A stretch of 64,000 nucleotides of DNA from Streptomyces globisporus. GTDB lineage: Bacteria; Actinomycetota; Actinomycetes; Streptomycetales; Streptomycetaceae. Every line of letters starts with the position of its first letter. Positions within the stretch are counted from its first letter, which is position 1. This document shows, piece after piece, positions 1 to 64,000 of this stretch. Both the position numbers and the translations under genes were made by a program. The stretch covers positions 248,001 to 312,000 of the forward strand of contig BMTG01000010.1 in the NCBI GenBank assembly GCA_014649555.1. The letters are read 5' to 3'. The notes under the pieces were generated by a model. The model did no database searches and was not told the DNA's origin. It saw only the letters and a list, made by a program, of their open reading frames with translations.

Positions 1-1
1 G

Positions 2-373
2 CGCCTGACGGTTACTGCGTTGCGGGGTATCGGCACGGAGACCCTGGATCGTGCCATCCCGTTGCCCGGGGGGACGCTGGAGGACGCCGCAGAACCTCTG
101 GTAGCTGCGGCAGTGGCGCTGATCGAATCCGAAGGGATCACCGAACTGGGGAGTGAACTGAAGATGAGCATTGGAGGGCCGCCGCTCACCACCGCCCCGC
201 TGTCTTCTGTCGCCTGCTCTGTGCGTACGGGGCACTACGCCGCGACGCCAACGGAGGTGGAGCTCTCGCTGTCGGCAGGTATGGGAGCCTCGGTGGGCCG
301 AGCCAGCGCAGCCGTTCGCCTCTGTGCCGAGGATTTGGCGCGGTACACCCGGGAGGCGAACACCGATCGGTAG
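2..373 (+). CDS. Hypothetical protein, 5' end cut by window edge
   Basis: The reading frame is open to the left edge, so the TTG at 20 is probably internal and the true start lies outside the window. About 123 residues are visible and end at the stop at 371-373. I do not recognise a family. The visible part has a helical first half containing an AAAVALIESEGI stretch and a polar C-terminus ending in EANTDR. No signal peptide, membrane segment or catalytic motif can be seen. It lies directly upstream of an acetyltransferase remnant in a stretch of decayed genes, so it could itself be a fragment. Confidence 0.35.
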   Translation, partial: RLTVTALRGIGTETLDRAIPLPGGTLEDAAEPLVAAAVALIESEGITELGSELKMSIGGPPLTTAPLSSVACSVRTGHYAATPTEVELSLSAGMGASVGRASAAVRLCAEDLARYTREANTDR

Positions 374-402
374 CGAGCCGGGCACCTGTATGCGCTGATC
401 GG

Positions 403-696
403 TTGCCGAGGGTGAGCCGCGACCTGCAGAATCGGCCGGCCGCGCGTGGTGCAGCTGAAGACCTCGGTCACCTCCGAGCTTCTGGAGGTCGGCGACTGGC
501 CGTCGGCGGCAACCCGGCCAGCCTGATCCGTACTCGGTACGAGGATGCGGACATCGCGCGCCTGCTGGCGGTGGCCTGGTGGGCCTGGCCGGCCGAGCAC
601 CTGACACGCCACATCCGTACGGTGATGTCGGGCACGGTGGCGGAGCTGGAGGCGGCGGCGCCGGGGGCTGTTCAGGGCGGGGGCGCGATCCCTTAA
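403..696 (+). pseudogene. 3' remnant of a Vat/CatB-type xenobiotic acetyltransferase
   Basis: From about 499 the frame reads LAVGGNPASLIRTRYED, then LLAVAWWAWPAEHL and HIRTVMSGTVAELEAAAP. This is the C-terminal signature of the left-handed beta-helix xenobiotic acetyltransferases (Vat, CatB), which acetylate streptogramins or chloramphenicol: a GNPA turn, I-R-x-R-(F/Y), W-W-x-W-P, then a closing helix. Family members are about 210 residues, and the hexapeptide-repeat body with its catalytic His is absent. The sequence before 499 in this frame does not look like the family, so the gene is truncated and possibly frameshifted. The nominal TTG start at 403 has no meaning. Inference: decayed resistance-type gene with no function. 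Confidence 0.6.
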
Positions 697-878
697 GCCC
701 ACTTGGCTGCTTGGAGTCGCCGATGAGCATCGCGGGGACCGATTGCGTGCCGCCCGATGTGCCCAAGCCGGGCACAGACAGTCGAATTCGCGCTACCCGC
801 AAGGCGTTGAACCGTAGACTTCGGCCGTCAACGCCGAAGACGTCCGGCTGTTGCACGCGCCCGCGGGGAGGAAATCGC

Positions 879-2552
879 ATGCAGGATCCTTCGGACTCGA
901 CGGATGCGGCCGAATCTGAGGAGAGCGGCCGGAGCGAACCGGCCGACTCACCTGTTGCGGGCGATCCGGCGCCCAACCCGGACATCGATGCGGCGTCGGT
1001 GTCGACAGTCCTGGTGGAGGTGCTCCCAGGGGTGGCTGTCGTCGCTGGTGATGTCCCGCTTGAGTTGAAACCCGATCTGATCGACTTCGGGCTAGTGCCG
1101 GCCGCCGACCGCAAGCAGATCTCAGCGATCCTCGCCTCGATCGGGAACGCAGCGACCGTGGTCGGCAATCTCGGAAACGCGTTCGCCGGCCTGCAGGGGC
1201 TCTACAGGATCGACGCCACGACACAGGCCCTGCTGAACAGCGGCGCGACGCTCGCCGTCAAGGACGGCGGGAACCTCGGAGCGGTGATGGCTCCCGGCCG
1301 CTTCATGCGTCAGGCCCGCTTCTACTCCGTGAATGCGGTGAGCAAGGCTCAGACCGCGGCCTCGATCGGGCCGGCGCTGGCCATGGTCGGCCTTCAGATG
1401 ATGCTGAGTGAGGTCTCGGGCCTCGTCAGGACCAACCTCGCGGTGACACGTCAGGTCCTGGCCGACATCCGCAAGGATCAGTGGGCCGAACTGACGGGGC
1501 TCGTCGCCGCCATCGATCGCGCGGTCGACCAGGCGCGGGAGATCGAATCGGTCCCGACGTCCTTGTGGGAGGACGTCGCCGGCAGTGGAGCACTGTTGCA
1601 GAAGCAGCTTGAGCTCTACCAGGGGAACGTCCGTGACCACGTCAGTCAGATCGGGCGGGCCGATACACGCACCCGTCGCGAGTATCTGCAGACGAACGCC
1701 GAGGCGATCGCCTTCGATGCCTACGCCCTCCTGTCCTCCCTCAAGGCATGGACCGGGTATCACGCACTGCGCGCCGCGAGGGCGAGAGCCGCTGGACTGG
1801 AAGACGCCGCCGAGGCGCAGTACGCCGAAGTCATCGCGCGCGACACCCGCGCGGAGTTCGACTCCGCTCTCGCCGCGTCGACGAGCCTCATCGACGCGCT
1901 GACGCGGGAGCTACGGATCACCGCCGAACTGCCCGGACCCGACGTATGGCCGCTGCCGGGAAAGCGGAAGGACGTGAAGGCAGCACGCGAGGTCTCCGCT
2001 CGGCTTCTGGAGGCGATCGAGCCTCTTGCTGACACTCTCCATCCGCCGACCCCTCCGATCGAGGCTCCGGGCGTCGTCTGCGCACCCGAATCGCTGGACT
2101 CAGATCCGTACCTTCGCATTCTGCGGTGGCTGCTGGAGGACGGTGAGGCCCTACGTGTCCTCGGCTTCCCCGAGCAGCTCGATGCCCTCGGGCCCCTTTC
2201 CGCGATCGTCGGCGGAGCGAAGGAAAAGCTGGCGGCAGCGAGGGACAAGACCGCGGCAAAGACACTGGTCGCCGTCACGGATCGCCGCATCGTCATCGCC
2301 AAGGCGAACGCGTTCCTGGAGCAGGCCGAGATCCGTCAGGCCATCCCGATCGACCAGGTGCGGTACGTCCGAGCAACGATCACACAGGACAGAAGCGCGC
2401 GCTTGGCAATCGACCTCATCACGCGCGAAGAGAACATCCGATGGCTCTTCCACGCTGATATCGACAGTGCTCAAGTGAACGCGCTCACGGCCGTGCTCGC
2501 CGAGTCGATGAGGATCCCGGACGCTGAACGTGAAGAGCTTCAGCGACGTTGA
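879..2552 (+). CDS. Unrecognised 557-aa protein with C-terminal PH-like domain
   Basis: The ATG at 879 is preferred because a GGGGAGGA site precedes it by about six bases; the frame stays open further upstream but with poor sequence. Residues 1-45 are acidic and disordered (Ser, Glu, Asp, Pro). A mainly helical body of about 400 residues follows. Its first part contains glycine-rich, weakly hydrophobic stretches (ILASIGNAATVVGNLGNAF; IGPALAMVGLQMML) and its middle has long charged helices. The last 95 residues read as a bacterial PH-like domain: LVAVTDRRIVIAK, then IPIDQVRYVRATI and ARLAIDLI, with a closing helix. Such domains usually bind membranes or peptides. I do not know the family. A membrane-remodelling or pore-forming protein is a possibility from shape only. 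Neighbours are decayed genes, which suggests acquired DNA. Confidence 0.6.
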   Translation: MQDPSDSTDAAESEESGRSEPADSPVAGDPAPNPDIDAASVSTVLVEVLPGVAVVAGDVPLELKPDLIDFGLVPAADRKQISAILASIGNAATVVGNLGNAFAGLQGLYRIDATTQALLNSGATLAVKDGGNLGAVMAPGRFMRQARFYSVNAVSKAQTAASIGPALAMVGLQMMLSEVSGLVRTNLAVTRQVLADIRKDQWAELTGLVAAIDRAVDQAREIESVPTSLWEDVAGSGALLQKQLELYQGNVRDHVSQIGRADTRTRREYLQTNAEAIAFDAYALLSSLKAWTGYHALRAARARAAGLEDAAEAQYAEVIARDTRAEFDSALAASTSLIDALTRELRITAELPGPDVWPLPGKRKDVKAAREVSARLLEAIEPLADTLHPPTPPIEAPGVVCAPESLDSDPYLRILRWLLEDGEALRVLGFPEQLDALGPLSAIVGGAKEKLAAARDKTAAKTLVAVTDRRIVIAKANAFLEQAEIRQAIPIDQVRYVRATITQDRSARLAIDLITREENIRWLFHADIDSAQVNALTAVLAESMRIPDAEREELQRR

Positions 2553-2998
2553 GCAGTGCTTCCCTCTCGCTCGCCGACCCGTCGACGACGCCACACCACC
2601 GCAACGCCGACCGTGGCCACGGTGGTGGTCGCGGCAGTCCAGAAGACGAGCTTGGCGTCGGGCCCGTTGACCGTCCGCAGCTCTCCGTCCGTGTGGCGGC
2701 AGAACAAGTCGGGCGGAAAATACTGCGAGACAGGTGTGCTGCGCGTGCCGTAGCAGGGGGACGTGTCGGGAAACAGGAATGGCTACGCGCGCTGCGAGAG
2801 TGACCATCCGACGAGCACGGTCAGCCTCCCGGCCAGCAGGAATGCGAGCAGCATCCAGCCGGGGAAGCCCGCTCGCCGCCCCAGCCGCCGAACCAGGGCG
2901 GTCGGCACAACGGAAACGGCCACGCAGCCAGCAGCAGGATGATGTGGCTCATGCCCCGGTGACCCTGCCGTCAGCCGCCGAAAGTTCCCGGCCTTCAC
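2540..2998 (-). pseudogene. Small membrane protein interrupted by an amber stop
   Basis: One minus-strand frame carries a first transmembrane segment (GWMLLAFLLAGRLTVLVGW), then a TAG codon at 2785-2783. It continues in the same frame as PFLFPDTSPCYGTRSTPVSQ, a polar loop with two cysteines (CYGT and LFCRHTDG), a second transmembrane segment (LVFWTAATTTVATVGVAVVW) and a positive RRRR anchor, ending at the stop at 2542-2540. Coherent protein on both sides of the TAG, in one frame, argues for a single nonsense change in a two-span membrane protein. The true start is unclear: GTG 2998 lies in a DUF397 remnant, and a GTG nearer the first membrane segment is possible. The 3' end overlaps the convergent 557-aa gene by 13 bases. 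Confidence 0.55.
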
Positions 2999-3061
2999 GC
3001 CGATGAACGCGGCCCAGTGGTCGGGGCCGTAGAACTGGAGCCCGGCACCCGGGTCCTCTGA
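2981..3061 (-). pseudogene. DUF397 C-terminal remnant
   Basis: Translated on the minus strand, this stretch reads GLQFYGPDHWAAFIGVKAG, followed by NF. It matches the closing part of DUF397 proteins, small actinobacterial proteins usually encoded beside XRE/DUF5753 regulators (hydrophobic strand, W-x-x-F, then V-x-x-G-x-F). A TGA at 3064-3062 stops the frame immediately upstream, and the N-terminal KSSYS-type half is missing. The remnant runs in frame into the membrane-protein pseudogene. Inference: a deletion fused two minus-strand genes. Confidence 0.5.
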
Positions 3062-3160
3062 TCACCCGGCCGGTTCACCATCGCGCTGCGCCGAGGTCAC
3101 CTACGCTGAATGGTTCCCGGGTCCGACCAGGGATCCGGCATCGCGATGGGAGCAGCGATC

Positions 3161-3939
3161 ATGGGGGAACTGGACGGCAGGACCGCACTGGTGACCGGCG
3201 GGTCGCGGGGCATCGGGCGGGCGGTCGCCCTGCGGCTCGCCGCCGAGGGGGCGTTGGTCGCGGTTCACTACGGCGGCAACGAAGCGGGGGCCGCCGAGAC
3301 CGTGGCGCGGATCGTCGAAGCCGGTGGGCGAGCGTTCGCGGTGCGGGCCCTGTTCGGGAGAGCGGGGCGGTGGACCGGCTGTTCGAGGGGTTCGGCGCCG
3401 GGCTGAAGGACCACGGCGCGGACGGCCTGGACGTCCTCGTCAACAACGCGGGCAGGCACTCGGTCAGACCGATCGAACAGCTCACCGAGGAGGAGTTCGC
3501 GCGGGTGCTCGCGATCAATGTGAGCACGCCGGTCTTCGTCGTCCAGTGGGCGCTGCCGCTGCTGCGGGACGGCGGACGGATCATCGACAGGGGCTCGGCC
3601 GCCACCCGCATCGCGAACCCCGTGCAGATCGGCTACACCGTCAGCAAGGCGGCACTGGCGGCCTTCGGCCCGTCGCTCGCCAATGAACTGGGCCGGCGGG
3701 GCATCACCGTGAACACGGTCGAGCCGGGCGTCGTGCTGACCGACATGATCGGCGACTACGCCGCGGTTCCCGAGGCGGTGTCCGCACTTGAGTCGATCAC
3801 CGCACTCGGGCGAATGGGCCTGCCGGAGGACGTCGCCGACGTGGTGGGCTTCCTGGCGGGGCCGCAGGGCCGCTGGGTGACCGGGCAGACCATCGACGTA
3901 TCCGGGGGCACCTACCTCGGGCCGCTCATGCCCGGGTGA
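3161..3939 (+). pseudogene. Frameshifted SDR-family oxidoreductase
   Basis: The first part (ATG 3161, GGGAG nine bases upstream) encodes the Rossmann start [21 protein letters not shown] and runs to about 3355. The second part, in another frame from about 3360, continues without loss as [13 protein letters not shown], then LVNNAG, the catalytic region GSAATR with YTVSK, and the C-terminal VTGQTIDVSGG. Adding one G in the GGGAGAG at about 3357-3363 would give a continuous 3-oxoacyl-ACP-reductase-like SDR of about 259 residues, the normal length. Cofactor and Ser/Tyr/Lys motifs are intact, so the break is recent or a base-call error. The natural substrate cannot be told. It converges on the HTH regulator. 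Confidence 0.75.
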
Positions 3940-4004
3940 TCACGTCTCTTCGCCGCCCCCGGGCACCGCCGCGCACGCCTCCCCAGGAGCCCGTAGCGCC
4001 TGGC

Positions 4005-4685
4005 TCACGACGACCCCGGCAGCCGGCTCCAGAAGTGGTCGATGATGTTCTCGATGTAGCGGCGGCCGTCCTCGCCGGATGCCGTGGTGCCGCTCGCCCG
4101 GCTCAGGGTGGCCGTCATCAGGGCCTGGTAGTCCTGTTGCATGGCCCCCAAAGGGGCCTTCAGGTCGCGGCGGTCCATGGAGACCAGCTTGGCGATGGCG
4201 CGGATGTGGGCCTGCCAGCGGGTGGAGACCGCCTCCGTGAGCAGGCGGGCCAGCTCCTCCTCCAGCCTCGTGATCGCGATGAAGTCGCGGGGAGGTAGGC
4301 GGAGGGCCTCGCCGAGCTTGGCCGACTGCCGTTTGTCGCCGGTCCAGTGACCGGCCTCCTCCATGGACAGGTACGCGTCGAGGGTCAGGCCCGTGGCGCG
4401 TGCGACGTCCTCGGCCGAGACGCCTCGCGCGATGCGGTGTTCGAGCAAGGTGCTGGGGTGGCCCATCAGTTCACTCGGCTGACACCACAGCGCGCCTGCC
4501 AGGGCCGTCAGTTCACCCGCGTCCGGGACGTGGGTCCCGCGTTCCCACGCGATCACGTGCTCGGGGGTGATGTGCGAGGTACCGAAGGACGCGCGCATGC
4601 CGTAGGCGACATGACCGGGGGCCATCCCGAGCTTCTCGCGCAAGGCGCGCGCTGCCCGCGCGTTGAAGGGGAGTGGTGGGTGCAC
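4005..4685 (-). CDS. Helix-turn-helix (XRE-like) regulator
   Basis: A 226-aa soluble protein. Residues 10-75 look like a XRE-type HTH with an insertion: ARALREKLGMAPGHVAYGM, then ITPEHVIAWERGTHVPDAG, where W-E-R-G is the typical recognition turn, followed by LTALAGALWCQPSELMG. Residues 85-130 (RGVSAEDVARATGLTLDAYLS) resemble a second HTH-like helical unit. The C-terminal half is helical with no ligand-binding motif I recognise. It starts with GTG at 4685 with no clear Shine-Dalgarno, so a downstream start or a leaderless mRNA is possible. It is divergent from the NCS2 permease across 278 bases, which suggests local control of that transporter. That link is inference. Confidence 0.7.
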   Translation of the reverse strand: MHPPLPFNARAARALREKLGMAPGHVAYGMRASFGTSHITPEHVIAWERGTHVPDAGELTALAGALWCQPSELMGHPSTLLEHRIARGVSAEDVARATGLTLDAYLSMEEAGHWTGDKRQSAKLGEALRLPPRDFIAITRLEEELARLLTEAVSTRWQAHIRAIAKLVSMDRRDLKAPLGAMQQDYQALMTATLSRASGTTASGEDGRRYIENIIDHFWSRLPGSS

Positions 4686-4825
4686 ACACGGAGAGTAGGG
4701 GAGTTGTCACCGCCACTTCCATGCCCTCTGTCGGCTGCCTGCCGGTTTGGCGGCAAAGGTCGCCGTCGATTCCGTAGGAACGCACAGGAGCGAAAGCGTA
4801 TCAACTGCACGCTCTACGCGGGTAG

Positions 4826-4853
4826 TTGCGATCCAGTGGGTGCCGCGTATGAT
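4826..4853 (+). promoter_or_regulatory. Candidate promoter of the NCS2 permease
   Basis: A TTGCGA box at 4826-4831 and a TATGAT box at 4848-4853 are separated by 16 bases, close to the vegetative-sigma consensus. Transcription from here would give a leader of about 100 bases before the ATG at 4964. Position and orientation fit the permease. The opposite HTH gene would have its promoter in the same 278-base interval. Confidence 0.45.
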
Positions 4854-4872
4854 CCGCTCGCAAGGTGCCGTA

Positions 4873-4886
4873 TGTGCGTTCGCACA
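4873..4886. promoter_or_regulatory. 14-bp palindrome in permease leader, candidate operator
   Basis: TGTGCG-TT-CGCACA is a perfect palindrome starting 19 bases after the -10 box. It could be an operator for the divergent HTH regulator, acting as a roadblock, or a small RNA hairpin in the leader. Only the symmetry and the position support this. Confidence 0.35.
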
Positions 4887-4963
4887 GTGCCTGCCACGCG
4901 CTTCGGGCAGTGTCGGCGCCCACCCGTCCCCCTCATTCGTCCGCATGCCCAGGAGACTCCGTC

Positions 4964-6415
4964 ATGCACGCCAGCCCGACCAGCCCACCGCCGCCCGACG
5001 CGAAGCCCGCAGGATCGGAGGGCGCCGTCGACCGGTTCTTCCGGATCAGCGAACGCGGCTCGTCCTACATACGTGAGATACGTGGTGGATTCGCCACGTT
5101 CTTCACGATGGCATACATCCTCGTACTCAACCCGATCATCCTCGGCGGGGCCGAGGACAAGTTCGGTGAGACGCTGGACAGCGTGCAGTTGGTCACCGCC
5201 ACCGCTCTGGTCGCCGCGGTGATGACGCTGATCATGGGTGTGGGCGGCAACCTGCCGCTGGCCCTGGCGGCGGGTCTGGGCATCAACGCCGTCGTGGCCT
5301 TCCAGATCGCGCCCCTGATGAGCTGGGAAGACGCGATGGGGCTCATCGTGCTCGAGGGGCTCTTGATCTGTGTTCTGGTGATGACCGGGTTGCGCGAGGC
5401 GATCATGCACGCCATCCCGCAACCCCTGAAGCAGGCGATCAGCGTCGGCATCGGACTCTTCATCGCCTTCATCGGCTTCGTGGACGCCGGGTTCGTCACC
5501 CGTATCCCCGATGCCGCGAACTCCACCGTGCCCGTCCAGCTCGGCACCGGCACGCTCACCGGCTGGCCGATGCTCGTCTTCTGCCTCGGCGTGCTCCTGA
5601 CGATCGTCCTGGTCGCCCGGAAGGTGAAGGGCGCGATCCTCATCAGCATCGTCCTGATGACCGTCGTCGCCATCGTCATCAACGAGATCGCCGACATCAA
5701 GGCCTGGGGCCTGACGTCGCCCTCGATCCCCGGCAACCCCGTCGCCGCGCCCGACTTCGGGCTGCTGGGCCAGTTCGACCTGTTCGGGTCGTTCGGTCAG
5801 GTCAGCGTGCTGACGGTCGTCCTGCTCATCTTCACCCTGATCCTGTCCGACTTCTTCGACACGATGGGCACCGTCGTGGGTGTCACGGCGGAAGCCGGTC
5901 TCCTCGACGAGCGGGGCCAGGTGCCCGGTCTCGGCCGCGTCCTGCTCATCGACGGTGCTGCCGCCGTCGCCGGTGGCGCCGCGTCCTCGTCGTCGGCCAC
6001 CACCTACATCGAGTCGGCGGCGGGTGTCGGTGAGGGAGCCCGCACCGGCTTCGCGAACCTGGTCACCGGCGGGCTGTTCGCGCTCGCCCTCTTCCTCACG
6101 CCCGTGCTGACCATCGTGCCGATGCAGGCGGCGGCGCCCGCCCTCGTCGTGGTCGGCTTCCTGATGATGACCCAGGTCAAGCACATCGACTGGGACCGCT
6201 ACGACGTCGCCATCCCGGCCTTCCTCACCATCGTCGTCATGCCGTTCACCTACTCCATCACCAACGGCATCGGCGCCGGCTTCGTCGCCTACGTGGTCAT
6301 CAAGGCGTGCCTGGGCAAGGCGCGCGAGGTCCACTGGCTGCTGTGGGGCACGGCGGCGCTCTTCCTCGTGTACTTCCTCATCGATCCGTTGGAGCAGATC
6401 CTCGGCATCAAGTAG
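4964..6415 (+). CDS. NCS2 family permease (AzgA/guanine-hypoxanthine type)
   Basis: Predicted inner-membrane symporter for purine bases, 483 aa. The ATG at 4964 follows an AGGAGA site by seven bases; the longer upstream frame has no such site. The family signature is clear: an N-terminal RFFRISERGSSYIREI segment, GGFATFFTMAYILVLNPIIL leading into the first span, LALAAGLGINAVVAFQI, the VTAEAGLLDERGQVPGLGRV loop and the S-S-A-T-T-Y-I-E-S-A-A-G-V motif typical of the AzgA/PbuG branch. About 12 to 14 hydrophobic segments are present. Substrate choice among adenine, guanine, hypoxanthine and xanthine cannot be read from sequence alone. It forms a single-gene unit closed by a strong terminator. The divergent HTH gene is the likely regulator. 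Confidence 0.88.
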   Translation: MHASPTSPPPPDAKPAGSEGAVDRFFRISERGSSYIREIRGGFATFFTMAYILVLNPIILGGAEDKFGETLDSVQLVTATALVAAVMTLIMGVGGNLPLALAAGLGINAVVAFQIAPLMSWEDAMGLIVLEGLLICVLVMTGLREAIMHAIPQPLKQAISVGIGLFIAFIGFVDAGFVTRIPDAANSTVPVQLGTGTLTGWPMLVFCLGVLLTIVLVARKVKGAILISIVLMTVVAIVINEIADIKAWGLTSPSIPGNPVAAPDFGLLGQFDLFGSFGQVSVLTVVLLIFTLILSDFFDTMGTVVGVTAEAGLLDERGQVPGLGRVLLIDGAAAVAGGAASSSSATTYIESAAGVGEGARTGFANLVTGGLFALALFLTPVLTIVPMQAAAPALVVVGFLMMTQVKHIDWDRYDVAIPAFLTIVVMPFTYSITNGIGAGFVAYVVIKACLGKAREVHWLLWGTAALFLVYFLIDPLEQILGIK

Positions 6416-6437
6416 CGGAAGCCAGGGGTGGATCAGT

Positions 6438-6467
6438 GGGTCCCGGGGTCGGTCGGCCCCGGGACCC
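6438..6467. terminator. Hairpin terminator after the permease
   Basis: Arms GGGTCCCGGGG (6438-6448) and CCCCGGGACCC (6457-6467) are perfectly complementary around an 8-base loop. The hairpin lies between the convergent permease and VOC genes, so it can serve both strands. No U-tract follows, as is usual in Streptomyces. Confidence 0.75.
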
Positions 6468-6485
6468 GAGGCCTTGGGGAGCCGG

Positions 6486-6833
6486 TCAGTGGCTGCCCGC
6501 GTCCGCCAGACAGAACTCGTTGCCCTCCGGGTCCTTCAGGACCGTCCAGGTCATCCCCTGCATCGACTGCTCGCCGACGACGGTCGCGCCCAGCTTCGCC
6601 AGGCGCTCCACGTCGGCCGGGCGGTCGGGCGAGGCGAAGTCGATGTGCACCCGGTTCTTGCCGGGCTTGGGCTCGGGCACCCGCTGGAAGCCGAGGACCA
6701 GCGGGGTGACCGCGAGGACGACGAACGCGTCGTAGTCCTGGGTGTCCTCGACACCGAGCGCGTCGGCCCACCAGGCGGCCAGCTTCTGGGGGTCGGCGCA
6801 GTCGATCGTGATCATCTCCGGTGAGATACGCAT
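6486..6833 (-). CDS. VOC (glyoxalase-like) family protein
   Basis: A 115-aa single VOC domain. It begins MRISPEMITIDCADPQKLA and has the paired beta-alpha-beta-beta-beta layout: W-W-A-D-A-L-G-V after the first strand, RVHIDFA opening the second half, then DPEGNEFCLADA, where the Glu is the usual metal-ligand position. The MRI start at 6833 is chosen because the upstream extension is Arg-rich and not VOC-like. Relatives include dioxygenases, antibiotic-binding proteins and many of unknown role. The GNAT gene lies upstream on the same strand, so co-transcription is possible. The substrate is unknown. Confidence 0.8.
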   Translation of the reverse strand: MRISPEMITIDCADPQKLAAWWADALGVEDTQDYDAFVVLAVTPLVLGFQRVPEPKPGKNRVHIDFASPDRPADVERLAKLGATVVGEQSMQGMTWTVLKDPEGNEFCLADAGSH

Positions 6834-6894
6834 GCTCCTCACCGTACGGCGCACCACTGACAACACCCCGCGGCACAGGGCCTCGTGGGGCCGT

Positions 6895-7347
6895 TCAGAC
6901 CAGGACGATCTCCAGCAGCGGCAGCTCGCGGCCCGGGATGGAGCCGGACGGCCTGGCGCCGATCCGGACCGCTCCCATGGTCCGGTAGAACGGCTCCGCG
7001 TTCGGGTCGGCGTCGATGGTGAGGCGCGTGAAGCCCAGGCGGCGCGCCTCGTCCATGGTGTGGGCGAACAGGCGCCGCCCGACGCCCCTGCCGATGGTGT
7101 CCGGCTCGACGAACATCATGCCGAGCGCGCCTTCCGGCGGCTCGCCGTCCAGCGTGGTGAAGCCCAGGATCCGGCCGCCCTCCTCGGCGACCGCCGTCCG
7201 CCGCGCCACCACCTCCGCGGGCCGCATCGTCAGCTCCTCGCGGCAGGCGGCCAGGAACTCCGCGTCGTACTCCCAGTGCCCCTTCGACCGCAGGGCCAGG
7301 TCGGTCAGTACGGCGGCCTCGGCCGCCTCGCCCGCGCGTATCCGCAT
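6895..7347 (-). CDS. GNAT family N-acetyltransferase
   Basis: A 150-aa protein starting at MRIRAGEAAEAAVLTDLAL (ATG 7347); a GTG 7 codons upstream is possible but adds nothing family-like. The acetyl-CoA binding motif A is FVEPDTIGRGVGRRLFAH, matching the R/Q-x-x-G-x-G/A signature. It is followed by the helix DEARRLGF, strand LTIDADPNAEPFYRTMG (the motif B region with the F-Y-x-x-x-G turn) and a C-terminal strand LPLLEIVLV. Acceptor substrate unknown. It lies 61 bases upstream of the VOC gene on the same strand. Confidence 0.85.
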   Translation of the reverse strand: MRIRAGEAAEAAVLTDLALRSKGHWEYDAEFLAACREELTMRPAEVVARRTAVAEEGGRILGFTTLDGEPPEGALGMMFVEPDTIGRGVGRRLFAHTMDEARRLGFTRLTIDADPNAEPFYRTMGAVRIGARPSGSIPGRELPLLEIVLV

Positions 7348-7397
7348 GGGGGCAGTCTCCCCCCACACGGATACCCGCGCTCGCGGATTTCCTGCCC

Positions 7398-7438
7398 GCG
7401 TCAGTCGAAGACCGGGCGCTGCGTCAGTCGAAGATCGG
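7398..7438. repeat. Short duplication spanning a stop codon
   Basis: GCGTCAGTCGAAGAYCGG occurs at 7398-7415 and 7421-7438, period 23, with one mismatch. The second copy contains the stop codon and last codons of the Rv2466c-like gene on the minus strand; the first lies just downstream. This looks like slippage duplication of the gene's 3' end. Confidence 0.75.
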
Positions 7439-8074
7439 CCCCTGCGTCCGGGTCCGCTTGATCTCGTAGAAGCCGGGGATGGACGCGACCAGCAGCGTGC
7501 CGTCCCAGAGCTTCGCCGCCTCCTCGCCCTTGGGGGCCGGGGTGACGACCGGGCCGAAGAAGGCGACCTGCTCGCCGTCCGCGCCGGGGACCGCGATGAC
7601 CGGGGTGCCGACCTCCTGGCCGACCTTGTCGATGCCCTCCTGGTGGGAGGCGCGCAGCTCGGTGTCGTACGTGTCCTTGTCGGCGTACTCCGCGAGGTCC
7701 TCCGGCAGGCCGACGTCCTTGAGGGCTGCGGCCACGGCCTCGCGGGTGGGGCCTTCGCCGTTGTTGTGGAAGCGGGTGCCGAGCGCGGTGTAGAGGGGGC
7801 CGACGACGCCGTCGCCGTGGAGCTGCCGGGCGGCGATGACGACCCGGACCGGGCCCCAGGCCTGGTTCTCCAGCATGTCCCGGTACTCCTCGGGCAGCTC
7901 GTCCAGCTTGTCCTCGTTGAGGACGGCCAGGCTCATCACGTGCCAGCGGACCTCGACGTCGCGGACCTTCTCCACCTCCAGCATCCAGCGCGAGGTCATC
8001 CACGCCCAGGGGCAGAGCGGGTCGAACCAGAAGTCGACCGGGGTCTTGCCGTTCGCCGGGGTGTTCTCGGACAT
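7424..8074 (-). CDS. Rv2466c-like mycothiol-dependent reductase (DsbA fold)
   Basis: A 216-aa cytoplasmic thioredoxin-fold protein with a helical insertion. The active site is F-D-P-L-C-P-W-A-W near residue 20, the C-P-W-A-W signature of the actinobacterial mycothiol-dependent nitroreductase/peroxide reductase family typified by Mycobacterium tuberculosis Rv2466c. The cis-Pro strand is GTPVIAVPG near residue 150. ATG 8074 is supported by a GGAGAG site four to five bases upstream. The C-terminus FYEIKRTRTQGPIFD is typical. Expected role: reduction of oxidised or nitro compounds with electrons from mycothiol. It is divergent from pepN with 178 bases between starts. The residue order C-P-W-A has one Cys only, in keeping with the family. 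Confidence 0.85.
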   Translation of the reverse strand: MSENTPANGKTPVDFWFDPLCPWAWMTSRWMLEVEKVRDVEVRWHVMSLAVLNEDKLDELPEEYRDMLENQAWGPVRVVIAARQLHGDGVVGPLYTALGTRFHNNGEGPTREAVAAALKDVGLPEDLAEYADKDTYDTELRASHQEGIDKVGQEVGTPVIAVPGADGEQVAFFGPVVTPAPKGEEAAKLWDGTLLVASIPGFYEIKRTRTQGPIFD

Positions 8075-8252
8075 GTCTCTCCTCTGAAGGGGCGCGTTCC
8101 ACAGCAGGGTGTGACGCACGGAGGGCGTGTTCACCTTCGAACGAGAACGTCTCCCGGGGACGACCCATTCCCTGCCTGCCGACGCGCGAGGACGCATGCA
8201 AGGATCAATGGGTTCGAACACGACACACGACGCGCGTCACGAAGGAGTGCCC

Positions 8253-10859
8253 GTGCCCGGTGAAAACCTGTCCCGCGACGAGGCCCAGAAGAGGGCCGAG
8301 CTGCTGTCCGTCGACGGATACGAGGTCGCTCTCGACCTGCGGTCCGCCGTCGGCGAGCCCGAGGGGACCGGCGGGGACGGCGGTCCGCTGACGTTCCGGT
8401 CACTCACCACGATCCGGTTCCGCTCCGCCCGGGCCGGCGCCTCGACCTTCGCGGACCTGGTCGCGCCGGGCGTGGACGCCGTGACGCTGAACGGGAAGGC
8501 CCTGGACCCGGCGGTCGTGTTCGACGGTTCCCGGGTGGCCCTGGACGGGCTCCTGGAGGGCGAGAACGTCCTCGTGGTCGACGCCCGCTGCGCGTACAGC
8601 AGGACCGGCGAGGGCATGCACCGCTTCGTCGACCCGGAGGACGGCGAGGTCTACCTCTACACGCAGTACGAGCCGGCCGACGCCCGCCGCGTCTTCGCCA
8701 ACTTCGAACAGCCCGACCTCAAGGCCCCCTACCGCTTCCGGGTCACCGCCCCCGAGGGCTGGCGGGTCTGGTCCAACGGGGCCGAGGAGTCCCACGAGGA
8801 CGGGGTGTGGACCTTCGCCGAGACGAAGCCGATCTCCACGTACATCACCGCCGTCGTCGCCGGTCCGTACCACTACGTGAGCGACCACTACAGCCGTACG
8901 TTCGGCGACGGCACCACGCTGGACATCCCGCTCGGCGCGATGTGCCGCAAGGGGCTCGCCAAGCACTTCGACGCGGACGACGTCTTCCTGATCACCAAGC
9001 AGGGCCTGGACTTCTTCCACGACCACTTCGACTACCCGTACCCCTTCGGGAAGTACGACCAGGCGTTCGTGCCCGAGTACAACCTCGGGGCCATGGAGAA
9101 CCCGGGGTTGGTCACCTTCCGCGAGGAGTACATCTACCGCGGCAAGGTCACCTCTGCGGCCTACGAGCGGCGGGCCAACGTCATCCTGCACGAGATGGCG
9201 CACATGTGGTTCGGCGACCTGGTCACCATGGAGTGGTGGGACGACCTGTGGCTGAAGGAGTCCTTCGCGGACTTCATGGGCTCCTTCTCGATGGTCGAGG
9301 CGACCCGGTTCACCAACGGCTGGATCACCTTCGCCAACAACCGCAAGGCCTGGGCCTACCGCGCCGACCAGCTGCCCTCCACGCACCCCATCACGGCCGA
9401 CATCCGTGACCTGGAGGACGCCAAGCTGAACTTCGACGGGATCACGTACGCCAAGGGCGCCTCCGTGCTCAAGCAGCTCGTGGCGTACGTCGGACGCGAC
9501 GCGTTCCTGGAGGGCGCGCGGCGCTACTTCAAGAGCCACGCGTACGGCAACACCCGGCTCGGGGACCTGCTGTCCGTACTCGCCGAGACCTCCGGGCGGG
9601 ACATGACCGCGTGGTCGCGCTCCTGGCTCCAGACCGCGGGCGTCAACACGCTCACCCCGGTGCCCACGTACGACGCGGCGGGCGTCCTCACCGAGCTGGC
9701 CGTCGTCCAGGAGGCCGCCGCCTCGCACCCCGAGCTGCGCCCGCACCGCGTCGCGGTCGGCCTGTACCGGCGGACGCCCGAGGGCGAGCTGACACGGTAC
9801 GCGCGCGCCGAGGTGGACGTGGCCGGCGAGCGGACCGTGGTGGAGGCGCTGGCCGGCTCCGAGCGGCCCGATCTGATCCTGGTCAACGACGACGACCTCA
9901 CGTACTGCAAGGTCCGCTTCGACGAGGGGTCGCTGGCCACGCTCCGCGAGCACCTGGGCTCGATCACGGACCCGCTGGCCCGTGCCCTGTGCTGGTCGGC
10001 CCTGTGGGGTCTGACCCGTGACGCGGTCCTTCCTGCCCGTGACTTCGTCGCGCTGGTGCTGGCGCACGCCGGGCGCGAGAGCGACATCGGCGTGCTCCAG
10101 ATGCTGCACGCCTGGGCGCAGTCCGCGCTGGTCAACTACGCGGCTCCCGACTGGCGCGAGGAGGGTGGCCGGGCGCTGGCCGAGGGCGCGCTGCGCGAAC
10201 TGCGGGCCGCCGAACCGGGCAGCCAGCACCAGCTGGCCTGGGCCCGCTTCTTCGCGGCGGTGGCCTCGTCCGAGGAGGACTTCCAGCTGCTGGGCGGGCT
10301 GCTGGACGGCACGGCCCGGATCGACGGTCTCGACGTCGAGCAGGAGCTGCGCTGGGCCTTCCTCTCCCCGCTGGCCTCGCACGGGGCGGCGAACGAGGCG
10401 GCGATCGACGCCGAACTGGCCCGCGACGACACGGCGTCCGGCAAGCGTCACCACGTACGGTGCCTGGCCTCGCGGCCGTCGGAGGCGGTGAAGGCGCAGG
10501 CGTGGGCGGCGGTCGTGGAGTCGGACAAGCTGTCCAACGCGCTGGTCGAGGCGACCATCGCGGGCTTCGAGCAGTCCTCGCAGCGGGAGCTGCTGGCCCC
10601 GTATGCCAAGCGCTACTTCGAGGTGATCGAGCGGATCTGGGCGGAGCGGTCCATCCAGATCGGCATGCATGTGGTGCGGGGGATGTTCCCCGGTCTCCAG
10701 GACAGCCCCGCGACCCTCGCGGCGACCGACGCCTGGCTCGCCGAGCACGAGGACGCGGCCCCGGCGCTGCGACGGCTGGTGCTGGAGTCCCGGGACGATC
10801 TCGCGCGGGCGCTGCGCGGGCAGGAGTGCGACCGGGCGGCCCGAGTTACGGGCGCATGA
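8253..10859 (+). CDS. pepN: Aminopeptidase N (first copy)
   Basis: M1 zinc metallopeptidase of 868 aa that removes N-terminal residues from peptides in the cytoplasm. The exopeptidase motif GAMEN is at about residues 279-283. The zinc site HEMAH is at 313-317, with the third ligand Glu about 336 in DLWLKESFADF. The C-terminal ERAP1-like helical domain is present (KAQAWAAVVESDKLSN, then PYAKRYFEVIERIW). GTG 8253 is chosen because GGAG lies five bases upstream and the first residues PGENLSRDEAQKRAELL match those of the second copy 10 kb away (18346). Compared with that copy, the zinc-site environment differs (KESFAD versus NESFAT). The gene appears to be monocistronic. It has no signal peptide. 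Confidence 0.93.
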   Translation: MPGENLSRDEAQKRAELLSVDGYEVALDLRSAVGEPEGTGGDGGPLTFRSLTTIRFRSARAGASTFADLVAPGVDAVTLNGKALDPAVVFDGSRVALDGLLEGENVLVVDARCAYSRTGEGMHRFVDPEDGEVYLYTQYEPADARRVFANFEQPDLKAPYRFRVTAPEGWRVWSNGAEESHEDGVWTFAETKPISTYITAVVAGPYHYVSDHYSRTFGDGTTLDIPLGAMCRKGLAKHFDADDVFLITKQGLDFFHDHFDYPYPFGKYDQAFVPEYNLGAMENPGLVTFREEYIYRGKVTSAAYERRANVILHEMAHMWFGDLVTMEWWDDLWLKESFADFMGSFSMVEATRFTNGWITFANNRKAWAYRADQLPSTHPITADIRDLEDAKLNFDGITYAKGASVLKQLVAYVGRDAFLEGARRYFKSHAYGNTRLGDLLSVLAETSGRDMTAWSRSWLQTAGVNTLTPVPTYDAAGVLTELAVVQEAAASHPELRPHRVAVGLYRRTPEGELTRYARAEVDVAGERTVVEALAGSERPDLILVNDDDLTYCKVRFDEGSLATLREHLGSITDPLARALCWSALWGLTRDAVLPARDFVALVLAHAGRESDIGVLQMLHAWAQSALVNYAAPDWREEGGRALAEGALRELRAAEPGSQHQLAWARFFAAVASSEEDFQLLGGLLDGTARIDGLDVEQELRWAFLSPLASHGAANEAAIDAELARDDTASGKRHHVRCLASRPSEAVKAQAWAAVVESDKLSNALVEATIAGFEQSSQRELLAPYAKRYFEVIERIWAERSIQIGMHVVRGMFPGLQDSPATLAATDAWLAEHEDAAPALRRLVLESRDDLARALRGQECDRAARVTGA

Positions 10860-10869
10860 GGGAGTGAGA

Positions 10870-10939
10870 GAGGGGCGCTCAGGTACGGCGTGCGCGCGGC
10901 GCGAATGCGGCGCTCGCACATCTGCCCGGGACGCCCCTC
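10870..10939. terminator. Branched hairpin after pepN copy 1
   Basis: Outer arms GAGGGGCG (10870-10877) and CGCCCCTC (10932-10939) pair perfectly, with an inner GTGCG/CGCAC stem at 10890-10894 and 10915-10919. It starts 10 bases after the stop. The large loop makes the assignment uncertain. Confidence 0.4.
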
Positions 10940-11068
10940 CCCCGATTCCCGGCGCGACGACCCTTTTCGGTTGTCGAACGTCCGTACTTTAGGACGGCGT
11001 TGTCCGGGAATGTCGACGGGCGTGTAACAGGGGTTAGGACCCCCTACGCGGGCGGGAAACCCCGGGAC

Positions 11069-12145
11069 ATGACCCAGAACACCCCGCTCTCCGCCCGTCT
11101 CCCGCGTCTCCCCCTTCACCCCGGTGATGTGACGCAGCGTGTCCTGTCCGCCGCCCAGTTGAGGGCGCGGGGCGTGTCCGCCGCGCAGACGTCGGCCCAG
11201 TGCCTGCCGGGCGGCCCCTGGCAGCACCTGCTGCCGGGGGTCTACCTGCTGCATCCGGGCCCGCCCACCGGCCAGGAGCGGCTGCACGGGGCGCTGCTGT
11301 ACGCGGGGCGCCCGCCGGTCTCCGCGCGGCGCGGCGCGGCGGGCCCGTCGGACGCGGGGTACGGGGAGGCGATGGTCACCGGGGGCGCCGCGCTCGCGCT
11401 GCACGGCTTCGCCTCGGCCGGGGAGCTGGGCGCGCTGCACCGGATCGACGTGCTGGTCCCCCGCACCCGGCGGCTGCGGTCCACCCGGTTCGTGGAGGTG
11501 CTGCGGACCGCCTCGATGCCGGTCCCGGTGCGGGTGGGTGAGGTGCCCGTCGCCCCGGTGGAGCGGGCGCTCGCGGACGCGGTGGCGGCCATCTCCGACG
11601 CGGCGGACGTCCGGCGGCTGCTGACCGAGGCGGTACGGGACGGGCACTGCGAACCGGCTGCCGTGGTACGTGAGTTGAGCGAGGCGAAGCTGCTGGGGCG
11701 GCCCGCCGTGGTGGGTGCGGTGGACGCGCTGCTGGCCGAGGGGCGGGCGGTGGCGGAGGCGCGGCTGTACGCGATGGTGCGCGAGTACGGGCTGCCGGAG
11801 CCGGTGTGGAACGTGGAGCTGCGGCTGCCGGGCGGGCCGGGCCTCGGCGGGGTCGACGCCTACTGGCCCGACCATGCGGTGGCGGTGGAGCTGGACTCCC
11901 GGGCGCCCCGGCACGCCGTGCACGGCGTGTCCGGCCGGAGGGGCGGCCGGGTCCAGGAGGACCCGCAGTGGGCCGCGTGCGCCGCGAAGCGGGAGCATCT
12001 GGAGCGGCTCGGGATCACGGTCGTCCACCTCACGCCGAGGAAGCTGCGCGAGGCGCTGGACCAGCAGGCGACGGTGGTCCGGACGGCGCTGATGGCGGCG
12101 GCCGACCGGGAGCCGGCCGCGTATGTGATGGTGCTGCCGCGCTGA
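11069..12145 (+). CDS. DUF559-like protein with AbiEi-type N-terminal domain
   Basis: A 358-aa protein. The N-terminal third has a winged-helix-like segment (VLSAAQLRARGVSAAQTSA, then W-Q-H-L-L-P-G-V-Y) of the kind seen in AbiEi-type antitoxin/regulator families. The middle is helical. The C-terminal hundred residues resemble a Vsr/DUF559 endonuclease-like fold: W-N-V-E-L-R-L-P, G-V-D-A-Y-W-P-D-H-A-V-A-V-E-L-D, a basic segment, then GITVVHLTPRKLRE. The D-x-x-W-P and E-L-D pattern fits the family's acidic residues, but nuclease activity is not proven. ATG 11069 is chosen; its upstream site is weak. No toxin partner lies beside it. Such proteins are common and uncharacterised in Streptomyces. 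Confidence 0.6.
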   Translation: MTQNTPLSARLPRLPLHPGDVTQRVLSAAQLRARGVSAAQTSAQCLPGGPWQHLLPGVYLLHPGPPTGQERLHGALLYAGRPPVSARRGAAGPSDAGYGEAMVTGGAALALHGFASAGELGALHRIDVLVPRTRRLRSTRFVEVLRTASMPVPVRVGEVPVAPVERALADAVAAISDAADVRRLLTEAVRDGHCEPAAVVRELSEAKLLGRPAVVGAVDALLAEGRAVAEARLYAMVREYGLPEPVWNVELRLPGGPGLGGVDAYWPDHAVAVELDSRAPRHAVHGVSGRRGGRVQEDPQWAACAAKREHLERLGITVVHLTPRKLREALDQQATVVRTALMAAADREPAAYVMVLPR

Positions 12146-12159
12146 GCGGCCCCTGAGCC

Positions 12160-12241
12160 GGTCCGGATCACGGGCACCGCTGGTCCGGGCCACGGGCACT
12201 GCCGGTCCGGACCACGGTCGGGCTGGTCCGGACCACCACCC
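12160..12241. repeat. 22-bp tandem repeat with palindromic core
   Basis: Nearly four units begin at 12160, 12182, 12204 and 12225, each starting GGTCCGG. The third and fourth contain the palindrome GGTCCGGACC, so they can also pair with each other as a 10-bp stem with an 11-base loop. The array starts 15 bases after the upstream stop codon and may act as that gene's terminator. Confidence 0.8.
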
Positions 12242-12294
12242 GGCCACACGGGTCATCAGGCGCCACCGGCGTACCGTTTGGCCTCATTCCTCCC

Positions 12295-12333
12295 ACATGG
12301 CATATCGCTCCCCGTGGCGGATCTATGCCATGT
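12295..12333. promoter_or_regulatory. 10-bp inverted repeat upstream of the subtilase gene
   Basis: ACATGGCATA (12295-12304) and TATGCCATGT (12324-12333) are perfect inverted copies around a 19-base spacer whose ends also pair (CGC/GCG). It lies about 110 bases before the protease start. Its half-site spacing of close to three helical turns suits a dimeric regulator, or it may be an RNA stem. A weaker CCTGTC/GACAGG repeat follows at 12367-12384. Confidence 0.45.
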
Positions 12334-12441
12334 CCCTGACTCGTCTCCGTCAACTCTCCACAAACCCCTGTCATTTACGACAGGCTGAGCGGTCATCCGG
12401 TACCGAATTCCGGACTCTCTCTTTCAATTACAGGGATGCTG

Positions 12442-15400
12442 ATGACCAAGGAATCCCCCAGCTCCATACCCGGGGCGAGACGCGCGGCTCGTATCGCGGC
12501 CGCTGCCGGTCTGGCGGCCGCACTGGCCGCCTCCGGCGCCGCACCGGCCCTCGCCGTCGACGACCCGGCACCGGCACCCGTCAAACCGGCCGCCACCAGC
12601 GACCGGGGCGACAAGCTCGGCAAGGCCGACGCCGATGTTCTGGCGAAGGCCGAGGCCAAGGGCGAGAAGAACATCACCATGATGGTCGCCACCACCCCCG
12701 GGGCGACCGAGCAGGTCAGCAAGCAGCTCGACGCCGTCGACGGCTCCGTGCTCGGCCAGACCTACGACAAGCTCGGCTACGTCCGGGCGACGGTCCCGAC
12801 GAAGAGCGCCGAGTCCACCATCAAGGCGGCCTCCAAGCTCTCCTCCGTCCTCGGCATCGATCTCAAGCAGGAGATCAAGCTGGACGACCCGACGCCCAAG
12901 GGCGACCGGGCCGCCGGGGCCAAGCAGACCAAGGCCACGGGCAGTTACGCGGCGCCGAACAAGAAGACCCCGGCGAAGAACCCGTACAACCCGTCGTTCG
13001 AGACGGGCGCGGTCGACTTCGTCGCGAAGAACCCGAAGGCCGACGGCCGCGGGATCACCATCGGCGTCCTGGACTCCGGCGTCGACCTCGGTCACCCGGC
13101 GCTGAAGAAGACCACCACCGGCGAGCGCAAGATCGTCGACTGGGTGACCGCCACCGACCCGGTGAGCGACGGCGACGGCACCTGGCTGCGGATGACCGAG
13201 TCCGTCAGCGGCCCGACGTTCACGTCCGGCGGCAAGACGTACGCGGCCCCCGCGGGCAGCTACAAGTTCGCCACGTTCGCCGAGTCGGCCACCACCGGCG
13301 GCGACATGGCGGGCGACCTCAACCGCGACGGTGACACCACCGACGTCTGGGGCGTGCTGTACGACCCGGTCACCGGCACCACGCGGGTCGACCTGAACAG
13401 CAACGCGGACTTCTCCGACGACAAGGTCCTCAAGCCGTACAAGGAGAAGTTCCAGGTCTCCTACTTCGGTGAGGACGACCCGCGGACCCCCGTCGTCGAG
13501 CGCATCCCGTTCGTCGTCGAGACCCGCAAGGGCGTCACCTACAACGCGGCCGGCGCCAAGGCCGACTTCGTCAACATCGGTGTCATCGAGGGCTCGCACG
13601 GCACGCACGTCGCGGGTATCACTGCGGCCAACGGGCTGTTCGGCGGCGAGATGAACGGTGCCGCTCCCGGCGCCAAGATCGTCTCCTCGCGCGCCTGCAC
13701 CTGGTCCGGCGGCTGCACCAACATCGCGCTGACCGAGGGCATGATCGACCTCGTCGTCAACCGCGGCGTCGACATCGTCAACATGTCGATCGGCGGCCTG
13801 CCGCCGCTGAACGACGGCAACAACGCGCGCGCCGAGCTGTACAAGCGGCTCGTCGACATCTACGGCGTGCAGCTGGTCATCTCGGCCGGCAACAGCGGCC
13901 CGGGGCTCAACACCATCGGTGACCCGTCGCTCGCCGACCACGTGATCTCGGTCGGCGCGTCGATCTCTAAGGAGACGTGGGCGGCCAACTACGGCTCCAA
14001 CGTCACCAAGAAGTACGACATGCTGCCCTTCTCCTCGCGCGGTCCGCGTGAGGACGGCGGCTTCACGCCGATCATCTCGGCGCCGGGTGCGTCCATCAAC
14101 ACCACCCAGACCTGGGCGCCGGGCGGTCCGGTCAAGGAGGCGGGTTACGACCTGCCGGCCGGCTACTCCATGCTCCAGGGCACCTCGATGGCCTCCCCGC
14201 AGGCCGCGGGCGCTGCCGCGCTGCTGCTGTCGAAGGCCAAGCAGGCCGGCATCGAGCTTCCCCCGGCTGACCTGCGCGTGGCTCTGACGAGCACCGCGGG
14301 CCACATCGCGGACGTGCCCGCGCACGTCCAGGGCTCCGGTCTGATCGACATCGTCAAGGCCTGGAAGCAGATCTCCAAGCAGGGCAAGCCCGCGCACGAG
14401 TTCTCGGTGAAGGCTCCGGTCGACACCGCGATCGACTTCGCGCTCAAGGACCCGGGCTTCGGCACCGGCCTCTACGACCGCGAGGGCGGCCTGAAGGTCG
14501 GCGAGTCCAAGGTCTACGACGTCGTCGTCACCCGCACCACGGGCCCGGACCGCGACGTCCAGCACAAGCTGTCGTGGAAGAACAACGACGGCACCTTCGA
14601 GCTCAGCAGCCCCGAGTACGTCTCGCTGCCGCTCGACACGCCGGTCAAGCTGAAGGTCAGGGCGAAGGCCAAGACCGCCGGGGTGCACAGCGCCATCCTC
14701 CAGGTCGACGACAAGAAGACCTCCGGCGTCGACCACCAGATCATGACCACGGTCGTCATCGCGCAGGAGCTGCAGCAGCCCGGTTACGCCTACAAGGCGT
14801 CCGGCTCGGTGCAGCGCAACGGCACCACGTCGTACTTCGTCAACGTGCCGGAGGGCGCGAAGACCCTTGAGGTCGCCCTCAGCGCGCTGCGCTCGGGCAG
14901 CCAGACCCGGTTCATCGCCCTGCACCCGTACGGGACGCCGGTCGACCCGACCTCCACGGTCAACTGCTACCCGAACTACGAGAACCCGGCCAACACCTGC
15001 CGTCCGGACGTGCGCTCCTACAAGGACCCGCAGCCCGGCGTGTGGGAGATCGAGGTCGAGTCGCGCCGTACGTCGCCGCTGCTGGACAACCCGTACAAGC
15101 TGGATGTCTCGCTGCTCGGCGTGACCTTCGACCCGGCGGTGCGCACCATCGCCGAGGCGAAGATCGGTGCTCCGGCCGCGGTGGACTGGAAGGTCACCAA
15201 CACGGCCGCCGCCCTCCAGGGCAAGCTCCAGGGCGGTTCGCTGGGCTCGGCCAAGGTGGACAAGCCGTCGATCTCCACGGGTCAGACCCGGGAGACCACG
15301 GTGACCATCGGTGCGGGCGTCGAGAAGCTCGACTTCGCCATCGGCGGTACGTCGGACGCCAACGCCGACCTCGACCTGTACGTTTTCCGGGGCGCCACGC

Positions 15401-15744
15401 AGGTCGGCAGCGGCACCACCGCCGGTTCCGAGGAGGCGGTCAGCCTGCTGAAGCCCGCCGCGGGCACGTACACGGTCGTCGTCGACGGTTACTCGGTCCC
15501 GGCCGGGTCGACCACGTACGACTACCGCGACGTGTACTACGCGGCGTCGCTCGGCACGATCAAGGTCGACTCCGCCAAGGCGGTGAACCTGGCCAACGGC
15601 GCGTCCGCCCAGGTCGGCGCCGAGGTCGTGGTCGCCGGGGCGGCTCCCGAGGGCCGTCAGTTCTTCGGTGAGGTCCAGCTGGTCAACGCGCGCGGCACCG
15701 CCGCGGGCACCGGCAGCGTCGTGATCGAGAAGGTCACGCCGTAA
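12442..15744 (+). CDS. Secreted S8 family serine peptidase (subtilase)
   Basis: An 1100-aa exported protease. A basic n-region (GARRAARI), a hydrophobic core and AAPALA form a Sec signal peptide, cleaved near residue 38. A prodomain-like segment follows. The catalytic triad is Asp211 (GVLDSGVD), His386 (GSHGTHVAG) and Ser582 (QGTSMASP), with the oxyanion Asn in SAGNSGPG. A long insert lies between Asp and His. The C-terminal 500 residues are beta-rich; one segment (FAIGGTSDANADLDLYVF, then A-A-G-T-Y-T-V-V-V-D-G-Y) resembles a bacterial pre-peptidase C-terminal domain. ATG 12442 is preferred over 12436 because AGGG precedes it at proper spacing. It stands alone with its own upstream inverted repeat and terminator. 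Role: extracellular protein degradation; substrate preference is unknown. Confidence 0.93.
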   Translation: MTKESPSSIPGARRAARIAAAAGLAAALAASGAAPALAVDDPAPAPVKPAATSDRGDKLGKADADVLAKAEAKGEKNITMMVATTPGATEQVSKQLDAVDGSVLGQTYDKLGYVRATVPTKSAESTIKAASKLSSVLGIDLKQEIKLDDPTPKGDRAAGAKQTKATGSYAAPNKKTPAKNPYNPSFETGAVDFVAKNPKADGRGITIGVLDSGVDLGHPALKKTTTGERKIVDWVTATDPVSDGDGTWLRMTESVSGPTFTSGGKTYAAPAGSYKFATFAESATTGGDMAGDLNRDGDTTDVWGVLYDPVTGTTRVDLNSNADFSDDKVLKPYKEKFQVSYFGEDDPRTPVVERIPFVVETRKGVTYNAAGAKADFVNIGVIEGSHGTHVAGITAANGLFGGEMNGAAPGAKIVSSRACTWSGGCTNIALTEGMIDLVVNRGVDIVNMSIGGLPPLNDGNNARAELYKRLVDIYGVQLVISAGNSGPGLNTIGDPSLADHVISVGASISKETWAANYGSNVTKKYDMLPFSSRGPREDGGFTPIISAPGASINTTQTWAPGGPVKEAGYDLPAGYSMLQGTSMASPQAAGAAALLLSKAKQAGIELPPADLRVALTSTAGHIADVPAHVQGSGLIDIVKAWKQISKQGKPAHEFSVKAPVDTAIDFALKDPGFGTGLYDREGGLKVGESKVYDVVVTRTTGPDRDVQHKLSWKNNDGTFELSSPEYVSLPLDTPVKLKVRAKAKTAGVHSAILQVDDKKTSGVDHQIMTTVVIAQELQQPGYAYKASGSVQRNGTTSYFVNVPEGAKTLEVALSALRSGSQTRFIALHPYGTPVDPTSTVNCYPNYENPANTCRPDVRSYKDPQPGVWEIEVESRRTSPLLDNPYKLDVSLLGVTFDPAVRTIAEAKIGAPAAVDWKVTNTAAALQGKLQGGSLGSAKVDKPSISTGQTRETTVTIGAGVEKLDFAIGGTSDANADLDLYVFRGATQVGSGTTAGSEEAVSLLKPAAGTYTVVVDGYSVPAGSTTYDYRDVYYAASLGTIKVDSAKAVNLANGASAQVGAEVVVAGAAPEGRQFFGEVQLVNARGTAAGTGSVVIEKVTP

Positions 15745-17028
<1,284 letters not shown>

Positions 17029-17049
17029 CCGCGGCGTCACGCGTACCGC

Positions 17050-17091
17050 CGAAGGGGCGGCCACCGGAGTGCACCGGTGGCCGCCCCTTCG
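17050..17091. terminator. Bidirectional hairpin terminator
   Basis: An 18-bp perfect stem (17050-17067 with 17074-17091, arm CGAAGGGGCGGCCACCGG) closes a 6-base loop between the convergent asd and mazF genes. A C-C-T-T-C tail within the arm gives both strands a partial T-rich edge. Confidence 0.9.
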
Positions 17092-17101
17092 CGTGCGCAT
17101 G

Positions 17102-17449
17102 TCAGAGCGCGAGATGGCGCCTGAGCGCCGCGTCCACATCGGCCATCCGCCGAAGGGGCACCGACCCGATGCGGCGCTTCAGCCGCTGGGGGGAGACAGC
17201 ACGCACCTGCTCGCACTGTGCCTTGCTGTCCACCGCGAGGCGGCACTCGTCCGCCGGGAGGAGAACCTGGAAGGGGAAGACACGTGCCGTGTTCGACGTG
17301 AGGGGGACCACGGTGAGCACCCCTCGCTCCAGTCGCTCCACGGTGGCGTTGGCGCCGTCGTTCGACACGATGAGCGCCGGGCGGGCTTTGTTCGCCTCAC
17401 TGCCCCGGACCGGCTCGAAGTCGATCAGATAGATGTCACCGCGCCGCAT
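17102..17449 (-). CDS. MazF/PemK family mRNA interferase toxin
   Basis: A 115-aa toxin of a type II toxin-antitoxin pair, expected to cut mRNA. It shows the family opening MRRGDIYLIDFEPVRGSEAN, the R-P-A-L-I-V-S-N-D core, the conserved hydrophobic strand LTVVPLTSNT, then AVDSKAQCEQVRAVS, where the Gln-x-R segment is typical, and a C-terminal helix. The Arg in GDIYLIDF...RGSE and the Thr in PLTSNT are usual active-site positions. The start overlaps the antitoxin stop by 14 bases, indicating translational coupling. Cut-site specificity cannot be predicted. Confidence 0.9.
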   Translation of the reverse strand: MRRGDIYLIDFEPVRGSEANKARPALIVSNDGANATVERLERGVLTVVPLTSNTARVFPFQVLLPADECRLAVDSKAQCEQVRAVSPQRLKRRIGSVPLRRMADVDAALRRHLAL

Positions 17450-17666
17450 CGGTCAGCCCGTCGCCCGTGGCACGGTCCCAGAACGCGGCGTCCTCGCTCT
17501 TGTCCCATTCGGCGAAGGCTGCCTCGTACTCGCTCTCCAGCCGCGAGGTGCGCAGCAGCTCGATCGCGGCCTGGATCACCGCGGACCGCGATTCGGCGGC
17601 GTTGGCGGCCGCATAGGCGTCGACGAAGTCGACATCCTCCTGCGGCAGACTCACACTAATCTTCAT
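17436..17666 (-). CDS. Ribbon-helix-helix antitoxin partner of MazF
   Basis: A 76-aa protein. Residues 1-45 form an RHH DNA-binding domain: strand MKISVSLPQEDVDFVDAYA, a helix, then S-R-S-A-V-I-Q-A-A-I-E-L-L. Residues 46-76 are an acidic, Trp-containing tail (EYEAAFAEWDKSEDAAFWD) suited to wrapping MazF. It is the first gene of the pair, as expected for autoregulation. No Shine-Dalgarno precedes the ATG. A TAGCAT box lies 9 bases upstream on the minus strand, so a leaderless mRNA is possible. GGTAGCA occurs twice in the upstream 40 bases and could be the RHH operator. Confidence 0.85.
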   Translation of the reverse strand: MKISVSLPQEDVDFVDAYAAANAAESRSAVIQAAIELLRTSRLESEYEAAFAEWDKSEDAAFWDRATGDGLTDAAR

Positions 17667-17719
17667 ACCATCGATGCTACCAAGAGTGGCACTGCACTGC
17701 TACCCGGGAAGAGGGGCCT

Positions 17720-18220
17720 TCAAGGCCGCCGCACCTCGAAGTGGAAGCACCCGTACTCCACCGCCCTGACGTGCGCCAGCGCCACCTCCGGGTCGGCGAA
17801 CGCCTCGTCCAGGGCCGCGTCGAACCCCTTAGCCTCCTCGGCCGGAATCTCCAGGAGCCGGCCGCCGACGATACGGCCGTGTGCGTCGTAGCGGCGGACC
17901 GTACGCAGGGCGCCGGGGCGCGAGAACGGGTAGCCCTCGCGCTCCGGGTCCGGGCCCGCGCACGCCTCGGCGTGGAGGAAGACCGGGCCCTGCTCGTCGT
18001 ACGCCCCCGGGCTCGCCCCGGTCACGGCGGCCCAGCGGCGCAGCGGGGCGTAGGAGACGAGGGCGATGCGCTCGCCCGGCTCGCTGCCGCGCAGGCAGCA
18101 GCGCAGGGGGTGACCGCCCTCGTCTGCGGTGAACGATCGGCAGGGGCGGCCCGCGTCGTCGGTGGTGCGGAGTTCGGTGAGGGCGGCGGGATCGATGGGG
18201 CGGGGCTCGTATCCGGTCAT
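17720..18220 (-). CDS. DUF1203 domain protein
   Basis: A 166-aa soluble protein of the DUF1203 family, whose function is not known. The conserved segments are C-R-S-F-T-A-D-E-G-G-H-P-L-R-C-C-L at residues 24-40, ERIALVSYAPL, G-P-V-F-L-H-A-E-A-C, and a closing strand YGCFHFEVRRP. ATG 18220 begins MTGYEPRPIDPAAL; the upstream frame is not family-like. It is divergent from the second pepN, with 125 bases between starts. The paired Cys-Cys and the HAE/C motif hint at a metal or redox site, but this is inference. Confidence 0.8.
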   Translation of the reverse strand: MTGYEPRPIDPAALTELRTTDDAGRPCRSFTADEGGHPLRCCLRGSEPGERIALVSYAPLRRWAAVTGASPGAYDEQGPVFLHAEACAGPDPEREGYPFSRPGALRTVRRYDAHGRIVGGRLLEIPAEEAKGFDAALDEAFADPEVALAHVRAVEYGCFHFEVRRP

Positions 18221-18345
18221 GGTTCGAGCCTGTCCCCCGGAGCCGTCCGCGTCCGGCGGAAAACGGACATCGCGCTGGGAGCACGGTACGTGGAAGGATG
18301 GCCGGAAACGCCGCATATCAAGTCGCACACCTAGGAGATGACCGC

Positions 18346-20922
18346 GTGCCTGGCACGAATCTGACCCGCGAAGAGGCACAGGAGCGGGCGCGCCTGCTGA
18401 CCGTGGACGCGTACGAGATCGATCTCGACCTCTCCGGAGCGCAGGAGGGCGGCACCTACCGGTCCGTGACCACCGTGCGCTTCGACTCCGCGGAGGCCGG
18501 TGCGGAGACCTTCATCGACCTGGTCGCCCCGGCCGTCCACGACGTGGTGCTGAACGGCAAGGACCTGGACGTGGCCGCCGTGTTCCGTGACTCACGGATC
18601 GCACTGCCGGAGCTGCGCGAGGGCGCCAACGAGCTGAAGGTCGTCGCCGACTGCTCGTACACCAACACCGGTGAGGGCCTGCACCGGTTCGTCGACCCGG
18701 TCGACGAGCAGGCCTACCTGTACACGCAGTTCGAGGTCCCGGACGCCCGCCGCGTCTTCGCCTCCTTCGAGCAGCCGGACCTGAAGGCGACCTTCCGGTT
18801 CACCGTGAAGGCCCCCTCCGGCTGGACGGTCATCTCGAACTCGCCGACTCCGGAGCCCAAGGACGACGTCTGGGCGTTCGAGCCGACACCGCGCATCTCC
18901 ACGTACATCACGGCCCTCATCGTCGGCCCGTACCACGCGGTGCACAGCACGTACGAGAAGGACGGCCAGACCGTCCCGCTCGGCATCTACTGCCGCCCCT
19001 CGCTGGCGGAGTACCTGGACGCGGACGACATCTTCGCCGTGACCCGGCAGGGCTTCGAGTGGTTCCAGGAGAAGTTCGACTACGCGTACCCGTTCGCCAA
19101 GTACGACCAGCTCTTCGTCCCGGAGTTCAACGCGGGCGCGATGGAGAACGCGGGCGCGGTGACCATCCGCGACCAGTACGTCTTCCGCTCCAAGGTGACG
19201 GACGCGGCGTACGAGGTGCGGGCCGAGACCATCCTGCACGAGCTGGCCCACATGTGGTTCGGCGACCTCGTGACGATGGAGTGGTGGAACGACCTCTGGC
19301 TGAACGAGTCGTTCGCCACCTACACCTCGATCGCCTGCCAGGCGGACGCGGCGGGCTCCAAGTGGCCGCACTCCTGGACGACGTTCGCCAACTCCATGAA
19401 GACCTGGGCGTACCGGCAGGACCAGCTGCCCTCCACGCACCCGATCATGGCGGACATCAGCGACCTGGACGACGTCCTCGTCAACTTCGACGGCATCACG
19501 TACGCGAAGGGCGCCTCGGTGCTCAAGCAGCTCGTGGCGTACGTCGGCAAGGACGCGTTCTTCCAGGGCGTGCAGGCGTACTTCAAGGCGCACGCCTTCG
19601 GCAACACCCGCCTCTCCGACCTGCTGGGCGCGCTGGAGAAGACCTCCGGCCGCGACCTGAAGACCTGGTCGAAGGCGTGGCTGGAGACGGCCGGGATCAA
19701 CATCCTGCGCCCGGAGATCGAGACCGACGAGAACGGCGCCGTCACCTCGTTCACCGTGCTCCAGGAGGCCCCGGCTCTGCCCGCCGGCGCCAAGGGCGAG
19801 CCGACGCTGCGCCCGCACCGGATCGCCATCGGCGCCTACGACCTCGACGCGGACGGCAAGCTCGTGCGCACCGACCGGATCGAGCTGGACGTCGACGGCG
19901 AGCGCACCGACGTGCCCGCCCTGGTGGGCAAGGCCCGTCCGGCGGTCGTCCTGCTCAACGACGACGACCTGTCGTACGCGAAGGTCCGTCTGGACGCCGA
20001 GTCGCTGCGGGTCGTCACCGAGCACCTGGGCGACTTCGCCGAGTCGCTGCCGCGCGCCCTGAGCTGGGCCTCGGCGTGGGACATGACGCGCGACGGCGAG
20101 CTGGCGACCCGCGACTACCTCTCCCTGGTGCTCTCCGGCATCGGCAAGGAGTCGGACATCGGCGTCGTCCAGTCGCTGCACCGCCAGGTGAAGCTGGCGC
20201 TCGACCTGTACGCGGCCCCGGAGACCCGTCAGGCCGCGCTCAACCAGTGGACGGAAGCGACGCTGGCGCACCTGCAGGCGGCGGAGCCGGGCAGCGACCA
20301 CCAGCTGGCGTGGGCCCGCGCCTTCGCGGCCACGGCCCGCAACCCGCAGCAGCTGGACCTGCTCCAGTCGCTGCTGGACGGCACCGAGTCGATCGAGGGC
20401 CTGGCCGTCGACACCGAGCTGCGGTGGGCGTTCGTGCAGCGGCTGGCGGCCGCCGGGCTGCTGGACGAAGAGGAGATCACCGCCGAGTACGAGCGGGACA
20501 AGACGGCGGCGGGCGAGCGCCACGCGGCCTCCGCGCGGGCGGCCCAGCCGTCCGAGGAGGCCAAGGCCCAGGCGTGGGCGGCGGTCGTGGACTCCGGCGA
20601 GCTGCCCAACTCGCTCCAGGAAGCGTTCATCAGTGGCTTCGTCCAGCCGGACCAGCGTGAGCTGCTGGCCCCGTACACGGAGAAGTACTTCGCCTCGGTG
20701 AAGGGCGTCTCGGACTCCCGCAGCCACGAGATGGCCCAGCAGATCATCGTGGGCCTCTACCCGGCCCTCCAGGTCTCGCAGGAGACGCTGGACTCCACCG
20801 ACGCCTGGCTGGCCTCGGCCGAGCCGAGCGCGGCCCTGCGCCGGCTGATGTCGGAGTCGCGGTCCGGTGTGGAGCGCGCTCTCAAGGCCCAGGCGGCGGA
20901 CGCGGCGGCGGCCACGGCCTGA
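18346..20922 (+). CDS. pepN: Aminopeptidase N (second copy)
   Basis: M1 zinc aminopeptidase of 858 aa, paralogous to the copy at 8253-10859 over the full length. GAMEN is at about 264-268, zinc ligands HELAH at 298-302 and Glu 321 in DLWLNESFATY, and the ERAP1-like helical C-terminal domain ends with ALKAQAADAAAATA. This copy has the more canonical active-site context (NESFAT, GAMENAGAVTI), so it may be the main housekeeping enzyme. GTG 18346 is chosen: AGGAG lies eight bases upstream and the first residues (PGTNLTREEAQERARLL) match copy 1. It is cytoplasmic, in a single-gene unit with a terminator. Confidence 0.94.
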   Translation: MPGTNLTREEAQERARLLTVDAYEIDLDLSGAQEGGTYRSVTTVRFDSAEAGAETFIDLVAPAVHDVVLNGKDLDVAAVFRDSRIALPELREGANELKVVADCSYTNTGEGLHRFVDPVDEQAYLYTQFEVPDARRVFASFEQPDLKATFRFTVKAPSGWTVISNSPTPEPKDDVWAFEPTPRISTYITALIVGPYHAVHSTYEKDGQTVPLGIYCRPSLAEYLDADDIFAVTRQGFEWFQEKFDYAYPFAKYDQLFVPEFNAGAMENAGAVTIRDQYVFRSKVTDAAYEVRAETILHELAHMWFGDLVTMEWWNDLWLNESFATYTSIACQADAAGSKWPHSWTTFANSMKTWAYRQDQLPSTHPIMADISDLDDVLVNFDGITYAKGASVLKQLVAYVGKDAFFQGVQAYFKAHAFGNTRLSDLLGALEKTSGRDLKTWSKAWLETAGINILRPEIETDENGAVTSFTVLQEAPALPAGAKGEPTLRPHRIAIGAYDLDADGKLVRTDRIELDVDGERTDVPALVGKARPAVVLLNDDDLSYAKVRLDAESLRVVTEHLGDFAESLPRALSWASAWDMTRDGELATRDYLSLVLSGIGKESDIGVVQSLHRQVKLALDLYAAPETRQAALNQWTEATLAHLQAAEPGSDHQLAWARAFAATARNPQQLDLLQSLLDGTESIEGLAVDTELRWAFVQRLAAAGLLDEEEITAEYERDKTAAGERHAASARAAQPSEEAKAQAWAAVVDSGELPNSLQEAFISGFVQPDQRELLAPYTEKYFASVKGVSDSRSHEMAQQIIVGLYPALQVSQETLDSTDAWLASAEPSAALRRLMSESRSGVERALKAQAADAAAATA

Positions 20923-20931
20923 CCCGCACCC

Positions 20932-20977
20932 CCGGAGGGGCGTTCTCTTCGCTGCGGCGGAGGGGGCGCCCCTTCGG
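20932..20977. terminator. Hairpin terminator after pepN copy 2
   Basis: Arms CCGGAGGGGCG (20932-20942) and CGCCCCTTCGG (20967-20977) pair with one G-T wobble. It starts 10 bases after the stop codon; the loop is 24 bases. Confidence 0.7.
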
Positions 20978-21000
20978 CGTACGCCCGCGCGCGGGTGGGT

Positions 21001-21060
21001 CTCCCGTGGCCTACGGTCCGAAGGGTCGTCGCATGATGCTTCGGTCGCAGGCCACGGGAG
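21001..21060 (+). promoter_or_regulatory. Long hairpin that buries a ribosome binding site
   Basis: CTCCCGTGGCCT (21001-21012) pairs perfectly with AGGCCACGGGAG (21049-21060). An inner stem CCGAAG/CTTCGG (21018-21023, 21039-21044) stacks inside it with a 15-base loop. The 3' arm contains GGGAG of the Shine-Dalgarno of the gene starting at 21068. A transcript that includes the whole element would hide its own ribosome binding site. If transcription starts inside it, the same DNA is a 12-bp inverted operator instead. Confidence 0.6.
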
Positions 21061-21067
21061 GGTTCGG

Positions 21068-21613
21068 ATGCCCGGCTTCGCCGCCGCCGTGCCGGTCGCG
21101 CTGGCCCTGTGCGCGGGGCTGATGACGGGCCCCTCCCCCGCGCCCGCCGCCGCTTCCCCCGCCGCCGACTGCCGGGCCGGTCCGGCGGGCTGCTACGACC
21201 TCTACACGTACGGCTACACCCTGGGGCTGCACCCGTTCACCGAGCCGGACGCCGTACGGCGGCAGCTGACCGACCACTTCTGGCTGTTCCCGGTCAGCGG
21301 TGGCTGTGCGGGGCGGATCCGGGCCGGGGCGCGCTGCGAACTGCTGGGCGGCAATCCGGTCGAGGTCGAGTACATCGGGGACGACTTCTTCCAGATCAAC
21401 ACGCTGCCGGGGCACCAGTTGGGCCGGGGCATGCACATCCGCTTCGCGTTCTCGCGGACCCTCGGCTTCCACACGATGACGGTCCGGGCCTGGCAGGACC
21501 GGCCCACCGAGTGCACGGGCGAGGTCTTCTGCAACGGGGTGAACCGGGCGTTCGCCCGGGTGACCTGGCGGGTGCTGGCCAAGACGCTGTACGTCACGGC
21601 GTACGCGGCCTGA
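21068..21613 (+). CDS. Small secreted protein of unknown function
   Basis: A 181-aa protein. Residues 1-35 form a signal peptide with a hydrophobic core (VPVALALCAGLMTG) and AAASPAA near the likely cleavage site. The mature part, about 145 residues, begins DCRAGPAGCYDLYTYGYTLG and has further cysteines in GGCAGRI, ARCELLG, TECTGEVFCNGVNRAF: an even set that may form disulfides. It is rich in aromatic residues and beta-strand patterns. I do not recognise the family. ATG 21068 has GGGAGG nearby, contained in the hairpin at 21001-21060. The gene stands alone between terminators. Confidence 0.7.
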   Translation: MPGFAAAVPVALALCAGLMTGPSPAPAAASPAADCRAGPAGCYDLYTYGYTLGLHPFTEPDAVRRQLTDHFWLFPVSGGCAGRIRAGARCELLGGNPVEVEYIGDDFFQINTLPGHQLGRGMHIRFAFSRTLGFHTMTVRAWQDRPTECTGEVFCNGVNRAFARVTWRVLAKTLYVTAYAA

Positions 21614-21622
21614 GCCGCCGGG

Positions 21623-21652
21623 CCGCCGGGTGTGCTGGAAACCGCCCGGCGG
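21623..21652. terminator. Hairpin between convergent secreted-protein and allantoicase genes
   Basis: CCGCCGGG (21623-21630) pairs with CCCGGCGG (21645-21652) around a 14-base loop. The region is GC-rich and repetitive, so alternative pairings exist. Confidence 0.5.
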
Positions 21653-21714
21653 GCGGGCGCTGATGCGCAACCGTCCGCCGGGCGGAGACTGGGGGCCGGG
21701 GAGGCCTTACGGGG

Positions 21715-22869
21715 TTACGCGCCGGACTCCTCGTAGCGGCGGGTCAGCTCGGCCGCGCCGGACTCCGTGAGGGTGCCGTGGAGCCGCATCCGGGCCACCC
21801 CGCCGTCGGGGAAGGCGTCGAGGCGGACGTGGGTGACGACGGCCTGGGCGCGCAGCACGAAGCGGTGCAGGGTGTCGGGCTGGAGGCGGGTGCGCGGGAG
21901 GATCTCGAACCACTCGCCGGTGTCGCCGTTGCGGCCCTGGAGGGCGATCCAGCCGGCGGAGTTGCCCTTGAGGTAGGCGGTGTCGATCTCGATCGCGCGG
22001 ACCGCGCCCTGGGCGGGCAGGCGGAAGCGCACCCAGTCGTTGGTGTCGCGGACCCGGCGGCGGCGGTTCTCCCAGCCGTCGTCCATCTTGCGGGAGGTGC
22101 CCGGCAGGATGATCTGGGTGGGCGAGGAGTAGAAGCGGTCGGAGGCGTCCTCGTAGGTACCGCCGTTGAGCACCGAGATCAGGTCGACCGTGCCGAGCGC
22201 GGCGAGCCAGGCCGGGTCCGGGACGACCTCGCCGTGCACGCGGAGGCGGGCGATGCCGCCGTCGGGGTGCTGGCAGAGGCGGATGTGGGTGTAGCGGCGG
22301 CCGCTCGTGATCTCGAAGGCGTTGGCCGCGTGGCCGCGTACGGGGGTGGGCGGAAGGATCTCCTCCCACTTCACGTCGTCGGCGAGCAGCTGCTCGGGGC
22401 CCGGGGCGCCCTCGACGGAGGTGGCCTGCACGGATACGCGCTGCGGGTAGTTGCCGCGGAAGTGGGCGGTGTCCACGACCAGGCCGCGGATGATGCCGGG
22501 CGCGCCGAGGCGAACGATCGCCCAGTCGTGGTCCTCGGGGGCCGGGAAGGGGTGGTCGGCGTCGGCGCCGCGGCGGCGGCGGGTCTCCCAGCCGTCCATG
22601 ATCTTGCCCTTGTGCCCGAAGTGCTCGGGGTCGAAGACGGCGCGCTCGCGGATCAGGAGGTTCTCGCGCTCGGCGAAGAACTCGTCGTTGGCGGCGATCA
22701 CGCCCGCGCCGAGGCGGCGGTCGGCGAGGTCGACCAGCTCGGTGAAGGGGAGGTCGCCGGCCTCGCGGTAGTCGGCGTACGGGTCGCCGCCGCCGTAGGG
22801 CGCGGCGTCATTGGCGTGGGGGTCGGTGTCGGAGTTCGGGAATGTGGTCTCGCTCGCGTCGAAGGTCAT
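21715..22869 (-). CDS. alc: Allantoicase
   Basis: Hydrolyses allantoate to ureidoglycolate and urea in purine catabolism. The 384-aa protein contains the two repeated jelly-roll domains of the family: GKIMDGWETRRRR with DWAIVRLGAPGIIRGLVVDT and HFRGNYP in the first, then SRKMDDGWENRRRR with DWVRFRLPAQGAVRAIEIDT and YLKGNSAGW in the second. ATG 22869. A LysR regulator gene lies 65 bases upstream on the same strand and may be co-transcribed or may read through. Allantoinase and ureidoglycolate enzymes are not in the window, so the pathway is split. The purine permease at 4964 is too distant to be an operon partner. Confidence 0.95.
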   Translation of the reverse strand: MTFDASETTFPNSDTDPHANDAAPYGGGDPYADYREAGDLPFTELVDLADRRLGAGVIAANDEFFAERENLLIRERAVFDPEHFGHKGKIMDGWETRRRRGADADHPFPAPEDHDWAIVRLGAPGIIRGLVVDTAHFRGNYPQRVSVQATSVEGAPGPEQLLADDVKWEEILPPTPVRGHAANAFEITSGRRYTHIRLCQHPDGGIARLRVHGEVVPDPAWLAALGTVDLISVLNGGTYEDASDRFYSSPTQIILPGTSRKMDDGWENRRRRVRDTNDWVRFRLPAQGAVRAIEIDTAYLKGNSAGWIALQGRNGDTGEWFEILPRTRLQPDTLHRFVLRAQAVVTHVRLDAFPDGGVARMRLHGTLTESGAAELTRRYEESGA

Positions 22870-22934
22870 GTCTCTTACCTTGACGCCACCGGACCCATCA
22901 GGTCCATCGAAACTTTTCGCAGATATCGTTCAGT

Positions 22935-23846
22935 TCAGCTGAAAGATTGCGCGGTCTCGGTGAGCGCCGCGAGCACCCGCGCCACCGCCGGTCCGCTCTC
23001 CGCCCCGTGCCGGGCCGCCGCCACCACATGCCGGCGCGGCCGGTCCGCCTCCAGCACCCGCATCACCACGCCCTCGCGGCGCTGCTCCCGGGAGGCCATC
23101 CGGGGGACCAGCGCGACGCCCATGCCCGCCTCGACCAGGGCGAGGATCGCGGTCCAGCCGGCGGCGCTGTGGGCCTGCTCGGGGACGAAGCCCGCCGCCT
23201 CGCAGGCGGCGGTGGTGATCTCGGACCAGGGCCCGGAGCCGCCGAAGATCCAGCGGTCGGCGGCCAGGTCCGCGAGACGCAGTCCGGGGGCGTCGGCCAG
23301 CGGATGGCCGACGGGGAGCGCCACGTCGAGCGGGTCAACGAGCAGCGGGAAGAGGCTGAAGCGGGGGTCGCGGGCGGTCGGCGCGTGGGCGGCCAGCGAG
23401 AGGGCCAGGTCCACCTCGCCCGCGGTGAGCAGTTCGTACGCCTGGGCGGCCTCGGCCTCCCGGACGCGTACGTCGGGTCCCGGGCGGTCCTCGGCGCGCA
23501 GCAGCCGGACGGCGGGGACGACGAGGGCGGGCACGGCGGTGGAGAACGCGGCGACCCTGACCTCTCCGGCCTCGCCGTGCAGATAGCCGGTCAGTTCGGC
23601 CTCCGCCCGCTCCAGCTGGGCGAAGACCGCCTCGGCGTGGCGCAGGACGAGATGGGCGGCGTCAGTGAGGCGGACCCGGCGGCCCTGGGCCTCCAGGAGG
23701 TCCACGCCGAGCTGCCTGGCCAGATTGGTGAGCTGCTGGGAGACCGCGGAGGGGGTCATCAGGAGCGCCTCGGCGGTCGCCGTGACCGTGCCCCGGTCGC
23801 GCAGGGTGCGCAGGATGCGGAGCTTCTTGACGTCCCACTCGGTCAT
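22935..23846 (-). CDS. LysR family transcriptional regulator
   Basis: A 303-aa regulator. The winged HTH at residues 6-65 reads LRILRTLRDRGTVTATAEALLMTPSAVSQQLTNLARQLG, then LLEAQGRRVRLTDAA, followed by a linker helix and a periplasmic-binding-like effector domain (EVRVAAFSTAVPALVVPA; LALSLAAHAP; VDPLDVALPVGHPLA; GMGVALVPRM). It lies directly upstream of allantoicase in the same direction, unlike the divergent layout common for LysR genes, so its target is unclear. Allantoicase control is a guess from position. Confidence 0.9.
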   Translation of the reverse strand: MTEWDVKKLRILRTLRDRGTVTATAEALLMTPSAVSQQLTNLARQLGVDLLEAQGRRVRLTDAAHLVLRHAEAVFAQLERAEAELTGYLHGEAGEVRVAAFSTAVPALVVPAVRLLRAEDRPGPDVRVREAEAAQAYELLTAGEVDLALSLAAHAPTARDPRFSLFPLLVDPLDVALPVGHPLADAPGLRLADLAADRWIFGGSGPWSEITTAACEAAGFVPEQAHSAAGWTAILALVEAGMGVALVPRMASREQRREGVVMRVLEADRPRRHVVAAARHGAESGPAVARVLAALTETAQSFS

Positions 23847-23972
23847 GGGGGCAACCTACCGGCCCGGCGCGCTCCGCGGCGGGCCCGTCCGGGGCCGGAC
23901 GCACGGATGCGCCGCGCGGTAGCTCCTACCGGCGGCGCACCCTTCACGCGTGGCGTACGCGTGCGGGTCGGA

Positions 23973-24203
23973 TCAGAACTGCTTCTTGGACTTGTCCAGG
24001 ACCATCACCAGGGCCGTGATCACCACGAACAGGGCGATGGGCGCGACCACGTAGAGACCGATGGTCTCGATCGCGCTCATGCGCGGAGCCGGGTCGTCAC
24101 CGTCGTCGGGCGTGAGCGCGAGCGCCGGGGCCGACATGAGCAGCATCATCAGCGTCGTCCCGGCCGCAACGACGCCGGCGCGCATAGCGTTCTTCTTGTC
24201 CAC
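23973..24203 (-). CDS. Small membrane protein, uncharacterised
   Basis: About 70 to 76 aa. An N-terminal signal-like segment (VVAAGTTLMMLLMSAPALA) is followed by an acidic patch (PDDGDDPAP) and one membrane span (IETIGLYVVAPIALFVVITALVMV) with a basic tail DKSKKQF inside. GTG 24203 gives a lysine-rich n-region (DKKNA); ATG 24185 is the alternative. Neither has a strong Shine-Dalgarno. It precedes the LysR gene on the same strand by 126 bases and follows malQ by 20 bases, so it may be read from the malQ transcript. Function unknown. Confidence 0.6.
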   Translation of the reverse strand: MDKKNAMRAGVVAAGTTLMMLLMSAPALALTPDDGDDPAPRMSAIETIGLYVVAPIALFVVITALVMVLDKSKKQF

Positions 24204-24223
24204 GGTGCAAACGTAGCGAACGC

Positions 24224-26431
24224 CTAAGGACGGCGCTCGCCCGGGGGTGCCGTACGAGGCTTTCGGGGCCTGAGGACCTCCATCAGCGCGTGCAGCCGGG
24301 GCGAGGCGGTGATCTCCTCCAGGGTGACCGGATGGCCCTCGGCGTCGGCGATCGGGAGCCGCCAGTTGGGGTACTGGTCCCAGGTGCCCGGAAGATTCTG
24401 CGGGCGGCGGTCGCCCACGGTGTCGGGGAGCCAGACGCCGGTCATCCGGGCGGGGGTGCGCCGCAGGAAGCGGTGGACGGCCCGGACGGCGGCCTCCTCG
24501 TCGCCGTCGCCCTCGGGGAGCATCCGCAGCCGGGCGAGGAGGGCGAGCCACTCGGCGGTGTCGGTGAGGTCGGCGGTCAGCTCCTCCTCCAGGGAGCGCG
24601 TGAGCAGGCCGAGGCGGTGGCGCAGCGTCACATGGTCGCCGGTCAGCCGGGCGGCGGTGGAGGGCAGATCGTGGGTGGTGGCGGTGGCCAGGCAGTCCCG
24701 GCGCCACTTCTCCGGGGCGAGCGGCCGGCCGTCGCCCTCCCAGTCACGCTCGAACCAGAGCACCGAGGTGCCGAGCACCCCGCGCCGGGCGAGCGCCTCG
24801 CGGACCCCGGGGGCGACGGTGCCGAGGTCCTCGCCGACGACGGAGGTCCCGGCCCGGTGGGCCTCCAGGACGAGGACGGCGAGCATGGCCTCGGCGTCGT
24901 ACGCGACGTACGTGCCGTCGGTGGGCGGGCGGCCCTCGGGGACCCACCAGAGCCGGAAGAGGCCCATGACGTGGTCGATGCGCAGGGCCCCGGCGTGGGC
25001 CAGCAGGCCGCGCAGCAGGCCCCGGTAGGCGGCGTAACCGGTGGCGGCGAGGACATCGGGGCGCCAGGGCGGCAGACCCCAGTCCTGGCCGCGCGCGTTG
25101 AACGCGTCGGGCGGTGCGCCGACGGACATGCCGTGGGCGAAGGCCTCCTGCTGGGACCAGGTGTCGGCGCCGGCCGGATGCACGCCGACGGCGAGGTCGT
25201 GGACGATGCCGACGGCCATCCCGGCGTCCTCGGCGGACCGCTGGGCGGCGGCGAGCTGCGTGGCGGTCAGCCAGGCGAGGCGGCAGTGGAAGTCGACCCG
25301 GTCGAGCAGTTCGGAGCGGGCCCGGGCGGTCCCCGGCGAGCGGGGGTCACGCAGGGCCTCGGGCCAGGTGTGCCAGTCGGGGCCGTGCACCTCGGCGAGC
25401 GCGCACCACAGGCCGTGGTCCTCCAGCGCCTGCCCCTGCTCGGCGAGGAAGTCGCAGTAGTCGGCGCGGCGGCCGGGGGTGAGGGGCACCTGGGCGACCA
25501 GCTCCAGGGCCTGGCGCTTCAGCTCCCAGACGGCGTCCCGGTCGATGAGGGCGCCCTTGTTCAGCACGGCCTCGCTGAGGGCGGCGGCGTCCTGCCGGAG
25601 GTCGTCCAGGGTGGCCCGGTCGCGGACGTGCCCGTATTCGGGAATCGACTCGACGTGCAGGTGGACCGGGTCGGGGAAGCGGCGCGAGGAGGGGCGGTAC
25701 GGAGAGGGGTCGGTGGGCTTCCCGGGAACGGCCGCGTGCAACGGGTTGACCTGCACGAACCCGGAACCGACGCTGCGCCCGGCCCAGACGGCGAGGTCGG
25801 CCAGGTCTCCGAGGTCGCCCATGCCCCAGGAGCGGGCGGAGAGCAGGGAGTAGAGCTGCACCAGGAAGCCGTGGGTGCCCTCGGGCGGCTGCGGCACGCG
25901 GAGCGGGGCGGCGACGAGGGTGGCGGTGGCCCGGCGGTTGTCCGGCGTACGGACGTGGACGCGGTGGACACCGTGGGGCGGCGGGATCCACCAGGCGGGG
26001 GCCTCACCCGGAGCGGGAGGGGCCTCCGGAGCCGGAACGGCCTCCGGAGCGGCCTCACCCGGAGACGCCACCGGCGCGGCCGGGGCCGCCGCCCGGGCCC
26101 GCATGCTCAGCGGGGCGGGCGGGCGGCCGGCGGGGTGTCCCGGGAGATCGGACGGCTCCGGCTCGACCGTGACGGTCGAGCCGGGGGGCAGCCCGGCCAG
26201 AGCGGGCGGCAGGGGCTCGCCGGCCCAGACCACCACGGTCGGCGGCAGCAGGCGCGAGCGGGACTCCGCGGCGGCGAGGCACTTCCGTACGTCCGCCGGA
26301 GTGCCGGCGTCGACGCCCAGCGCGGCGAGCACGGCGATGACCGTGTCGTCGGGGACGGACACCGTGACATCCGGCGACGGGGAGTAGGAGGTGGCGACAC
26401 CGTGCAGTGCGGCGAGCCGGGACAAGCCCAT
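24224..26431 (-). CDS. malQ: 4-alpha-glucanotransferase
   Basis: GH77 amylomaltase that moves alpha-1,4-glucan segments between maltodextrins. The 735 aa include the extra N-terminal domain of about 170 residues typical of actinobacterial MalQ, then an Ala/Pro/Glu linker. The catalytic core has the nucleophile Asp about 486 (LRIDHVMGLF), acid/base Glu about 534 (VVGEDLGTV) and transition-state Asp about 588 (THDLPS); the spacing fits GH77. ATG 26431 follows directly on the TGA of the upstream repeat-protein gene (TGAATG), with AGGAG five bases before it, so translation is coupled. Confidence 0.95.
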   Translation of the reverse strand: MGLSRLAALHGVATSYSPSPDVTVSVPDDTVIAVLAALGVDAGTPADVRKCLAAAESRSRLLPPTVVVWAGEPLPPALAGLPPGSTVTVEPEPSDLPGHPAGRPPAPLSMRARAAAPAAPVASPGEAAPEAVPAPEAPPAPGEAPAWWIPPPHGVHRVHVRTPDNRRATATLVAAPLRVPQPPEGTHGFLVQLYSLLSARSWGMGDLGDLADLAVWAGRSVGSGFVQVNPLHAAVPGKPTDPSPYRPSSRRFPDPVHLHVESIPEYGHVRDRATLDDLRQDAAALSEAVLNKGALIDRDAVWELKRQALELVAQVPLTPGRRADYCDFLAEQGQALEDHGLWCALAEVHGPDWHTWPEALRDPRSPGTARARSELLDRVDFHCRLAWLTATQLAAAQRSAEDAGMAVGIVHDLAVGVHPAGADTWSQQEAFAHGMSVGAPPDAFNARGQDWGLPPWRPDVLAATGYAAYRGLLRGLLAHAGALRIDHVMGLFRLWWVPEGRPPTDGTYVAYDAEAMLAVLVLEAHRAGTSVVGEDLGTVAPGVREALARRGVLGTSVLWFERDWEGDGRPLAPEKWRRDCLATATTHDLPSTAARLTGDHVTLRHRLGLLTRSLEEELTADLTDTAEWLALLARLRMLPEGDGDEEAAVRAVHRFLRRTPARMTGVWLPDTVGDRRPQNLPGTWDQYPNWRLPIADAEGHPVTLEEITASPRLHALMEVLRPRKPRTAPPGERRP

Positions 26432-26743
26432 TCAGACTCCTGGGAACTCCATGCCCCCCGCGGTGCCGGGTGCGGTCGGCTCGCTGGTCAGTGGGGCGAC
26501 GGCGGCGAGCGGCGGCTCGCTCGTGAGAGGGGTGGCATCGGCGAGCGGCGGCTCGCTGGTCAGCGGCGCGGAATCGGCGAACGAGGATTCACCGAGCAGC
26601 AGGGAGACATCGGCGAGCGGCGGCCCGCTGATCAGGTGGGCGACATCGGCAAGGGGAAGCTCGCTGGTCAGCGGCGAGGATTCGGACTGGGCGGGTACCT
26701 GTTTGGAGAGGGCGGAGAGCAGAAGCTGCGCAGCTGCGGGCAT
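26432..26743 (-). CDS. 12-residue-repeat protein coupled to malQ
   Basis: A 103-aa protein I do not recognise. The start is well supported: AGGAGG sits five bases before ATG 26743. The stop TGA abuts the malQ ATG. Residues 4-18 form a short hydrophobic helix (AAQLLLSALSKQVPA). Residues 24-93 are five full and one partial copy of a 12-residue unit, consensus P-L-T-S-E-P-P-L-A-D-A-(A/T). The tail is TAGGMEFPGV. There is no Cys or membrane span. The regular Leu and Pro spacing suggests a solenoid or an extended binding strip. Coupling hints at a role with MalQ, or it may serve mainly to set malQ translation. Confidence 0.65.
   Translation of the reverse strand: MPAAAQLLLSALSKQVPAQSESSPLTSELPLADVAHLISGPPLADVSLLLGESSFADSAPLTSEPPLADATPLTSEPPLAAVAPLTSEPTAPGTAGGMEFPGV
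26465..26674. repeat. 36-bp coding tandem repeat
   Basis: Five 36-bp units and a 30-base partial unit encode the 12-residue repeats of the malQ-coupled protein. The units nearest its C-terminus are almost identical in protein, while units 2 and 3 have diverged, which suggests recent growth at one end of the array. Confidence 0.8.
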
Positions 26744-27050
26744 GGTGGCCTCCTGGCCGTGGAGAACAGGACACAGCAGACCTACCCAGGCCTCGCTCCG
26801 GCAGACGTGGATGTGATGCAGGCGTTATGACAACGACCTCAACGTGCCCTGGGTCACATTCCGTTCCCCCGTACGGCAGATATAGGCCGTTTTCAGCCAC
26901 TCCCGTCCGTCACACCGGCCCCACAGGGCGCGAGGTGTCGCGATTTCCGGCAATTCCGGCAGAACGGCCAAGCACATTGACACCCTTGCGCCCGGGTGGT
27001 GGGCTCGGAGCCCGCCAGGGGCAGTGGGTACGTACGGAAGGGGACGCGAC
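26744..27050. other. Divergent intergenic region, repeat protein/malQ and GH84 gene
   Basis: No gene is seen in these 307 bases. They must hold promoters for both directions. A TTGACA at 26977-26982 is a possible -35 box for the GH84 gene, but the hexamer 17 bases downstream (TGGGCT) is a poor -10. The base composition is less GC-rich than the flanking genes around 26810-26900. Confidence 0.5.
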
Positions 27051-30041
27051 GTGCGGATCGGGCGCAGTAGGCAGGCGACGGCCGTGGCCGCCGCCGTGAT
27101 CGGCGGACTCCTCGGATCCGTCTCCGTCGCTCCGGCGGCGGTGGCCGCCCCCGCCGCTCCCAGCGATCCCGGCAGGCCCGCCGCCGACCGTGCCGACGCC
27201 GCACGGACGCCGGCCGTGTGGCCCCGCCCGCAGAGCATGAGGACCACCGGGCCCGCCGTGCCGCTCGGCTCGGAGGCCACGCTCGTCGCCGCGCCGGACG
27301 CCGACCCGTACGCCGTCGAACAGGCGCGCTCGCTGCTGCGCTCGGCGGGCGTCCGGACCCTGCACGAGAGCCTGCCGGGCCGCGGCCCCGTGGTCCGGCT
27401 CGGCGGCACGGGCGCCGGCGAGGCGCTGCGGGCGCTGCGCGCCCCCGACCGGGCCGATCTGCCGTCGGGCGGCTACCGGCTCGCGGTCGGCGAGGTCTCC
27501 GGGCGGGCCACCGTCGCGATGGAAGGGCTCGGCGGGGACGGCCTGTTCCACGCCGTCCAGACCCTGCGTCAACTGGTCTCCGGCGGATCGGTGGCCGGGG
27601 TGACCGTCCGGGACTGGCCGGGAACCGCCGTACGCGGCATGGCCGAGGGGTTCTACGGACAGCCGTGGACCCGCGAGGAGCGGCTCGCCCAGATCTCCTT
27701 CATGGGCCGCACGAAGCAGAACCGCTATCTCTACGCGGCGGGCGACGACCCCTACCGGCTGGCGCGCTGGCGCGAGCCCTACCCCGCGGACGAGCGGGCC
27801 GGCTTCCGGGCGCTGGCCGAGCGGGCCCGCGCCGAGCACGTCACGCTCGGCTGGGCCGTCTCCCCCGGTCAGGCCATGTGCATGGCATCGGACCAGGACG
27901 TCAGGGCGCTGACCAAGAAGGTCGACGCGATCTGGGCGCTGGGCGTCCGGGTCTTCCAGCTCCAGTTCCAGGACGTCAGCTACAGCGAGTGGCACTGCGA
28001 TCTGGACGCCGAGACCTTCGGCAGCGGTCCGAAGGCGGCGGCCCGCGCGCAGGCCCGGGTGGCGGGCGCCCTCGCCCGGCATCTGGCCGAACGGCACCCG
28101 GACGCGGCCCCGCTGTCCGTCCTGCCGACGGAGTTCTACCAGGACGGGGCCACCGACTACCGCACCGCGCTGGCGGCCGAGCTGGACGACCGGGTACAGG
28201 TGGCCTGGACCGGTGTCGGGGTGGTACCGAAGAAGATCACCGGCGGTGAACTGGCCGGGGCGCGCGCCGCGTTCCGGCACCCGCTGGTGACGATGGACAA
28301 CTACCCGGTCAACGACTACGCCCAGGACCGTATCTTCCTCGGCCCGTACACCGGCCGGGACCCGGCGGTGGCGAGCGGTTCGGCGGCGCTGCTGGCCAAC
28401 GCGATGGAGCAGCCGTCCGCCTCCCGGATCCCGCTGTTCACGGCCGCCGACTTCGCCTGGAACCCGAAGGGGTACGACCCCGCCGCGTCCTGGCGGGCGG
28501 CGATCGACGATCTGGCGGGCGGGGACGCGGCCGCCCGGGACGCGCTGCTGGCCCTGGCCGGGAACAGCGCGGGCTCGGTGCTCGGCGCGGAGGAGTCCGC
28601 CTACCTCCAGCCCCTGTTCGACGCCTTCTGGAGCACTCGCGCCGACGCCTCCCGCCGCGACCGGGCGGCGGACGGGCTGCGGGCGGCGTTCTCCGTGATG
28701 CGGCAGGCCCCCGAGCGGCTGAAGACCCCCGCGGAGGGCCGGCTCACCGACGAGGTGCGCCCCTGGGCCGAGCAGCTGGCCCGCTACGGCCGGGCCGGCG
28801 AGCTGGCGGTGGACCTGCTCCAGGCCCAGGCCGCCGGGGACGGTGCCGCCGCCTGGCGCATCCAGTTGGCCCTGGAGCCGCTGCGCGAGGAGATCAGGGC
28901 GAGCCGGGCCACGGTCGGCAAGGGGGTGCTGGACCCGTTCCTGGACCGGGCGGCGAAGGTGGCCGCCGGGTGGAACGGGACCGACCGCGCCTCGGGCCGG
29001 GTCACCAAGGACGCCGGCGGCTACACGGTCCGGCTGGACGCGGCCCGTCCGGTGGAGGCCGTCACGGCGCTCGCCGAGCCCGGGCACGCCCTCGCCGACG
29101 CGGTCGTGGAGGCCCATGTGCCCGGTGAGGGGTGGCGCTCCCTCGGGCGGCTGTCGCCGAGCGGCTTCACCCAGACCGCCGCGAAAGGACTGCGCGCCGA
29201 CGCCGTGCGGGTCACCGTGCCGGAGGCCGCCCGGACCGCCCGGCCGCCCTATCTGAGCCCGACCCTGCCCGCCGCTCCCGCCGTCGTGGCGGGGACCCCG
29301 CAGGTGCGGGCCCTGGTGCCGTGGTTCGGCGACGAGCCCGCGGCCACCCTCGACCTGAAGCACGGCGAGACCGAGGCGGAGATCGGCGGCGAACCCCAGC
29401 GGGTCGCGGCGCGGCTGGCGGGCCGGCGCCCGGTCGAGGTCAAGGGCAAGCTCACCGCGAAGGCCCCCAAGGGCATCGAGGTGCGGGTCCCGAAGCAGAC
29501 GACCGTGCCACGCGGATCGCGTACGGAGGTGCCCGTGGACATCACCGTCCCGAAGGACACCCCGGCGGGCGAGTACGAGGTGCCGCTGACCTTCGGCGGA
29601 CAGGAGTCGACGCTGACCGTGCGGGCCTTCCCGCGTACGGGCGGCCCGGATCTGGCACGTACGGCGAAGGCCTCCTCGTCCGGCGACGAGACCCCGGACT
29701 TCCCCGCGTCCGCGGCCACCGACGGCGATCCGGAAACCCGGTGGTCCTCGCCGGTGGAGGACGGCGCCTGGTGGCAGACCGAGCTGGAGAAGCCGGTGCG
29801 GCTGGGCCAGGTGGTGCTGAGCTGGCAGGACGCGTACGCCTCCCGCTACCGCGTCCAGGTCTCCGCCGACGGCCGCGTCTGGCGCACCGCCGCGACCGTG
29901 GCGGAGGGCCGGGGCGGGCGCGAGTCGGTCCGGATGGACGCGAAGGGCACCCGGTTCATCCGGGTGCAGGGCGACAGCCGGGCCACGCAGTACGGCTACT
30001 CGCTCTGGTCGGTGGAGGCGTACGCGGTCGCGGACGACTGA
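27051..30041 (+). CDS. Secreted GH84-type beta-N-acetylhexosaminidase
   Basis: A 996-aa exported enzyme for N-acetylglucosamine-containing glycans. The start is GTG 27051 (GGAAGGGG upstream). A Sec signal peptide (VAAAVIGGLLGSVSVAPAAV) is followed by an N-terminal GH20b-like domain, a GH84 barrel (TAVRGMAEGFYGQPWTREER, then NRYLYAAGDDPY), a helical region, a beta-rich NPCBM/Ig-like part and a C-terminal F5/8-type CBM32 domain (ASAATDGDPETRWSSPVEDG). At the catalytic position the usual Asp-Asp pair is Gln307-Asp308 (FQLQFQDVSYSEW). The general-acid Asp is kept while the residue that normally positions the acetamido group is Gln. Activity is therefore likely changed, or the subfamily uses another residue. 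It is a single-gene unit, convergent with the HNH gene. Confidence 0.85.
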   Translation: MRIGRSRQATAVAAAVIGGLLGSVSVAPAAVAAPAAPSDPGRPAADRADAARTPAVWPRPQSMRTTGPAVPLGSEATLVAAPDADPYAVEQARSLLRSAGVRTLHESLPGRGPVVRLGGTGAGEALRALRAPDRADLPSGGYRLAVGEVSGRATVAMEGLGGDGLFHAVQTLRQLVSGGSVAGVTVRDWPGTAVRGMAEGFYGQPWTREERLAQISFMGRTKQNRYLYAAGDDPYRLARWREPYPADERAGFRALAERARAEHVTLGWAVSPGQAMCMASDQDVRALTKKVDAIWALGVRVFQLQFQDVSYSEWHCDLDAETFGSGPKAAARAQARVAGALARHLAERHPDAAPLSVLPTEFYQDGATDYRTALAAELDDRVQVAWTGVGVVPKKITGGELAGARAAFRHPLVTMDNYPVNDYAQDRIFLGPYTGRDPAVASGSAALLANAMEQPSASRIPLFTAADFAWNPKGYDPAASWRAAIDDLAGGDAAARDALLALAGNSAGSVLGAEESAYLQPLFDAFWSTRADASRRDRAADGLRAAFSVMRQAPERLKTPAEGRLTDEVRPWAEQLARYGRAGELAVDLLQAQAAGDGAAAWRIQLALEPLREEIRASRATVGKGVLDPFLDRAAKVAAGWNGTDRASGRVTKDAGGYTVRLDAARPVEAVTALAEPGHALADAVVEAHVPGEGWRSLGRLSPSGFTQTAAKGLRADAVRVTVPEAARTARPPYLSPTLPAAPAVVAGTPQVRALVPWFGDEPAATLDLKHGETEAEIGGEPQRVAARLAGRRPVEVKGKLTAKAPKGIEVRVPKQTTVPRGSRTEVPVDITVPKDTPAGEYEVPLTFGGQESTLTVRAFPRTGGPDLARTAKASSSGDETPDFPASAATDGDPETRWSSPVEDGAWWQTELEKPVRLGQVVLSWQDAYASRYRVQVSADGRVWRTAATVAEGRGGRESVRMDAKGTRFIRVQGDSRATQYGYSLWSVEAYAVADD

Positions 30042-30075
30042 GCCGTACGGGAAAGCCCGACGACTGAGCCGTCCG
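30033..30075. repeat. Short duplication spanning the GH84 stop codon
   Basis: GACGACTGAGCCGTMCG is present at 30033-30049 and 30059-30075, period 26. The first copy carries the GH84 stop codon; the second lies just downstream. Confidence 0.75.
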
Positions 30076-30115
30076 AGGGAGCCGGAGGACGACCGAGGAC
30101 GACGAAGGCCCGGAC

Positions 30116-30652
30116 TCAGGCGGACACGCCGTCGATCCGGGCCATCACGTCGTCCGCGCCGAACGGTTGCAAGTACGGCAGCCAGCGCGGGTCGCGGTGA
30201 CCGGTCCCGATGATCCGCCAGGCCAGGCCGGTCGGCGGGGCGGGCTGGTGGCGCAGCCGCCAGCCCAGCTCGGGGAGGTGGCGGTCGGCCTTGACGTGGT
30301 TGCAGCGGCGGCAGGCCGCCACCACGTTGTCCCAGGCGTGCCGGCCGCCGCGGCTGCGCGGGATGACGTGGTCGACGCTGGTGGCGGCGGCCCCGCAGTA
30401 CATGCAGCGCCCTCCGTCCCGGGCGAACAGTGCCCGCCGCGTCAGGGGGACGGGGCCCCGGTAGGGCACCCGGACGAAGCGCTTGAGCCGGACCACACTG
30501 GGTGCGGGCACGGCACGGGTGGCACTGTGCAGAAAGGCGCCGGACTCCTCAAGACAGATGGCCTTGTTCTCGAGGACGAGGACGAGCGCGCGGCGGAGCG
30601 GTACGACGCCGAGCGGCTCGTACGACGCGTTGAGAACCAGGACGTGCGGCAC
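30116..30652 (-). CDS. HNH endonuclease family protein
   Basis: A 178-aa protein. The N-terminal part VLVLNASYEPLGVVPLRRAL is typical of a widespread actinobacterial HNH family. The nuclease domain at residues 80-130 is C-M-Y-C-G-A-A-A-T-S-V-D-H-V-I-P-R-S-R-G-G with D-N-V-V-A-A-C-R-R-C-N, giving two C-x-x-C zinc pairs and the D-H and N of the HNH active site. GTG 30652 has AAGGAGG upstream with good spacing. It is a stand-alone gene with no restriction partner. Such proteins are often annotated as McrA-like; the physiological role is unknown. Confidence 0.85.
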   Translation of the reverse strand: MPHVLVLNASYEPLGVVPLRRALVLVLENKAICLEESGAFLHSATRAVPAPSVVRLKRFVRVPYRGPVPLTRRALFARDGGRCMYCGAAATSVDHVIPRSRGGRHAWDNVVAACRRCNHVKADRHLPELGWRLRHQPAPPTGLAWRIIGTGHRDPRWLPYLQPFGADDVMARIDGVSA

Positions 30653-30966
30653 GGTGGATGCCTCCTTGTACGCCGGCGGCGCGTGGCTCGCGCCGGGACG
30701 ATCCGATCTCAGTCTCTCCTCATGCCTGGTCGAAGCGCCACCACGTACGGGTAACGGGCCGGGAGGATTTTTCTCACCCCGGGCCCCGCACACCGTTCCG
30801 TGGGGTCGAACAGGTGCCTCACCAGGGCAGCCGTCCGCGCTGTGCGATCGGCCACAGCGCAGGTGTTCCCGGTGAGACCTGTCTCTCCTCCCGCGACGGC
30901 AACGATCCACTCCCCCGGCTTCGTTAGTGTTGTTGACCAGCCGTCGTCCCCCTGGAGGTCTCTGTC
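30653..30966. other. Divergent intergenic region, HNH and MscS genes
   Basis: No gene or strong hairpin is seen in 314 bases. A GGAGG site at 30955-30959 serves the MscS start, and AAGGAGG next to 30653 serves the HNH gene. No convincing -35/-10 pair was found on either strand. Confidence 0.5.
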
Positions 30967-32037
30967 GTGTCCCTGTCCGTCCTCTTGGCCGCAGCCCCGT
31001 CTCCCGGGCCGGGTGGCTCGCTGGACGAAGCCGCCGAACAGGCCGGGAACGCCGCGGGCTGGGTCGAGGAGAACTGGTCCACCTGGCTGAGCACCGGGTT
31101 GCGCATCCTGCTGATCGTCGCCGTGGCGATCACGCTGCGTTACCTGATCCGGCGCGCCCTGACCAACCTGATCGACCGGATGAACCGCAGCGCCCAGGCG
31201 GTGCAGGGCACCGCGCTGGGCGGGCTGCTGGTGAACGCGGAGCGCCGACGCCAGCGCTCGGAGGCGATCGGCTCGGTGCTGCGCTCGGTGGCCTCGTTCC
31301 TGATCATGGGCACGGCCGCACTGATGATCCTGGGCGCCTTCAAGATCAACCTGGCGCCACTTCTGGCCTCGGCCGGTGTCGCGGGGGTGGCGCTCGGCTT
31401 CGGCGCCCGCAACCTGGTCACGGACTTCCTCTCCGGCGTCTTCATGATCCTGGAGGACCAGTACGGGGTCGGCGACACCATCGACGCCGGCGTCGCCTCC
31501 GGTGAGGTCATCGAGGTGGGCCTGCGCGTCACCAAGCTGCGCGGCGACAACGGCGAGATCTGGTACGTCCGCAACGGCGAGGTGAAGCGGATCGGCAACC
31601 TCAGCCAGGGCTGGTCCACGGCCGGGGTCGATGTCACGGTGCGCCCGACCGAGGACCTGGAGCAGGTCCGTAAGGCGATCACCGCGGCGGCCGAGACGAT
31701 GGCCAAGGAAGAGCCCTGGGCGGAGCGGCTGTGGGGCCCGGTCGAGGTGCTCGGCCTGGACGCGGTCCTGCTGGACTCGATGACGGTCCGGGTGACCGCG
31801 AAGACGATGCCGGGCAAGTCGCTCGGGGTGGAGCGCGAGCTGCGCTGGCGCATCAAGCAGGCGCTGGAGGACGCGGGCATCCGCATGATCGGCGTGCTGC
31901 CGCTCCAGGCCGACGGCGAGTCCTCGGCGGACCCGACGGCGGCGATGGCGGCCCCCTCCGCGTACGCGTCGGCGACCTCCCCGCAGTCGATGGCGACCAC
32001 CCCGATACCGCCGCCGACGAACCTGAACAAGCAGTAG
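30967..32037 (+). CDS. MscS family mechanosensitive channel
   Basis: A 356-aa small-conductance channel expected to release solutes upon hypo-osmotic shock. There are three membrane spans: RILLIVAVAITLRYLI, SFLIMGTAALMILGAF and the pore helix LLASAGVAGVALGFGARNLV, whose Gly/Ala pattern and A-L-G-F-G-A-R-N-L-V-T-D-F motif are diagnostic. The beta domain (GVGDTIDAGVASGEVIEVGL; RNGEVKRIGNLSQGW) and the C-terminal cytoplasmic domain follow. The tail is Ser/Pro/Thr-rich. GTG 30967 has GGAGG about eight bases upstream. It is a monocistronic gene closed by a strong terminator. Confidence 0.93.
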   Translation: MSLSVLLAAAPSPGPGGSLDEAAEQAGNAAGWVEENWSTWLSTGLRILLIVAVAITLRYLIRRALTNLIDRMNRSAQAVQGTALGGLLVNAERRRQRSEAIGSVLRSVASFLIMGTAALMILGAFKINLAPLLASAGVAGVALGFGARNLVTDFLSGVFMILEDQYGVGDTIDAGVASGEVIEVGLRVTKLRGDNGEIWYVRNGEVKRIGNLSQGWSTAGVDVTVRPTEDLEQVRKAITAAAETMAKEEPWAERLWGPVEVLGLDAVLLDSMTVRVTAKTMPGKSLGVERELRWRIKQALEDAGIRMIGVLPLQADGESSADPTAAMAAPSAYASATSPQSMATTPIPPPTNLNKQ

Positions 32038-32051
32038 GCAGCCCTTCCGCC

Positions 32052-32098
32052 GACGCCCCCGGCCGCGCCTGGATCCCAGGACAGCGGCCGGGGGCGTC
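32052..32098. terminator. Hairpin terminator after the MscS gene
   Basis: A 15-bp perfect stem (GACGCCCCCGGCCGC at 32052-32066, complement at 32084-32098) encloses a second stem CCTGG/CCAGG at 32068-32080, giving nearly continuous pairing. It insulates the csn operon from upstream transcription. Confidence 0.9.
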
Positions 32099-32184
32099 CG
32101 CGTCGCAGGTAACACTTTGATTGCCGGACGGGTGGCACCCATTGACGCCCCGGTGACCTGCGCCCTACCGTCCTCTCAACCGAA

Positions 32185-32199
32185 TAGGAAACTTTCCTA
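32185..32199. promoter_or_regulatory. Palindromic operator of the csn operon (CsnR site)
   Basis: TAGGAAA-C-TTTCCTA is a perfect 7-1-7 palindrome 85 bases before csnR, in the promoter region. CsnR is known to repress its own operon and the chitosanase gene csnA in Streptomyces through such a palindromic operator. I recall a similar AGGAAA-centred sequence but cannot confirm the match here. I saw no second copy in the window. Confidence 0.7.
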
Positions 32200-32283
32200 A
32201 CAGAGTCGCGACGGACGTCACGGGCGACCGTCGCGGGCGGACGTCATGGACGTGAGTTCCTGACAGAGGGCGGTGCATCCACG

Positions 32284-33516
32284 ATGGCGGGAACCACTCC
32301 GGGCTCACCCGGCGCGTCCGGCACTCCGGGGACCCCGCGCGTGCTGCGGGCCATGAACGACCGGGCCGCCCTGGATCTGCTGCTGGAGCACGGGCCGCTC
32401 TCCCGGACCCGGGTCGGCAAGCTGACCGGGCTCTCCAAGCCCACCGCCTCCCAGCTGCTGGCCCGGCTGGAGGCGGCCGGGCTCGTCGTCGCCACCGGGA
32501 CCAGCGAGGGGCGCCCGGGACCCAACGCGCAGCTCTACACGGTGAACCCGCGCGCCGCCCATGTCGCCGGGCTGGACGTGAACGGGCAGCGCATCGTCGC
32601 CGCCGTCGCGGACGTGACCGGGGCGACCGTCGGGCAGTTCGAGCTGGCCACCCCGGGGCGGCGCGCCGACAGCGTGGTGCGGCAGGTCGCCGACGCGCTG
32701 GACGGGGCGGTCAAGGACGCGGGGCTGACCCGCGCGGACGTGCACCGGATCGTCATCGGCACCCCGGGCGCGTTCGACCCGGGCACCGGGCGGCTGCGGT
32801 ACGCCTCGCACCTGCCCGGCTGGCACTCCCCCACCCTGCTGGACGAACTGGCCGCGTTCCTGCCGATGCCGGTGGAGTACGAGAACGACGTCAACCTCGT
32901 CGCCGTCGCCGAGCAGCGCCTCGGTGCGGCCCGCGGCCACGAGGACTTCGTCCTGCTGTGGAACGAGGAGGGCCTCGGCGCCGCCCTCGTCATCAACGGC
33001 CGGCTGCACCGCGGCTTCACCGGCGGCGCGGGCGAGGTCGGCTTCCTGCCGGTGCCGGGCACCCCGCTGGTCCGTCAGGTCGTCAAGGCCAACAGCGGCG
33101 GCTTCCAGGAGCTGGCGGGCGCCCAGGCGGTGCCCCGGCTCGCGAAGGCGCTGGGCATCGACACCCCGCAGCAGCCGTACGCGAAGGTCGCCGCCGAACT
33201 GCTGGCGCGGGCGGCCGACGTGTACGAGGAGGACGAGGCGCTCACCGAGCTGCTGCGCCAGTACGCCCAGCGCCTCGCAACCGGCCTCGCCTCCGTCACC
33301 GCCGTCCTGGACCCCGGGCTGATCGTGCTCTCCGGCGGGGCGGTCGCGGCGGGCGGCGAGATCCTGCGCTCCCTGATCCAGTCCGAGCTGGCCGAGCTGG
33401 CCGCCTCCCGGCCTCGTCTGGTCGTCGGCGAGATCGACCGCACCCCCGTTCTGCGCGGCGCCCTGGAGCGGGCGCTCGCCGACACCCGCGACGAAGTGTT
33501 CGACACCTCGCGCTGA
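32284..33516 (+). CDS. csnR: ROK family repressor CsnR
   Basis: A 410-aa ROK regulator, first gene of the chitosan-utilisation operon. Residues 25-85 form a winged HTH (PLSRTRVGKLTGLSKPTASQ, then LLARLEAAGLV). The sugar-binding ROK body follows: AGLDVNGQRIVAAVADV, GTPGAFDPGTGRL, YENDVNLVAVAEQRLGA and GEVGFLP. The zinc-binding Cys cluster of canonical ROK proteins is not visible. In S. coelicolor CsnR represses csnR-K and csnA and is released by glucosamine oligosaccharides. The gene order here, ROK gene then binding protein, two permeases, GH4 enzyme and kinase, matches that operon exactly. It starts at ATG 32284. Confidence 0.88.
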   Translation: MAGTTPGSPGASGTPGTPRVLRAMNDRAALDLLLEHGPLSRTRVGKLTGLSKPTASQLLARLEAAGLVVATGTSEGRPGPNAQLYTVNPRAAHVAGLDVNGQRIVAAVADVTGATVGQFELATPGRRADSVVRQVADALDGAVKDAGLTRADVHRIVIGTPGAFDPGTGRLRYASHLPGWHSPTLLDELAAFLPMPVEYENDVNLVAVAEQRLGAARGHEDFVLLWNEEGLGAALVINGRLHRGFTGGAGEVGFLPVPGTPLVRQVVKANSGGFQELAGAQAVPRLAKALGIDTPQQPYAKVAAELLARAADVYEEDEALTELLRQYAQRLATGLASVTAVLDPGLIVLSGGAVAAGGEILRSLIQSELAELAASRPRLVVGEIDRTPVLRGALERALADTRDEVFDTSR

Positions 33517-33581
33517 GCCACACCCTTCCCGCTTCCCCGTCGTCCGCCTCTTCCCCGTCCCTGGTCCCTGGGAGTTTCGTC

Positions 33582-34913
33582 ATGCGCACCAGCCGTCTCA
33601 CCACCACCGCTGTCGCCGTCGCCGCGATATCGGTGCTCGCCACCGCGTGTACCGGATCGTCCGAGGCGGGCGCCTCCGACGACCCGAACGCGAAGACCAC
33701 GATCAACTTCTGGCACGGCTGGAGCGCGCCCGCCGAGGTGAAGGCGGTCCAGGACAACATCGACCGGTTCGAGAAGGCCCACCCGAACATCACGGTGAAG
33801 GTCTCCGGCAACATCAACGACGACAAGCTCAACCAGGCGCTGCGCGCAGGTGGTTCGGACGGGCCGGACGTGGTCTCGTCCTTCACCACGGCCAACGTCG
33901 GCAAGTTCTGCTCGTCGGGCGCCTTCACCGATCTGAAGCCGTTCATCGAGAAGTCGAAGCTGGATCTGGAGAAGACCTTCCCGAAGGTCCTCCTGGACTA
34001 CACCCAGTTCGAGGGCAAGCGCTGCGCCCTGCCGCTGCTCACCGACGCCTACGGCCTCTACTACAACAAGGACGCCTTCAAGAAGGCCGGAATCACCGCG
34101 CCGCCGAAGACGATGTCCGAACTGGCCGACGTGGCGAAGAAGCTGACGGCCGAGAAGGGCGACACCTACCAGCAGCTCGGCTTCATGCCGAACTTCCACG
34201 GCTACGAGACCGTCGTCAGCCACTACATGCCCTCGTGGGACCACGCCTACTTCGACGAGAACGGCAAGTCCAACATCGCCAAGGACCCGGCGTTCGCCAA
34301 GATGTTCACGTACCAGAAGAAGCTCGTGGACAGCCTCGGCGGCTACGACAGGCTGGAGAAGTTCCGGGGCACCTTCGGTGACGAGTGGGGCGCCAAGCAC
34401 CCGTTCCACACCGGCCAGGTGGCCATGCAGCTGGACGGCGAGTGGCGGCTCGGGATGGCCGAGGACGCCGGGGTGGGCTTCGAGGTCGGGGTCGCGCCGA
34501 TGCCCGTCGCGGACGACGAGGCGGACAGCTACGGCAAGGGCTACCTCTCCGGCACCATCGTGGGCATCGCCCCGGCCAGCAAGAAGCAGAACGCCGCCTG
34601 GGAGCTGGTCAAGTTCATGACCACCGACACCGAGGCGGTCGTCAACTTCTCCAACGGCATCCGCAACGTGCCCTCCACCCTGGAGGCGCTGAAGTCGCCC
34701 GACCTGAAGTTCGACCCGCGCTTCCAGACCTTCCTGGACATCGCCCAGCACCCGGAGTCCAGCACCTCCGACGGGGCCGTCAACGGGGCCACGTACCAGC
34801 TGACCCTCCAGGACTTCGGCTACCAGTACGAGAAGGGCGCGGTGAAGGACCTCCAGGCGGGTCTGGAGAAGACCGCGCGGCAGATCGACACCGACATCGC
34901 CAAGGCCAAGTAG
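33582..34913 (+). CDS. csnE: Chitosan-oligosaccharide binding lipoprotein CsnE
   Basis: A 443-aa solute-binding protein of an ABC importer. The lipobox is LATAC with lipidated Cys23, after a short basic n-region and hydrophobic core. The mature domain has the family-1 sugar-binding pattern: TTINFWHGWSAPAE, LPLLTDAYGLYYNKDAFKKA, and GQVAMQLDGEWRLGM. ATG 33582 has GGGAG upstream. It lies 65 bases after csnR and seven before csnF. Expected ligands are glucosamine oligosaccharides, from the operon's known role in S. coelicolor; the ligand cannot be read from sequence alone. Confidence 0.88.
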   Translation: MRTSRLTTTAVAVAAISVLATACTGSSEAGASDDPNAKTTINFWHGWSAPAEVKAVQDNIDRFEKAHPNITVKVSGNINDDKLNQALRAGGSDGPDVVSSFTTANVGKFCSSGAFTDLKPFIEKSKLDLEKTFPKVLLDYTQFEGKRCALPLLTDAYGLYYNKDAFKKAGITAPPKTMSELADVAKKLTAEKGDTYQQLGFMPNFHGYETVVSHYMPSWDHAYFDENGKSNIAKDPAFAKMFTYQKKLVDSLGGYDRLEKFRGTFGDEWGAKHPFHTGQVAMQLDGEWRLGMAEDAGVGFEVGVAPMPVADDEADSYGKGYLSGTIVGIAPASKKQNAAWELVKFMTTDTEAVVNFSNGIRNVPSTLEALKSPDLKFDPRFQTFLDIAQHPESSTSDGAVNGATYQLTLQDFGYQYEKGAVKDLQAGLEKTARQIDTDIAKAK

Positions 34914-34920
34914 CCCGACG

Positions 34921-35862
34921 ATGACGACGCACACCCTCCGCTCCAAGCGCCGCAGGTCGGCGTTGCGGAACGCGGCCTTCATGTCGCCGTGGCTGATCGG
35001 GTTCTCGTTCTTCTTCGCCTACCCGATGGTCTCGACGGTCTACTTCTCCTTCACCTCGTACGACGGGTTCGGCGCCCCCGCCTTCAACGGCCTGACGAAC
35101 TGGACGTACGTCTTCCGCGACTACCCGATGTTCTGGCCGTCGCTGTGGAACACGCTCTGGCTGGTGCTCGTCGTGGTCACCTGCCGGGTCGTGTTCGGCC
35201 TCGGCATCGGGCTGCTGATCACGAAGATCAAGACGGGTACCGGGGTCTTCCGCACCCTGTTCTACCTGCCCTATCTGGCCCCGCCGGTGGCCGCGACGCT
35301 CGCCTTCGTCTTCCTCCTCAACCCCGGCACCGGGCCGGTCAACGCGATCCTCGGGGACTTCGGACTGCCGACGCCCGGCTGGTTCAACGACGCCTCCTGG
35401 TCCAAGCCGGCGCTCACGATGCTCGCGGTGTGGGGCATCGGGGACCTGATGGTCATCTTCATGGCCTCGCTGCTGGACGTGCCGACCGAGCAGTACGAGG
35501 CGGCGGAGCTGGACGGCGCGTCCGCCTGGCAGAAGTTCCGCTTCGTGACCCTGCCGAACATCTCGCCCATCGTGCTGTTCGCGGTGGTGACGGGCGTCAT
35601 CCAGGCGATGCAGTACTACACACAGCCGCTGGTCGCCGGAAAGGTCGCCTCCGGAGTCATCGGCGGCTCCGGCCAGTCCTTCGAACCCGGCTATCCCGAC
35701 AAGTCGACACTGACGCTTCCGCAGCTCGTCTACAACCTGGGCTTCCAGCGTTTCGACTACGGCGCCGCCTGTGTCGTCGCCCTCGTCCTGTTCGCCCTGG
35801 CCATGGCCTTCACGGCGCTGCTGATGCGGGGCCGCAACAACCTGATCTCGGCGGGTGACTGA
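34921..35862 (+). CDS. csnF: ABC sugar permease CsnF
   Basis: A 313-aa inner-membrane permease with six predicted spans, starting SPWLIGFSFFFAYPMVSTVY. The cytoplasmic EAA loop is EAAELDGASAWQKFRFVTLP, which contacts the ATPase. It starts seven bases after csnE and ends three bases before csnG. No ATP-binding subunit is encoded in the operon; MsiK, shared by several Streptomyces sugar importers, is known to serve CsnEFG. Confidence 0.88.
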   Translation: MTTHTLRSKRRRSALRNAAFMSPWLIGFSFFFAYPMVSTVYFSFTSYDGFGAPAFNGLTNWTYVFRDYPMFWPSLWNTLWLVLVVVTCRVVFGLGIGLLITKIKTGTGVFRTLFYLPYLAPPVAATLAFVFLLNPGTGPVNAILGDFGLPTPGWFNDASWSKPALTMLAVWGIGDLMVIFMASLLDVPTEQYEAAELDGASAWQKFRFVTLPNISPIVLFAVVTGVIQAMQYYTQPLVAGKVASGVIGGSGQSFEPGYPDKSTLTLPQLVYNLGFQRFDYGAACVVALVLFALAMAFTALLMRGRNNLISAGD

Positions 35863-35865
35863 GCC

Positions 35866-36777
35866 ATGACCGACCTCCTCGACCCTGTCCGCAAAGCCGC
35901 TGCCGCCTCCCCGGAGCGCGCCTCGCGCACGCCCGCCGCCCGCACCGCCCGCCGCAAGGCGCTGCTGCACTGGATCGCCGTGCACTCCCTCGGGATCGCC
36001 GCCGCGCTCTTCTTCGTGCTGCCGTTCGTCTTCGTGGTGCTGACCTCGCTGATGAGCGACCAGCAGGCGCTGACCCGCGATCTCACCCCGAACACCTGGG
36101 AGTGGGGCAACTACGAACGGGTCTTCAACACCCCGGGCTTTCTGACCTGGTGGCGCAACACCCTGCTGTACGCGGGCCTCGGCACCGTCCTCACCGTGGT
36201 GTCGTCGATCCCGGTGGCGTACGCGCTGGCGAAGTTCCGCTTCCGGGGCCGCAAGCTGTCGCTGATGCTCGTCATCTCGATGATGATGCTGCCGCCGCAG
36301 GTCGTCATCATCCCGATGTACCTGTTCTGGGCGAAGCAGATGGACCTGTCCGGCACCTTGTGGCCGCTGATCATCCCGATGGCCTTCGGCGACGCGTTCT
36401 CCATCTTCCTGCTGCGGCAGTTCCTGCTGACCATCCCGAACGAATACCTGGACGCCGCGAAGGTCGACGGCTGCGGTGAGTTCCGTACGCTGATGAAGGT
36501 CGTCCTGCCGATGGCCAGGCCGGGGATCGCGGCCATCGCCCTCTTCCAGTTCTTCGCCGCCTGGAACGACTACTTCGGACCACAGATCTACGCCTCGGAG
36601 AACCCGGCCGCCTGGACGCTCAGTTACGGCCTCGAATCCTTCAAGGGCGCACACCACACCGACTGGAACCTGACCATGGCCGCGACCGTTCTGGTCATGG
36701 CCCCCGTGATCGCCGTCTTCTTCTTCGCCCAGAAGGCATTCGTCGAGGGCGTCACACTGACCGGAGTAAAGGGCTGA
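35866..36777 (+). CDS. csnG: ABC sugar permease CsnG
   Basis: A 303-aa second permease subunit, MalG-like. The first span is IAAALFFVLPFVFVVLTSLM after a basic Ala/Arg-rich N-terminus. The EAA-type loop is AAKVDGCGEFRTLMKVVLP, close to the C-terminus, and the end ALKAFVEGVTLTGVKG-like pattern (QKAFVEGVTLTGVKG) is typical of MalG relatives. ATG 35866, three bases after csnF, and one base before csnH: tight operon packing. Confidence 0.88.
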   Translation: MTDLLDPVRKAAAASPERASRTPAARTARRKALLHWIAVHSLGIAAALFFVLPFVFVVLTSLMSDQQALTRDLTPNTWEWGNYERVFNTPGFLTWWRNTLLYAGLGTVLTVVSSIPVAYALAKFRFRGRKLSLMLVISMMMLPPQVVIIPMYLFWAKQMDLSGTLWPLIIPMAFGDAFSIFLLRQFLLTIPNEYLDAAKVDGCGEFRTLMKVVLPMARPGIAAIALFQFFAAWNDYFGPQIYASENPAAWTLSYGLESFKGAHHTDWNLTMAATVLVMAPVIAVFFFAQKAFVEGVTLTGVKG

Positions 36778-36778
36778 C

Positions 36779-38044
36779 ATGAAGCTCGCAGTAGTGGGTG
36801 GCGGGTCCACCTACACCCCTGAACTGATCGACGGATTCGCCCGGCTGCGGGACACGCTGCCGATCGAGGAGCTGGTGCTCGTCGATCCCGCGGCCGACCG
36901 CCTGGAGCTGGTCTCCGGACTCGCCCGGCGGATCTTCGCCAAGCAGGACCACGCGGGGAAGATCACGACGACCACCGACATCGACGCGGGCGTCGCCGAC
37001 GCCGACGCGGTGCTGCTCCAGCTGCGCGTCGGCGGACAGGCCGCGCGCAACCAGGACGAGACCTGGCCGCTGGAGTGCGGCTGCGTCGGCCAGGAGACCA
37101 CCGGCGCCGGCGGCCTCGCCAAGGCGCTGCGCACCGTGCCGGTCGTCCTGGACATCGCCGAGCGGGTCCGCCGCACCAACCCGGACGCCTGGATCATCGA
37201 CTTCACCAACCCGGTCGGCATCGTCACCCGCGCCCTCCTCCAGGCCGGGCACAAGGCGGTCGGCCTGTGCAACGTGGCGATCGGCTTCCAGCGGAAGTTC
37301 GCCCGGTTGCTGGAGGTGGAGCCGGGCCAGGTGCATCTCGACCATGTCGGGCTCAACCATCTGAGCTGGGAGCTGGGGGTGCGCCTCGGCGGCCCGGACG
37401 GCGAGAACGTCCTGCCGAAGCTGCTCGCGGAGCACGGCGACGCCATCGCGGACGACCTCCACATGCCACGCGAGCTGGTGGACCGGCTCGGCGTCGTCCC
37501 CTCCTACTACCTGCGCTACTTCTACGCCCACGACGAGGTGGTGAGGGAGCTCGGCACCAAGCCCTCCCGGGCCGCCGAGGTCGCGGCGATGGAGAAGGAA
37601 CTGCTCGCGATGTACGGCGACCCGGCGCTCGACGAGAAGCCCGAGCTGCTCGCCAAGCGCGGCGGCGCGTTCTACTCCGAGGCGGCCGTGGACCTGGCGG
37701 CCTCACTGCTGGGCGACGGCGGCTCCCCCGTCCAGGTGGTCAACACGTACAACGACGGGACCCTGCCGTTCCTCCCGGACGACGCGGTGATCGAGGTGCA
37801 GGCCCGGGTCGGCCGCGACGGCGCCACACCGCTGGCCGTCCCGGCGCTGGACCCGCTGTACGCCGGCCTCATCGCCAACGTCACGGCGTACGAGGACCTC
37901 GCCCTGGAAGCCGCGCTGCGCGGGGGCCGGGACCGGGTCTTCAAGGCGTTGCTCGCCCACCCGCTGATCGGCCAGTTCGACTACGCCGAGGGCCTCACCG
38001 ACCGGCTGATCGCCCACAACCGGGAGCACCTGGCGTGGGCGTGA
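36779..38044 (+). CDS. csnH: GH4-family glycosidase CsnH
   Basis: A 421-aa NAD- and metal-dependent glycosidase-like enzyme. The Rossmann motif is KLAVVGGGSTYTPELIDGF at the N-terminus. The metal-binding Cys is in GLCNVAIGF and the His in GLNHLSWELG; DFTNPVGIVTRALLQ is a conserved substrate-site segment. GH4 enzymes cleave glycosides, often 6-phosphorylated, by an oxidation-elimination route. In this operon it would process imported glucosamine oligosaccharides, possibly after phosphorylation by CsnK. That order is inference. One base separates it from csnG; its stop overlaps csnK. Confidence 0.85.
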   Translation: MKLAVVGGGSTYTPELIDGFARLRDTLPIEELVLVDPAADRLELVSGLARRIFAKQDHAGKITTTTDIDAGVADADAVLLQLRVGGQAARNQDETWPLECGCVGQETTGAGGLAKALRTVPVVLDIAERVRRTNPDAWIIDFTNPVGIVTRALLQAGHKAVGLCNVAIGFQRKFARLLEVEPGQVHLDHVGLNHLSWELGVRLGGPDGENVLPKLLAEHGDAIADDLHMPRELVDRLGVVPSYYLRYFYAHDEVVRELGTKPSRAAEVAAMEKELLAMYGDPALDEKPELLAKRGGAFYSEAAVDLAASLLGDGGSPVQVVNTYNDGTLPFLPDDAVIEVQARVGRDGATPLAVPALDPLYAGLIANVTAYEDLALEAALRGGRDRVFKALLAHPLIGQFDYAEGLTDRLIAHNREHLAWA

Positions 38045-39009
38045 GCGTGTCGGTCGTCGCCATCGACGCGGGCAACAGCAAGACCGATGTGGCACTGATC
38101 GGCGAGGACGGAACCGTGCTGGCCACGGCGCGCGGCGGCGGTTTCCAGCCGCCCGTGATCGGGGTGGAGGCGGCGGTCGACGTGCTGGCCGGGGTGCTGG
38201 AGCGGGCGGTCGCGGAGCTGCCCGCTCCGCCCGTCCTCTCCGGTCATGTCTCCGCTTGTCTGGCCAACGCCGACCTGCCGGTCGAAGAGGCCGAGTTGGC
38301 CGCAGCTCTGGAGTCGCGAGGGTGGGGCTCCTCGGTGGAGGTGCGCAACGACACCTTCGCGATCCTGCGCGCCGGGGTGGACGAGCCCCGGGGCGTCGCG
38401 GTGGTGTGCGGGGCAGGGATCAACTGCGTGGGTATGACCCCGGACGGGCGGACCGCCCGCTTCCCCGCGATCGGGCGGATCTCCGGTGACTGGGGCGGCG
38501 GTTCGGGGCTTGCGGACGAGGCGCTGTGGTTCGCCGCGCGCGCCGAGGACGGACGGGGCGAGGCTTCGGAGCTGGCCCGCGCGCTGCCGCGCCATTTCGG
38601 GCTCGACTCGATGTACGGGCTGATCGAGGCGCTGCACCGGGGTGTTGTCCCGTCGGCACGGCGGCACGAGCTGACGCCGGTGCTGTTCGCCACGGCGGAG
38701 GCCGGGGACCCGGTGGCGGCCGCGCTGGTGAAGCGGCAGGCGCACGAGGTGGTGGCGATGGCCGCGGTCGCCCTGGACCGCCTCGGTCTGCTGGAGGAGG
38801 AGGTTCCGGTGCTGCTGGGCGGCAGTGTGCTGGCCGCGCGGCACCCGCAGCTCAACGACCGGATCGCCGCGCTGCTGGCGGCCCGCGCCCCGAAGGCCGA
38901 GGTGCGCGTCGTGTCCGAGCCGCCGGTACTGGGCGCGGCGCTGCTGGGCCTGGACCGGACGGGCGCGGGTCCGGAGGTCCACCGGAGGCTGCGCGCGCGG
39001 TACGCCTGA
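38041..39009 (+). CDS. csnK: BadF/BcrAD-type sugar kinase CsnK
   Basis: A 322-aa kinase of the BadF/BadG/BcrA/BcrD ATPase superfamily, close to N-acetylglucosamine kinases. The phosphate-1 motif is VAIDAGNSKTDVALIGEDG; the middle has VCGAGINCVGMTPDGR and G-R-I-S-G-D-W-G-G-G-S-G-L, the N-acetylglucosamine-kinase-type loop; VLLGGSVL is the adenosine motif. GTG 38041 overlaps the csnH stop by four bases (GTGA); GTG 38047 is an alternative. It likely phosphorylates glucosamine or its oligomers for entry into amino-sugar metabolism. It is the last gene of the operon, followed by a strong terminator. Confidence 0.85.
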   Translation: MSVSVVAIDAGNSKTDVALIGEDGTVLATARGGGFQPPVIGVEAAVDVLAGVLERAVAELPAPPVLSGHVSACLANADLPVEEAELAAALESRGWGSSVEVRNDTFAILRAGVDEPRGVAVVCGAGINCVGMTPDGRTARFPAIGRISGDWGGGSGLADEALWFAARAEDGRGEASELARALPRHFGLDSMYGLIEALHRGVVPSARRHELTPVLFATAEAGDPVAAALVKRQAHEVVAMAAVALDRLGLLEEEVPVLLGGSVLAARHPQLNDRIAALLAARAPKAEVRVVSEPPVLGAALLGLDRTGAGPEVHRRLRARYA

Positions 39010-39050
39010 GGGTTCCGGTACACCGCTCGTCGGGGAAACGCCGCGGAAAC

Positions 39051-39079
39051 GTCCCTCCACGCAGACCGCGTGGAGGGAC
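39051..39079. terminator. Hairpin terminator of the csn operon
   Basis: GTCCCTCCACGC (39051-39062) pairs perfectly with GCGTGGAGGGAC (39068-39079) around a 5-base loop, 41 bases after csnK. Confidence 0.9.
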
Positions 39080-39320
39080 GCCTCTCGTTCGCGCCTCGTT
39101 CGCTCCTCGTACGGGTGAACGACTGGCGTACGAGGGGCGCGAGGGAACCGATCGGGGTTCTGGAACGTGTACCTGATGGGAAGCCCGTTCGCTTATGGGG
39201 ATGTATCCGGGCACGTTGTGCTGCTTGCCTTGATCGGCCGCGTCCGCCCTGATCGAATGCGGGGACTGATGACGGGGACAGGACGGGGACCCAACTGTCA
39301 GTGACCGAGGGGGAGGTCGA
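39080..39320. other. Intergenic region between csn operon and the signalling island
   Basis: No gene is seen. With the terminator it makes a 311-base gap. A second hairpin lies at 39102-39138: GCTCCTCGTACG pairs with CGTACGAGGGGC (one wobble) around 13 bases. A GGGAGG site at 39311-39316 serves the next start. The promoter of the seven-gene island should lie between about 39140 and 39300; I found no clear consensus boxes. Confidence 0.5.
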
Positions 39321-40706
39321 GTGACACACCCGCCGAGCGGCGGCTCGCAGACGCTGCGTACGCCGGACCCGGTGTCCGGGACGGTCGGCGTGCCCGCACA
39401 GCGCACCACGTGGACCACGCAGGCGCAGCGCCTGCGTGCCGTGGCGACCACCGAGCCCGGCCGGCTCCAGATCATCGGGGCCGTCCTGGCCCTGCTGGTC
39501 GTCGCGTTCGGCGCGGTGACCACGCTGGAGATATCGCAGCGGGCCTCCTCGGCCGACGACGTGGTCAGCCGCAGCCAGCCGCTCAGCGCCGACGCGGCGG
39601 ACATCTACCGCTTCCTGGCGGACGCGGACACCACGGCGGCCAGTGGGTTCCTCGCGGGGGCGCAGGAGCCCGAGGCGGTGCAGGAGCAGTATCGCAAGGA
39701 CATCGAGGAGGCGGCCCGGCTGCTGGTGAAGGCGTCGGGGAGCACCGACTCCGCCAGTGCGTCCAGCCGGGAGATAGCCACCCTCAACAAGCTGCTCCCG
39801 GTGTACACGGGCCTGATCGAGCGCGCCCGCGCCAACAACCGCCAGGGCCTGCCGCTGGGCGGCGCCTATCTCCGGTACGCCAACCAGAAGATGACCGGCG
39901 AGATGCTCCCCGCCGCCGAGCGGCTGTACGCGGCGGAGACGGGGCGGCTGGAGAGCGACTCGGCCGACGCCCGGCAGTGGCCGCTGTGGTCGATCGGCGC
40001 CGGGATCGTCGTGCTGGGCGCGCTGGGGTGGATGCAGCGGCGCACCTACCGCCGGACGAACCGGGTGCTGAACCACGGGCTGCTGGCGGCGACGGCCGCC
40101 GCCTCGGTGGTGGTGCTCTGGCTGGCCGTGGGGCACACGGTGGCGCGCGCGGAGCTGCGGTCGGCGATGGTGCACGGGCAGGAGTCGCTGGATGTCCTCA
40201 ACGACGCCCGGATCAACTCCCTGAAGGCACGTGCCAACGAGAACCTCACCTTGGTGGCGCGGGGCGCGGTGCTGACGCCCGACGGCTCCGCCGACCAGTA
40301 CGAGGCGGACTACGGCTCGGGGATGAAGGCGCTGAAGGCGCAGCTGGAGAAGGCCGAGCGGCTCGCGGACGACGACAGCGGGAGCGCGCCGGTGGCCACG
40401 GCGGCGGACGGCGTGGCGCAGTGGCAGGCGCGGCACCGGGAGGCCCGGGCCACGGACGACCGGGGCGACTACGACGGCGCGCTGGCGCAGATCATCGGGA
40501 CGGAGAAATCCACCGGGCAGTCCTTCCAGCAGGTGGACGCCGCGCTGGAGAAGGCGCTCGCCCATGAGCAGGGCGAGTTCGCCTCGGCGGCGAAGGACGG
40601 GCGCGGGGCCCTGCGGGGCCTGCCGACCGGCGCCGCGGCCCTGGCGGTGCTGGGGGCCGTCGCCGTCATCGTCGGGGTCAACCGCAGGCTCTCGGAGTAC
40701 CGGTGA
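39321..40706 (+). CDS. glnX: GlnX-like membrane protein
   Basis: A 461-aa membrane protein. Four spans are visible: IIGAVLALLVVAFGAVTTL (about 50-70), SIGAGIVVLGALGW (about 215), LLAATAAASVVVLWLAVGH (about 250) and ALAVLGAVAVIVGVNR near the C-terminus. Two helical extracytoplasmic domains lie between them, like a sensor four-helix bundle. The gene precedes glnH and is in one island with pknG, as in mycobacteria, where GlnX passes the amino-acid signal bound by GlnH to PknG. Identification rests on that order and on topology. GTG 39321 has GGGAGG at the right distance. Confidence 0.75.
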   Translation: MTHPPSGGSQTLRTPDPVSGTVGVPAQRTTWTTQAQRLRAVATTEPGRLQIIGAVLALLVVAFGAVTTLEISQRASSADDVVSRSQPLSADAADIYRFLADADTTAASGFLAGAQEPEAVQEQYRKDIEEAARLLVKASGSTDSASASSREIATLNKLLPVYTGLIERARANNRQGLPLGGAYLRYANQKMTGEMLPAAERLYAAETGRLESDSADARQWPLWSIGAGIVVLGALGWMQRRTYRRTNRVLNHGLLAATAAASVVVLWLAVGHTVARAELRSAMVHGQESLDVLNDARINSLKARANENLTLVARGAVLTPDGSADQYEADYGSGMKALKAQLEKAERLADDDSGSAPVATAADGVAQWQARHREARATDDRGDYDGALAQIIGTEKSTGQSFQQVDAALEKALAHEQGEFASAAKDGRGALRGLPTGAAALAVLGAVAVIVGVNRRLSEYR

Positions 40707-40717
40707 GAGGGGCAGCG

Positions 40718-41752
40718 ATGAGCAGGTCGAAGGACCGGCCCGGGCGCGGCGGCCTGCGCGGCTGGGGCGGGGTGACGGGGATGGCGGTGGCGTGCGCGGT
40801 CACCGCCGCGGTCACGCTGCTGCCGCTGGCCCACCACAACGGCGGATCGGCCGGGGCGGGCACCTCGGGCGGGGTGATGACGGCCGACCGGACCCGGGCC
40901 GAGGCGTGCACGGAGCCGGAGGCGAGCCTGCCCGCGTCCGGCTCCGACGGGCCGAACATCGACAGGATCAAGGAGCGCGGCAAGCTGATAGCGGGCGTCG
41001 ACCAGAACAGCTTCCGCTGGGGCTACCGCAATCCGGAGAGCGGGGCTCTGGAGGGGTTCGACATCGATCTGGTGCGGGCCATCGCCGACGACCTCCTGGG
41101 CGACCCGGACGCGGTGATCTTCCGGGCCATCCCCACCAACCAGCGCATCGCCGCCCTGGAGAACGACCGGGTCGACGTCGTCGTGCGGACGATGACGATC
41201 AACTGCAAGCGGCTGGAGCAGGTCTCCTTCTCCACCGCCTACTTCCAGGCAGGACAGCAGGTGCTCGCCCCGAAGGAGTCGCCGATCACCGGCTACGACT
41301 CCTCGCTGAAGGGCAAGCGGGTCTGCTCGGCCGAGGGCTCGACGGCGTACGAGGCGCTGGAGGAGAAGTCCTTCGGGGCGCTCTACAAGGACGACTTCGA
41401 CGGCACAGAGCGCGACCCGGACCGGCTGACCGTGCCCAACCAGCTGGACTGCCTGGTGCGGCTCCAGCTCGGCGAGGTCGACGCGGTCGTCACGGACAAC
41501 GCCCTGGCGGCCGGGCAGGCGGCGCAGGACCCGGCGGTGGAGCTCAAGGGGAAGGACCCGTTCACCACGGAGTACTACGGCGTCGCCACGAAGAAGGGCT
41601 CCGACGATCTGGTGGCCCGGGTCAACAAGGTCCTCGTCGACTACCGGGCGGGCGGCAAGGACAGCGCCTGGATGCGGTCCTACGAGAAGTGGCTGGCGAC
41701 CGGCCTGCCCGGGATCACCGCACCGCCCGCCCCCAAGTACCGCACCGACTGA
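40718..41752 (+). CDS. glnH: GlnH-like amino-acid binding protein
   Basis: A 344-aa polar-amino-acid binding protein of the family-3 solute-binding type. One N-terminal hydrophobic segment (VTGMAVACAVTAAVTLLPLA) is followed by RIKERGKLIAGVDQNSFRWG, then G-F-D-I-D-L-V-R-A-I-A, NDRVDVVVRTMTI and the ligand-loop region FSTAYFQAGQQVLAPK. Mycobacterial GlnH is a lipoprotein that binds aspartate and glutamate; here the AVAC segment is a poor lipobox, so a membrane anchor is equally likely. ATG 40718 (GAGAGGGG upstream) is chosen over GTG 40703, which overlaps the glnX stop. No transporter permease is nearby, in line with a sensory role. Confidence 0.82.
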   Translation: MSRSKDRPGRGGLRGWGGVTGMAVACAVTAAVTLLPLAHHNGGSAGAGTSGGVMTADRTRAEACTEPEASLPASGSDGPNIDRIKERGKLIAGVDQNSFRWGYRNPESGALEGFDIDLVRAIADDLLGDPDAVIFRAIPTNQRIAALENDRVDVVVRTMTINCKRLEQVSFSTAYFQAGQQVLAPKESPITGYDSSLKGKRVCSAEGSTAYEALEEKSFGALYKDDFDGTERDPDRLTVPNQLDCLVRLQLGEVDAVVTDNALAAGQAAQDPAVELKGKDPFTTEYYGVATKKGSDDLVARVNKVLVDYRAGGKDSAWMRSYEKWLATGLPGITAPPAPKYRTD

Positions 41753-41884
41753 CCCCGCGGCACCTGCGCCGCGGCACCGTGCACCACAGCAGCGAACCGA
41801 CCGGAACGAGCGGGCCGGAGCAGACCGAAGCAGACCGATCCCGCCGGGCCCTCCGGCCCTGCGGGGAGAGCGGAGAGGTGATCG

Positions 41885-43237
41885 ATGGGCGTCGCGGGAT
41901 CCTTCCCCAGCTTCGCGGGGAGGCCCCCCGGACCGGTCATGGACCGGGAGGAGGCGGACCGTGCGCTGGCCCGGCTCGGGGCGGAGCACGAGGCCATCGA
42001 GACCTCGCTCCTCGCGCTCCAGGACCATGCCGGGCGCCGGCTCCTGGAGGGCGCCGAGCTGACCGGCGTCACCCGGGAGCGCTGGGCCTCGACCGAGCAG
42101 TCGATCACCCTCCTGTGGGGGTATTTCGACGCGTACGCGGGGGCGCTGTCCGAGGCCCGCGAGATCCGTGCGCGCCGCCGCCATCCGAACCGGGAGGACC
42201 TCTCCGCGCTGACCGAGCTGCTGCGCGGCGAGTCGGTCACCGTCGCCAATCCGGGTGCGGTGCCGCCGCCTTCGGCCGACGGTCCGGCCCGGCTCTCCGA
42301 GCGGTTCTCGCTCCAGGAGCTGGTCGCCCGGATGAACGAGCTGTACGCCAGGTCCCTGGACATGGTCGTCGCCTCCGACTCCGTCTGGTCGGCGCTGCCC
42401 GCCCGGATCGACCTGCTCGCGGCCGAGCTGCACCGGACGCGTTCGCTGGCGCACTCGGTGGGGGTGCGGCCCGGTGAGCACCCGGCCGGGGACGATCTGG
42501 CGGAGATCACCGAGGAGCTGACGACGCTGCGGGTACAGGTGATCTCGGACCCGCTGGCGTTCTGGCTGCCGGGTCCCGGCAGCGCCGCGCCCGGCGGCGG
42601 CCGCCCCGACACCTCGCGCTACGACCGGGCCGCCCGCGCCCTGGAGGACGTACGGCGCGAGATCGAGGCGGTGCTCGCGGTCCGGCAGGACGCGGAGGCG
42701 CGCCTGGTGCGGCTGCGGGACGTGCTCTCACGGGCCGACCGCACCCTGACGGAGGCGCGGGCGGCGCGCGGCGAGGTGCTGGCGAAGATCGCCGCATCCG
42801 AGGTGCCCGCGGTCAGCGGTCCGCCGACCGCTCTCCAGGAGCGTCTGGCGACCGCCTCCGACCACCGCCGGCACGCCCAGTGGCACCGGCTGTCGCCGCT
42901 GCTGGAGGCCTTGGAGCAGGAGGCCGAGGACGAACTGCTGCGTGCCCGTGAGTCGTTGACCTCGGTGACCGCGCCGCTGGCGGTCCGCGCCGAGCTGCGC
43001 GGCCGGCTCGACGCGTACAAGGCGAAGGTGGCCCGGCACGGCCTGGCGGAGGATCCGCTGCTGATCGAGCGGTACGACGCGGCGCGCCGCATGCTGTGGA
43101 GTGCGCCGTGCGATCTGCGGGTCGCCGAGCAGGCCGTCCTGCGTTACCAGCACGCGGTCGCGGAGTCGCTGCCGTCGCGCCGGCCCGACGGACCACAGGG
43201 TGGGCAAGGCGCGGGCGAACAGGGGGAATCACGATGA
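41885..43237 (+). CDS. Coiled-coil protein of the PknG island
   Basis: A 450-aa soluble, mainly helical protein without a recognised domain. Long heptad-like segments occur around residues 20-90 (ADRALARLGAEHEAIETSLL), 150-200 and 240-420 (ALEDVRREIEAVLAVRQDAE; LSPLLEALEQEAEDELLRAR). The C-terminal 15 residues are Gly/Gln-rich and disordered. ATG 41885 has GAGAGG upstream; ATG 41939 is a possible alternative. Its stop overlaps the pknG start (ATGA), so the two are translationally coupled. Likely a scaffold or partner of the kinase, from position only. Confidence 0.65.
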   Translation: MGVAGSFPSFAGRPPGPVMDREEADRALARLGAEHEAIETSLLALQDHAGRRLLEGAELTGVTRERWASTEQSITLLWGYFDAYAGALSEAREIRARRRHPNREDLSALTELLRGESVTVANPGAVPPPSADGPARLSERFSLQELVARMNELYARSLDMVVASDSVWSALPARIDLLAAELHRTRSLAHSVGVRPGEHPAGDDLAEITEELTTLRVQVISDPLAFWLPGPGSAAPGGGRPDTSRYDRAARALEDVRREIEAVLAVRQDAEARLVRLRDVLSRADRTLTEARAARGEVLAKIAASEVPAVSGPPTALQERLATASDHRRHAQWHRLSPLLEALEQEAEDELLRARESLTSVTAPLAVRAELRGRLDAYKAKVARHGLAEDPLLIERYDAARRMLWSAPCDLRVAEQAVLRYQHAVAESLPSRRPDGPQGGQGAGEQGESR

Positions 43238-46095
43238 GTACGCAGTGCCAGCGCCCCGCGTGCGAGGGGACATACGAGGACATGGGCGGCGGTGAGCTGT
43301 ACTGCGACACCTGCGGTCTGGCTCCGGTCGTCTCGCCGACGGGCATGGTCTCCTCGCCGCCGACCGGGATCGCCGGGGGCGGCCGGGCCAGCAGCCGGGA
43401 CAGTTCCTCGCAGCGCTCCAGCTCCCGTGCCTCCGCCCGGTCCTCGTCCCGTTCGTCGACCTCGCGCCGCTCCGTCTCCGGCCGGCTGTCGCGTTCGCTG
43501 TCCGGGGCGTCGACCTCCCGTTCGGTCTCGGTGCGCTCCTCCGGCTCGACGTCGGCGGCCTCGGCCCGGGGGCGGCTCGGCGTCGGCCTGGTGGAGGTCC
43601 CGGACGTACCCCGGCCCGATCCGCGTACGGCGGTGATGGAGCGGGCGGAGGTGCCCGAGCGCAAGCGGTTCTGCTCCCGTTCGGACTGCGGGGCCCCGGT
43701 GGGCCGTTCGCGCGGTGAGCGGCCGGGCCGCACCGAGGGGTTCTGCACCAAGTGCGGCCACCCGTACTCCTTCGTGCCGAAGCTGACCGGCGGCGACATC
43801 GTGCACGGCCAGTACGAGGTCGTGGGCTGTCTGGCGCACGGCGGTCTCGGCTGGGTGTATCTCGCGGTGGACCGGGCCGTCTCCGACCGCTGGGTGGTCC
43901 TCAAGGGCCTGCTGGACACCGGGGACCAGGACGCGATGGCCGCCGCGATCTCCGAGCGCCGCTTCCTCGCCGAGATCGAGCACTCCAACATCGTGCGGAT
44001 CTACAACTTCGTCGAGCACCTGGACCAGCGCACCGGCTCCCTCGACGGCTACATCGTCATGGAGTACGTCGGCGGCAAGGCCCTCAAGGAGATCGCCAAC
44101 GAGCGCCGCACCCCGGCCGGGAAGCGTGACCCGCTGCCGGTGGAGCAGGCCTGCGCGTACGGGATCGAGGCCCTGGAGGCGCTCGGTCATCTGCACAGCC
44201 GCAATCTGCTCTACTGCGACTTCAAGGTCGACAACGCGATCCAGACCGAGGACCAGCTCAAGCTGATCGACATGGGCGCGGTGCGCCGGATGGACGACGA
44301 GGAGTCCGCGATCTACGGCACCGTCGGCTACCAGGCCCCCGAGGTGGCGGAGCTGGGCCCGTCGGTCGCCTCCGACCTGTACACGGTGGCCCGGACGCTG
44401 GCGGTCCTCACGTTCGACTTCCAGGGGTACACGAACGTCTTCGTGGACTCGCTGCCGGACCCGGACACCATCGAGGTGTTCCGCACCTACGAGTCGTTCT
44501 ACCGGCTGCTGGTGCGGGCCACCGACCCGGACCCGGCCCGGCGGTTCGGCTCGGCCGCGGAGATGGCCGAGCAGCTGACGGGGGTGCTGCGGGAGGTCGT
44601 GGCCCTGCAGACCGGCCGGCCGCGCCCGGCCCTGTCGACGCTGTTCGGCGCGGAACTGCGCGTGGTCGACACGGAGTTGTTCGCCCCGCAGACGGACGAC
44701 GTCTCGCAGCTGGGCGGCCGGGACACCGGCTCCGGGCGGGTCGGGCCGCTGGGCCGCCGCAAGGGCCGCGGTGGCCGGCCGGCCGGCATTCCCGCGCAGG
44801 GCGGCGGCGCGGGGCGGGTCCACGGCGGTGCGGCTCCGGTCGCGCCGGGGGCCGTGACGTCCGCGGTGGCCGGGGCGCTGCCGGTGGGCACGCAGCCGTC
44901 CGGCCCGGCGGGGGGTCACGCGGTGGGCGCCGCTCCCCTGGCCGTGCCGCCGACCCATGTCCGGGGCTCCGCGCCGGGCGGCGCGGACCCGCTCCCGTAC
45001 GTTCCCCCGGCGCACGCGCCTGTTCCGGCGCCCCGGGCGCCCGACCAGGCCCCGGGCGCCGGACCGTACGCCACCGGTCCCTCGGCCGGACCGTACGTCC
45101 AGACCGCCCCGGCCGGACCGTACGGCCCCGGCGGCGGTGTCCGGCTCGCCCCGTTCGACGCCCCGGCCACCGCGTTGGCGCTGCCGGTCCCCCGGGTCGA
45201 CGCGATGGACCCGAACGCCGGTTTCCTCGCGGGACTGATGGCCTCCGCCCCGGCCGAGCTGATCACCGCCCTGCACACGGTCCCCGTCCCCTCGCTGGAG
45301 ACCCGGCTGCGGGAGCTGCGGGCCCGGCTGGAGATGCGGGAGCCGGATGCGGCCGCGCGTGCGCTGACCACCCTGGAGGGTGAACACGCGGACGACTGGC
45401 GGGTCGTCTGGTATCGGGGGGTCACCTCGCTGGTGACCGGAGACCACGAGACGGCGGCGCTCTCCTTCGACGCGGTCTATGACGCGTTCCCCGGCGAGAT
45501 GGCGCCCAAGCTGGCGCTCGGGATCTGTGCGGAGGTGCTGGGCCAGCTGGACAACGCCGCCGAGTACTACCGGCTGGTGTGGGCGACCGATCCCGGGTTC
45601 GTCAGCGCCGCGTTCGGCCTGGCCCGGGTGCAGATCGCCGCCGGGGAGCGGGGTGCGGCGGTGAGCACTCTGGAGTCGGTGCCGGAGGCCTCGATCCACT
45701 ACACGGCGGCACGGGTCGCCACCGTCCGGGCGCGGCTGCGCGAGCGCTCGCACCGGGAACCGCTGCTGACGGATCTGTCGGCCGCCGGGGTCCAGGTGAC
45801 CGCCCTGGACGCCTTCGGTCTGGACCCGGTGCGGCACGAGCAGTTGTCGACGGAGGTACTGGGCAAGGCGCTCGACTGGGTACTCTCCGGTAGTCCCGGT
45901 GTCCCGGGGCCGGGTAGTCCGGACGCCGGTCCGCCGGATGCACGGAAGCTGCTCGGCACCGAACTGACCGAGCGGGGGCTGCGGTTCGGGCTGGAGCGCT
46001 CGTACCGGATGCTCGCCCGGCTCGCTCAGCGGGGCGACGAGAGGATCGAACTGGTGGAGCGGGCCAACCGTTTCCGCCCCCGGACGTGGGTGTGA
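43234..46095 (+). CDS. pknG: PknG-like serine/threonine protein kinase
   Basis: A 953-aa soluble kinase. Residues 5-30 form a zinc ribbon (two Cys pairs). Residues 50-115 are a Ser/Arg-rich strip. Residues 145-180 form a rubredoxin-like knuckle (FCSRSDCGAPVG, then FCTKCGHPYSF). The kinase core has the Gly loop LAHGGLGWVYLA, Lys224, catalytic D329 in LLYCDFKVDN and metal-binding D346 in LIDMGAV, with the activation region YGTVGYQAPEV. The HRD motif is replaced by Y-C-D, as in PknG. A Pro/Gly-rich linker (about 560-660) leads to C-terminal TPR-like helices (about 690-950). ATG 43234 overlaps the previous stop by four bases. Mycobacterial PknG controls the TCA cycle and glutamate metabolism through the FHA protein GarA. 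Confidence 0.9.
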   Translation: MSTQCQRPACEGTYEDMGGGELYCDTCGLAPVVSPTGMVSSPPTGIAGGGRASSRDSSSQRSSSRASARSSSRSSTSRRSVSGRLSRSLSGASTSRSVSVRSSGSTSAASARGRLGVGLVEVPDVPRPDPRTAVMERAEVPERKRFCSRSDCGAPVGRSRGERPGRTEGFCTKCGHPYSFVPKLTGGDIVHGQYEVVGCLAHGGLGWVYLAVDRAVSDRWVVLKGLLDTGDQDAMAAAISERRFLAEIEHSNIVRIYNFVEHLDQRTGSLDGYIVMEYVGGKALKEIANERRTPAGKRDPLPVEQACAYGIEALEALGHLHSRNLLYCDFKVDNAIQTEDQLKLIDMGAVRRMDDEESAIYGTVGYQAPEVAELGPSVASDLYTVARTLAVLTFDFQGYTNVFVDSLPDPDTIEVFRTYESFYRLLVRATDPDPARRFGSAAEMAEQLTGVLREVVALQTGRPRPALSTLFGAELRVVDTELFAPQTDDVSQLGGRDTGSGRVGPLGRRKGRGGRPAGIPAQGGGAGRVHGGAAPVAPGAVTSAVAGALPVGTQPSGPAGGHAVGAAPLAVPPTHVRGSAPGGADPLPYVPPAHAPVPAPRAPDQAPGAGPYATGPSAGPYVQTAPAGPYGPGGGVRLAPFDAPATALALPVPRVDAMDPNAGFLAGLMASAPAELITALHTVPVPSLETRLRELRARLEMREPDAAARALTTLEGEHADDWRVVWYRGVTSLVTGDHETAALSFDAVYDAFPGEMAPKLALGICAEVLGQLDNAAEYYRLVWATDPGFVSAAFGLARVQIAAGERGAAVSTLESVPEASIHYTAARVATVRARLRERSHREPLLTDLSAAGVQVTALDAFGLDPVRHEQLSTEVLGKALDWVLSGSPGVPGPGSPDAGPPDARKLLGTELTERGLRFGLERSYRMLARLAQRGDERIELVERANRFRPRTWV

Positions 46096-46097
46096 AG

Positions 46098-47591
46098 ATG
46101 TCTCAGAGCCACCAGCAGCCCGCCCTGTCGAAGTGCCCCGGCTGCGACGAACCGCCGGCCGCGGGCGACCTGTTCTGCGGGGCGTGCGGCTACGACCTCT
46201 CGGCCGTGCCCGCGCGCCCAGGTGACCGGCCCACGATGGCCATCACCGTGCCCCCTGCCGCCCCGGAAGCGCCGGCTGCTCCGGTCGCGTCGGCCGGCCA
46301 GGCGGCGCCGGCAGCGTCGGGCGCGGAGGCCGTGCGGTGGCCCGCCGCCACGGAGACCGACAGCTCGGACGTGCCCGCGCCCGTGCACCGTCCGTCGGAT
46401 CTGCCGGGGACGGACTCGGGCGGCAGGCCCCTGGCGGAGCAGGAACAGGTCCAGGGGCCGGGTGCGGCGGCCGGGCAGGGCGCGCCGGTCGGGCCCGGGC
46501 CGGAGCCCGTCGGCGGTCCTGAGCCCTCGGCCGTTCCGGTGCGCCACGACGACCGGGCGGAGCCGGGCGGTGCGGAGCACTCCGGTGACTTCGCGCTGGC
46601 CGCGCCCGATCCCCGTACGGCCGAGCACGCCGCGGCGGCCGCCGCTCCCACCGCCGGGGGGAAGGTCTGTGTGGCCTGCCGCTCCGGCCGGGTGGACCCC
46701 GACGGCTACTGCGAGAACTGCGGGCACGCCCAGCCCCGTGAGCGCGACCACATGGAGCAGGAGCTCGGCTCGGTGGCCGCGGTGAGCGACCGGGGCCTGC
46801 GCCATCACCGCAACGAGGACTCCTTCGCGGTGTCCTCGACCGCGCTGCCGGACGGTTCGCCCGCCGTCGTCGCGATCGTCTGCGACGGCGTCTCCTCGGC
46901 GAGCCGCCCCGACGAGGCGTCGGCCGCCGCCGCGAACGCCGCCAACGAGTCACTGCTGGCTTCCCTGCCGCGCGGTACGCATCCGCAGCAGGCGATGCAC
47001 GAGGCGATCGTCGCCGCGTCCGAGGCGGTCAACGCCCTGGCGCAGGAGCCGGCCGGGGCGATGGAGCACGACGCGCACCGCCACCAGAACGCCCCGGCCT
47101 GCACCCTGGTCGGCGCGGTCATGGCGGGCGAGCTGCTGATCGTCGGCTGGGTCGGCGACAGCCGGGTCTACTGGGTGCCCGAGGACCGGAGCCGGCCGAC
47201 CGCCCGGCTCACCGAGGACGACTCCTGGGCCGCGCAGATGGTGGCGGCCGGCCTGATGAACGAGGCGGAGGCGTACGCGGACGAGCGCGCCCACGCCATC
47301 ACCGGCTGGCTCGGCGCCGACGCGTACGAACTGGAGCCGCACACCGCCGCGTTCAAGCCGGACCGGCCGGGCCTGGTCGTCGTGTGCACGGACGGCCTGT
47401 GGAACTACGCCGAGTCCGCCGAGGAGATGGCCGCCGCGGTCCCGGCCGACGCCCAGGAACACCCGTTGCGCGGCGCCCAGGTGCTCGTCGGACACGCGCT
47501 CGACGGCGGGGGCCACGACAACGTAACAGTGGCACTTCTGCCGTTCGCCGTCCGGCCGCAAGGGGCAGGATCGGCCTGCGAAACCGTTTGA
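46098..47591 (+). CDS. PP2C family protein phosphatase with zinc ribbons
   Basis: A 497-aa protein. The N-terminus has C-P-G-C and C-G-A-C-G knuckles; a Pro/Ala/Glu-rich linker of about 130 residues follows; a second ribbon (CVACRSGRVDPDGYCENCG) is near residue 190. The PP2C domain fills the C-terminal 280 residues: VSDRGLRHHRNEDSFAV, VAIVCDGVSSASRPDEAS, VGWVGDSRVYWV, VCTDGLWNYAESAEEM and GGHDNVTVALLPF, with all metal-binding Asp present. It should remove phosphates placed by the neighbouring kinase. Start ATG 46098 lies two bases after the pknG stop; its Shine-Dalgarno is weak, which suits coupling. Confidence 0.9.
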   Translation: MSQSHQQPALSKCPGCDEPPAAGDLFCGACGYDLSAVPARPGDRPTMAITVPPAAPEAPAAPVASAGQAAPAASGAEAVRWPAATETDSSDVPAPVHRPSDLPGTDSGGRPLAEQEQVQGPGAAAGQGAPVGPGPEPVGGPEPSAVPVRHDDRAEPGGAEHSGDFALAAPDPRTAEHAAAAAAPTAGGKVCVACRSGRVDPDGYCENCGHAQPRERDHMEQELGSVAAVSDRGLRHHRNEDSFAVSSTALPDGSPAVVAIVCDGVSSASRPDEASAAAANAANESLLASLPRGTHPQQAMHEAIVAASEAVNALAQEPAGAMEHDAHRHQNAPACTLVGAVMAGELLIVGWVGDSRVYWVPEDRSRPTARLTEDDSWAAQMVAAGLMNEAEAYADERAHAITGWLGADAYELEPHTAAFKPDRPGLVVVCTDGLWNYAESAEEMAAAVPADAQEHPLRGAQVLVGHALDGGGHDNVTVALLPFAVRPQGAGSACETV

Positions 47592-47610
47592 GCCTCAAGG
47601 AGCCGACCAG

Positions 47611-48966
47611 ATGGCCAACTTCTCCAAGTCGCAGGTGCCGCAGTTCTCCGTCGAGGTCTACCAGAACGCGTTCCTGCCCGAGGGCGGCCGTGAGGTCAAC
47701 GCGATCGTCACCGTGACCTCGACCGGCGGCGGCACCACCGGCGGGATACCGCTGGCGGACGCGGCACCCGCGTACGGGGCGGGGCAGGGACCCGGCGCGG
47801 CCGTGGTGCTGATGGTCGACTGCTCCGGCTCGATGGACTACCCGCCGACGAAGATGCGCAACGCGCGCGACGCGACGGCCGCGGCCATCGACACGCTGCG
47901 GGAGGGGACCCAATTCGCGGTGGTCGCCGGAACGCATGTGGCGAAGGACGTCTATCCGGGCAACGGGCGGCTCGCGATCGCCGACGCGCAGACGAAGGCG
48001 CAGGCCAAAGAGGCCCTGCGGAAGCTGAGCGCGGGCGGAGGCACCGCGATCGGCACCTGGCTGCGGCTGGCGGACCGGCTGCTGAACTCCGCCGACGTCG
48101 CCATCCGGCACGGCATCCTGCTGACCGACGGCCGCAACGAGCACGAGTCGCCCGAGGACCTGCGGGCGGCCCTGGACTCCTGCGCGGGCCGGTTCACCTG
48201 CGACGCCCGCGGGGTCGGCACCGACTGGGAGGTGAAGGAGGTCACCGGCGTAGCCGCCGCCCTCCTCGGCACGGCCGACATCGTCGCCGACCCCTCGGGC
48301 CTGGCCGCGGACTTCACGCGGATGATGGAGAACGCCATGGGCAAGGAGGTCGCGGACGTCTCGCTGCGGCTCTGGACCCCGGTGGGCGTGGAGATCCGGT
48401 TCGTGAAGCAGGTCGCACCGACCGTCGCCGACCTGACCGCCCGGCGCACCGAGGCGAACGCCCGGGCCGGGGACTACCCGACCGGTTCCTGGGGCGACGA
48501 GTCCCGCGACTACCACGTGTGCGTCCTGGTGCCGGAGGCCGGGATCGGCCAGGAGATGCTGGCGGCCCGGGTCTCGCTGATCCTGCCCGACCCCTCCGGC
48601 GCGGGCACGCCGCAGACGCTGTCGCAGGGGCTCGTACGGGCCGTGTGGACGGACGACATGGTGGCGTCGACCTCGATCAATCCGCAGGTCGCGCACTACA
48701 CGGGTCAGGCGGAACTGGCACAAGTCATCCAGCAGGGGCTGGACGCACGCAAGTCGGGCGACTTCGACGGCGCGACGGCGAAGCTGGGCCGTGCGGTGCA
48801 GCTGGCGTCGGCGTCCGGGAACCAGGACACCGCGAAGCTGCTTTCGAAGGTGGTCGACGTCGTCGATGCCGCGACAGGTACTGTGCGACTGAAGGCGAAG
48901 GTCGCGGAAGCGGACGAGATGACCCTCGAAACGCGCTCCACCAAGACCGTTCGCGTCAAGAAGTAG
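47611..48966 (+). CDS. VWA domain protein of the PknG island
   Basis: A 451-aa cytoplasmic protein. The von Willebrand A domain at about residues 65-240 has an intact MIDAS motif VVLMVDCSGSMDYPP, the Thr of GGGTAIGTWL and the Asp of ILLTDGRNEHESPED. The N-terminal 60 residues form a beta-rich strand set (FSVEVYQNAFLPEGGREVNA). The C-terminal part has beta-strands and a helical pair (VIQQGLDARKSGDFDGATAKLGRAVQLA) that looks TPR-like. AAGGAG precedes ATG 47611. VWA proteins next to a kinase and a PP2C phosphatase also occur in the TerY-P triads linked to Ter systems. Likely a metal-dependent adaptor; its partner is unknown. Confidence 0.85.
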   Translation: MANFSKSQVPQFSVEVYQNAFLPEGGREVNAIVTVTSTGGGTTGGIPLADAAPAYGAGQGPGAAVVLMVDCSGSMDYPPTKMRNARDATAAAIDTLREGTQFAVVAGTHVAKDVYPGNGRLAIADAQTKAQAKEALRKLSAGGGTAIGTWLRLADRLLNSADVAIRHGILLTDGRNEHESPEDLRAALDSCAGRFTCDARGVGTDWEVKEVTGVAAALLGTADIVADPSGLAADFTRMMENAMGKEVADVSLRLWTPVGVEIRFVKQVAPTVADLTARRTEANARAGDYPTGSWGDESRDYHVCVLVPEAGIGQEMLAARVSLILPDPSGAGTPQTLSQGLVRAVWTDDMVASTSINPQVAHYTGQAELAQVIQQGLDARKSGDFDGATAKLGRAVQLASASGNQDTAKLLSKVVDVVDAATGTVRLKAKVAEADEMTLETRSTKTVRVKK

Positions 48967-49052
48967 CACAAAGCGATCACCTCGCGGTCAACGCACCGCG
49001 ACCGACAGCATGCGGCCTCCGGGGCCGGTAGAGGAGAGGGGGAAGCGCCGAC

Positions 49053-50501
49053 ATGCCGACCTGCCCGAACGGACACCAGTCGGGTTCCGAGGACTGGTGC
49101 GAGGTCTGCGGACACCGCATGACGACCGGCGGTGCGCCCGCGGGCGCGGTGCCCCCGCCGCCTCCTCCGCCGCCCGCGCCCGGTTACGGCTACCCGCAGC
49201 CGGGCTCCGGCACCGGTGGCGGACAGCCCACCATGCAGGCGGAGCTCTGCCCGCAGTGCCGTACGCCGCGTGAGGCGATGGCGCCGTTCTGCGAGGAATG
49301 CCGCTGGAACTTCCTCACCAACACGGCGACCTCCTACACACCGCTGGCCCCGCAGCACAGCACGCCCAGCGGCCCGCCGCCCGGCCTCAACCTGCCGCCC
49401 GGCTTCCAGGCACAGGGCCCCGGCGGTCAGCCCGGCCCCGGTGGTCCAGGCGGCCCTGGTGGCCCCGGTGGTCCCGGTGCGCAGGGCGGTCCGCCCGGCG
49501 CTCCGCAGCCGCGCGACCCGTTCGACTACCAGGGCTCGCGGCCCTCGCAGGTGAACCGCCCCGCCGAGCCGCTCACCCCTGAGCAGAACGGTCCCCAGGG
49601 GAACAGCGGTCCGCAGGGGAACGGCGGCCAGGGCGGTCCTCCGCAGTCGTTCCAGCAGGGGCCCCCGCCGTCCTCGTTCCAGCAGCAGGGCCCGCCGTCG
49701 GCGCGTTCGCCGTTCGAGCCGCAGCAATCCGCTCCGTCGCCGTTCGAACCGCAGCAGTCGGCTCCGTCGCCGTTCGAGCCGCAGCAGGCCTCGCCCTTCG
49801 CGCCGCCGCAGCAGCATCAGCAGTCGGCGCCGCCCGCGCCTCCGCAGTCGTCGGGGCACACCGGCGGGGACGACTGGATGCTGTCGCCGCCCTCCCAGGC
49901 GCAGCAGCCGCAGCCGCCCCAGCAGTTCCAGCAGCCGGGCCCCCACCAGGGCCAGGGCCAGCCGGGTCACCCGGGCCAGGGTCAGCGGCACGGGCAGGAC
50001 CAGGGGTACGACCAGGGCCAGCAGCACGGGCAGGACCAGGGATACGACCAGGGCCAGCAGCACGGCGTGCCCGGCCAGGGCAGGCCGCAGCAGCCCGCCA
50101 CCTGGACCGCCGTGATCGCCCCGGACCGTGCGTACTTCCTCGCGATGATGCAGCGCAGCGGCCCCGAGGCGACCGGGCTGAACCTGCCCGCGTACTCCCC
50201 GGAGCAGCGCCTTCCGCTCACCGGCAGCCAGGTCACCATCGGGCGTCGCCGGCAGAGCACCGGCGAGTCCCCGGACGTCGATCTGTCGGTGCCCCCGGAG
50301 GACCCGGGCGTCTCGCACCAGCACGCGGTGCTGGTGCAGCAGCCCGACGGCGGCTGGGCGGTCGTCGACCAGAACTCCACCAACGGCACCACGCTGAACG
50401 GCGCCGAGGAGCCGATCCAGCCCTACGTCCCCGTGCCGCTCCAGGACGGCGACCAGGTGCACGTCGGGGCCTGGACGACGATCACGGTCCGCCGGGACTG
50501 A
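49053..50501 (+). CDS. FHA domain protein with zinc ribbons and Gln-rich linker
   Basis: A 482-aa protein. Residues 4-20 (CPNGHQSGSEDWCEVCG) and about 66-88 (CPQCRTPREAMAPFCEEC) are zinc ribbons. A 270-residue disordered linker is rich in Pro, Gly and Gln and contains coding tandem repeats. The FHA domain is in the last 110 residues: L-T-G-S-Q-V-T-I-G-R-R, D-P-G-V-S-H-Q-H-A-V-L, and NSTNGTTLNG, so the phosphothreonine-binding Arg, Ser and Asn are present. It is the probable phosphorylated target or reader of the kinase, as GarA is for PknG in mycobacteria, although GarA itself has no ribbons. It follows the VWA gene by 86 bases. Confidence 0.88.
   Translation: MPTCPNGHQSGSEDWCEVCGHRMTTGGAPAGAVPPPPPPPPAPGYGYPQPGSGTGGGQPTMQAELCPQCRTPREAMAPFCEECRWNFLTNTATSYTPLAPQHSTPSGPPPGLNLPPGFQAQGPGGQPGPGGPGGPGGPGGPGAQGGPPGAPQPRDPFDYQGSRPSQVNRPAEPLTPEQNGPQGNSGPQGNGGQGGPPQSFQQGPPPSSFQQQGPPSARSPFEPQQSAPSPFEPQQSAPSPFEPQQASPFAPPQQHQQSAPPAPPQSSGHTGGDDWMLSPPSQAQQPQPPQQFQQPGPHQGQGQPGHPGQGQRHGQDQGYDQGQQHGQDQGYDQGQQHGVPGQGRPQQPATWTAVIAPDRAYFLAMMQRSGPEATGLNLPAYSPEQRLPLTGSQVTIGRRRQSTGESPDVDLSVPPEDPGVSHQHAVLVQQPDGGWAVVDQNSTNGTTLNGAEEPIQPYVPVPLQDGDQVHVGAWTTITVRRD
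49707..49796. repeat. 30-bp coding tandem repeat, three copies
   Basis: Three units at 49707, 49737 and 49767 encode S-P-F-E-P-Q-Q-S-A-P in the FHA-protein linker; the third has drifted in its last codons. Confidence 0.85.
49989..50060. repeat. 36-bp coding tandem repeat, two copies
   Basis: Copies at 49989-50024 and 50025-50060 differ by one base and encode H-G-Q-D-Q-G-Y-D-Q-G-Q-Q. The near identity points to a recent duplication in the Gln-rich linker. Confidence 0.85.
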
Positions 50502-50527
50502 TACCGCCGGGCCGGCACGCGCGGGAG

Positions 50528-50571
50528 CCGAGCACACACCGGGCCCGCGCAGGAGCCCGAGCACACACCGG
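50528..50571. repeat. Short direct repeat after the FHA gene
   Basis: CCGAGCACACACCGG is present at 50528-50542 and 50557-50571, period 29, starting 27 bases after the FHA stop codon. Confidence 0.75.
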
Positions 50572-50589
50572 TCCCGGCAGGACGCCGGT

Positions 50590-50622
50590 GCTCGCCGCCG
50601 CCTTCACCGGCCGGCGGCGAGC
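50590..50622. terminator. Bidirectional hairpin terminator
   Basis: GCTCGCCGCCG (50590-50600) pairs perfectly with CGGCGGCGAGC (50612-50622). It spans the stop codon of the convergent methyltransferase gene and closes the signalling island. Confidence 0.75.
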
Positions 50623-51608
50623 GGCCAGGTGTAGGGGCCCTGCGGGTCGTCGAGCCAGGCCCACTGCCGCCCCTGGCCGACCGTGATGCCGTACCTCTCC
50701 CGCTGCGGACGCCCCTCGCGCTCCCAGAGGGAGAGGGCCTCGTGCGGATCGAGGGTGCCCGCGGTCAGCGTCAGGAGGAACCGGAACAGGTCGTCCCCGG
50801 CCACCCGACGCGGCAGTCCGCCGAGGTGCGGCAGCCCGTCGGCCGGCGGCAGCGCCCCGCGCAGGGGCACGAAGTACGCCGGGGTGTGCAGGAAGTGCCC
50901 TTCGGCGCGCGGTCCGTGCGCCGTCGCACGGACCTCCAGCAGGACGAGACCGGTGGCGAGCGGCGCGAGGATCAACGCCCCCGGACGGCACTGTTCCGGC
51001 CAGCTCTGCGGTACGGAGGGCAGGGTGCAGGTCGCGATGATCCGGTCGTACGGGGCGCGCTCCGGGCAGCCCCGGGCCCCGTCACCGGTGATCACCTTCG
51101 GGTGGTACCCGGCCGCCGCGAGGTGGGCGCGGGCCGACTCCGTGATCTCCGGGTCCAGATCGACGCTGGTCACGGCGGGGTCGCCGAGCCGGTGGGCGAG
51201 GAGGGCCGCGTTGTAGCCGGGGCCGGTGCCGATCTCCAGGACCGTGTGTCCGTCCGCCACATCGAGGGCGTCGAGCATCAGGGCCATCAGGGACGGCTGG
51301 CTGGAGGACGAGACGAGTTCGCCGTCCTTGAGGCAGGTGGCCAGCGCCCCGTCCGCGTACACCCCGTGCAGCCAGCGTGAGCGTTGTCCGGGGTCGGCGC
51401 CTTCGGCCCCGAGGCGTTCGTAGCCCCCGATCCCGTGCACGTAGAAGAACGGCACGAACAGATGGCGGGGCACCTCGGCGAAGGCGGTGCGCCAGGCGGG
51501 ATCGGTGAGTCCGCCCCGCGCGACGATCTCCCGCACGAGGGCGTCCCGCGCCGCGTCGGCCTCGGCGTCGGGGGCGGACGGGGAGGGGCCCTGCCGGTGT
51601 GCACCCAT
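50604..51608 (-). CDS. PCMT-like SAM-dependent methyltransferase
   Basis: A 334-aa protein. The N-terminal helix DALVREIVARGGLTDPAWRTAF and the P-R-H-L-F-V-P segment resemble protein-L-isoaspartate O-methyltransferases. The SAM motif is VLEIGTGPGYNAALLAHRLG near residue 120, followed by V-T-S-V-D-L-D and YDRIIATCTLPSVPQ. The substrate loop is SSSSQPSLMALML, where true PCMT enzymes have a T-I-S-x-P-H pattern, so the methyl acceptor may differ. The C-terminal 90 residues are an extension. ATG 51608 is chosen; the longer frame is not family-like. It is divergent from the globin gene by 112 bases. Confidence 0.8.
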   Translation of the reverse strand: MGAHRQGPSPSAPDAEADAARDALVREIVARGGLTDPAWRTAFAEVPRHLFVPFFYVHGIGGYERLGAEGADPGQRSRWLHGVYADGALATCLKDGELVSSSSQPSLMALMLDALDVADGHTVLEIGTGPGYNAALLAHRLGDPAVTSVDLDPEITESARAHLAAAGYHPKVITGDGARGCPERAPYDRIIATCTLPSVPQSWPEQCRPGALILAPLATGLVLLEVRATAHGPRAEGHFLHTPAYFVPLRGALPPADGLPHLGGLPRRVAGDDLFRFLLTLTAGTLDPHEALSLWEREGRPQRERYGITVGQGRQWAWLDDPQGPYTWPLAAGR

Positions 51609-51720
51609 GTCTCCACTGTCCTGTGCCGGAGGCGTGGGGGCGAGAGGGAGCGCTGCCCCGGTCCCGGACGTTGGTCCTAGGACCGCTGACCTCGGGCGGT
51701 ACGTCTGCGACCATGGACGG

Positions 51721-52125
51721 GTGACTGAGATTCCGCGCGACACGCTTCAGGAGCAGACCTTCTACGAGCAGGTCGGCGGCGAGGCGACCTTCCGGCGCCT
51801 GGTCCACCGCTTCTACGAGGGCGTGGCGGGCGACGAGCTGCTGCGGCCGATGTACCCGGAGGAGGATCTGGGCCCGGCCGAGGAGCGGTTCGCGCTGTTC
51901 CTGATGCAGTACTGGGGCGGCCCGCGCACCTACAGCGACCACCGGGGCCACCCGCGGCTGCGGATGCGGCACGCGCCGTTCCGGGTGGACCGCGCGGCCC
52001 ATGACGCCTGGCTCGCCCATATGCGGGTCGCGCTGGACGAGCTGGGGCTCGCGCCGGAGCACGAGCGGCAGCTGTGGGACTACCTGACGTACGCCGCGGC
52101 CTCGATGGTCAACACCGCGGACTGA
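51721..52125 (+). CDS. glbO: Group II truncated haemoglobin
   Basis: A 134-aa 2-on-2 globin. FYEQVGGEATFRRLVHRFYEGV holds the B-helix Tyr (B10 position), PMYPEEDLGPAEERFALFLMQYWGG the CD/E region, and LRMRHAPF the proximal His on helix F, followed by AWLAHM with the Trp(G8) that marks group II. The length is normal. Group II globins bind O2 tightly and are linked to oxidative and nitrosative stress in actinobacteria. GTG 51721 starts MTEIPRDTL. It is divergent from the methyltransferase gene. Confidence 0.92.
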   Translation: MTEIPRDTLQEQTFYEQVGGEATFRRLVHRFYEGVAGDELLRPMYPEEDLGPAEERFALFLMQYWGGPRTYSDHRGHPRLRMRHAPFRVDRAAHDAWLAHMRVALDELGLAPEHERQLWDYLTYAAASMVNTAD

Positions 52126-52324
52126 TCACTCCCGGACGTCGGCGGATCACCGGCCAGCGGCGAACGGCGAGCGGCCACGTGAACGTTCTGTGACCGAACG
52201 CCTCCGGAATTCGACGCTCCACCTCCGGATAACGATCACGATCGCATCAAGGTGCGCCTGTAAGCGGTTACCGAAACCCGGGTGCCTCTGAAAGCATCAC
52301 CGGTACGTCGGGGGGCGTGCGCGT

Positions 52325-55300
52325 GTGGTGTTTCGGGGGCTGGGGGATCAGGTGACGGGTTTCGTCCTTCTGCGGGTGCGGGCTCATCGCCTGTTGCTCT
52401 CCGCGGCCGTCCTCGCCGTCCTGCTGACCACCTCCGTCCTGGCCGCGCTCACCGCGTTCTCGGGTTCCGTCGGGGACGCGGCCCTGCGCCATACGCTCAC
52501 GCACCGGTCGGCCGCGTCCGCCGCTCTCGTCGTGTCCGCGTCGGTCGACCACGAACAGCGCGCGGAGGCCGACGAGGCCGTCCGCAAGGCCTCCCGCGAC
52601 GCCTTCGACGGGCTGCCCGTGACCGTGGGGAAACTGGAGAGTTCGGGGTCGTACGCGCTGCCGCGGAGCCTCCAGGACCCGGCCGCCCGGCGCGGCGATC
52701 CGGACCTCACCCACTTCGCCGCCCTCGACCGCGACCGGGTGCGGATCACGGAGGGCAGGGCGCCCGCGGCCTCCGACGGCACCGGCCCCGTACAGGTCGC
52801 GCTGCCCGTCGTCGCCGCCGAGGCGCTGAAGCTGAAGCCGGGCGCGCGGCTCACCGTCACCGACCGGCTGCGGAACGACAAGAAGCAGCGGGTCCTGGTC
52901 ACCGGTGTCTACGAGGCGGCCGACCGGGCCGACCCGTACTGGCAGTTGGACCCGCTCGGCGGGCGCGGAGTGCGCAAGCTCGCCTTCACGACGTACGGCC
53001 CGCTGCTCACCGACCCCTCGGTCCTCGCCTCGGGCGCGCTCGGCGGCGGGCAGACGTCCTGGCTGGCGGCCGCCGACTTCTCCACGCTGACCACCGGCTC
53101 CATGGCGGGGCTGCGGGACGCGTCGGCGGGCGCCCCGAAGGCGCTGGCGGCCGCACCGGTGTTCAAGGCCGGTGTCACCGCGCGGATGTCGCTGCCGACC
53201 GTGCTCGACCAGCTCGACCGGGCACTGCTGGTCTCCCGTTCCACGCTGATGATCGTCGCGGTGCAGCTGGTGCTGCTCGCCGCGTACGCCCTGCTGCTCG
53301 TGGCCCGGCTGCTGAACAGCGAGCGGGACGGCGAGCGGGAACTGCTGCGGGCCCGGGGCGGTTCCCGTGGCCGGATCACCTCGTTCGCCGCGATCGAGGC
53401 GCTGCTGCTGGCCGTGCCCGCCGCCGTGGTCGCCCCGCTGCTCGCGGGGCCGCTGACCGGACTGCTGGCCGAGCGCAGCGCCCTGTCCCGGATCGGTCTC
53501 GACGTCGGCGCGGCCTCGACCGGGACCGTGTGGCTGGTCTCCGCGGCCGTCGCGCTGGCCTGCGCCCTGGCGGTGGTGGCCCCGTCGCTGACGGCCGGGG
53601 CGGGCGGGCGCCGGACCCGGGCCGCTTCGCTGCCGGGGCCGGTGCGGGCGGGCGCGGACCTCGGGCTGCTGCTGATCGCGGGGGTGGCGTACTGGCAGCT
53701 GGACCGGCAGGCCGGCGGCGGGGCGCTCACCGGCGACCGGGCGGGCAACCTCGGGATCGACCCCCTGCTGGTCACCGCCCCGGCCCTCGCGCTGCTCGCC
53801 GGAACGGTCCTCACGCTGCGGCTGCTGCCGCCCGCCGCGAGGCTCGCGGAACGGCGTGCGGCCAAGGGCCGGGGGCTGCCCGCGGCCCTGGCGGGCTGGC
53901 AGTTCAGCCGCCGACCGCTGCGCGGCGCGGGTCCGGTGCTGCTGCTGGTCCTGTCGGTCGCGATGGGCATGCTGGCGATCGGCCAGAGTGCATCGTGGAA
54001 CCGTTCGCAGTCCGACCAGGCCGACTTCGGCTCCGGCGCCTCGGTCCGGCTGGTCGGCGGGCACGGCAGCGGTCCGGCGTCGGCCGGGATCTACAGCGGC
54101 CTGGACGGGGTGCGGCAGGCGGCCCCCGCCCACCGGACGACGGTGGAGGCCTCCGGGGGGCGCACGGCCGAGATCCTCGCCCTGGACACCGCCCACGCGG
54201 ACGAGGCGATGCTGATGCGCTCCGACCTCGCCGGCGGAAGCCCGCGCCGGGTGTTCGACACCATCGCCCCGCAGCCGGCCCCGCGCCCCGGGCTCGTCCT
54301 CCCGAAGGACAGCACCCGGGTCACGATGGACCTGCGGATCACCACGGTGTCGCCGAAGCGCTCCGAGGCCGCCCCCGGCACATCGCCGCCGGTGGTCACC
54401 GTGCTCCTGGAGGACCGTTACGGCCTCCCCTACCGGTTCCTGGCCGGCCCCGTGCCCGTGGACGGCCGCCCGGTCCCGGTGTCGTTCGCGGTGTCGGCGG
54501 CGGGCGGTCTGGCCGTGACCGGTATCGAGGTGGACGACGAACCGCCGTACGGCCGGGCGGAGAAGCGCCGGGTCACGGTGAGCGACGTCCGCGTGGTCAC
54601 GGGATCCGGCGACGACAAAGCGTCGGGCTCCGGATCCCCCGAAGGATCTGAAGGCTCCACAGGCTCCGAGGACTCCGCAGGCCAGGGACGCCCGGAGCGC
54701 CCGGTACCGGTCTCCGGATCAGTGCGCTGGGACGCGTCCATGGCGCTCACCGTGAGCGGTGACAGCCGGCCGGGCGCGACGCCGGTGCGCAACGGGACTT
54801 CGGGCCTGCCGGACTTCACGTACGCCACCGGGGTGAGCAGCGAGGACACCTGGGAGCCGACCACCAGCACCCTGCGGATCACCGCCGCCCGGCCGAAGGC
54901 CGCGCCGCTCAAGGCGGTCGCGACGGACGCCTATCTGAAGAGCACGAACGCGAAGCTCGGGGACGAGATCGACCTCACCCTGGCCGGGAACACCGTCCGG
55001 GTGACCCTGGCGGACGTGGTGCGCCGGCTGCCGACCACCGGGGCCGCCGAGCTGTCCGGCGCCGCGGACCCGGCGCAGTACGGCGGCGCGCTGCTGCTGG
55101 ACCTCAAGGCCGTCACCGAGCTCCTGGCCGGGCGGACGACGGCCACCATCGAGGCGACCGAGTGGTGGCTGAGCGCCGACCCCGGCGACGCCCCGAAGGT
55201 CGCCGCCGCCCTGCGCGCGCTGCCGGACACCGACCCGGCCCAGGTGCTGGTCCGGGCCGAGGCCGCCCGGCAGCTGGTGGACGACCCGCTGGGCGCGGGG

Positions 55301-55720
55301 CCGCAGTCGGCGCTGCCCGCCGTCGCGGTGGTCGCCGCCGCGCTGGCGGCGGTGGGCTTCGCGGTCAGCGCCTCGGGCTCCCGGCGCGAACGGGCGGCGG
55401 AGCTCGGCGTGTTGCGGGCGCTCGGCGCCCCGCGCCGCCGGCTGGCCCGGATGATCGCCGCCGAACAGGGTGTGCTGATCGCCCTCGCTCTGCTGATCGG
55501 GCTCGGCATCGGCACGGTGCTGACCCGGGCCGTCGTCCCGCTCATCGTCCTGACCGGGCAGGCGGACCGGCCCGTTCCGCCGGTGCTGGTCGAGCTGCCC
55601 GCCGGGCAGGTCGCCGCGCTGCTGGCCGGGGTCGCCGCCCTGCCGCTCGTGATCGTCGCGACGATGGCGCTGCGCCGCGGGGACCCGGCGGTCACACTGC
55701 GCCACCAGGGGGACCACTGA
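52325..55720 (+). CDS. FtsX-type ABC transporter permease, subunit 1
   Basis: A 1131-aa membrane protein. One N-terminal span (LLLSAAVLAVLLTTSVLAAL) precedes a large extracytoplasmic domain of about 240 residues. A group of spans (LMIVAVQLVLLAAYALLLVA, then IEALLLAVPAAVVAPLLAG and VWLVSAAVALACALAVVAP) and a second outer domain with a Gly/Ser/Glu linker follow. The FtsX-type C-terminal block is ERAAELGVLRALGAPRRRLA with ALALLIGLGIGTVLTRA. These are the MacB/LolC-like mechanotransmission permeases. The start is uncertain among GTG 52325, 52328 and 52352. Its stop lies one base before subunit 2. Substrate unknown; lipid, peptide or cell-wall roles are all possible. Confidence 0.85.
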   Translation: MVFRGLGDQVTGFVLLRVRAHRLLLSAAVLAVLLTTSVLAALTAFSGSVGDAALRHTLTHRSAASAALVVSASVDHEQRAEADEAVRKASRDAFDGLPVTVGKLESSGSYALPRSLQDPAARRGDPDLTHFAALDRDRVRITEGRAPAASDGTGPVQVALPVVAAEALKLKPGARLTVTDRLRNDKKQRVLVTGVYEAADRADPYWQLDPLGGRGVRKLAFTTYGPLLTDPSVLASGALGGGQTSWLAAADFSTLTTGSMAGLRDASAGAPKALAAAPVFKAGVTARMSLPTVLDQLDRALLVSRSTLMIVAVQLVLLAAYALLLVARLLNSERDGERELLRARGGSRGRITSFAAIEALLLAVPAAVVAPLLAGPLTGLLAERSALSRIGLDVGAASTGTVWLVSAAVALACALAVVAPSLTAGAGGRRTRAASLPGPVRAGADLGLLLIAGVAYWQLDRQAGGGALTGDRAGNLGIDPLLVTAPALALLAGTVLTLRLLPPAARLAERRAAKGRGLPAALAGWQFSRRPLRGAGPVLLLVLSVAMGMLAIGQSASWNRSQSDQADFGSGASVRLVGGHGSGPASAGIYSGLDGVRQAAPAHRTTVEASGGRTAEILALDTAHADEAMLMRSDLAGGSPRRVFDTIAPQPAPRPGLVLPKDSTRVTMDLRITTVSPKRSEAAPGTSPPVVTVLLEDRYGLPYRFLAGPVPVDGRPVPVSFAVSAAGGLAVTGIEVDDEPPYGRAEKRRVTVSDVRVVTGSGDDKASGSGSPEGSEGSTGSEDSAGQGRPERPVPVSGSVRWDASMALTVSGDSRPGATPVRNGTSGLPDFTYATGVSSEDTWEPTTSTLRITAARPKAAPLKAVATDAYLKSTNAKLGDEIDLTLAGNTVRVTLADVVRRLPTTGAAELSGAADPAQYGGALLLDLKAVTELLAGRTTATIEATEWWLSADPGDAPKVAAALRALPDTDPAQVLVRAEAARQLVDDPLGAGPQSALPAVAVVAAALAAVGFAVSASGSRRERAAELGVLRALGAPRRRLARMIAAEQGVLIALALLIGLGIGTVLTRAVVPLIVLTGQADRPVPPVLVELPAGQVAALLAGVAALPLVIVATMALRRGDPAVTLRHQGDH

Positions 55721-55721
55721 C

Positions 55722-58592
55722 ATGAGGGACGGCAAGCGGGCGGCGAGCGCCCCCTGGATACGGACCCGGCTGCGTACCGCACCGGGCGCGGCGGTGGCCC
55801 TCGCGGTGCTGGTGCTGGTGACGGCGTTCCTCGCCGCGGCGTTCCCGCGGGCCGTGGACGCGTACGAGACGAAGGGGCTCCGCCACGACATCCGGCTGGC
55901 CGACGCGGGGCGCAGCGCCGTGGAGGTCTCCCGCCCCCAGCCCGGACTGGAACTGCCACGGGAACAGCGGGAGGCCGGAGTACGGACGCCCGAGCTGAAG
56001 CGGATCGGCGGTGCGCTCGGCAAGGCCCTGCCCGAACCGCTGCGCGCGGACATGTCGTCCGTGGCGTACGGCCTGCGCACCATGAAGCCGGTGCTCGCGA
56101 CCGAGCCGTGGCTGCCGAGGCCCGACACGGTGCCGCCGCAGCTCTCGTACACGGCGCAGACGGGGCTGAAGGAGCATGCCCGGCTGGTCAAGGGGGCCTG
56201 GCCGACGACGCCCGACGCGGTGACGGCCGGCTCGCGTGCGGTGCGGGGCGCGGTCACCGAGGAGACGGCGGCCGCGCTGAACATGAAGGTCGGCTCGACC
56301 CTCCGACTGCCCACCGCCGTCGGGGGTCCGCTGACGGTGACCATCACGGGCATCCTCGCCCCGCGCGACCCGGGCGGCAGCTACTGGTCCGCCGATCCGC
56401 TGGTGCGCACCCCGTCCCTGATCCCGGACCCCGCGAGCCCCTTCCCGCAGAACTACTGGACCGGCACCGTCCTGCTGGCCGAGGACGCCGGTCCCGCGCT
56501 CCTCGCCACCGCCACCGAACCGTCCCTGTTCTGGCGGTTCCCGCCCGACCCGTCCGAACTCACCGGCCCCGACGGCACCCGGCTGACGGCCGTCGTCAAC
56601 TCGCTGGAGAGCGGCCCCGGGCTGCTGAAGGTGCGGGCGATCGCCGGGGACACGGCGGAGGTCCTCACCGGGCTCGGGCACATCGTGCAGGCCAACGCGC
56701 GGATGCGGGACGCGATCAGCCCCGTGATCGCGGTTGCCGCCCTCGGCATCGGCTCCGTGGCGGCCGTGGTCCTGGTGATGACGGGCGCCCTGATCGCCGC
56801 CCGCCGCAAGGCCGAACTGGCCCTGATGCGCTCGCGCGGCGGCTCGCTGCGCGGCATCGGCGGCCGACTGCTCGCGGAGACCGCGGTGACCGTGGTGCCC
56901 GCGAGCGCACTCGGACTGCTCCTCGCGGTCCTGGCCGTGGGCGAGGGCCGCTGGTGGCCGGCGGCACTGGCGGCGACCGGTGTCGGGCTCCTCGTCTGTG
57001 TCGCGCTGCCGCTGCGGACGACGCTCCAGCACATCCGGCCCACCCTGCACGGCGCCCGCGAGGACATGGTGAGCGCCCGGCCCTCGCGTCGGCGGACCGT
57101 CGCCGAACTGACCCTGCTGGTGCTGGCGGTCGGCGCGGTGACGGCGCTGCGCCGTCGCGGTACGTCCGGCGGCGGCACCGATCTGCTGGTCAGCGGCGCA
57201 CCCGTGCTGGTCGCGCTGATCGCGGCGCTGGTGCTGGTGCGGCTCTATCCGCTGCCCCTGCGGCTCGCCGCGCGCCCCATGGCCCGGCTGCGCGGGGCGA
57301 TCGGCTTCCTGTCGCTGGCCCGCGCCGGGCGCTCCTCAGCGGGCGGGGCGCTGCCGCTGCTCGCCCTGCTGCTCGCGCTGGCCACGGCGGCGTTCGGCGG
57401 TTCGGTGATCGCCGGCATCGGGGACGCGCGGGACGACGCGGCGCTGACTGCCGTCGGCGCGGACGCCCGGATCAGCGGCAGGAGCGAGCGGGCGGCCCTG
57501 CCCGACGAACTGGTCCGCACGGCGCGCGACCTGGACGGGGTGCGGAACGCGGCCCCACTGCGGATCGAGTTCGGCGTGACCATGCCGGAGACGGCGGCCG
57601 GTGACGGCGGGGCGGGCAGTGGCCCGGACGACAGCGGTACGGATACGGGTCCGGGCGCGGACACCGGTGGCGGCGACGCGGCCGGGGCGAGGGCCACGAC
57701 CATGGTGGGCGTCGACCCGGCCTCGTACACCCGGCTGGCCCGCACGACCGGGCTGCCGGACTTCCCGAGCGGCCTGCTGAAGGCCACCGGCCCCTCGGCA
57801 CCGCTGTCCGAAGGCGCGGAGTCCGGCCCGGAGCGGGTACTGCCGGTCATCGCCTCCCCGGCGGTGGCGGCCCGGCTGGGCAAGGAGCAGCACGCGGTCG
57901 ACACCCTCTCCGGGAACTTCAAGGTCCAGGTGGTGGGCACCGTCGAGCGGGTGGCGTCGCTCGCCTCCACGAACTTCCTGATCGTCAACTCCGCCTCCCT
58001 GGAGGAGCGGGCGCCCACCACGCTGCTGCTCACCGGTGCCCCCGACCCGGGGAAGCTGCGCGCGGCTGCCGACGGGAACGGCGAGGAGTTCGTCGTACAG
58101 CTGCGTTCCGAGGAGCGCGCGCGGTATGTGAACACCCCGATGCAGGCGGGGGCCGAGCGGATCTATCTGGCGGCCGTCGCGGCGGGCGCCGGATACGCGC
58201 TGCTGGCCGTTCTGCTGTCGCTGCTCCAGACCGCGCCCGAGCGCAAGACACTGCTGGCGCGGCTGCGGACGATGGGGCTCACCACCGGGCAGGGCAGGCG
58301 GCTGCTGGCCTTCGAGGCGACCCCGCAGGCGCTGCTGGCGGCGGGCGGCGGGCTGCTCACCGGCTGGGCGACCATCGTCCTGCTCTCCCCCGGCATCGAT
58401 CTGGTGCCACTCGCGCTCGCGGGCGTCGCCGGATCGGACACGAGCCCCGTCACGCTGCGCGCCGACCTCTGGTCGCTGGCGCTGCCGGCCGCCGGGGTGG
58501 TGGCGCTCGCCGCCGCGGTCGCGGGTGTGCAGGCGTGGTGGGCGAGCCGCCGCGGATCGATCACCGAACTCAGGGCAGGAGACTCCCGATGA
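55722..58592 (+). CDS. FtsX-type ABC transporter permease, subunit 2
   Basis: A 956-aa permease with the same layout as subunit 1: an N-terminal span (GAAVALAVLVLVTAFLAAAF), an outer domain, a three-span FtsX block (VIAVAALGIGSVAAVVLVMT; RKAELALMRSRGGSLRGIGG), more spans, a second outer domain interrupted by a Gly/Asp-rich low-complexity run near residues 625-655, and a C-terminal block (ERKTLLARLRTMGLTTGQGR). ATG 55722 starts one base after the previous stop, and its own stop overlaps the ATPase start. The two permeases probably form a heterodimer. Confidence 0.85.
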   Translation: MRDGKRAASAPWIRTRLRTAPGAAVALAVLVLVTAFLAAAFPRAVDAYETKGLRHDIRLADAGRSAVEVSRPQPGLELPREQREAGVRTPELKRIGGALGKALPEPLRADMSSVAYGLRTMKPVLATEPWLPRPDTVPPQLSYTAQTGLKEHARLVKGAWPTTPDAVTAGSRAVRGAVTEETAAALNMKVGSTLRLPTAVGGPLTVTITGILAPRDPGGSYWSADPLVRTPSLIPDPASPFPQNYWTGTVLLAEDAGPALLATATEPSLFWRFPPDPSELTGPDGTRLTAVVNSLESGPGLLKVRAIAGDTAEVLTGLGHIVQANARMRDAISPVIAVAALGIGSVAAVVLVMTGALIAARRKAELALMRSRGGSLRGIGGRLLAETAVTVVPASALGLLLAVLAVGEGRWWPAALAATGVGLLVCVALPLRTTLQHIRPTLHGAREDMVSARPSRRRTVAELTLLVLAVGAVTALRRRGTSGGGTDLLVSGAPVLVALIAALVLVRLYPLPLRLAARPMARLRGAIGFLSLARAGRSSAGGALPLLALLLALATAAFGGSVIAGIGDARDDAALTAVGADARISGRSERAALPDELVRTARDLDGVRNAAPLRIEFGVTMPETAAGDGGAGSGPDDSGTDTGPGADTGGGDAAGARATTMVGVDPASYTRLARTTGLPDFPSGLLKATGPSAPLSEGAESGPERVLPVIASPAVAARLGKEQHAVDTLSGNFKVQVVGTVERVASLASTNFLIVNSASLEERAPTTLLLTGAPDPGKLRAAADGNGEEFVVQLRSEERARYVNTPMQAGAERIYLAAVAAGAGYALLAVLLSLLQTAPERKTLLARLRTMGLTTGQGRRLLAFEATPQALLAAGGGLLTGWATIVLLSPGIDLVPLALAGVAGSDTSPVTLRADLWSLALPAAGVVALAAAVAGVQAWWASRRGSITELRAGDSR

Positions 58593-59608
58593 CCTCGTCC
58601 ACCGAGACGGCAGGCACGGCCCGCGCGGCCGAGACGACGCTGGCGGAGCTGGAGCGGCGGGCCACGGCCCGCCGGGACCGCCCCTCCTACGGGCACGACG
58701 CGCTGATCGCCTGCGACCGGGTGGTGCGGATCTTCACCACGGACGGGGTGGAGGTGCAGGCCCTCCAGGGCCTCGATCTGCTGGTCACCGAGGGCGAGTT
58801 GATGGCCCTGGTGGGGGCGTCGGGCAGCGGCAAGTCGACGCTGATGAACATCCTGGCGGGGCTGGACGTGCCGACGGCGGGCTCGGCGAAGGTCGCGGGA
58901 TGCGATCTGCTGTCGATGGGCCCGAAGGAACGGCTGCGCTACCGGCGGGACGTGGTCGGGTTCGTCTGGCAGCAGACCGCCCGCAATCTGCTGCCGTATC
59001 TCACCGCGATCCAGAACATCACCCTGCCCATGCAGTTGCGCGGCGGGGGGAGCAAGCGCGAACGGGCCGCCCGCGCCGAGTCGTTGCTCGCCATGCTCGA
59101 CATCGCGGACTGCCGCGACCGGCGGCCCCAGCAGCTCTCCGGCGGTCAGCAGCAGCGGGTGGCGATCGCGGTGGCGCTGGCCAACAACCCGTCCGTGCTG
59201 CTGGCGGACGAGCCGACCGGTGAGCTGGACTCGGCCACCGGGGAGCAGGTCTTCGCCGCGTTCCGGCGCGCCAACGAGGAGTTGGGCACCTCGATCGTGA
59301 TCGTCACCCATGACCAGGCGGTCGCGAACGAGGTGCGGCGTACGGTCGCCATCCGCGACGGCCGTACGTCCTCCGAGGTGCTGCGCCGCACGGAGGTGGA
59401 CGCGGCGACGGGCCAGGAGTCCCAGGTGGCCCGGGAGTACGCGATGCTCGACCGGGCGGGGCGGCTCCAGCTGCCCGCGGACTACACGCAGGCGCTGGGC
59501 ATGGAGCACCGGGTGCTGCTGGAGCTGGAGCAGGACCACATCGGCGTCTGGCCGGACGCGCACGGGGCGTCGGAGGACGGTCCGGCGGAGAACGCACCGG
59601 AGAAGTAG
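58589..59608 (+). CDS. ABC transporter ATPase for the FtsX-type permeases
   Basis: A 339-aa ATP-binding subunit of the MacB/LolD class. Walker A is VGASGSGKSTLMN, the Q-loop lies in VGFVWQQTARNLLPYLTAIQN, the signature is QLSGGQQQRVAIAVAL, Walker B is VLLADEPTGELDS and the switch His is in VIVTHDQAVA. The first 45 residues and the last 80 are extensions; the latter (REYAMLDRAGRLQLPADYTQ) is common in Streptomyces relatives. ATG 58589 overlaps the permease stop (ATGA), so expression is coupled. Confidence 0.93.
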   Translation: MTSSTETAGTARAAETTLAELERRATARRDRPSYGHDALIACDRVVRIFTTDGVEVQALQGLDLLVTEGELMALVGASGSGKSTLMNILAGLDVPTAGSAKVAGCDLLSMGPKERLRYRRDVVGFVWQQTARNLLPYLTAIQNITLPMQLRGGGSKRERAARAESLLAMLDIADCRDRRPQQLSGGQQQRVAIAVALANNPSVLLADEPTGELDSATGEQVFAAFRRANEELGTSIVIVTHDQAVANEVRRTVAIRDGRTSSEVLRRTEVDAATGQESQVAREYAMLDRAGRLQLPADYTQALGMEHRVLLELEQDHIGVWPDAHGASEDGPAENAPEK

Positions 59609-59610
59609 CG

Positions 59611-59647
59611 GCGGTCGGGCGGCCCTTCAGCCACGCCCGGCGACCGC
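59611..59647. terminator. Hairpin between convergent ABC and hypothetical genes
   Basis: GCGGTCG (59611-59617) pairs with CGACCGC (59641-59647), continued inward by GGC/GCC pairs after a two-base bulge. It fills the 39 bases between the two convergent stop codons. Confidence 0.5.
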
Positions 59648-60370
59648 TCAGCCGCGCCCGACGGAGAGGCTGAGCCCGCCGGGCCCGCCCAGGCCGCCGG
59701 CCGGGTCGCGGCGCAGCGCGATGGAGCCGAAGGGTGTCCGCAGCCGCAGCCAGCCGCCCGTACCGCCGGCCGCGAACAGCGAGACGGGGAAGCCGGGGTC
59801 GGGGCGGAGGAAGCCGAGGGACTGGGCGGCGTGCACGGCGCGCAGGGGAAGGTCCGTGGTGCCGACCGGCCGGGACCAGATCTCGCGGCCGATCCGGTCG
59901 CGTTCGGCGCGGGTGCGCGACTCCTCGGGCAGCGCCTCGTCCCGCGTACGGAATTCGGCGACGGCCTCGTGGAGGGCGACGCGCAGCGCGTCCGGGGCGG
60001 GCAGCCCCGCCTGCTCCTGCCAGGGCCCCCGGGGCGGCAGGACGCCGGTCCAGGGCGGTCCGGTGACGGGAGCGGGCAGCGCACCGCCCCGCTCCCCCGG
60101 GCCCCCGCCGTCGCCGGAGACGTCGAGGGACTCCAGCAGCTCCCCGGCCGACACCGTGACGTCGAGCGTCTCGGGGCGGGCCAGGCGGGCGGTGCGGATG
60201 GCGAGGACCTCGAAGGAGGGCGGGCGGCCGAACACGGCCAGCGCGTCGCCGCCCGCCTGCAACCGGACCGCGGCGGCCCGGTCGTAGTGGAGCAGCCGGC
60301 CGAGGAAGGCGGCGAGATCCGCCGCCTCCCTCGGGTCGGCGAACTGCAGCGACTGCACGGGCACGGTCAT
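59648..60370 (-). CDS. Conserved hypothetical protein, third gene of ettA unit
   Basis: A 240-aa soluble protein with no domain I recognise. It begins TVPVQSLQFADPREAADLAA, with a short alpha/beta region to about residue 75 (FEVLAIRTARLARPETLDVTVSAGEL), a Gly/Pro-rich segment near 85-120, a charged helix (RTRDEALPEESRTRAERDRI) and a C-terminal beta-rich part ending LSLSVGRG. ATG 60370 overlaps the thioesterase stop by four bases, so it is translationally coupled to it. The position after ettA and a thioesterase gives no clear hint of function. Confidence 0.7.
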   Translation of the reverse strand: MTVPVQSLQFADPREAADLAAFLGRLLHYDRAAAVRLQAGGDALAVFGRPPSFEVLAIRTARLARPETLDVTVSAGELLESLDVSGDGGGPGERGGALPAPVTGPPWTGVLPPRGPWQEQAGLPAPDALRVALHEAVAEFRTRDEALPEESRTRAERDRIGREIWSRPVGTTDLPLRAVHAAQSLGFLRPDPGFPVSLFAAGGTGGWLRLRTPFGSIALRRDPAGGLGGPGGLSLSVGRG

Positions 60371-60789
60371 GCCGCGGCGGGCTCCTCTGCCAGGTACTGC
60401 TGGAGGAAGAGCTTCTCCTCGGCGGAGATCCGCCGGGGCCGCTCCGCCGCCAGGTCGTACGGCACGACGACGGTCGAGGCGCGTACGTACACCTGCTCGG
60501 GGTCCTTGATCTCATAGGCGATCGTCAGGGACGCGGCGCCTATCTTCGTGACCCACGACTCGACGGTCACCGGCTCGTGCCGGTGGACCAGCGGCCGCAC
60601 GTAGTCGATCTCGTGCCGGGCCACGACGGACCCGCCCGAGAACGACGGGGAACCGTCCCCGGGCGCCAGCCGGAACATGAAGTCGATGCGCGCCTCCTCC
60701 AGGTAGCGGAGGAAGACCACGTTGTTGACGTGGCCGAAGGCATCCATGTCCGACCAGCGCAGGGGGCAGCTGTAGAGGTGACGAGCCAA
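60367..60789 (-). CDS. Acyl-CoA thioesterase (hot-dog fold)
   Basis: A 140-aa 4HBT-type thioesterase. The motif RWSDMDAFGHVNNVVFLRYLEEAR has the conserved Asp-x-x-G-H-V-N-N active site at residues 15-22. The remaining hot-dog strands follow (VVARHEIDYVRPLV, VTVESWV, SLTIAYEI, VRASTVVVPYDL), with a C-terminal helix. The start is TTG 60789, 5 bases after the ettA stop, with GAGG upstream; no ATG or GTG lies near. It hydrolyses acyl-CoA thioesters; chain preference is unknown. Its stop overlaps the next gene. Confidence 0.85.
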   Translation of the reverse strand: MARHLYSCPLRWSDMDAFGHVNNVVFLRYLEEARIDFMFRLAPGDGSPSFSGGSVVARHEIDYVRPLVHRHEPVTVESWVTKIGAASLTIAYEIKDPEQVYVRASTVVVPYDLAAERPRRISAEEKLFLQQYLAEEPAAA

Positions 60790-60794
60790 GACGA

Positions 60795-62459
60795 TCAGCC
60801 TCGCGTGAGCTTCTTGTACGTGGCGCGGTGCGGGCGGGCCGCGTCCGCACCGAGACGCTCGATCTTGTTCTTCTCGTACGACTCGAAGTTGCCCTCGAAC
60901 CAGTACCACTTGGAGTCACCCTCGTAGGCGAGGATGTGCGTGGCGACCCGGTCCAGGAACCAGCGGTCGTGGGAGATGACCACGGCCGCACCGGGGAACT
61001 CCAGCAGCGCGTTCTCGAGCGAGGACAGGGTCTCCACGTCGAGGTCGTTGGTGGGCTCGTCGAGGAGCAGCAGGTTGCCGCCCTCCTTGAGCGTCAGCGC
61101 CAGGTTGAGGCGGTTGCGCTCACCACCGGAGAGGACGCCCGCCGGCTTCTGCTGGTCCGGGCCCTTGAAGCCGAACGCGGAGACGTAGGCGCGGGACGGC
61201 ATCTCGACCTGGCCGACGTTGATGTAGTCCAGCTCGTCCGAGACGACGGCCCAGAGCGTCTTCTTCGGGTCGATGTTGGCGCGGGACTGGTCGACGTAGG
61301 AGATCTTGACCGTGTCGCCGATCTTGACCGAGCCGCTGTCGGGGGTCTCCAGGCCCTGGATCATCTTGAACAGCGTGGTCTTGCCCGCGCCGTTCGGACC
61401 GATGACGCCGACGATGCCGTTACGGGGCAGCGTGAACGACAGGTCGTCGATGAGGACCTTGTCACCGAAGGCCTTCGAGAGGTTCTCGACCTCGACCACG
61501 ATGGAACCGAGCCGGGGGCCCGGCGGGATCTGGATCTCCTCGAAGTCCAGCTTCCGCATCTTGTCGGCCTCGGCCGCCATCTCCTCGTACCGGGCGAGCC
61601 GGGCCTTGGACTTGGTCTGGCGCCCCTTGGCGTTCGACCGCACCCACTCCAGCTCCTCCTTGAGGCGCTTCTGGCGCTTCTCGTCCTTGCGGCCCTCGAC
61701 CTTGAGGCGGGTGGCCTTCTTGTCGAGGTAGGTGGAGTAGTTGCCCTCGTAGGGGATCGCGCGGCCGCGGTCGAGTTCGAGGATCCACTCGGCGACGTTG
61801 TTGAGGAAGTACCGGTCGTGGGTGACGGCGACGACGGCACCCGCGTACTTCGAGAGGTGCTGCTCCAGCCAGTTCACCGACTCGGCGTCCAGGTGGTTGG
61901 TGGGCTCGTCGAGGAGGAGCAGGTCCGGGGCCTCGATGAGGAGCTTGCAGAGCGCCACGCGGCGCTTCTCGCCACCGGAGAGGTTGGTGACCGGCCAGTC
62001 GCCGGGCGGGCAGCCCAGGGCGTCCATGGCCTGCTCCAGCTGGGCGTCCAGGTCCCACGCGTTGGCGTGGTCCAGGTCCTCCTGGAGCTTGCCCATCTCC
62101 TCCATCAGCGCGTCGGAGTAGTCGGTCGCCATCAGCTCGGCGACCTCGTTGAAGCGGTGGAGCTTCCCCATGATCTCGGCGGCGCCGTCCTGGACGTTCT
62201 CCAGGACGGTCTTCGACTCGTCGAGCTTCGGCTCCTGCATGAGGATGCCGACGGTGAAGCCGGGCGACAGGAACGCGTCGCCGTTGGACGGCTGCTCCAG
62301 ACCCGCCATGATCTTCAGCACCGTGGACTTACCGGCGCCGTTGGGGCCCACGACACCGATCTTCGCGCCGGGCAGGAAGTTCAGGTTGACGTCATCGAGA
62401 ATCACCTTGTCGCCGTGCGCTTTGCGCGTCTTGCGCATGGTGTAGATGTACTCAGCCAA
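60795..62459 (-). CDS. ettA: Energy-dependent translational throttle EttA
   Basis: A 554-aa ABC-F protein, the normal length. It begins MAEYIYTMRKTRKAHGDKVIL with a TTG start at 62459. Both nucleotide-binding domains are complete: GVVGPNGAGKSTVLKI, NLSGGEKRRVAL and LLLLDEPTNHLD in the first, then GVIGPNGAGKTTLFKM, VLSGGERNRLNL and LLLLDEPTNDLD in the second. The P-site tRNA interaction linker (EGRKDEKRQKRLKEELEWVR) and the short arm insertion lie between them. In E. coli EttA binds the ribosomal E site and gates translation initiation by ATP/ADP ratio. It has no membrane domain. It is the first gene of a three-gene unit. Confidence 0.95.
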   Translation of the reverse strand: MAEYIYTMRKTRKAHGDKVILDDVNLNFLPGAKIGVVGPNGAGKSTVLKIMAGLEQPSNGDAFLSPGFTVGILMQEPKLDESKTVLENVQDGAAEIMGKLHRFNEVAELMATDYSDALMEEMGKLQEDLDHANAWDLDAQLEQAMDALGCPPGDWPVTNLSGGEKRRVALCKLLIEAPDLLLLDEPTNHLDAESVNWLEQHLSKYAGAVVAVTHDRYFLNNVAEWILELDRGRAIPYEGNYSTYLDKKATRLKVEGRKDEKRQKRLKEELEWVRSNAKGRQTKSKARLARYEEMAAEADKMRKLDFEEIQIPPGPRLGSIVVEVENLSKAFGDKVLIDDLSFTLPRNGIVGVIGPNGAGKTTLFKMIQGLETPDSGSVKIGDTVKISYVDQSRANIDPKKTLWAVVSDELDYINVGQVEMPSRAYVSAFGFKGPDQQKPAGVLSGGERNRLNLALTLKEGGNLLLLDEPTNDLDVETLSSLENALLEFPGAAVVISHDRWFLDRVATHILAYEGDSKWYWFEGNFESYEKNKIERLGADAARPHRATYKKLTRG

Positions 62460-62584
62460 GAGAAACCGTCCGGCAGCAATAGAGGTGTGGGCAGATACAC
62501 CCATCTTGCCTGACACCCGCCCCCGGACGGAAACCCGTCCACCCACCGGCACCGGAACCCCGGTCACCACTTGTGGAGGGGTGT

Positions 62585-64000
62585 TCACTCACCGTCGGTG
62601 TGCGGCTTCTTCCTGCGGAGGGCGAAGACCGCGCCACCGCCCACGACGAGCAGTCCGATGGCGACGGCGGCGAGCATCGGGGTGGCACTGGAGCCACCCG
62701 TGGCGGCGAGGTCGCCCTCAAGACCCGACGAGGCCGAGCCGGTCGTGGCCGGGACGGACCGCTCGGCGCTCTGCGTGCCGACGTCGTTGCCCGCGCCGCC
62801 CGCCTCCTCGCTCGCCTGCTCCAGGACGCTGCCGCTGGTGGCGCAGTCCAGCACCCCGGTGAAGGTACGGCTGAACCCGGCGGGCCCGGTGACGGTGACG
62901 TCGTACGCCTGGTCCTCGGCGACGGGGACGGTGACCGTGCTGGTCCCCCCGGCGGCGACGGTGTGCTCCTCACCGGCCAGCTCGAAGGTGAACGGCTCGT
63001 CGCCCCGGTTGGCGGCCGTGACGTCCACCCCGCCCTTCGCGCAGTTCTTCCGGGCGGTCACCGCGGGGGCGGCGCCGGTCTCGGCCCAGGTGGCGGTGGC
63101 CCGGGCGGAGACGGTCGACTCGCTGGAACCGGCCAGGATCTGGGTCTGGGTGCGGCCCGTCCCGGCGAAGGCCCGGCCGACCGGTACGGAGGTGGTGGCC
63201 TGGACGGTCAGCGACGCGGTGCCGTCCGCGGTGTCCTTCGGCACGGCGAAGTAGAGCCGGTCGCCGTCGGACGCCTCGGTGACCGGGGCCCCCTTCTTGT
63301 CGGTGACCCGGACGCCGCTGGCGGCCGCGTCCACCGGGGGCGACACCGAGACCTGGCCCGCGGCGGTGCGGACGGTCACGGGACCGATCGGCTCTCCGGC
63401 CCGGCCGGAGACGGCGGCCGGCTCCAGGGTCAGCGAGGTCCGGGGCTCCTTCTCCTGACGGGCGCTGCGCTGCAGCCAGTCGGCGAGCTTCTCCGCCTGC
63501 TTGTCCGACGCGGTGACGTCGGCGTTGTCCGAGTAGCGCCAGATGGCGACCTGGGTGCCGGCGGCGGCGGTCCGCTCCGTCAGCGGGCCGGTACCGGCCG
63601 CATCGGCGAGCGCGGCCAGGTCGTCGACCTGCGGGTAGGAGTGCTGGAGGATCCAGCGGATCTTCCCCGCGTTCCGGTTGGTGCCGAGCGAGGTCTCGGC
63701 CCAGGGGGTCTCCAGGTACTTCGCCTGGTCCTGGGTGGGGTTGTGGAGGTCGATGCAGTAGGTCTTGAGCTTGCCGCCGCCGTCCACGGTCATCTCGAAC
63801 AGTCCGGCGGGCAGTTCCTGGGTCCGGGCGGGCGCGCCGCCCTCCCCTGCGATGCGGAGCACGGCGCTGTCGAAGGTCTTCAGTCCGTCGAGCACGGCGG
63901 CCGCGCCGCCGTGCTGCCGACTGGTGTCGTCGGCGGCCGCAGGTCCGGCGCCGACGAGCGCGGCGGCCGCGACGAGACCGGAGACCAGCAGCACGGCGAC
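62585..64000 (-). CDS. Thioester-domain LAXTG surface protein, 5' end beyond window
   Basis: At least 471 residues are visible; the frame is open to the right edge, and the last bases encode the hydrophobic core of a signal peptide (VAVLLVSGLVAAAALVGA, cleavage near GPAAADD). A TQXA-type thioester domain follows: the Cys in KTYCIDLHNPT and the Gln in AGTQVAIWRYSDN would form the internal bond used by Gram-positive adhesins to bind host or surface targets. Two Ig-like or beta modules fill the middle. The C-terminus has the sortase E-type sorting signal LAATG, a span (LAAVAIGLLVVGGGAVFAL) and a basic tail RRKKPH. It is probably anchored to the cell wall of aerial hyphae or spores; the last point is inference. 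Confidence 0.88.
   Translation of the reverse strand, partial: VAVLLVSGLVAAAALVGAGPAAADDTSRQHGGAAAVLDGLKTFDSAVLRIAGEGGAPARTQELPAGLFEMTVDGGGKLKTYCIDLHNPTQDQAKYLETPWAETSLGTNRNAGKIRWILQHSYPQVDDLAALADAAGTGPLTERTAAAGTQVAIWRYSDNADVTASDKQAEKLADWLQRSARQEKEPRTSLTLEPAAVSGRAGEPIGPVTVRTAAGQVSVSPPVDAAASGVRVTDKKGAPVTEASDGDRLYFAVPKDTADGTASLTVQATTSVPVGRAFAGTGRTQTQILAGSSESTVSARATATWAETGAAPAVTARKNCAKGGVDVTAANRGDEPFTFELAGEEHTVAAGGTSTVTVPVAEDQAYDVTVTGPAGFSRTFTGVLDCATSGSVLEQASEEAGGAGNDVGTQSAERSVPATTGSASSGLEGDLAATGGSSATPMLAAVAIGLLVVGGGAVFALRRKKPHTDGE

Follow-up and report, generated by a model that had tools for sequence, protein, structure and literature searches.

Among the closest described systems to the locus analyzed here is the GlnH-GlnX-PknG-GarA/OdhI pathway of mycobacteria and corynebacteria. 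Kinases and phosphatases are also grouped with reader or VWA proteins elsewhere: the TerY-P triad consists of a VWA protein, a PP2C phosphatase and a kinase, with TerY-type VWA proteins defined by a TerY_C domain, and the PknA/PknB-PstP-FhaA/FhaB cell-wall cluster encodes kinase, PP2C and FHA proteins together. A threonine-phosphorylation pathway of type VI secretion comprises PpkA, PppA, Fha1 and TagR (excerpts of PMC3224232).

We analyzed a window of 64,000 nucleotides from Streptomyces globisporus (contig BMTG01000010.1, positions 248,001 to 312,000), within which seven intact open reading frames, all on the plus strand, lie in the order glnX, glnH, cc, pknG, PP2C, VWA, FHA. Like the mycobacterial and corynebacterial pathway, the island encodes a GlnX-family protein, a solute-binding protein with most of the pocket residues and a PknG with rubredoxin, kinase and TPR domains, and the genome contains a GarA ortholog with an ETTS motif. 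Unlike that pathway, the island adds cc, PP2C, VWA and FHA, and it differs further in an extra zinc ribbon on PknG, a ribbon on GarA and the replacement of GlnH Trp232 by Gln. The likeness to the TerY-P triad drawn by the original prediction holds for the parts list, as the three protein types adjoin, but not for the defining domain: the VWA protein carries VWA_3_C and gave no TerY_C match at E 0.01, the kinase is of the PknG type, and a sensor, an FHA protein and cc are added. Kinase, PP2C and FHA are grouped as in the PknA/PknB cluster, whose kinases differ from the PknG type found here, and the island FHA protein scores 37.4 bits against the FhaB model NF049868 (cut-off 125), short of FhaB orthology. 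The S. coelicolor SCO4775-4779 kinase cluster was considered and rejected as the same system, the source excerpts describing five separately transcribed kinase genes. The type VI pathway has a similar logic, with a kinase, cognate phosphatase, FHA reader, VWA domain and activator protein, although excerpts of PMC3224232 describe its VWA domain as extracellular and as part of PpkA by fusion, whereas the island VWA protein has its own gene, and its kinase is not of the PknG type. No description of a PknG-PP2C-VWA-FHA operon was found in the portions of the open-licence literature covered, which is weak evidence of absence; the single paper found with PknG, VWA, PP2C and FHA together (PMC1262709) does not describe the operon in the part of its text examined.

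The seven genes and their products

The first gene, glnX (39321 to 40706), encodes a membrane signal-transduction protein of the GlnX family (NF058618, 483.6 bits, cut-off 250; 190.3 bits against the equivalog model NF041460, under its cut-off of 780), encoded alongside PknG as in the GlnH-GlnX-PknG-GarA pathway. It overlaps by 4 bases with glnH (40703 to 41752, alternative start ATG 40718), an amino-acid-binding protein of the SBP_bac_3 family whose best solved relatives, 6h1u and 6h2t, are named GlnH. Three side chains contact the ligand in solved mycobacterial GlnH: Arg147, Thr162 and Trp232. Among 80 streptomycete GlnH sequences, Arg147 is kept in 80 and Thr162 in 79, Arg169 is present in 79 and Asp250 in 80, and the position of Ser164 holds Thr in 75 and Ser in 5, while Trp232 is replaced by Gln in all 80. 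Aspartate or glutamate as the ligand is therefore uncertain, because the Trp is lost although Arg147 and Thr162 are retained.

After a 132-base gap follows cc (41885 to 43237), encoding a helical, coiled-coil protein whose family has no name and which gave no Pfam or NCBIfam match at E 0.01. Its AF2 model has a mean pLDDT of 92.7; a Foldseek search of the PDB gave no match at E ≤ 0.001 (best E 0.38), and its profile gave only coiled-coil-like matches in the PDB, the best (E 1.1e-4) being a designed protein. The longest frame for pknG spans 43096 to 46095, with ATG 43234 the likelier start, in which case pknG (43234 to 46095) overlaps cc by 4 bases. PknG has the domain architecture of the pathway kinase, exceeding the cut-offs for PF16919 (PknG_rubred), PF00069 (Pkinase) and PF16918 (PknG_TPR), matches the solved structure 2pzi at E 1.7e-162 and has, by eye, intact K/D/N/DxG motifs. 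An extra N-terminal zinc ribbon, CxxxxCxG...YCDTCG, is read at 43246 to 43317, ahead of the rubredoxin-type metal site (43672 to 43758; PF16919, 108 bits).

The PP2C gene (46086 to 47591; PP2C_2, 50 bits) overlaps pknG by 10 bases. Its RNED, DGVS, GDSR, TDG and DN motifs are intact by eye, it reaches 104.7 bits against the Stp1-type model (under the cut-off of 230), and it carries two N-terminal zinc ribbons (46134-46190 and 46668-46724). The VWA gene (47611 to 48966), 19 bases downstream, matches Pfam VWA and VWA_3_C, and its family profile finds the solved relative 4fx5 at E 6e-180. Its MIDAS residues D70-S72-S74, T145 and D173 (47818-47832, 48043 and 48127) are intact by eye and invariant across 36 aligned rows, so the protein is predicted to be MIDAS-competent, as first proposed. 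The FHA gene (49053 to 50501) begins after an 86-base gap; its product has two N-terminal zinc ribbons (49062-49112 and 49248-49301), a low-complexity linker and an FHA domain at about 50232-50468 (58.9 bits) with GR, SHxH and STNGT motifs intact by eye. The seven same-direction genes are real and lie at the stated coordinates. A promoter scan found no promoter-like site, and a terminator scan found one terminator-like site vs 1.4 expected.

Conservation of the island and its natural losses

All seven genes occur in one order in the 70 streptomycete loci, out of 80 fetched, that are not cut by a contig end (the other 10 are); the loci were fetched via PknG, so this count measures conservation of order and not abundance. 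By tblastn, all seven were found in 69 of the 80, a linkage beyond chance. An apparent loss of PP2C in L077 was rejected, an open PP2C having been overlooked by tblastn. Median gaps in streptomycetes are -4 for cc/pknG (n=80) and +2 for pknG/PP2C (n=73), with start codons guessed by script.

The original prediction considered a distinct streptomycete pathway; this view does not survive, because several actinobacterial families, and a second class as well, carry the island. A further 89 PknG loci, three of them streptomycete paralogue loci and the others from other families, comprise 44 with PP2C and VWA, 32 with the trio or PknG alone, 7 with PP2C without VWA and 6 with VWA without PP2C. In full sets the order cc-pknG-PP2C-VWA-FHA is the rule, across families and in the other class. 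The glnX-glnH pair travels as a unit whose position varies: in the 43 of these 89 loci with PP2C, VWA and FHA it is upstream in 18, downstream in 22, and convergent with the remaining genes in 1 (L194), while in 2 it is missing or lies beyond the fetched stretch. Beyond streptomycetes, the downstream position is a little commoner than the upstream one.

Across 394 genomes of the class, VWA was found in 96 and PknG in 140, with 94 sharing both vs 34 expected (from comparing the two match listings), and the cc profile matched 99 at E ≤ 1e-8. Exceptions exist. In family f68, three loci keep PknG but cleanly lack VWA, and in another three VWA is decayed, truncated or lost; G481 has cc-PP2C-VWA-FHA with no PknG match at E ≤ 1e-40; and PP2C-VWA-FHA sets without an adjoining PknG match occur in family f69. 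In L266, L270 and L280, which lack a good PknG match, a search for a kinase found none that was clear, L280 giving partial PknG-kinase matches.

Natural losses split the island. Eight genomes of the streptomycete family have no island-type PknG. In all eight, glnX and glnH are gone or broken (checked at the locus only), and in seven the same holds for VWA at this site; G884 keeps VWA without PknG. By contrast, cc, PP2C and FHA each remain one open frame in all eight, though interleaved with the lost genes. On the tree, the pattern needs no fewer than 5 changes of label, and retention of VWA differs from that of cc, PP2C and FHA (Fisher p 1.9e-5, counted over seven inferred events). VWA therefore groups with the sensor-kinase genes, and opposing PknG is not the sole role of PP2C. 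Candidate losses among streptomycete genomes that gave no PknG TPR match were rejected in G797, G846 and G806, where a contig break inside or beside pknG was seen directly, and in G669, G694, G698, G779, G790, G811 and G855, where cc and VWA lie on different contigs and a break was judged from that placement alone. G794, with VWA in frameshifted pieces and pknG on another contig, was counted neither way; G668, G675, G760, G763, G773 and five further PknG-less genomes were left out.

These losses bear on the proposal that the cluster forms a complete reversible switch with a matched phosphatase. Linkage of PknG to an amino-acid-type sensor, PP2C, a MIDAS VWA protein and an FHA protein stands; the simple matching of PP2C to PknG does not, as PP2C outlives the kinase. 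A strictly dedicated switch, in which PP2C, VWA and FHA serve solely to oppose or read PknG under one amino-acid signal, would suit the tight linkage, the short cc/pknG and pknG/PP2C junctions and the co-occurrence of PknG, VWA and cc across genomes, but it is weakened already by the eight genomes and we consider it quite improbable.

GarA, zinc ribbons and the origin of the trio

The FHA protein of the island is not GarA, nor the GarA-like output: it reaches 27.8 bits against the OdhI/GarA model, whereas an ortholog encoded elsewhere in the genome (L206) reaches 190.9 bits, just under the cut-off of 200, and carries SETTSTIS, containing the ETTS substrate motif of the pathway. Of 31 genomes, 25 encode a GarA that begins with a zinc ribbon at its N terminus; the 6 without it all come from families bearing the trio, the mycobacterial-type set of glnX-glnH-pknG only. 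The GarA ETTST motif and ribbon are retained in all eight PknG-loss genomes. PknG has at least two ribbons before the kinase domain, by Cys pattern, in 36 of 50 seven-gene (septet) loci vs 0 of 30 trio loci, the other 14 septet loci having no second ribbon; in the 89-locus set the extra ribbon occurs in 33 of 44 septet loci vs 1 of 32 trio or PknG-alone loci, the one being trio locus L174.

It is possible, at well under even probability, that cc, PP2C and FHA are a separate unit for another target or kinase, parked in the PknG operon, with GarA and its ribbon unrelated. Their retention in genomes without PknG fits this, as do the septets of G542 and G463 (family f3), whose GarA is nonetheless ribbonless, and the tie between PP2C and GarA is a putative one. 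Against it, none of the four trio-only genomes examined (G150, G310, G549 and G557) has the GarA ribbon, all 25 checked from other lineages have it, and PP2C and FHA bear ribbons of similar pattern.

In the PknG tree, 23 trio rows of family f3 form a clade whose sister is a pair of septets, L198 and L255, also from f3 (SH-aLRT 99), so the trio looks like a reduced form of the septet, and the seven-gene form is probably the full, ancestral form of the actinobacterial PknG switch. The direction rests on parsimony, because both trees are quick and midpoint-rooted, with long-branch warnings. Alternatively, a mobile PP2C-VWA-FHA-cc set may have joined an original trio later, on several occasions. 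This would account for the differing positions of the sensor pair and the f69 copies with no PknG beside them, and it is compatible with a tree whose root is unfixed; it seems unlikely given the order rule across families and the other class, and given that the trio label needs 5 changes only, nested within septet-bearing groups.

A proposed two-arm PknG switch

The reading we prefer, to which we would give roughly an even chance, is that the island represents the complete PknG switch of actinobacteria, probably as it was ancestrally, with a sensor-kinase arm and a phosphatase-reader arm and GarA as main target. GlnH would bind an extracellular amino acid, and GlnX would relay its state through the membrane to turn PknG on, with the MIDAS-type VWA protein as a kinase-specific partner, either adaptor or assembly factor. 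In the second arm, cc may act as helical scaffold, while the ribbon-tagged PP2C would strip phosphates and the ribbon-tagged FHA protein read them. The main target common to both arms would most likely be GarA, with its ETTS motif and its own ribbon, as substrate of both PknG and PP2C; the ribbons on PknG, PP2C, FHA and GarA would serve as docking tags. The phosphatase-reader arm may stay useful after PknG loss, since GarA/OdhI is a substrate of further Ser/Thr kinases as well: in C. glutamicum, OdhI phosphorylation draws on all four kinases (excerpts of PMC2784874). The mycobacterial and corynebacterial trio would then be a reduced derivative. A bolder version, which we regard as doubtful, makes the mycobacterial PknG pathway the relic of a larger actinobacterial switch whose zinc ribbons would gather kinase, phosphatase, FHA reader and GarA on a helical scaffold; VWA, as a MIDAS partner specific to the kinase, would help to couple GlnX to PknG, and the PP2C/FHA arm would be an autonomous GarA reset that persists beyond the kinase.

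The cluster probably tunes metabolism to outside amino acids. The interaction of GlnX with PknG has been called still elusive in C. glutamicum work (excerpts of PMC9769921); should the seven-gene form be the ancestral one, VWA and cc become candidates for the missing coupling parts. GarA engineering has been reported to raise erythromycin production (excerpts of PMC12321487), and the island PP2C would be a candidate GarA phosphatase in antibiotic producers.

The seven-gene island and its spread

All seven genes of the original prediction, glnX, glnH, a gene for a helical protein (cc), pknG and the genes for PP2C, VWA and FHA proteins (window 39321 to 50501, plus strand), were found as open frames running in a single direction, with ATG 43234 the most likely start of pknG and a 4-base overlap with cc. 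Pfam or NCBIfam recognises six of the seven proteins, and the active-site motifs of the kinase, PP2C, VWA (MIDAS) and FHA proteins, judged by eye, are intact. The exception is Cc, whose confident model (mean pLDDT 92.7) is long and helical; comparison of this model with PDB folds gave no match at E ≤ 0.001. The VWA protein, which has a close relative of solved structure (4fx5), is among the best conserved members: 72 of 80 streptomycete loci show VWA, and its best tblastn segment there is 75 to 98% identical.

These 80 streptomycete loci were retrieved via PknG. By tblastn, 69 carry all seven genes in a single order, another (L077) is complete once PP2C is read, and in the remaining 10 a contig end falls inside the island. 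PknG_TPR matches occur in 117 of 121 genomes at the family level (E ≤ 1e-15) and PknG in 140 of 394 at the class level (E ≤ 1e-40); a phylum sample gave 25 of 198 at E ≤ 1e-3, 16 of them above the family cut-off. We examined 89 further PknG loci, all from other groups except three paralogue loci of streptomycetes: PP2C and VWA accompany PknG in 44, 32 hold either the glnX-glnH-pknG trio or PknG alone, seven have PP2C without VWA and six VWA without PP2C, some partial sets being truncated at contig ends, and as the loci were picked from listings to sample families these fractions are not frequencies.

Upstream of the island lies an apparent sugar-uptake cluster (32341 to 39009, plus strand) with a regulator, binding protein and permeases identified by eye, and a GH4 glycosidase and BadF-type ATPase by Pfam. 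The downstream region (50604 to 58592) encodes a PCMT-type methyltransferase (minus strand), a bacterial globin and two large ORFs that match FtsX-like permeases, the second of which scores under the family cut-off. Elsewhere in the window, a PemK/MazF-type toxin gene (17102 to 17449, minus strand) is overlapped by a small upstream ORF (17436 to 17654, minus strand) that has no Pfam match and, from its position, may encode the antitoxin.

Gene order and the nested trio

Streptomycete junctions are close at glnX/glnH, cc/pknG and pknG/PP2C (median gaps −4, −4 and +2) and wider at glnH/cc, PP2C/VWA and VWA/FHA (67, 75 and 58.5), all from script-guessed start codons. The order cc-pknG-PP2C-VWA-FHA is constant in full sets, and the sensor pair varies in position: among the 43 of the 89 loci with PP2C, VWA and FHA, 18 have glnX-glnH upstream of pknG and 22 (family f68) have the pair downstream; in one locus from another class (L194) it is convergent on the opposite strand, and in two it was not in the fetched stretch. 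The cc profile search gave no match in some f68 loci. A paralogous set, the C-terminal part of cc followed by pknG, vwa and a glnX-like gene, occurs in L202, L203, L204, L271, L273 and L285, with no PP2C or GlnH match within the locus; the L203 VWA protein has its own C-terminal zinc ribbon, at a weak score. Three f69 loci (L266, L267, L268) hold PP2C-VWA-FHA with no adjoining PknG match, and a search for a kinase at L266 gave no clear candidate.

A PknG tree of 104 rows was built by a quick method with midpoint rooting and carries long-branch warnings. In it, a single clade unites the 23 PknGs of trio type from family f3, which we infer from high PknG_TPR model scores to be the mycobacterial group; the sister of this clade is a pair of septets, L198 and L255, whose genomes also belong to f3 (SH-aLRT 99). 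The trio label requires five changes on this tree. One genome, G542, holds a septet plus trio-type and lone PknGs, and the second PknG copy of G463 is mycobacterial-type by score. The tree fits an origin of the trio as a reduced septet, the root not being proven.

The ligand pocket and zinc ribbons

Using solved mycobacterial GlnH as reference, with contact residues taken from PMC6069109, we found that the 80 streptomycete sequences retain Arg147 (80/80), Thr162 (79/80), Arg169 (79/80) and Asp250 (80/80), and that Trp232 is replaced by Gln and Lys161 by Arg in all 80. Judged from sequence, an acidic amino acid is a plausible ligand. In f68 septets with a downstream sensor, Tyr occupies the Trp232 position in all 21 GlnH sequences compared (among L166 to L177 and L216 to L233), which suggests a different ligand.

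Of 50 septet loci (including seven chosen streptomycetes), 36 encode a PknG with at least two zinc ribbons ahead of the kinase domain, versus none of 30 trio loci, and a separate Cys pattern placed an extra PknG ribbon in 33 of 44 septet loci versus 1 of 32 loci with the trio or PknG alone (L174). Among the 50 septet loci, 49 encode a PP2C and 47 an FHA protein with one or more ribbons. All ribbon counts, including those for GarA/OdhI, an FHA protein encoded outside the island, come from Cys patterns. The window genome's GarA ortholog, which is on a different contig and scores 190.9 bits against NF041660 (cut-off 200), combines an N-terminal ribbon with a SETTSTIS motif. The GarA ribbon occurs in 25 of 31 genomes (this one and 30 chosen); the six ribbonless cases are G150, G310, G549 and G557, with the trio, and G542 and G463, where the septet is also present. 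The motif is altered in several f68, f69, f77 and other genomes (e.g. DxTSTIS, EQTSTL, DSTATI).

Natural loss of PknG and its partners

Eight streptomycete-family genomes lack an island-type PknG and retain a readable locus (G334, G458 and G490 at E ≤ 1e-40; G584 and G585 at E ≤ 1e-15; G746, G868 and G884 at E ≤ 1e-50), with a short PknG remnant in G584 (32 bits) and a doubtful one in G458 (15 bits). None of the eight loci holds more than fragments of glnX and glnH, and seven lack VWA or hold it in fragments, G884 having it open; cc, PP2C and FHA each remain as one open frame in all eight. Broken remains of lost genes are still visible in G334 and G746. Since the lost genes are interspersed with the kept ones, a single deletion is insufficient to explain the pattern. 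On a cc plus PP2C tree, with long-branch warnings for some loss rows, the losses require at least five changes, or seven events if regain is excluded; counted by event, VWA loss differs from that of cc, PP2C and FHA (Fisher p 1.9e-5). A genome-wide search of the seven VWA-less genomes found no full-length island-type VWA, and a partial-scoring VWA on another contig of G868 (best E 5.0e-56) was provisionally taken for a paralogue. Within f68, VWA is cleanly lost in L224, L225 and L228, decayed or truncated in L216 and L229, and lost together with FHA in L218, all with PknG kept, so VWA is dispensable in some cases.

GarA retains its ribbon and ETTST motif in all eight loss genomes. In C. glutamicum, each of the four kinases has a share in phosphorylating OdhI, and Ppp, a phosphatase of the PP2C family, removes the phosphate (PMC2784874), which would explain the usefulness of a phosphatase arm without PknG; GarA is a putative substrate of the island PP2C.

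Conservation of GlnH-GlnX-PknG in Actinobacteria, Streptomyces included, is already described in PMC6069109. The literature searched gave no earlier account of the larger set of seven genes or how widely it occurs, of the trio's nested placement, of VWA disappearing along with sensor and kinase, of cc-PP2C-FHA persisting, or of how zinc ribbons are distributed on GarA, and to that extent these are new.
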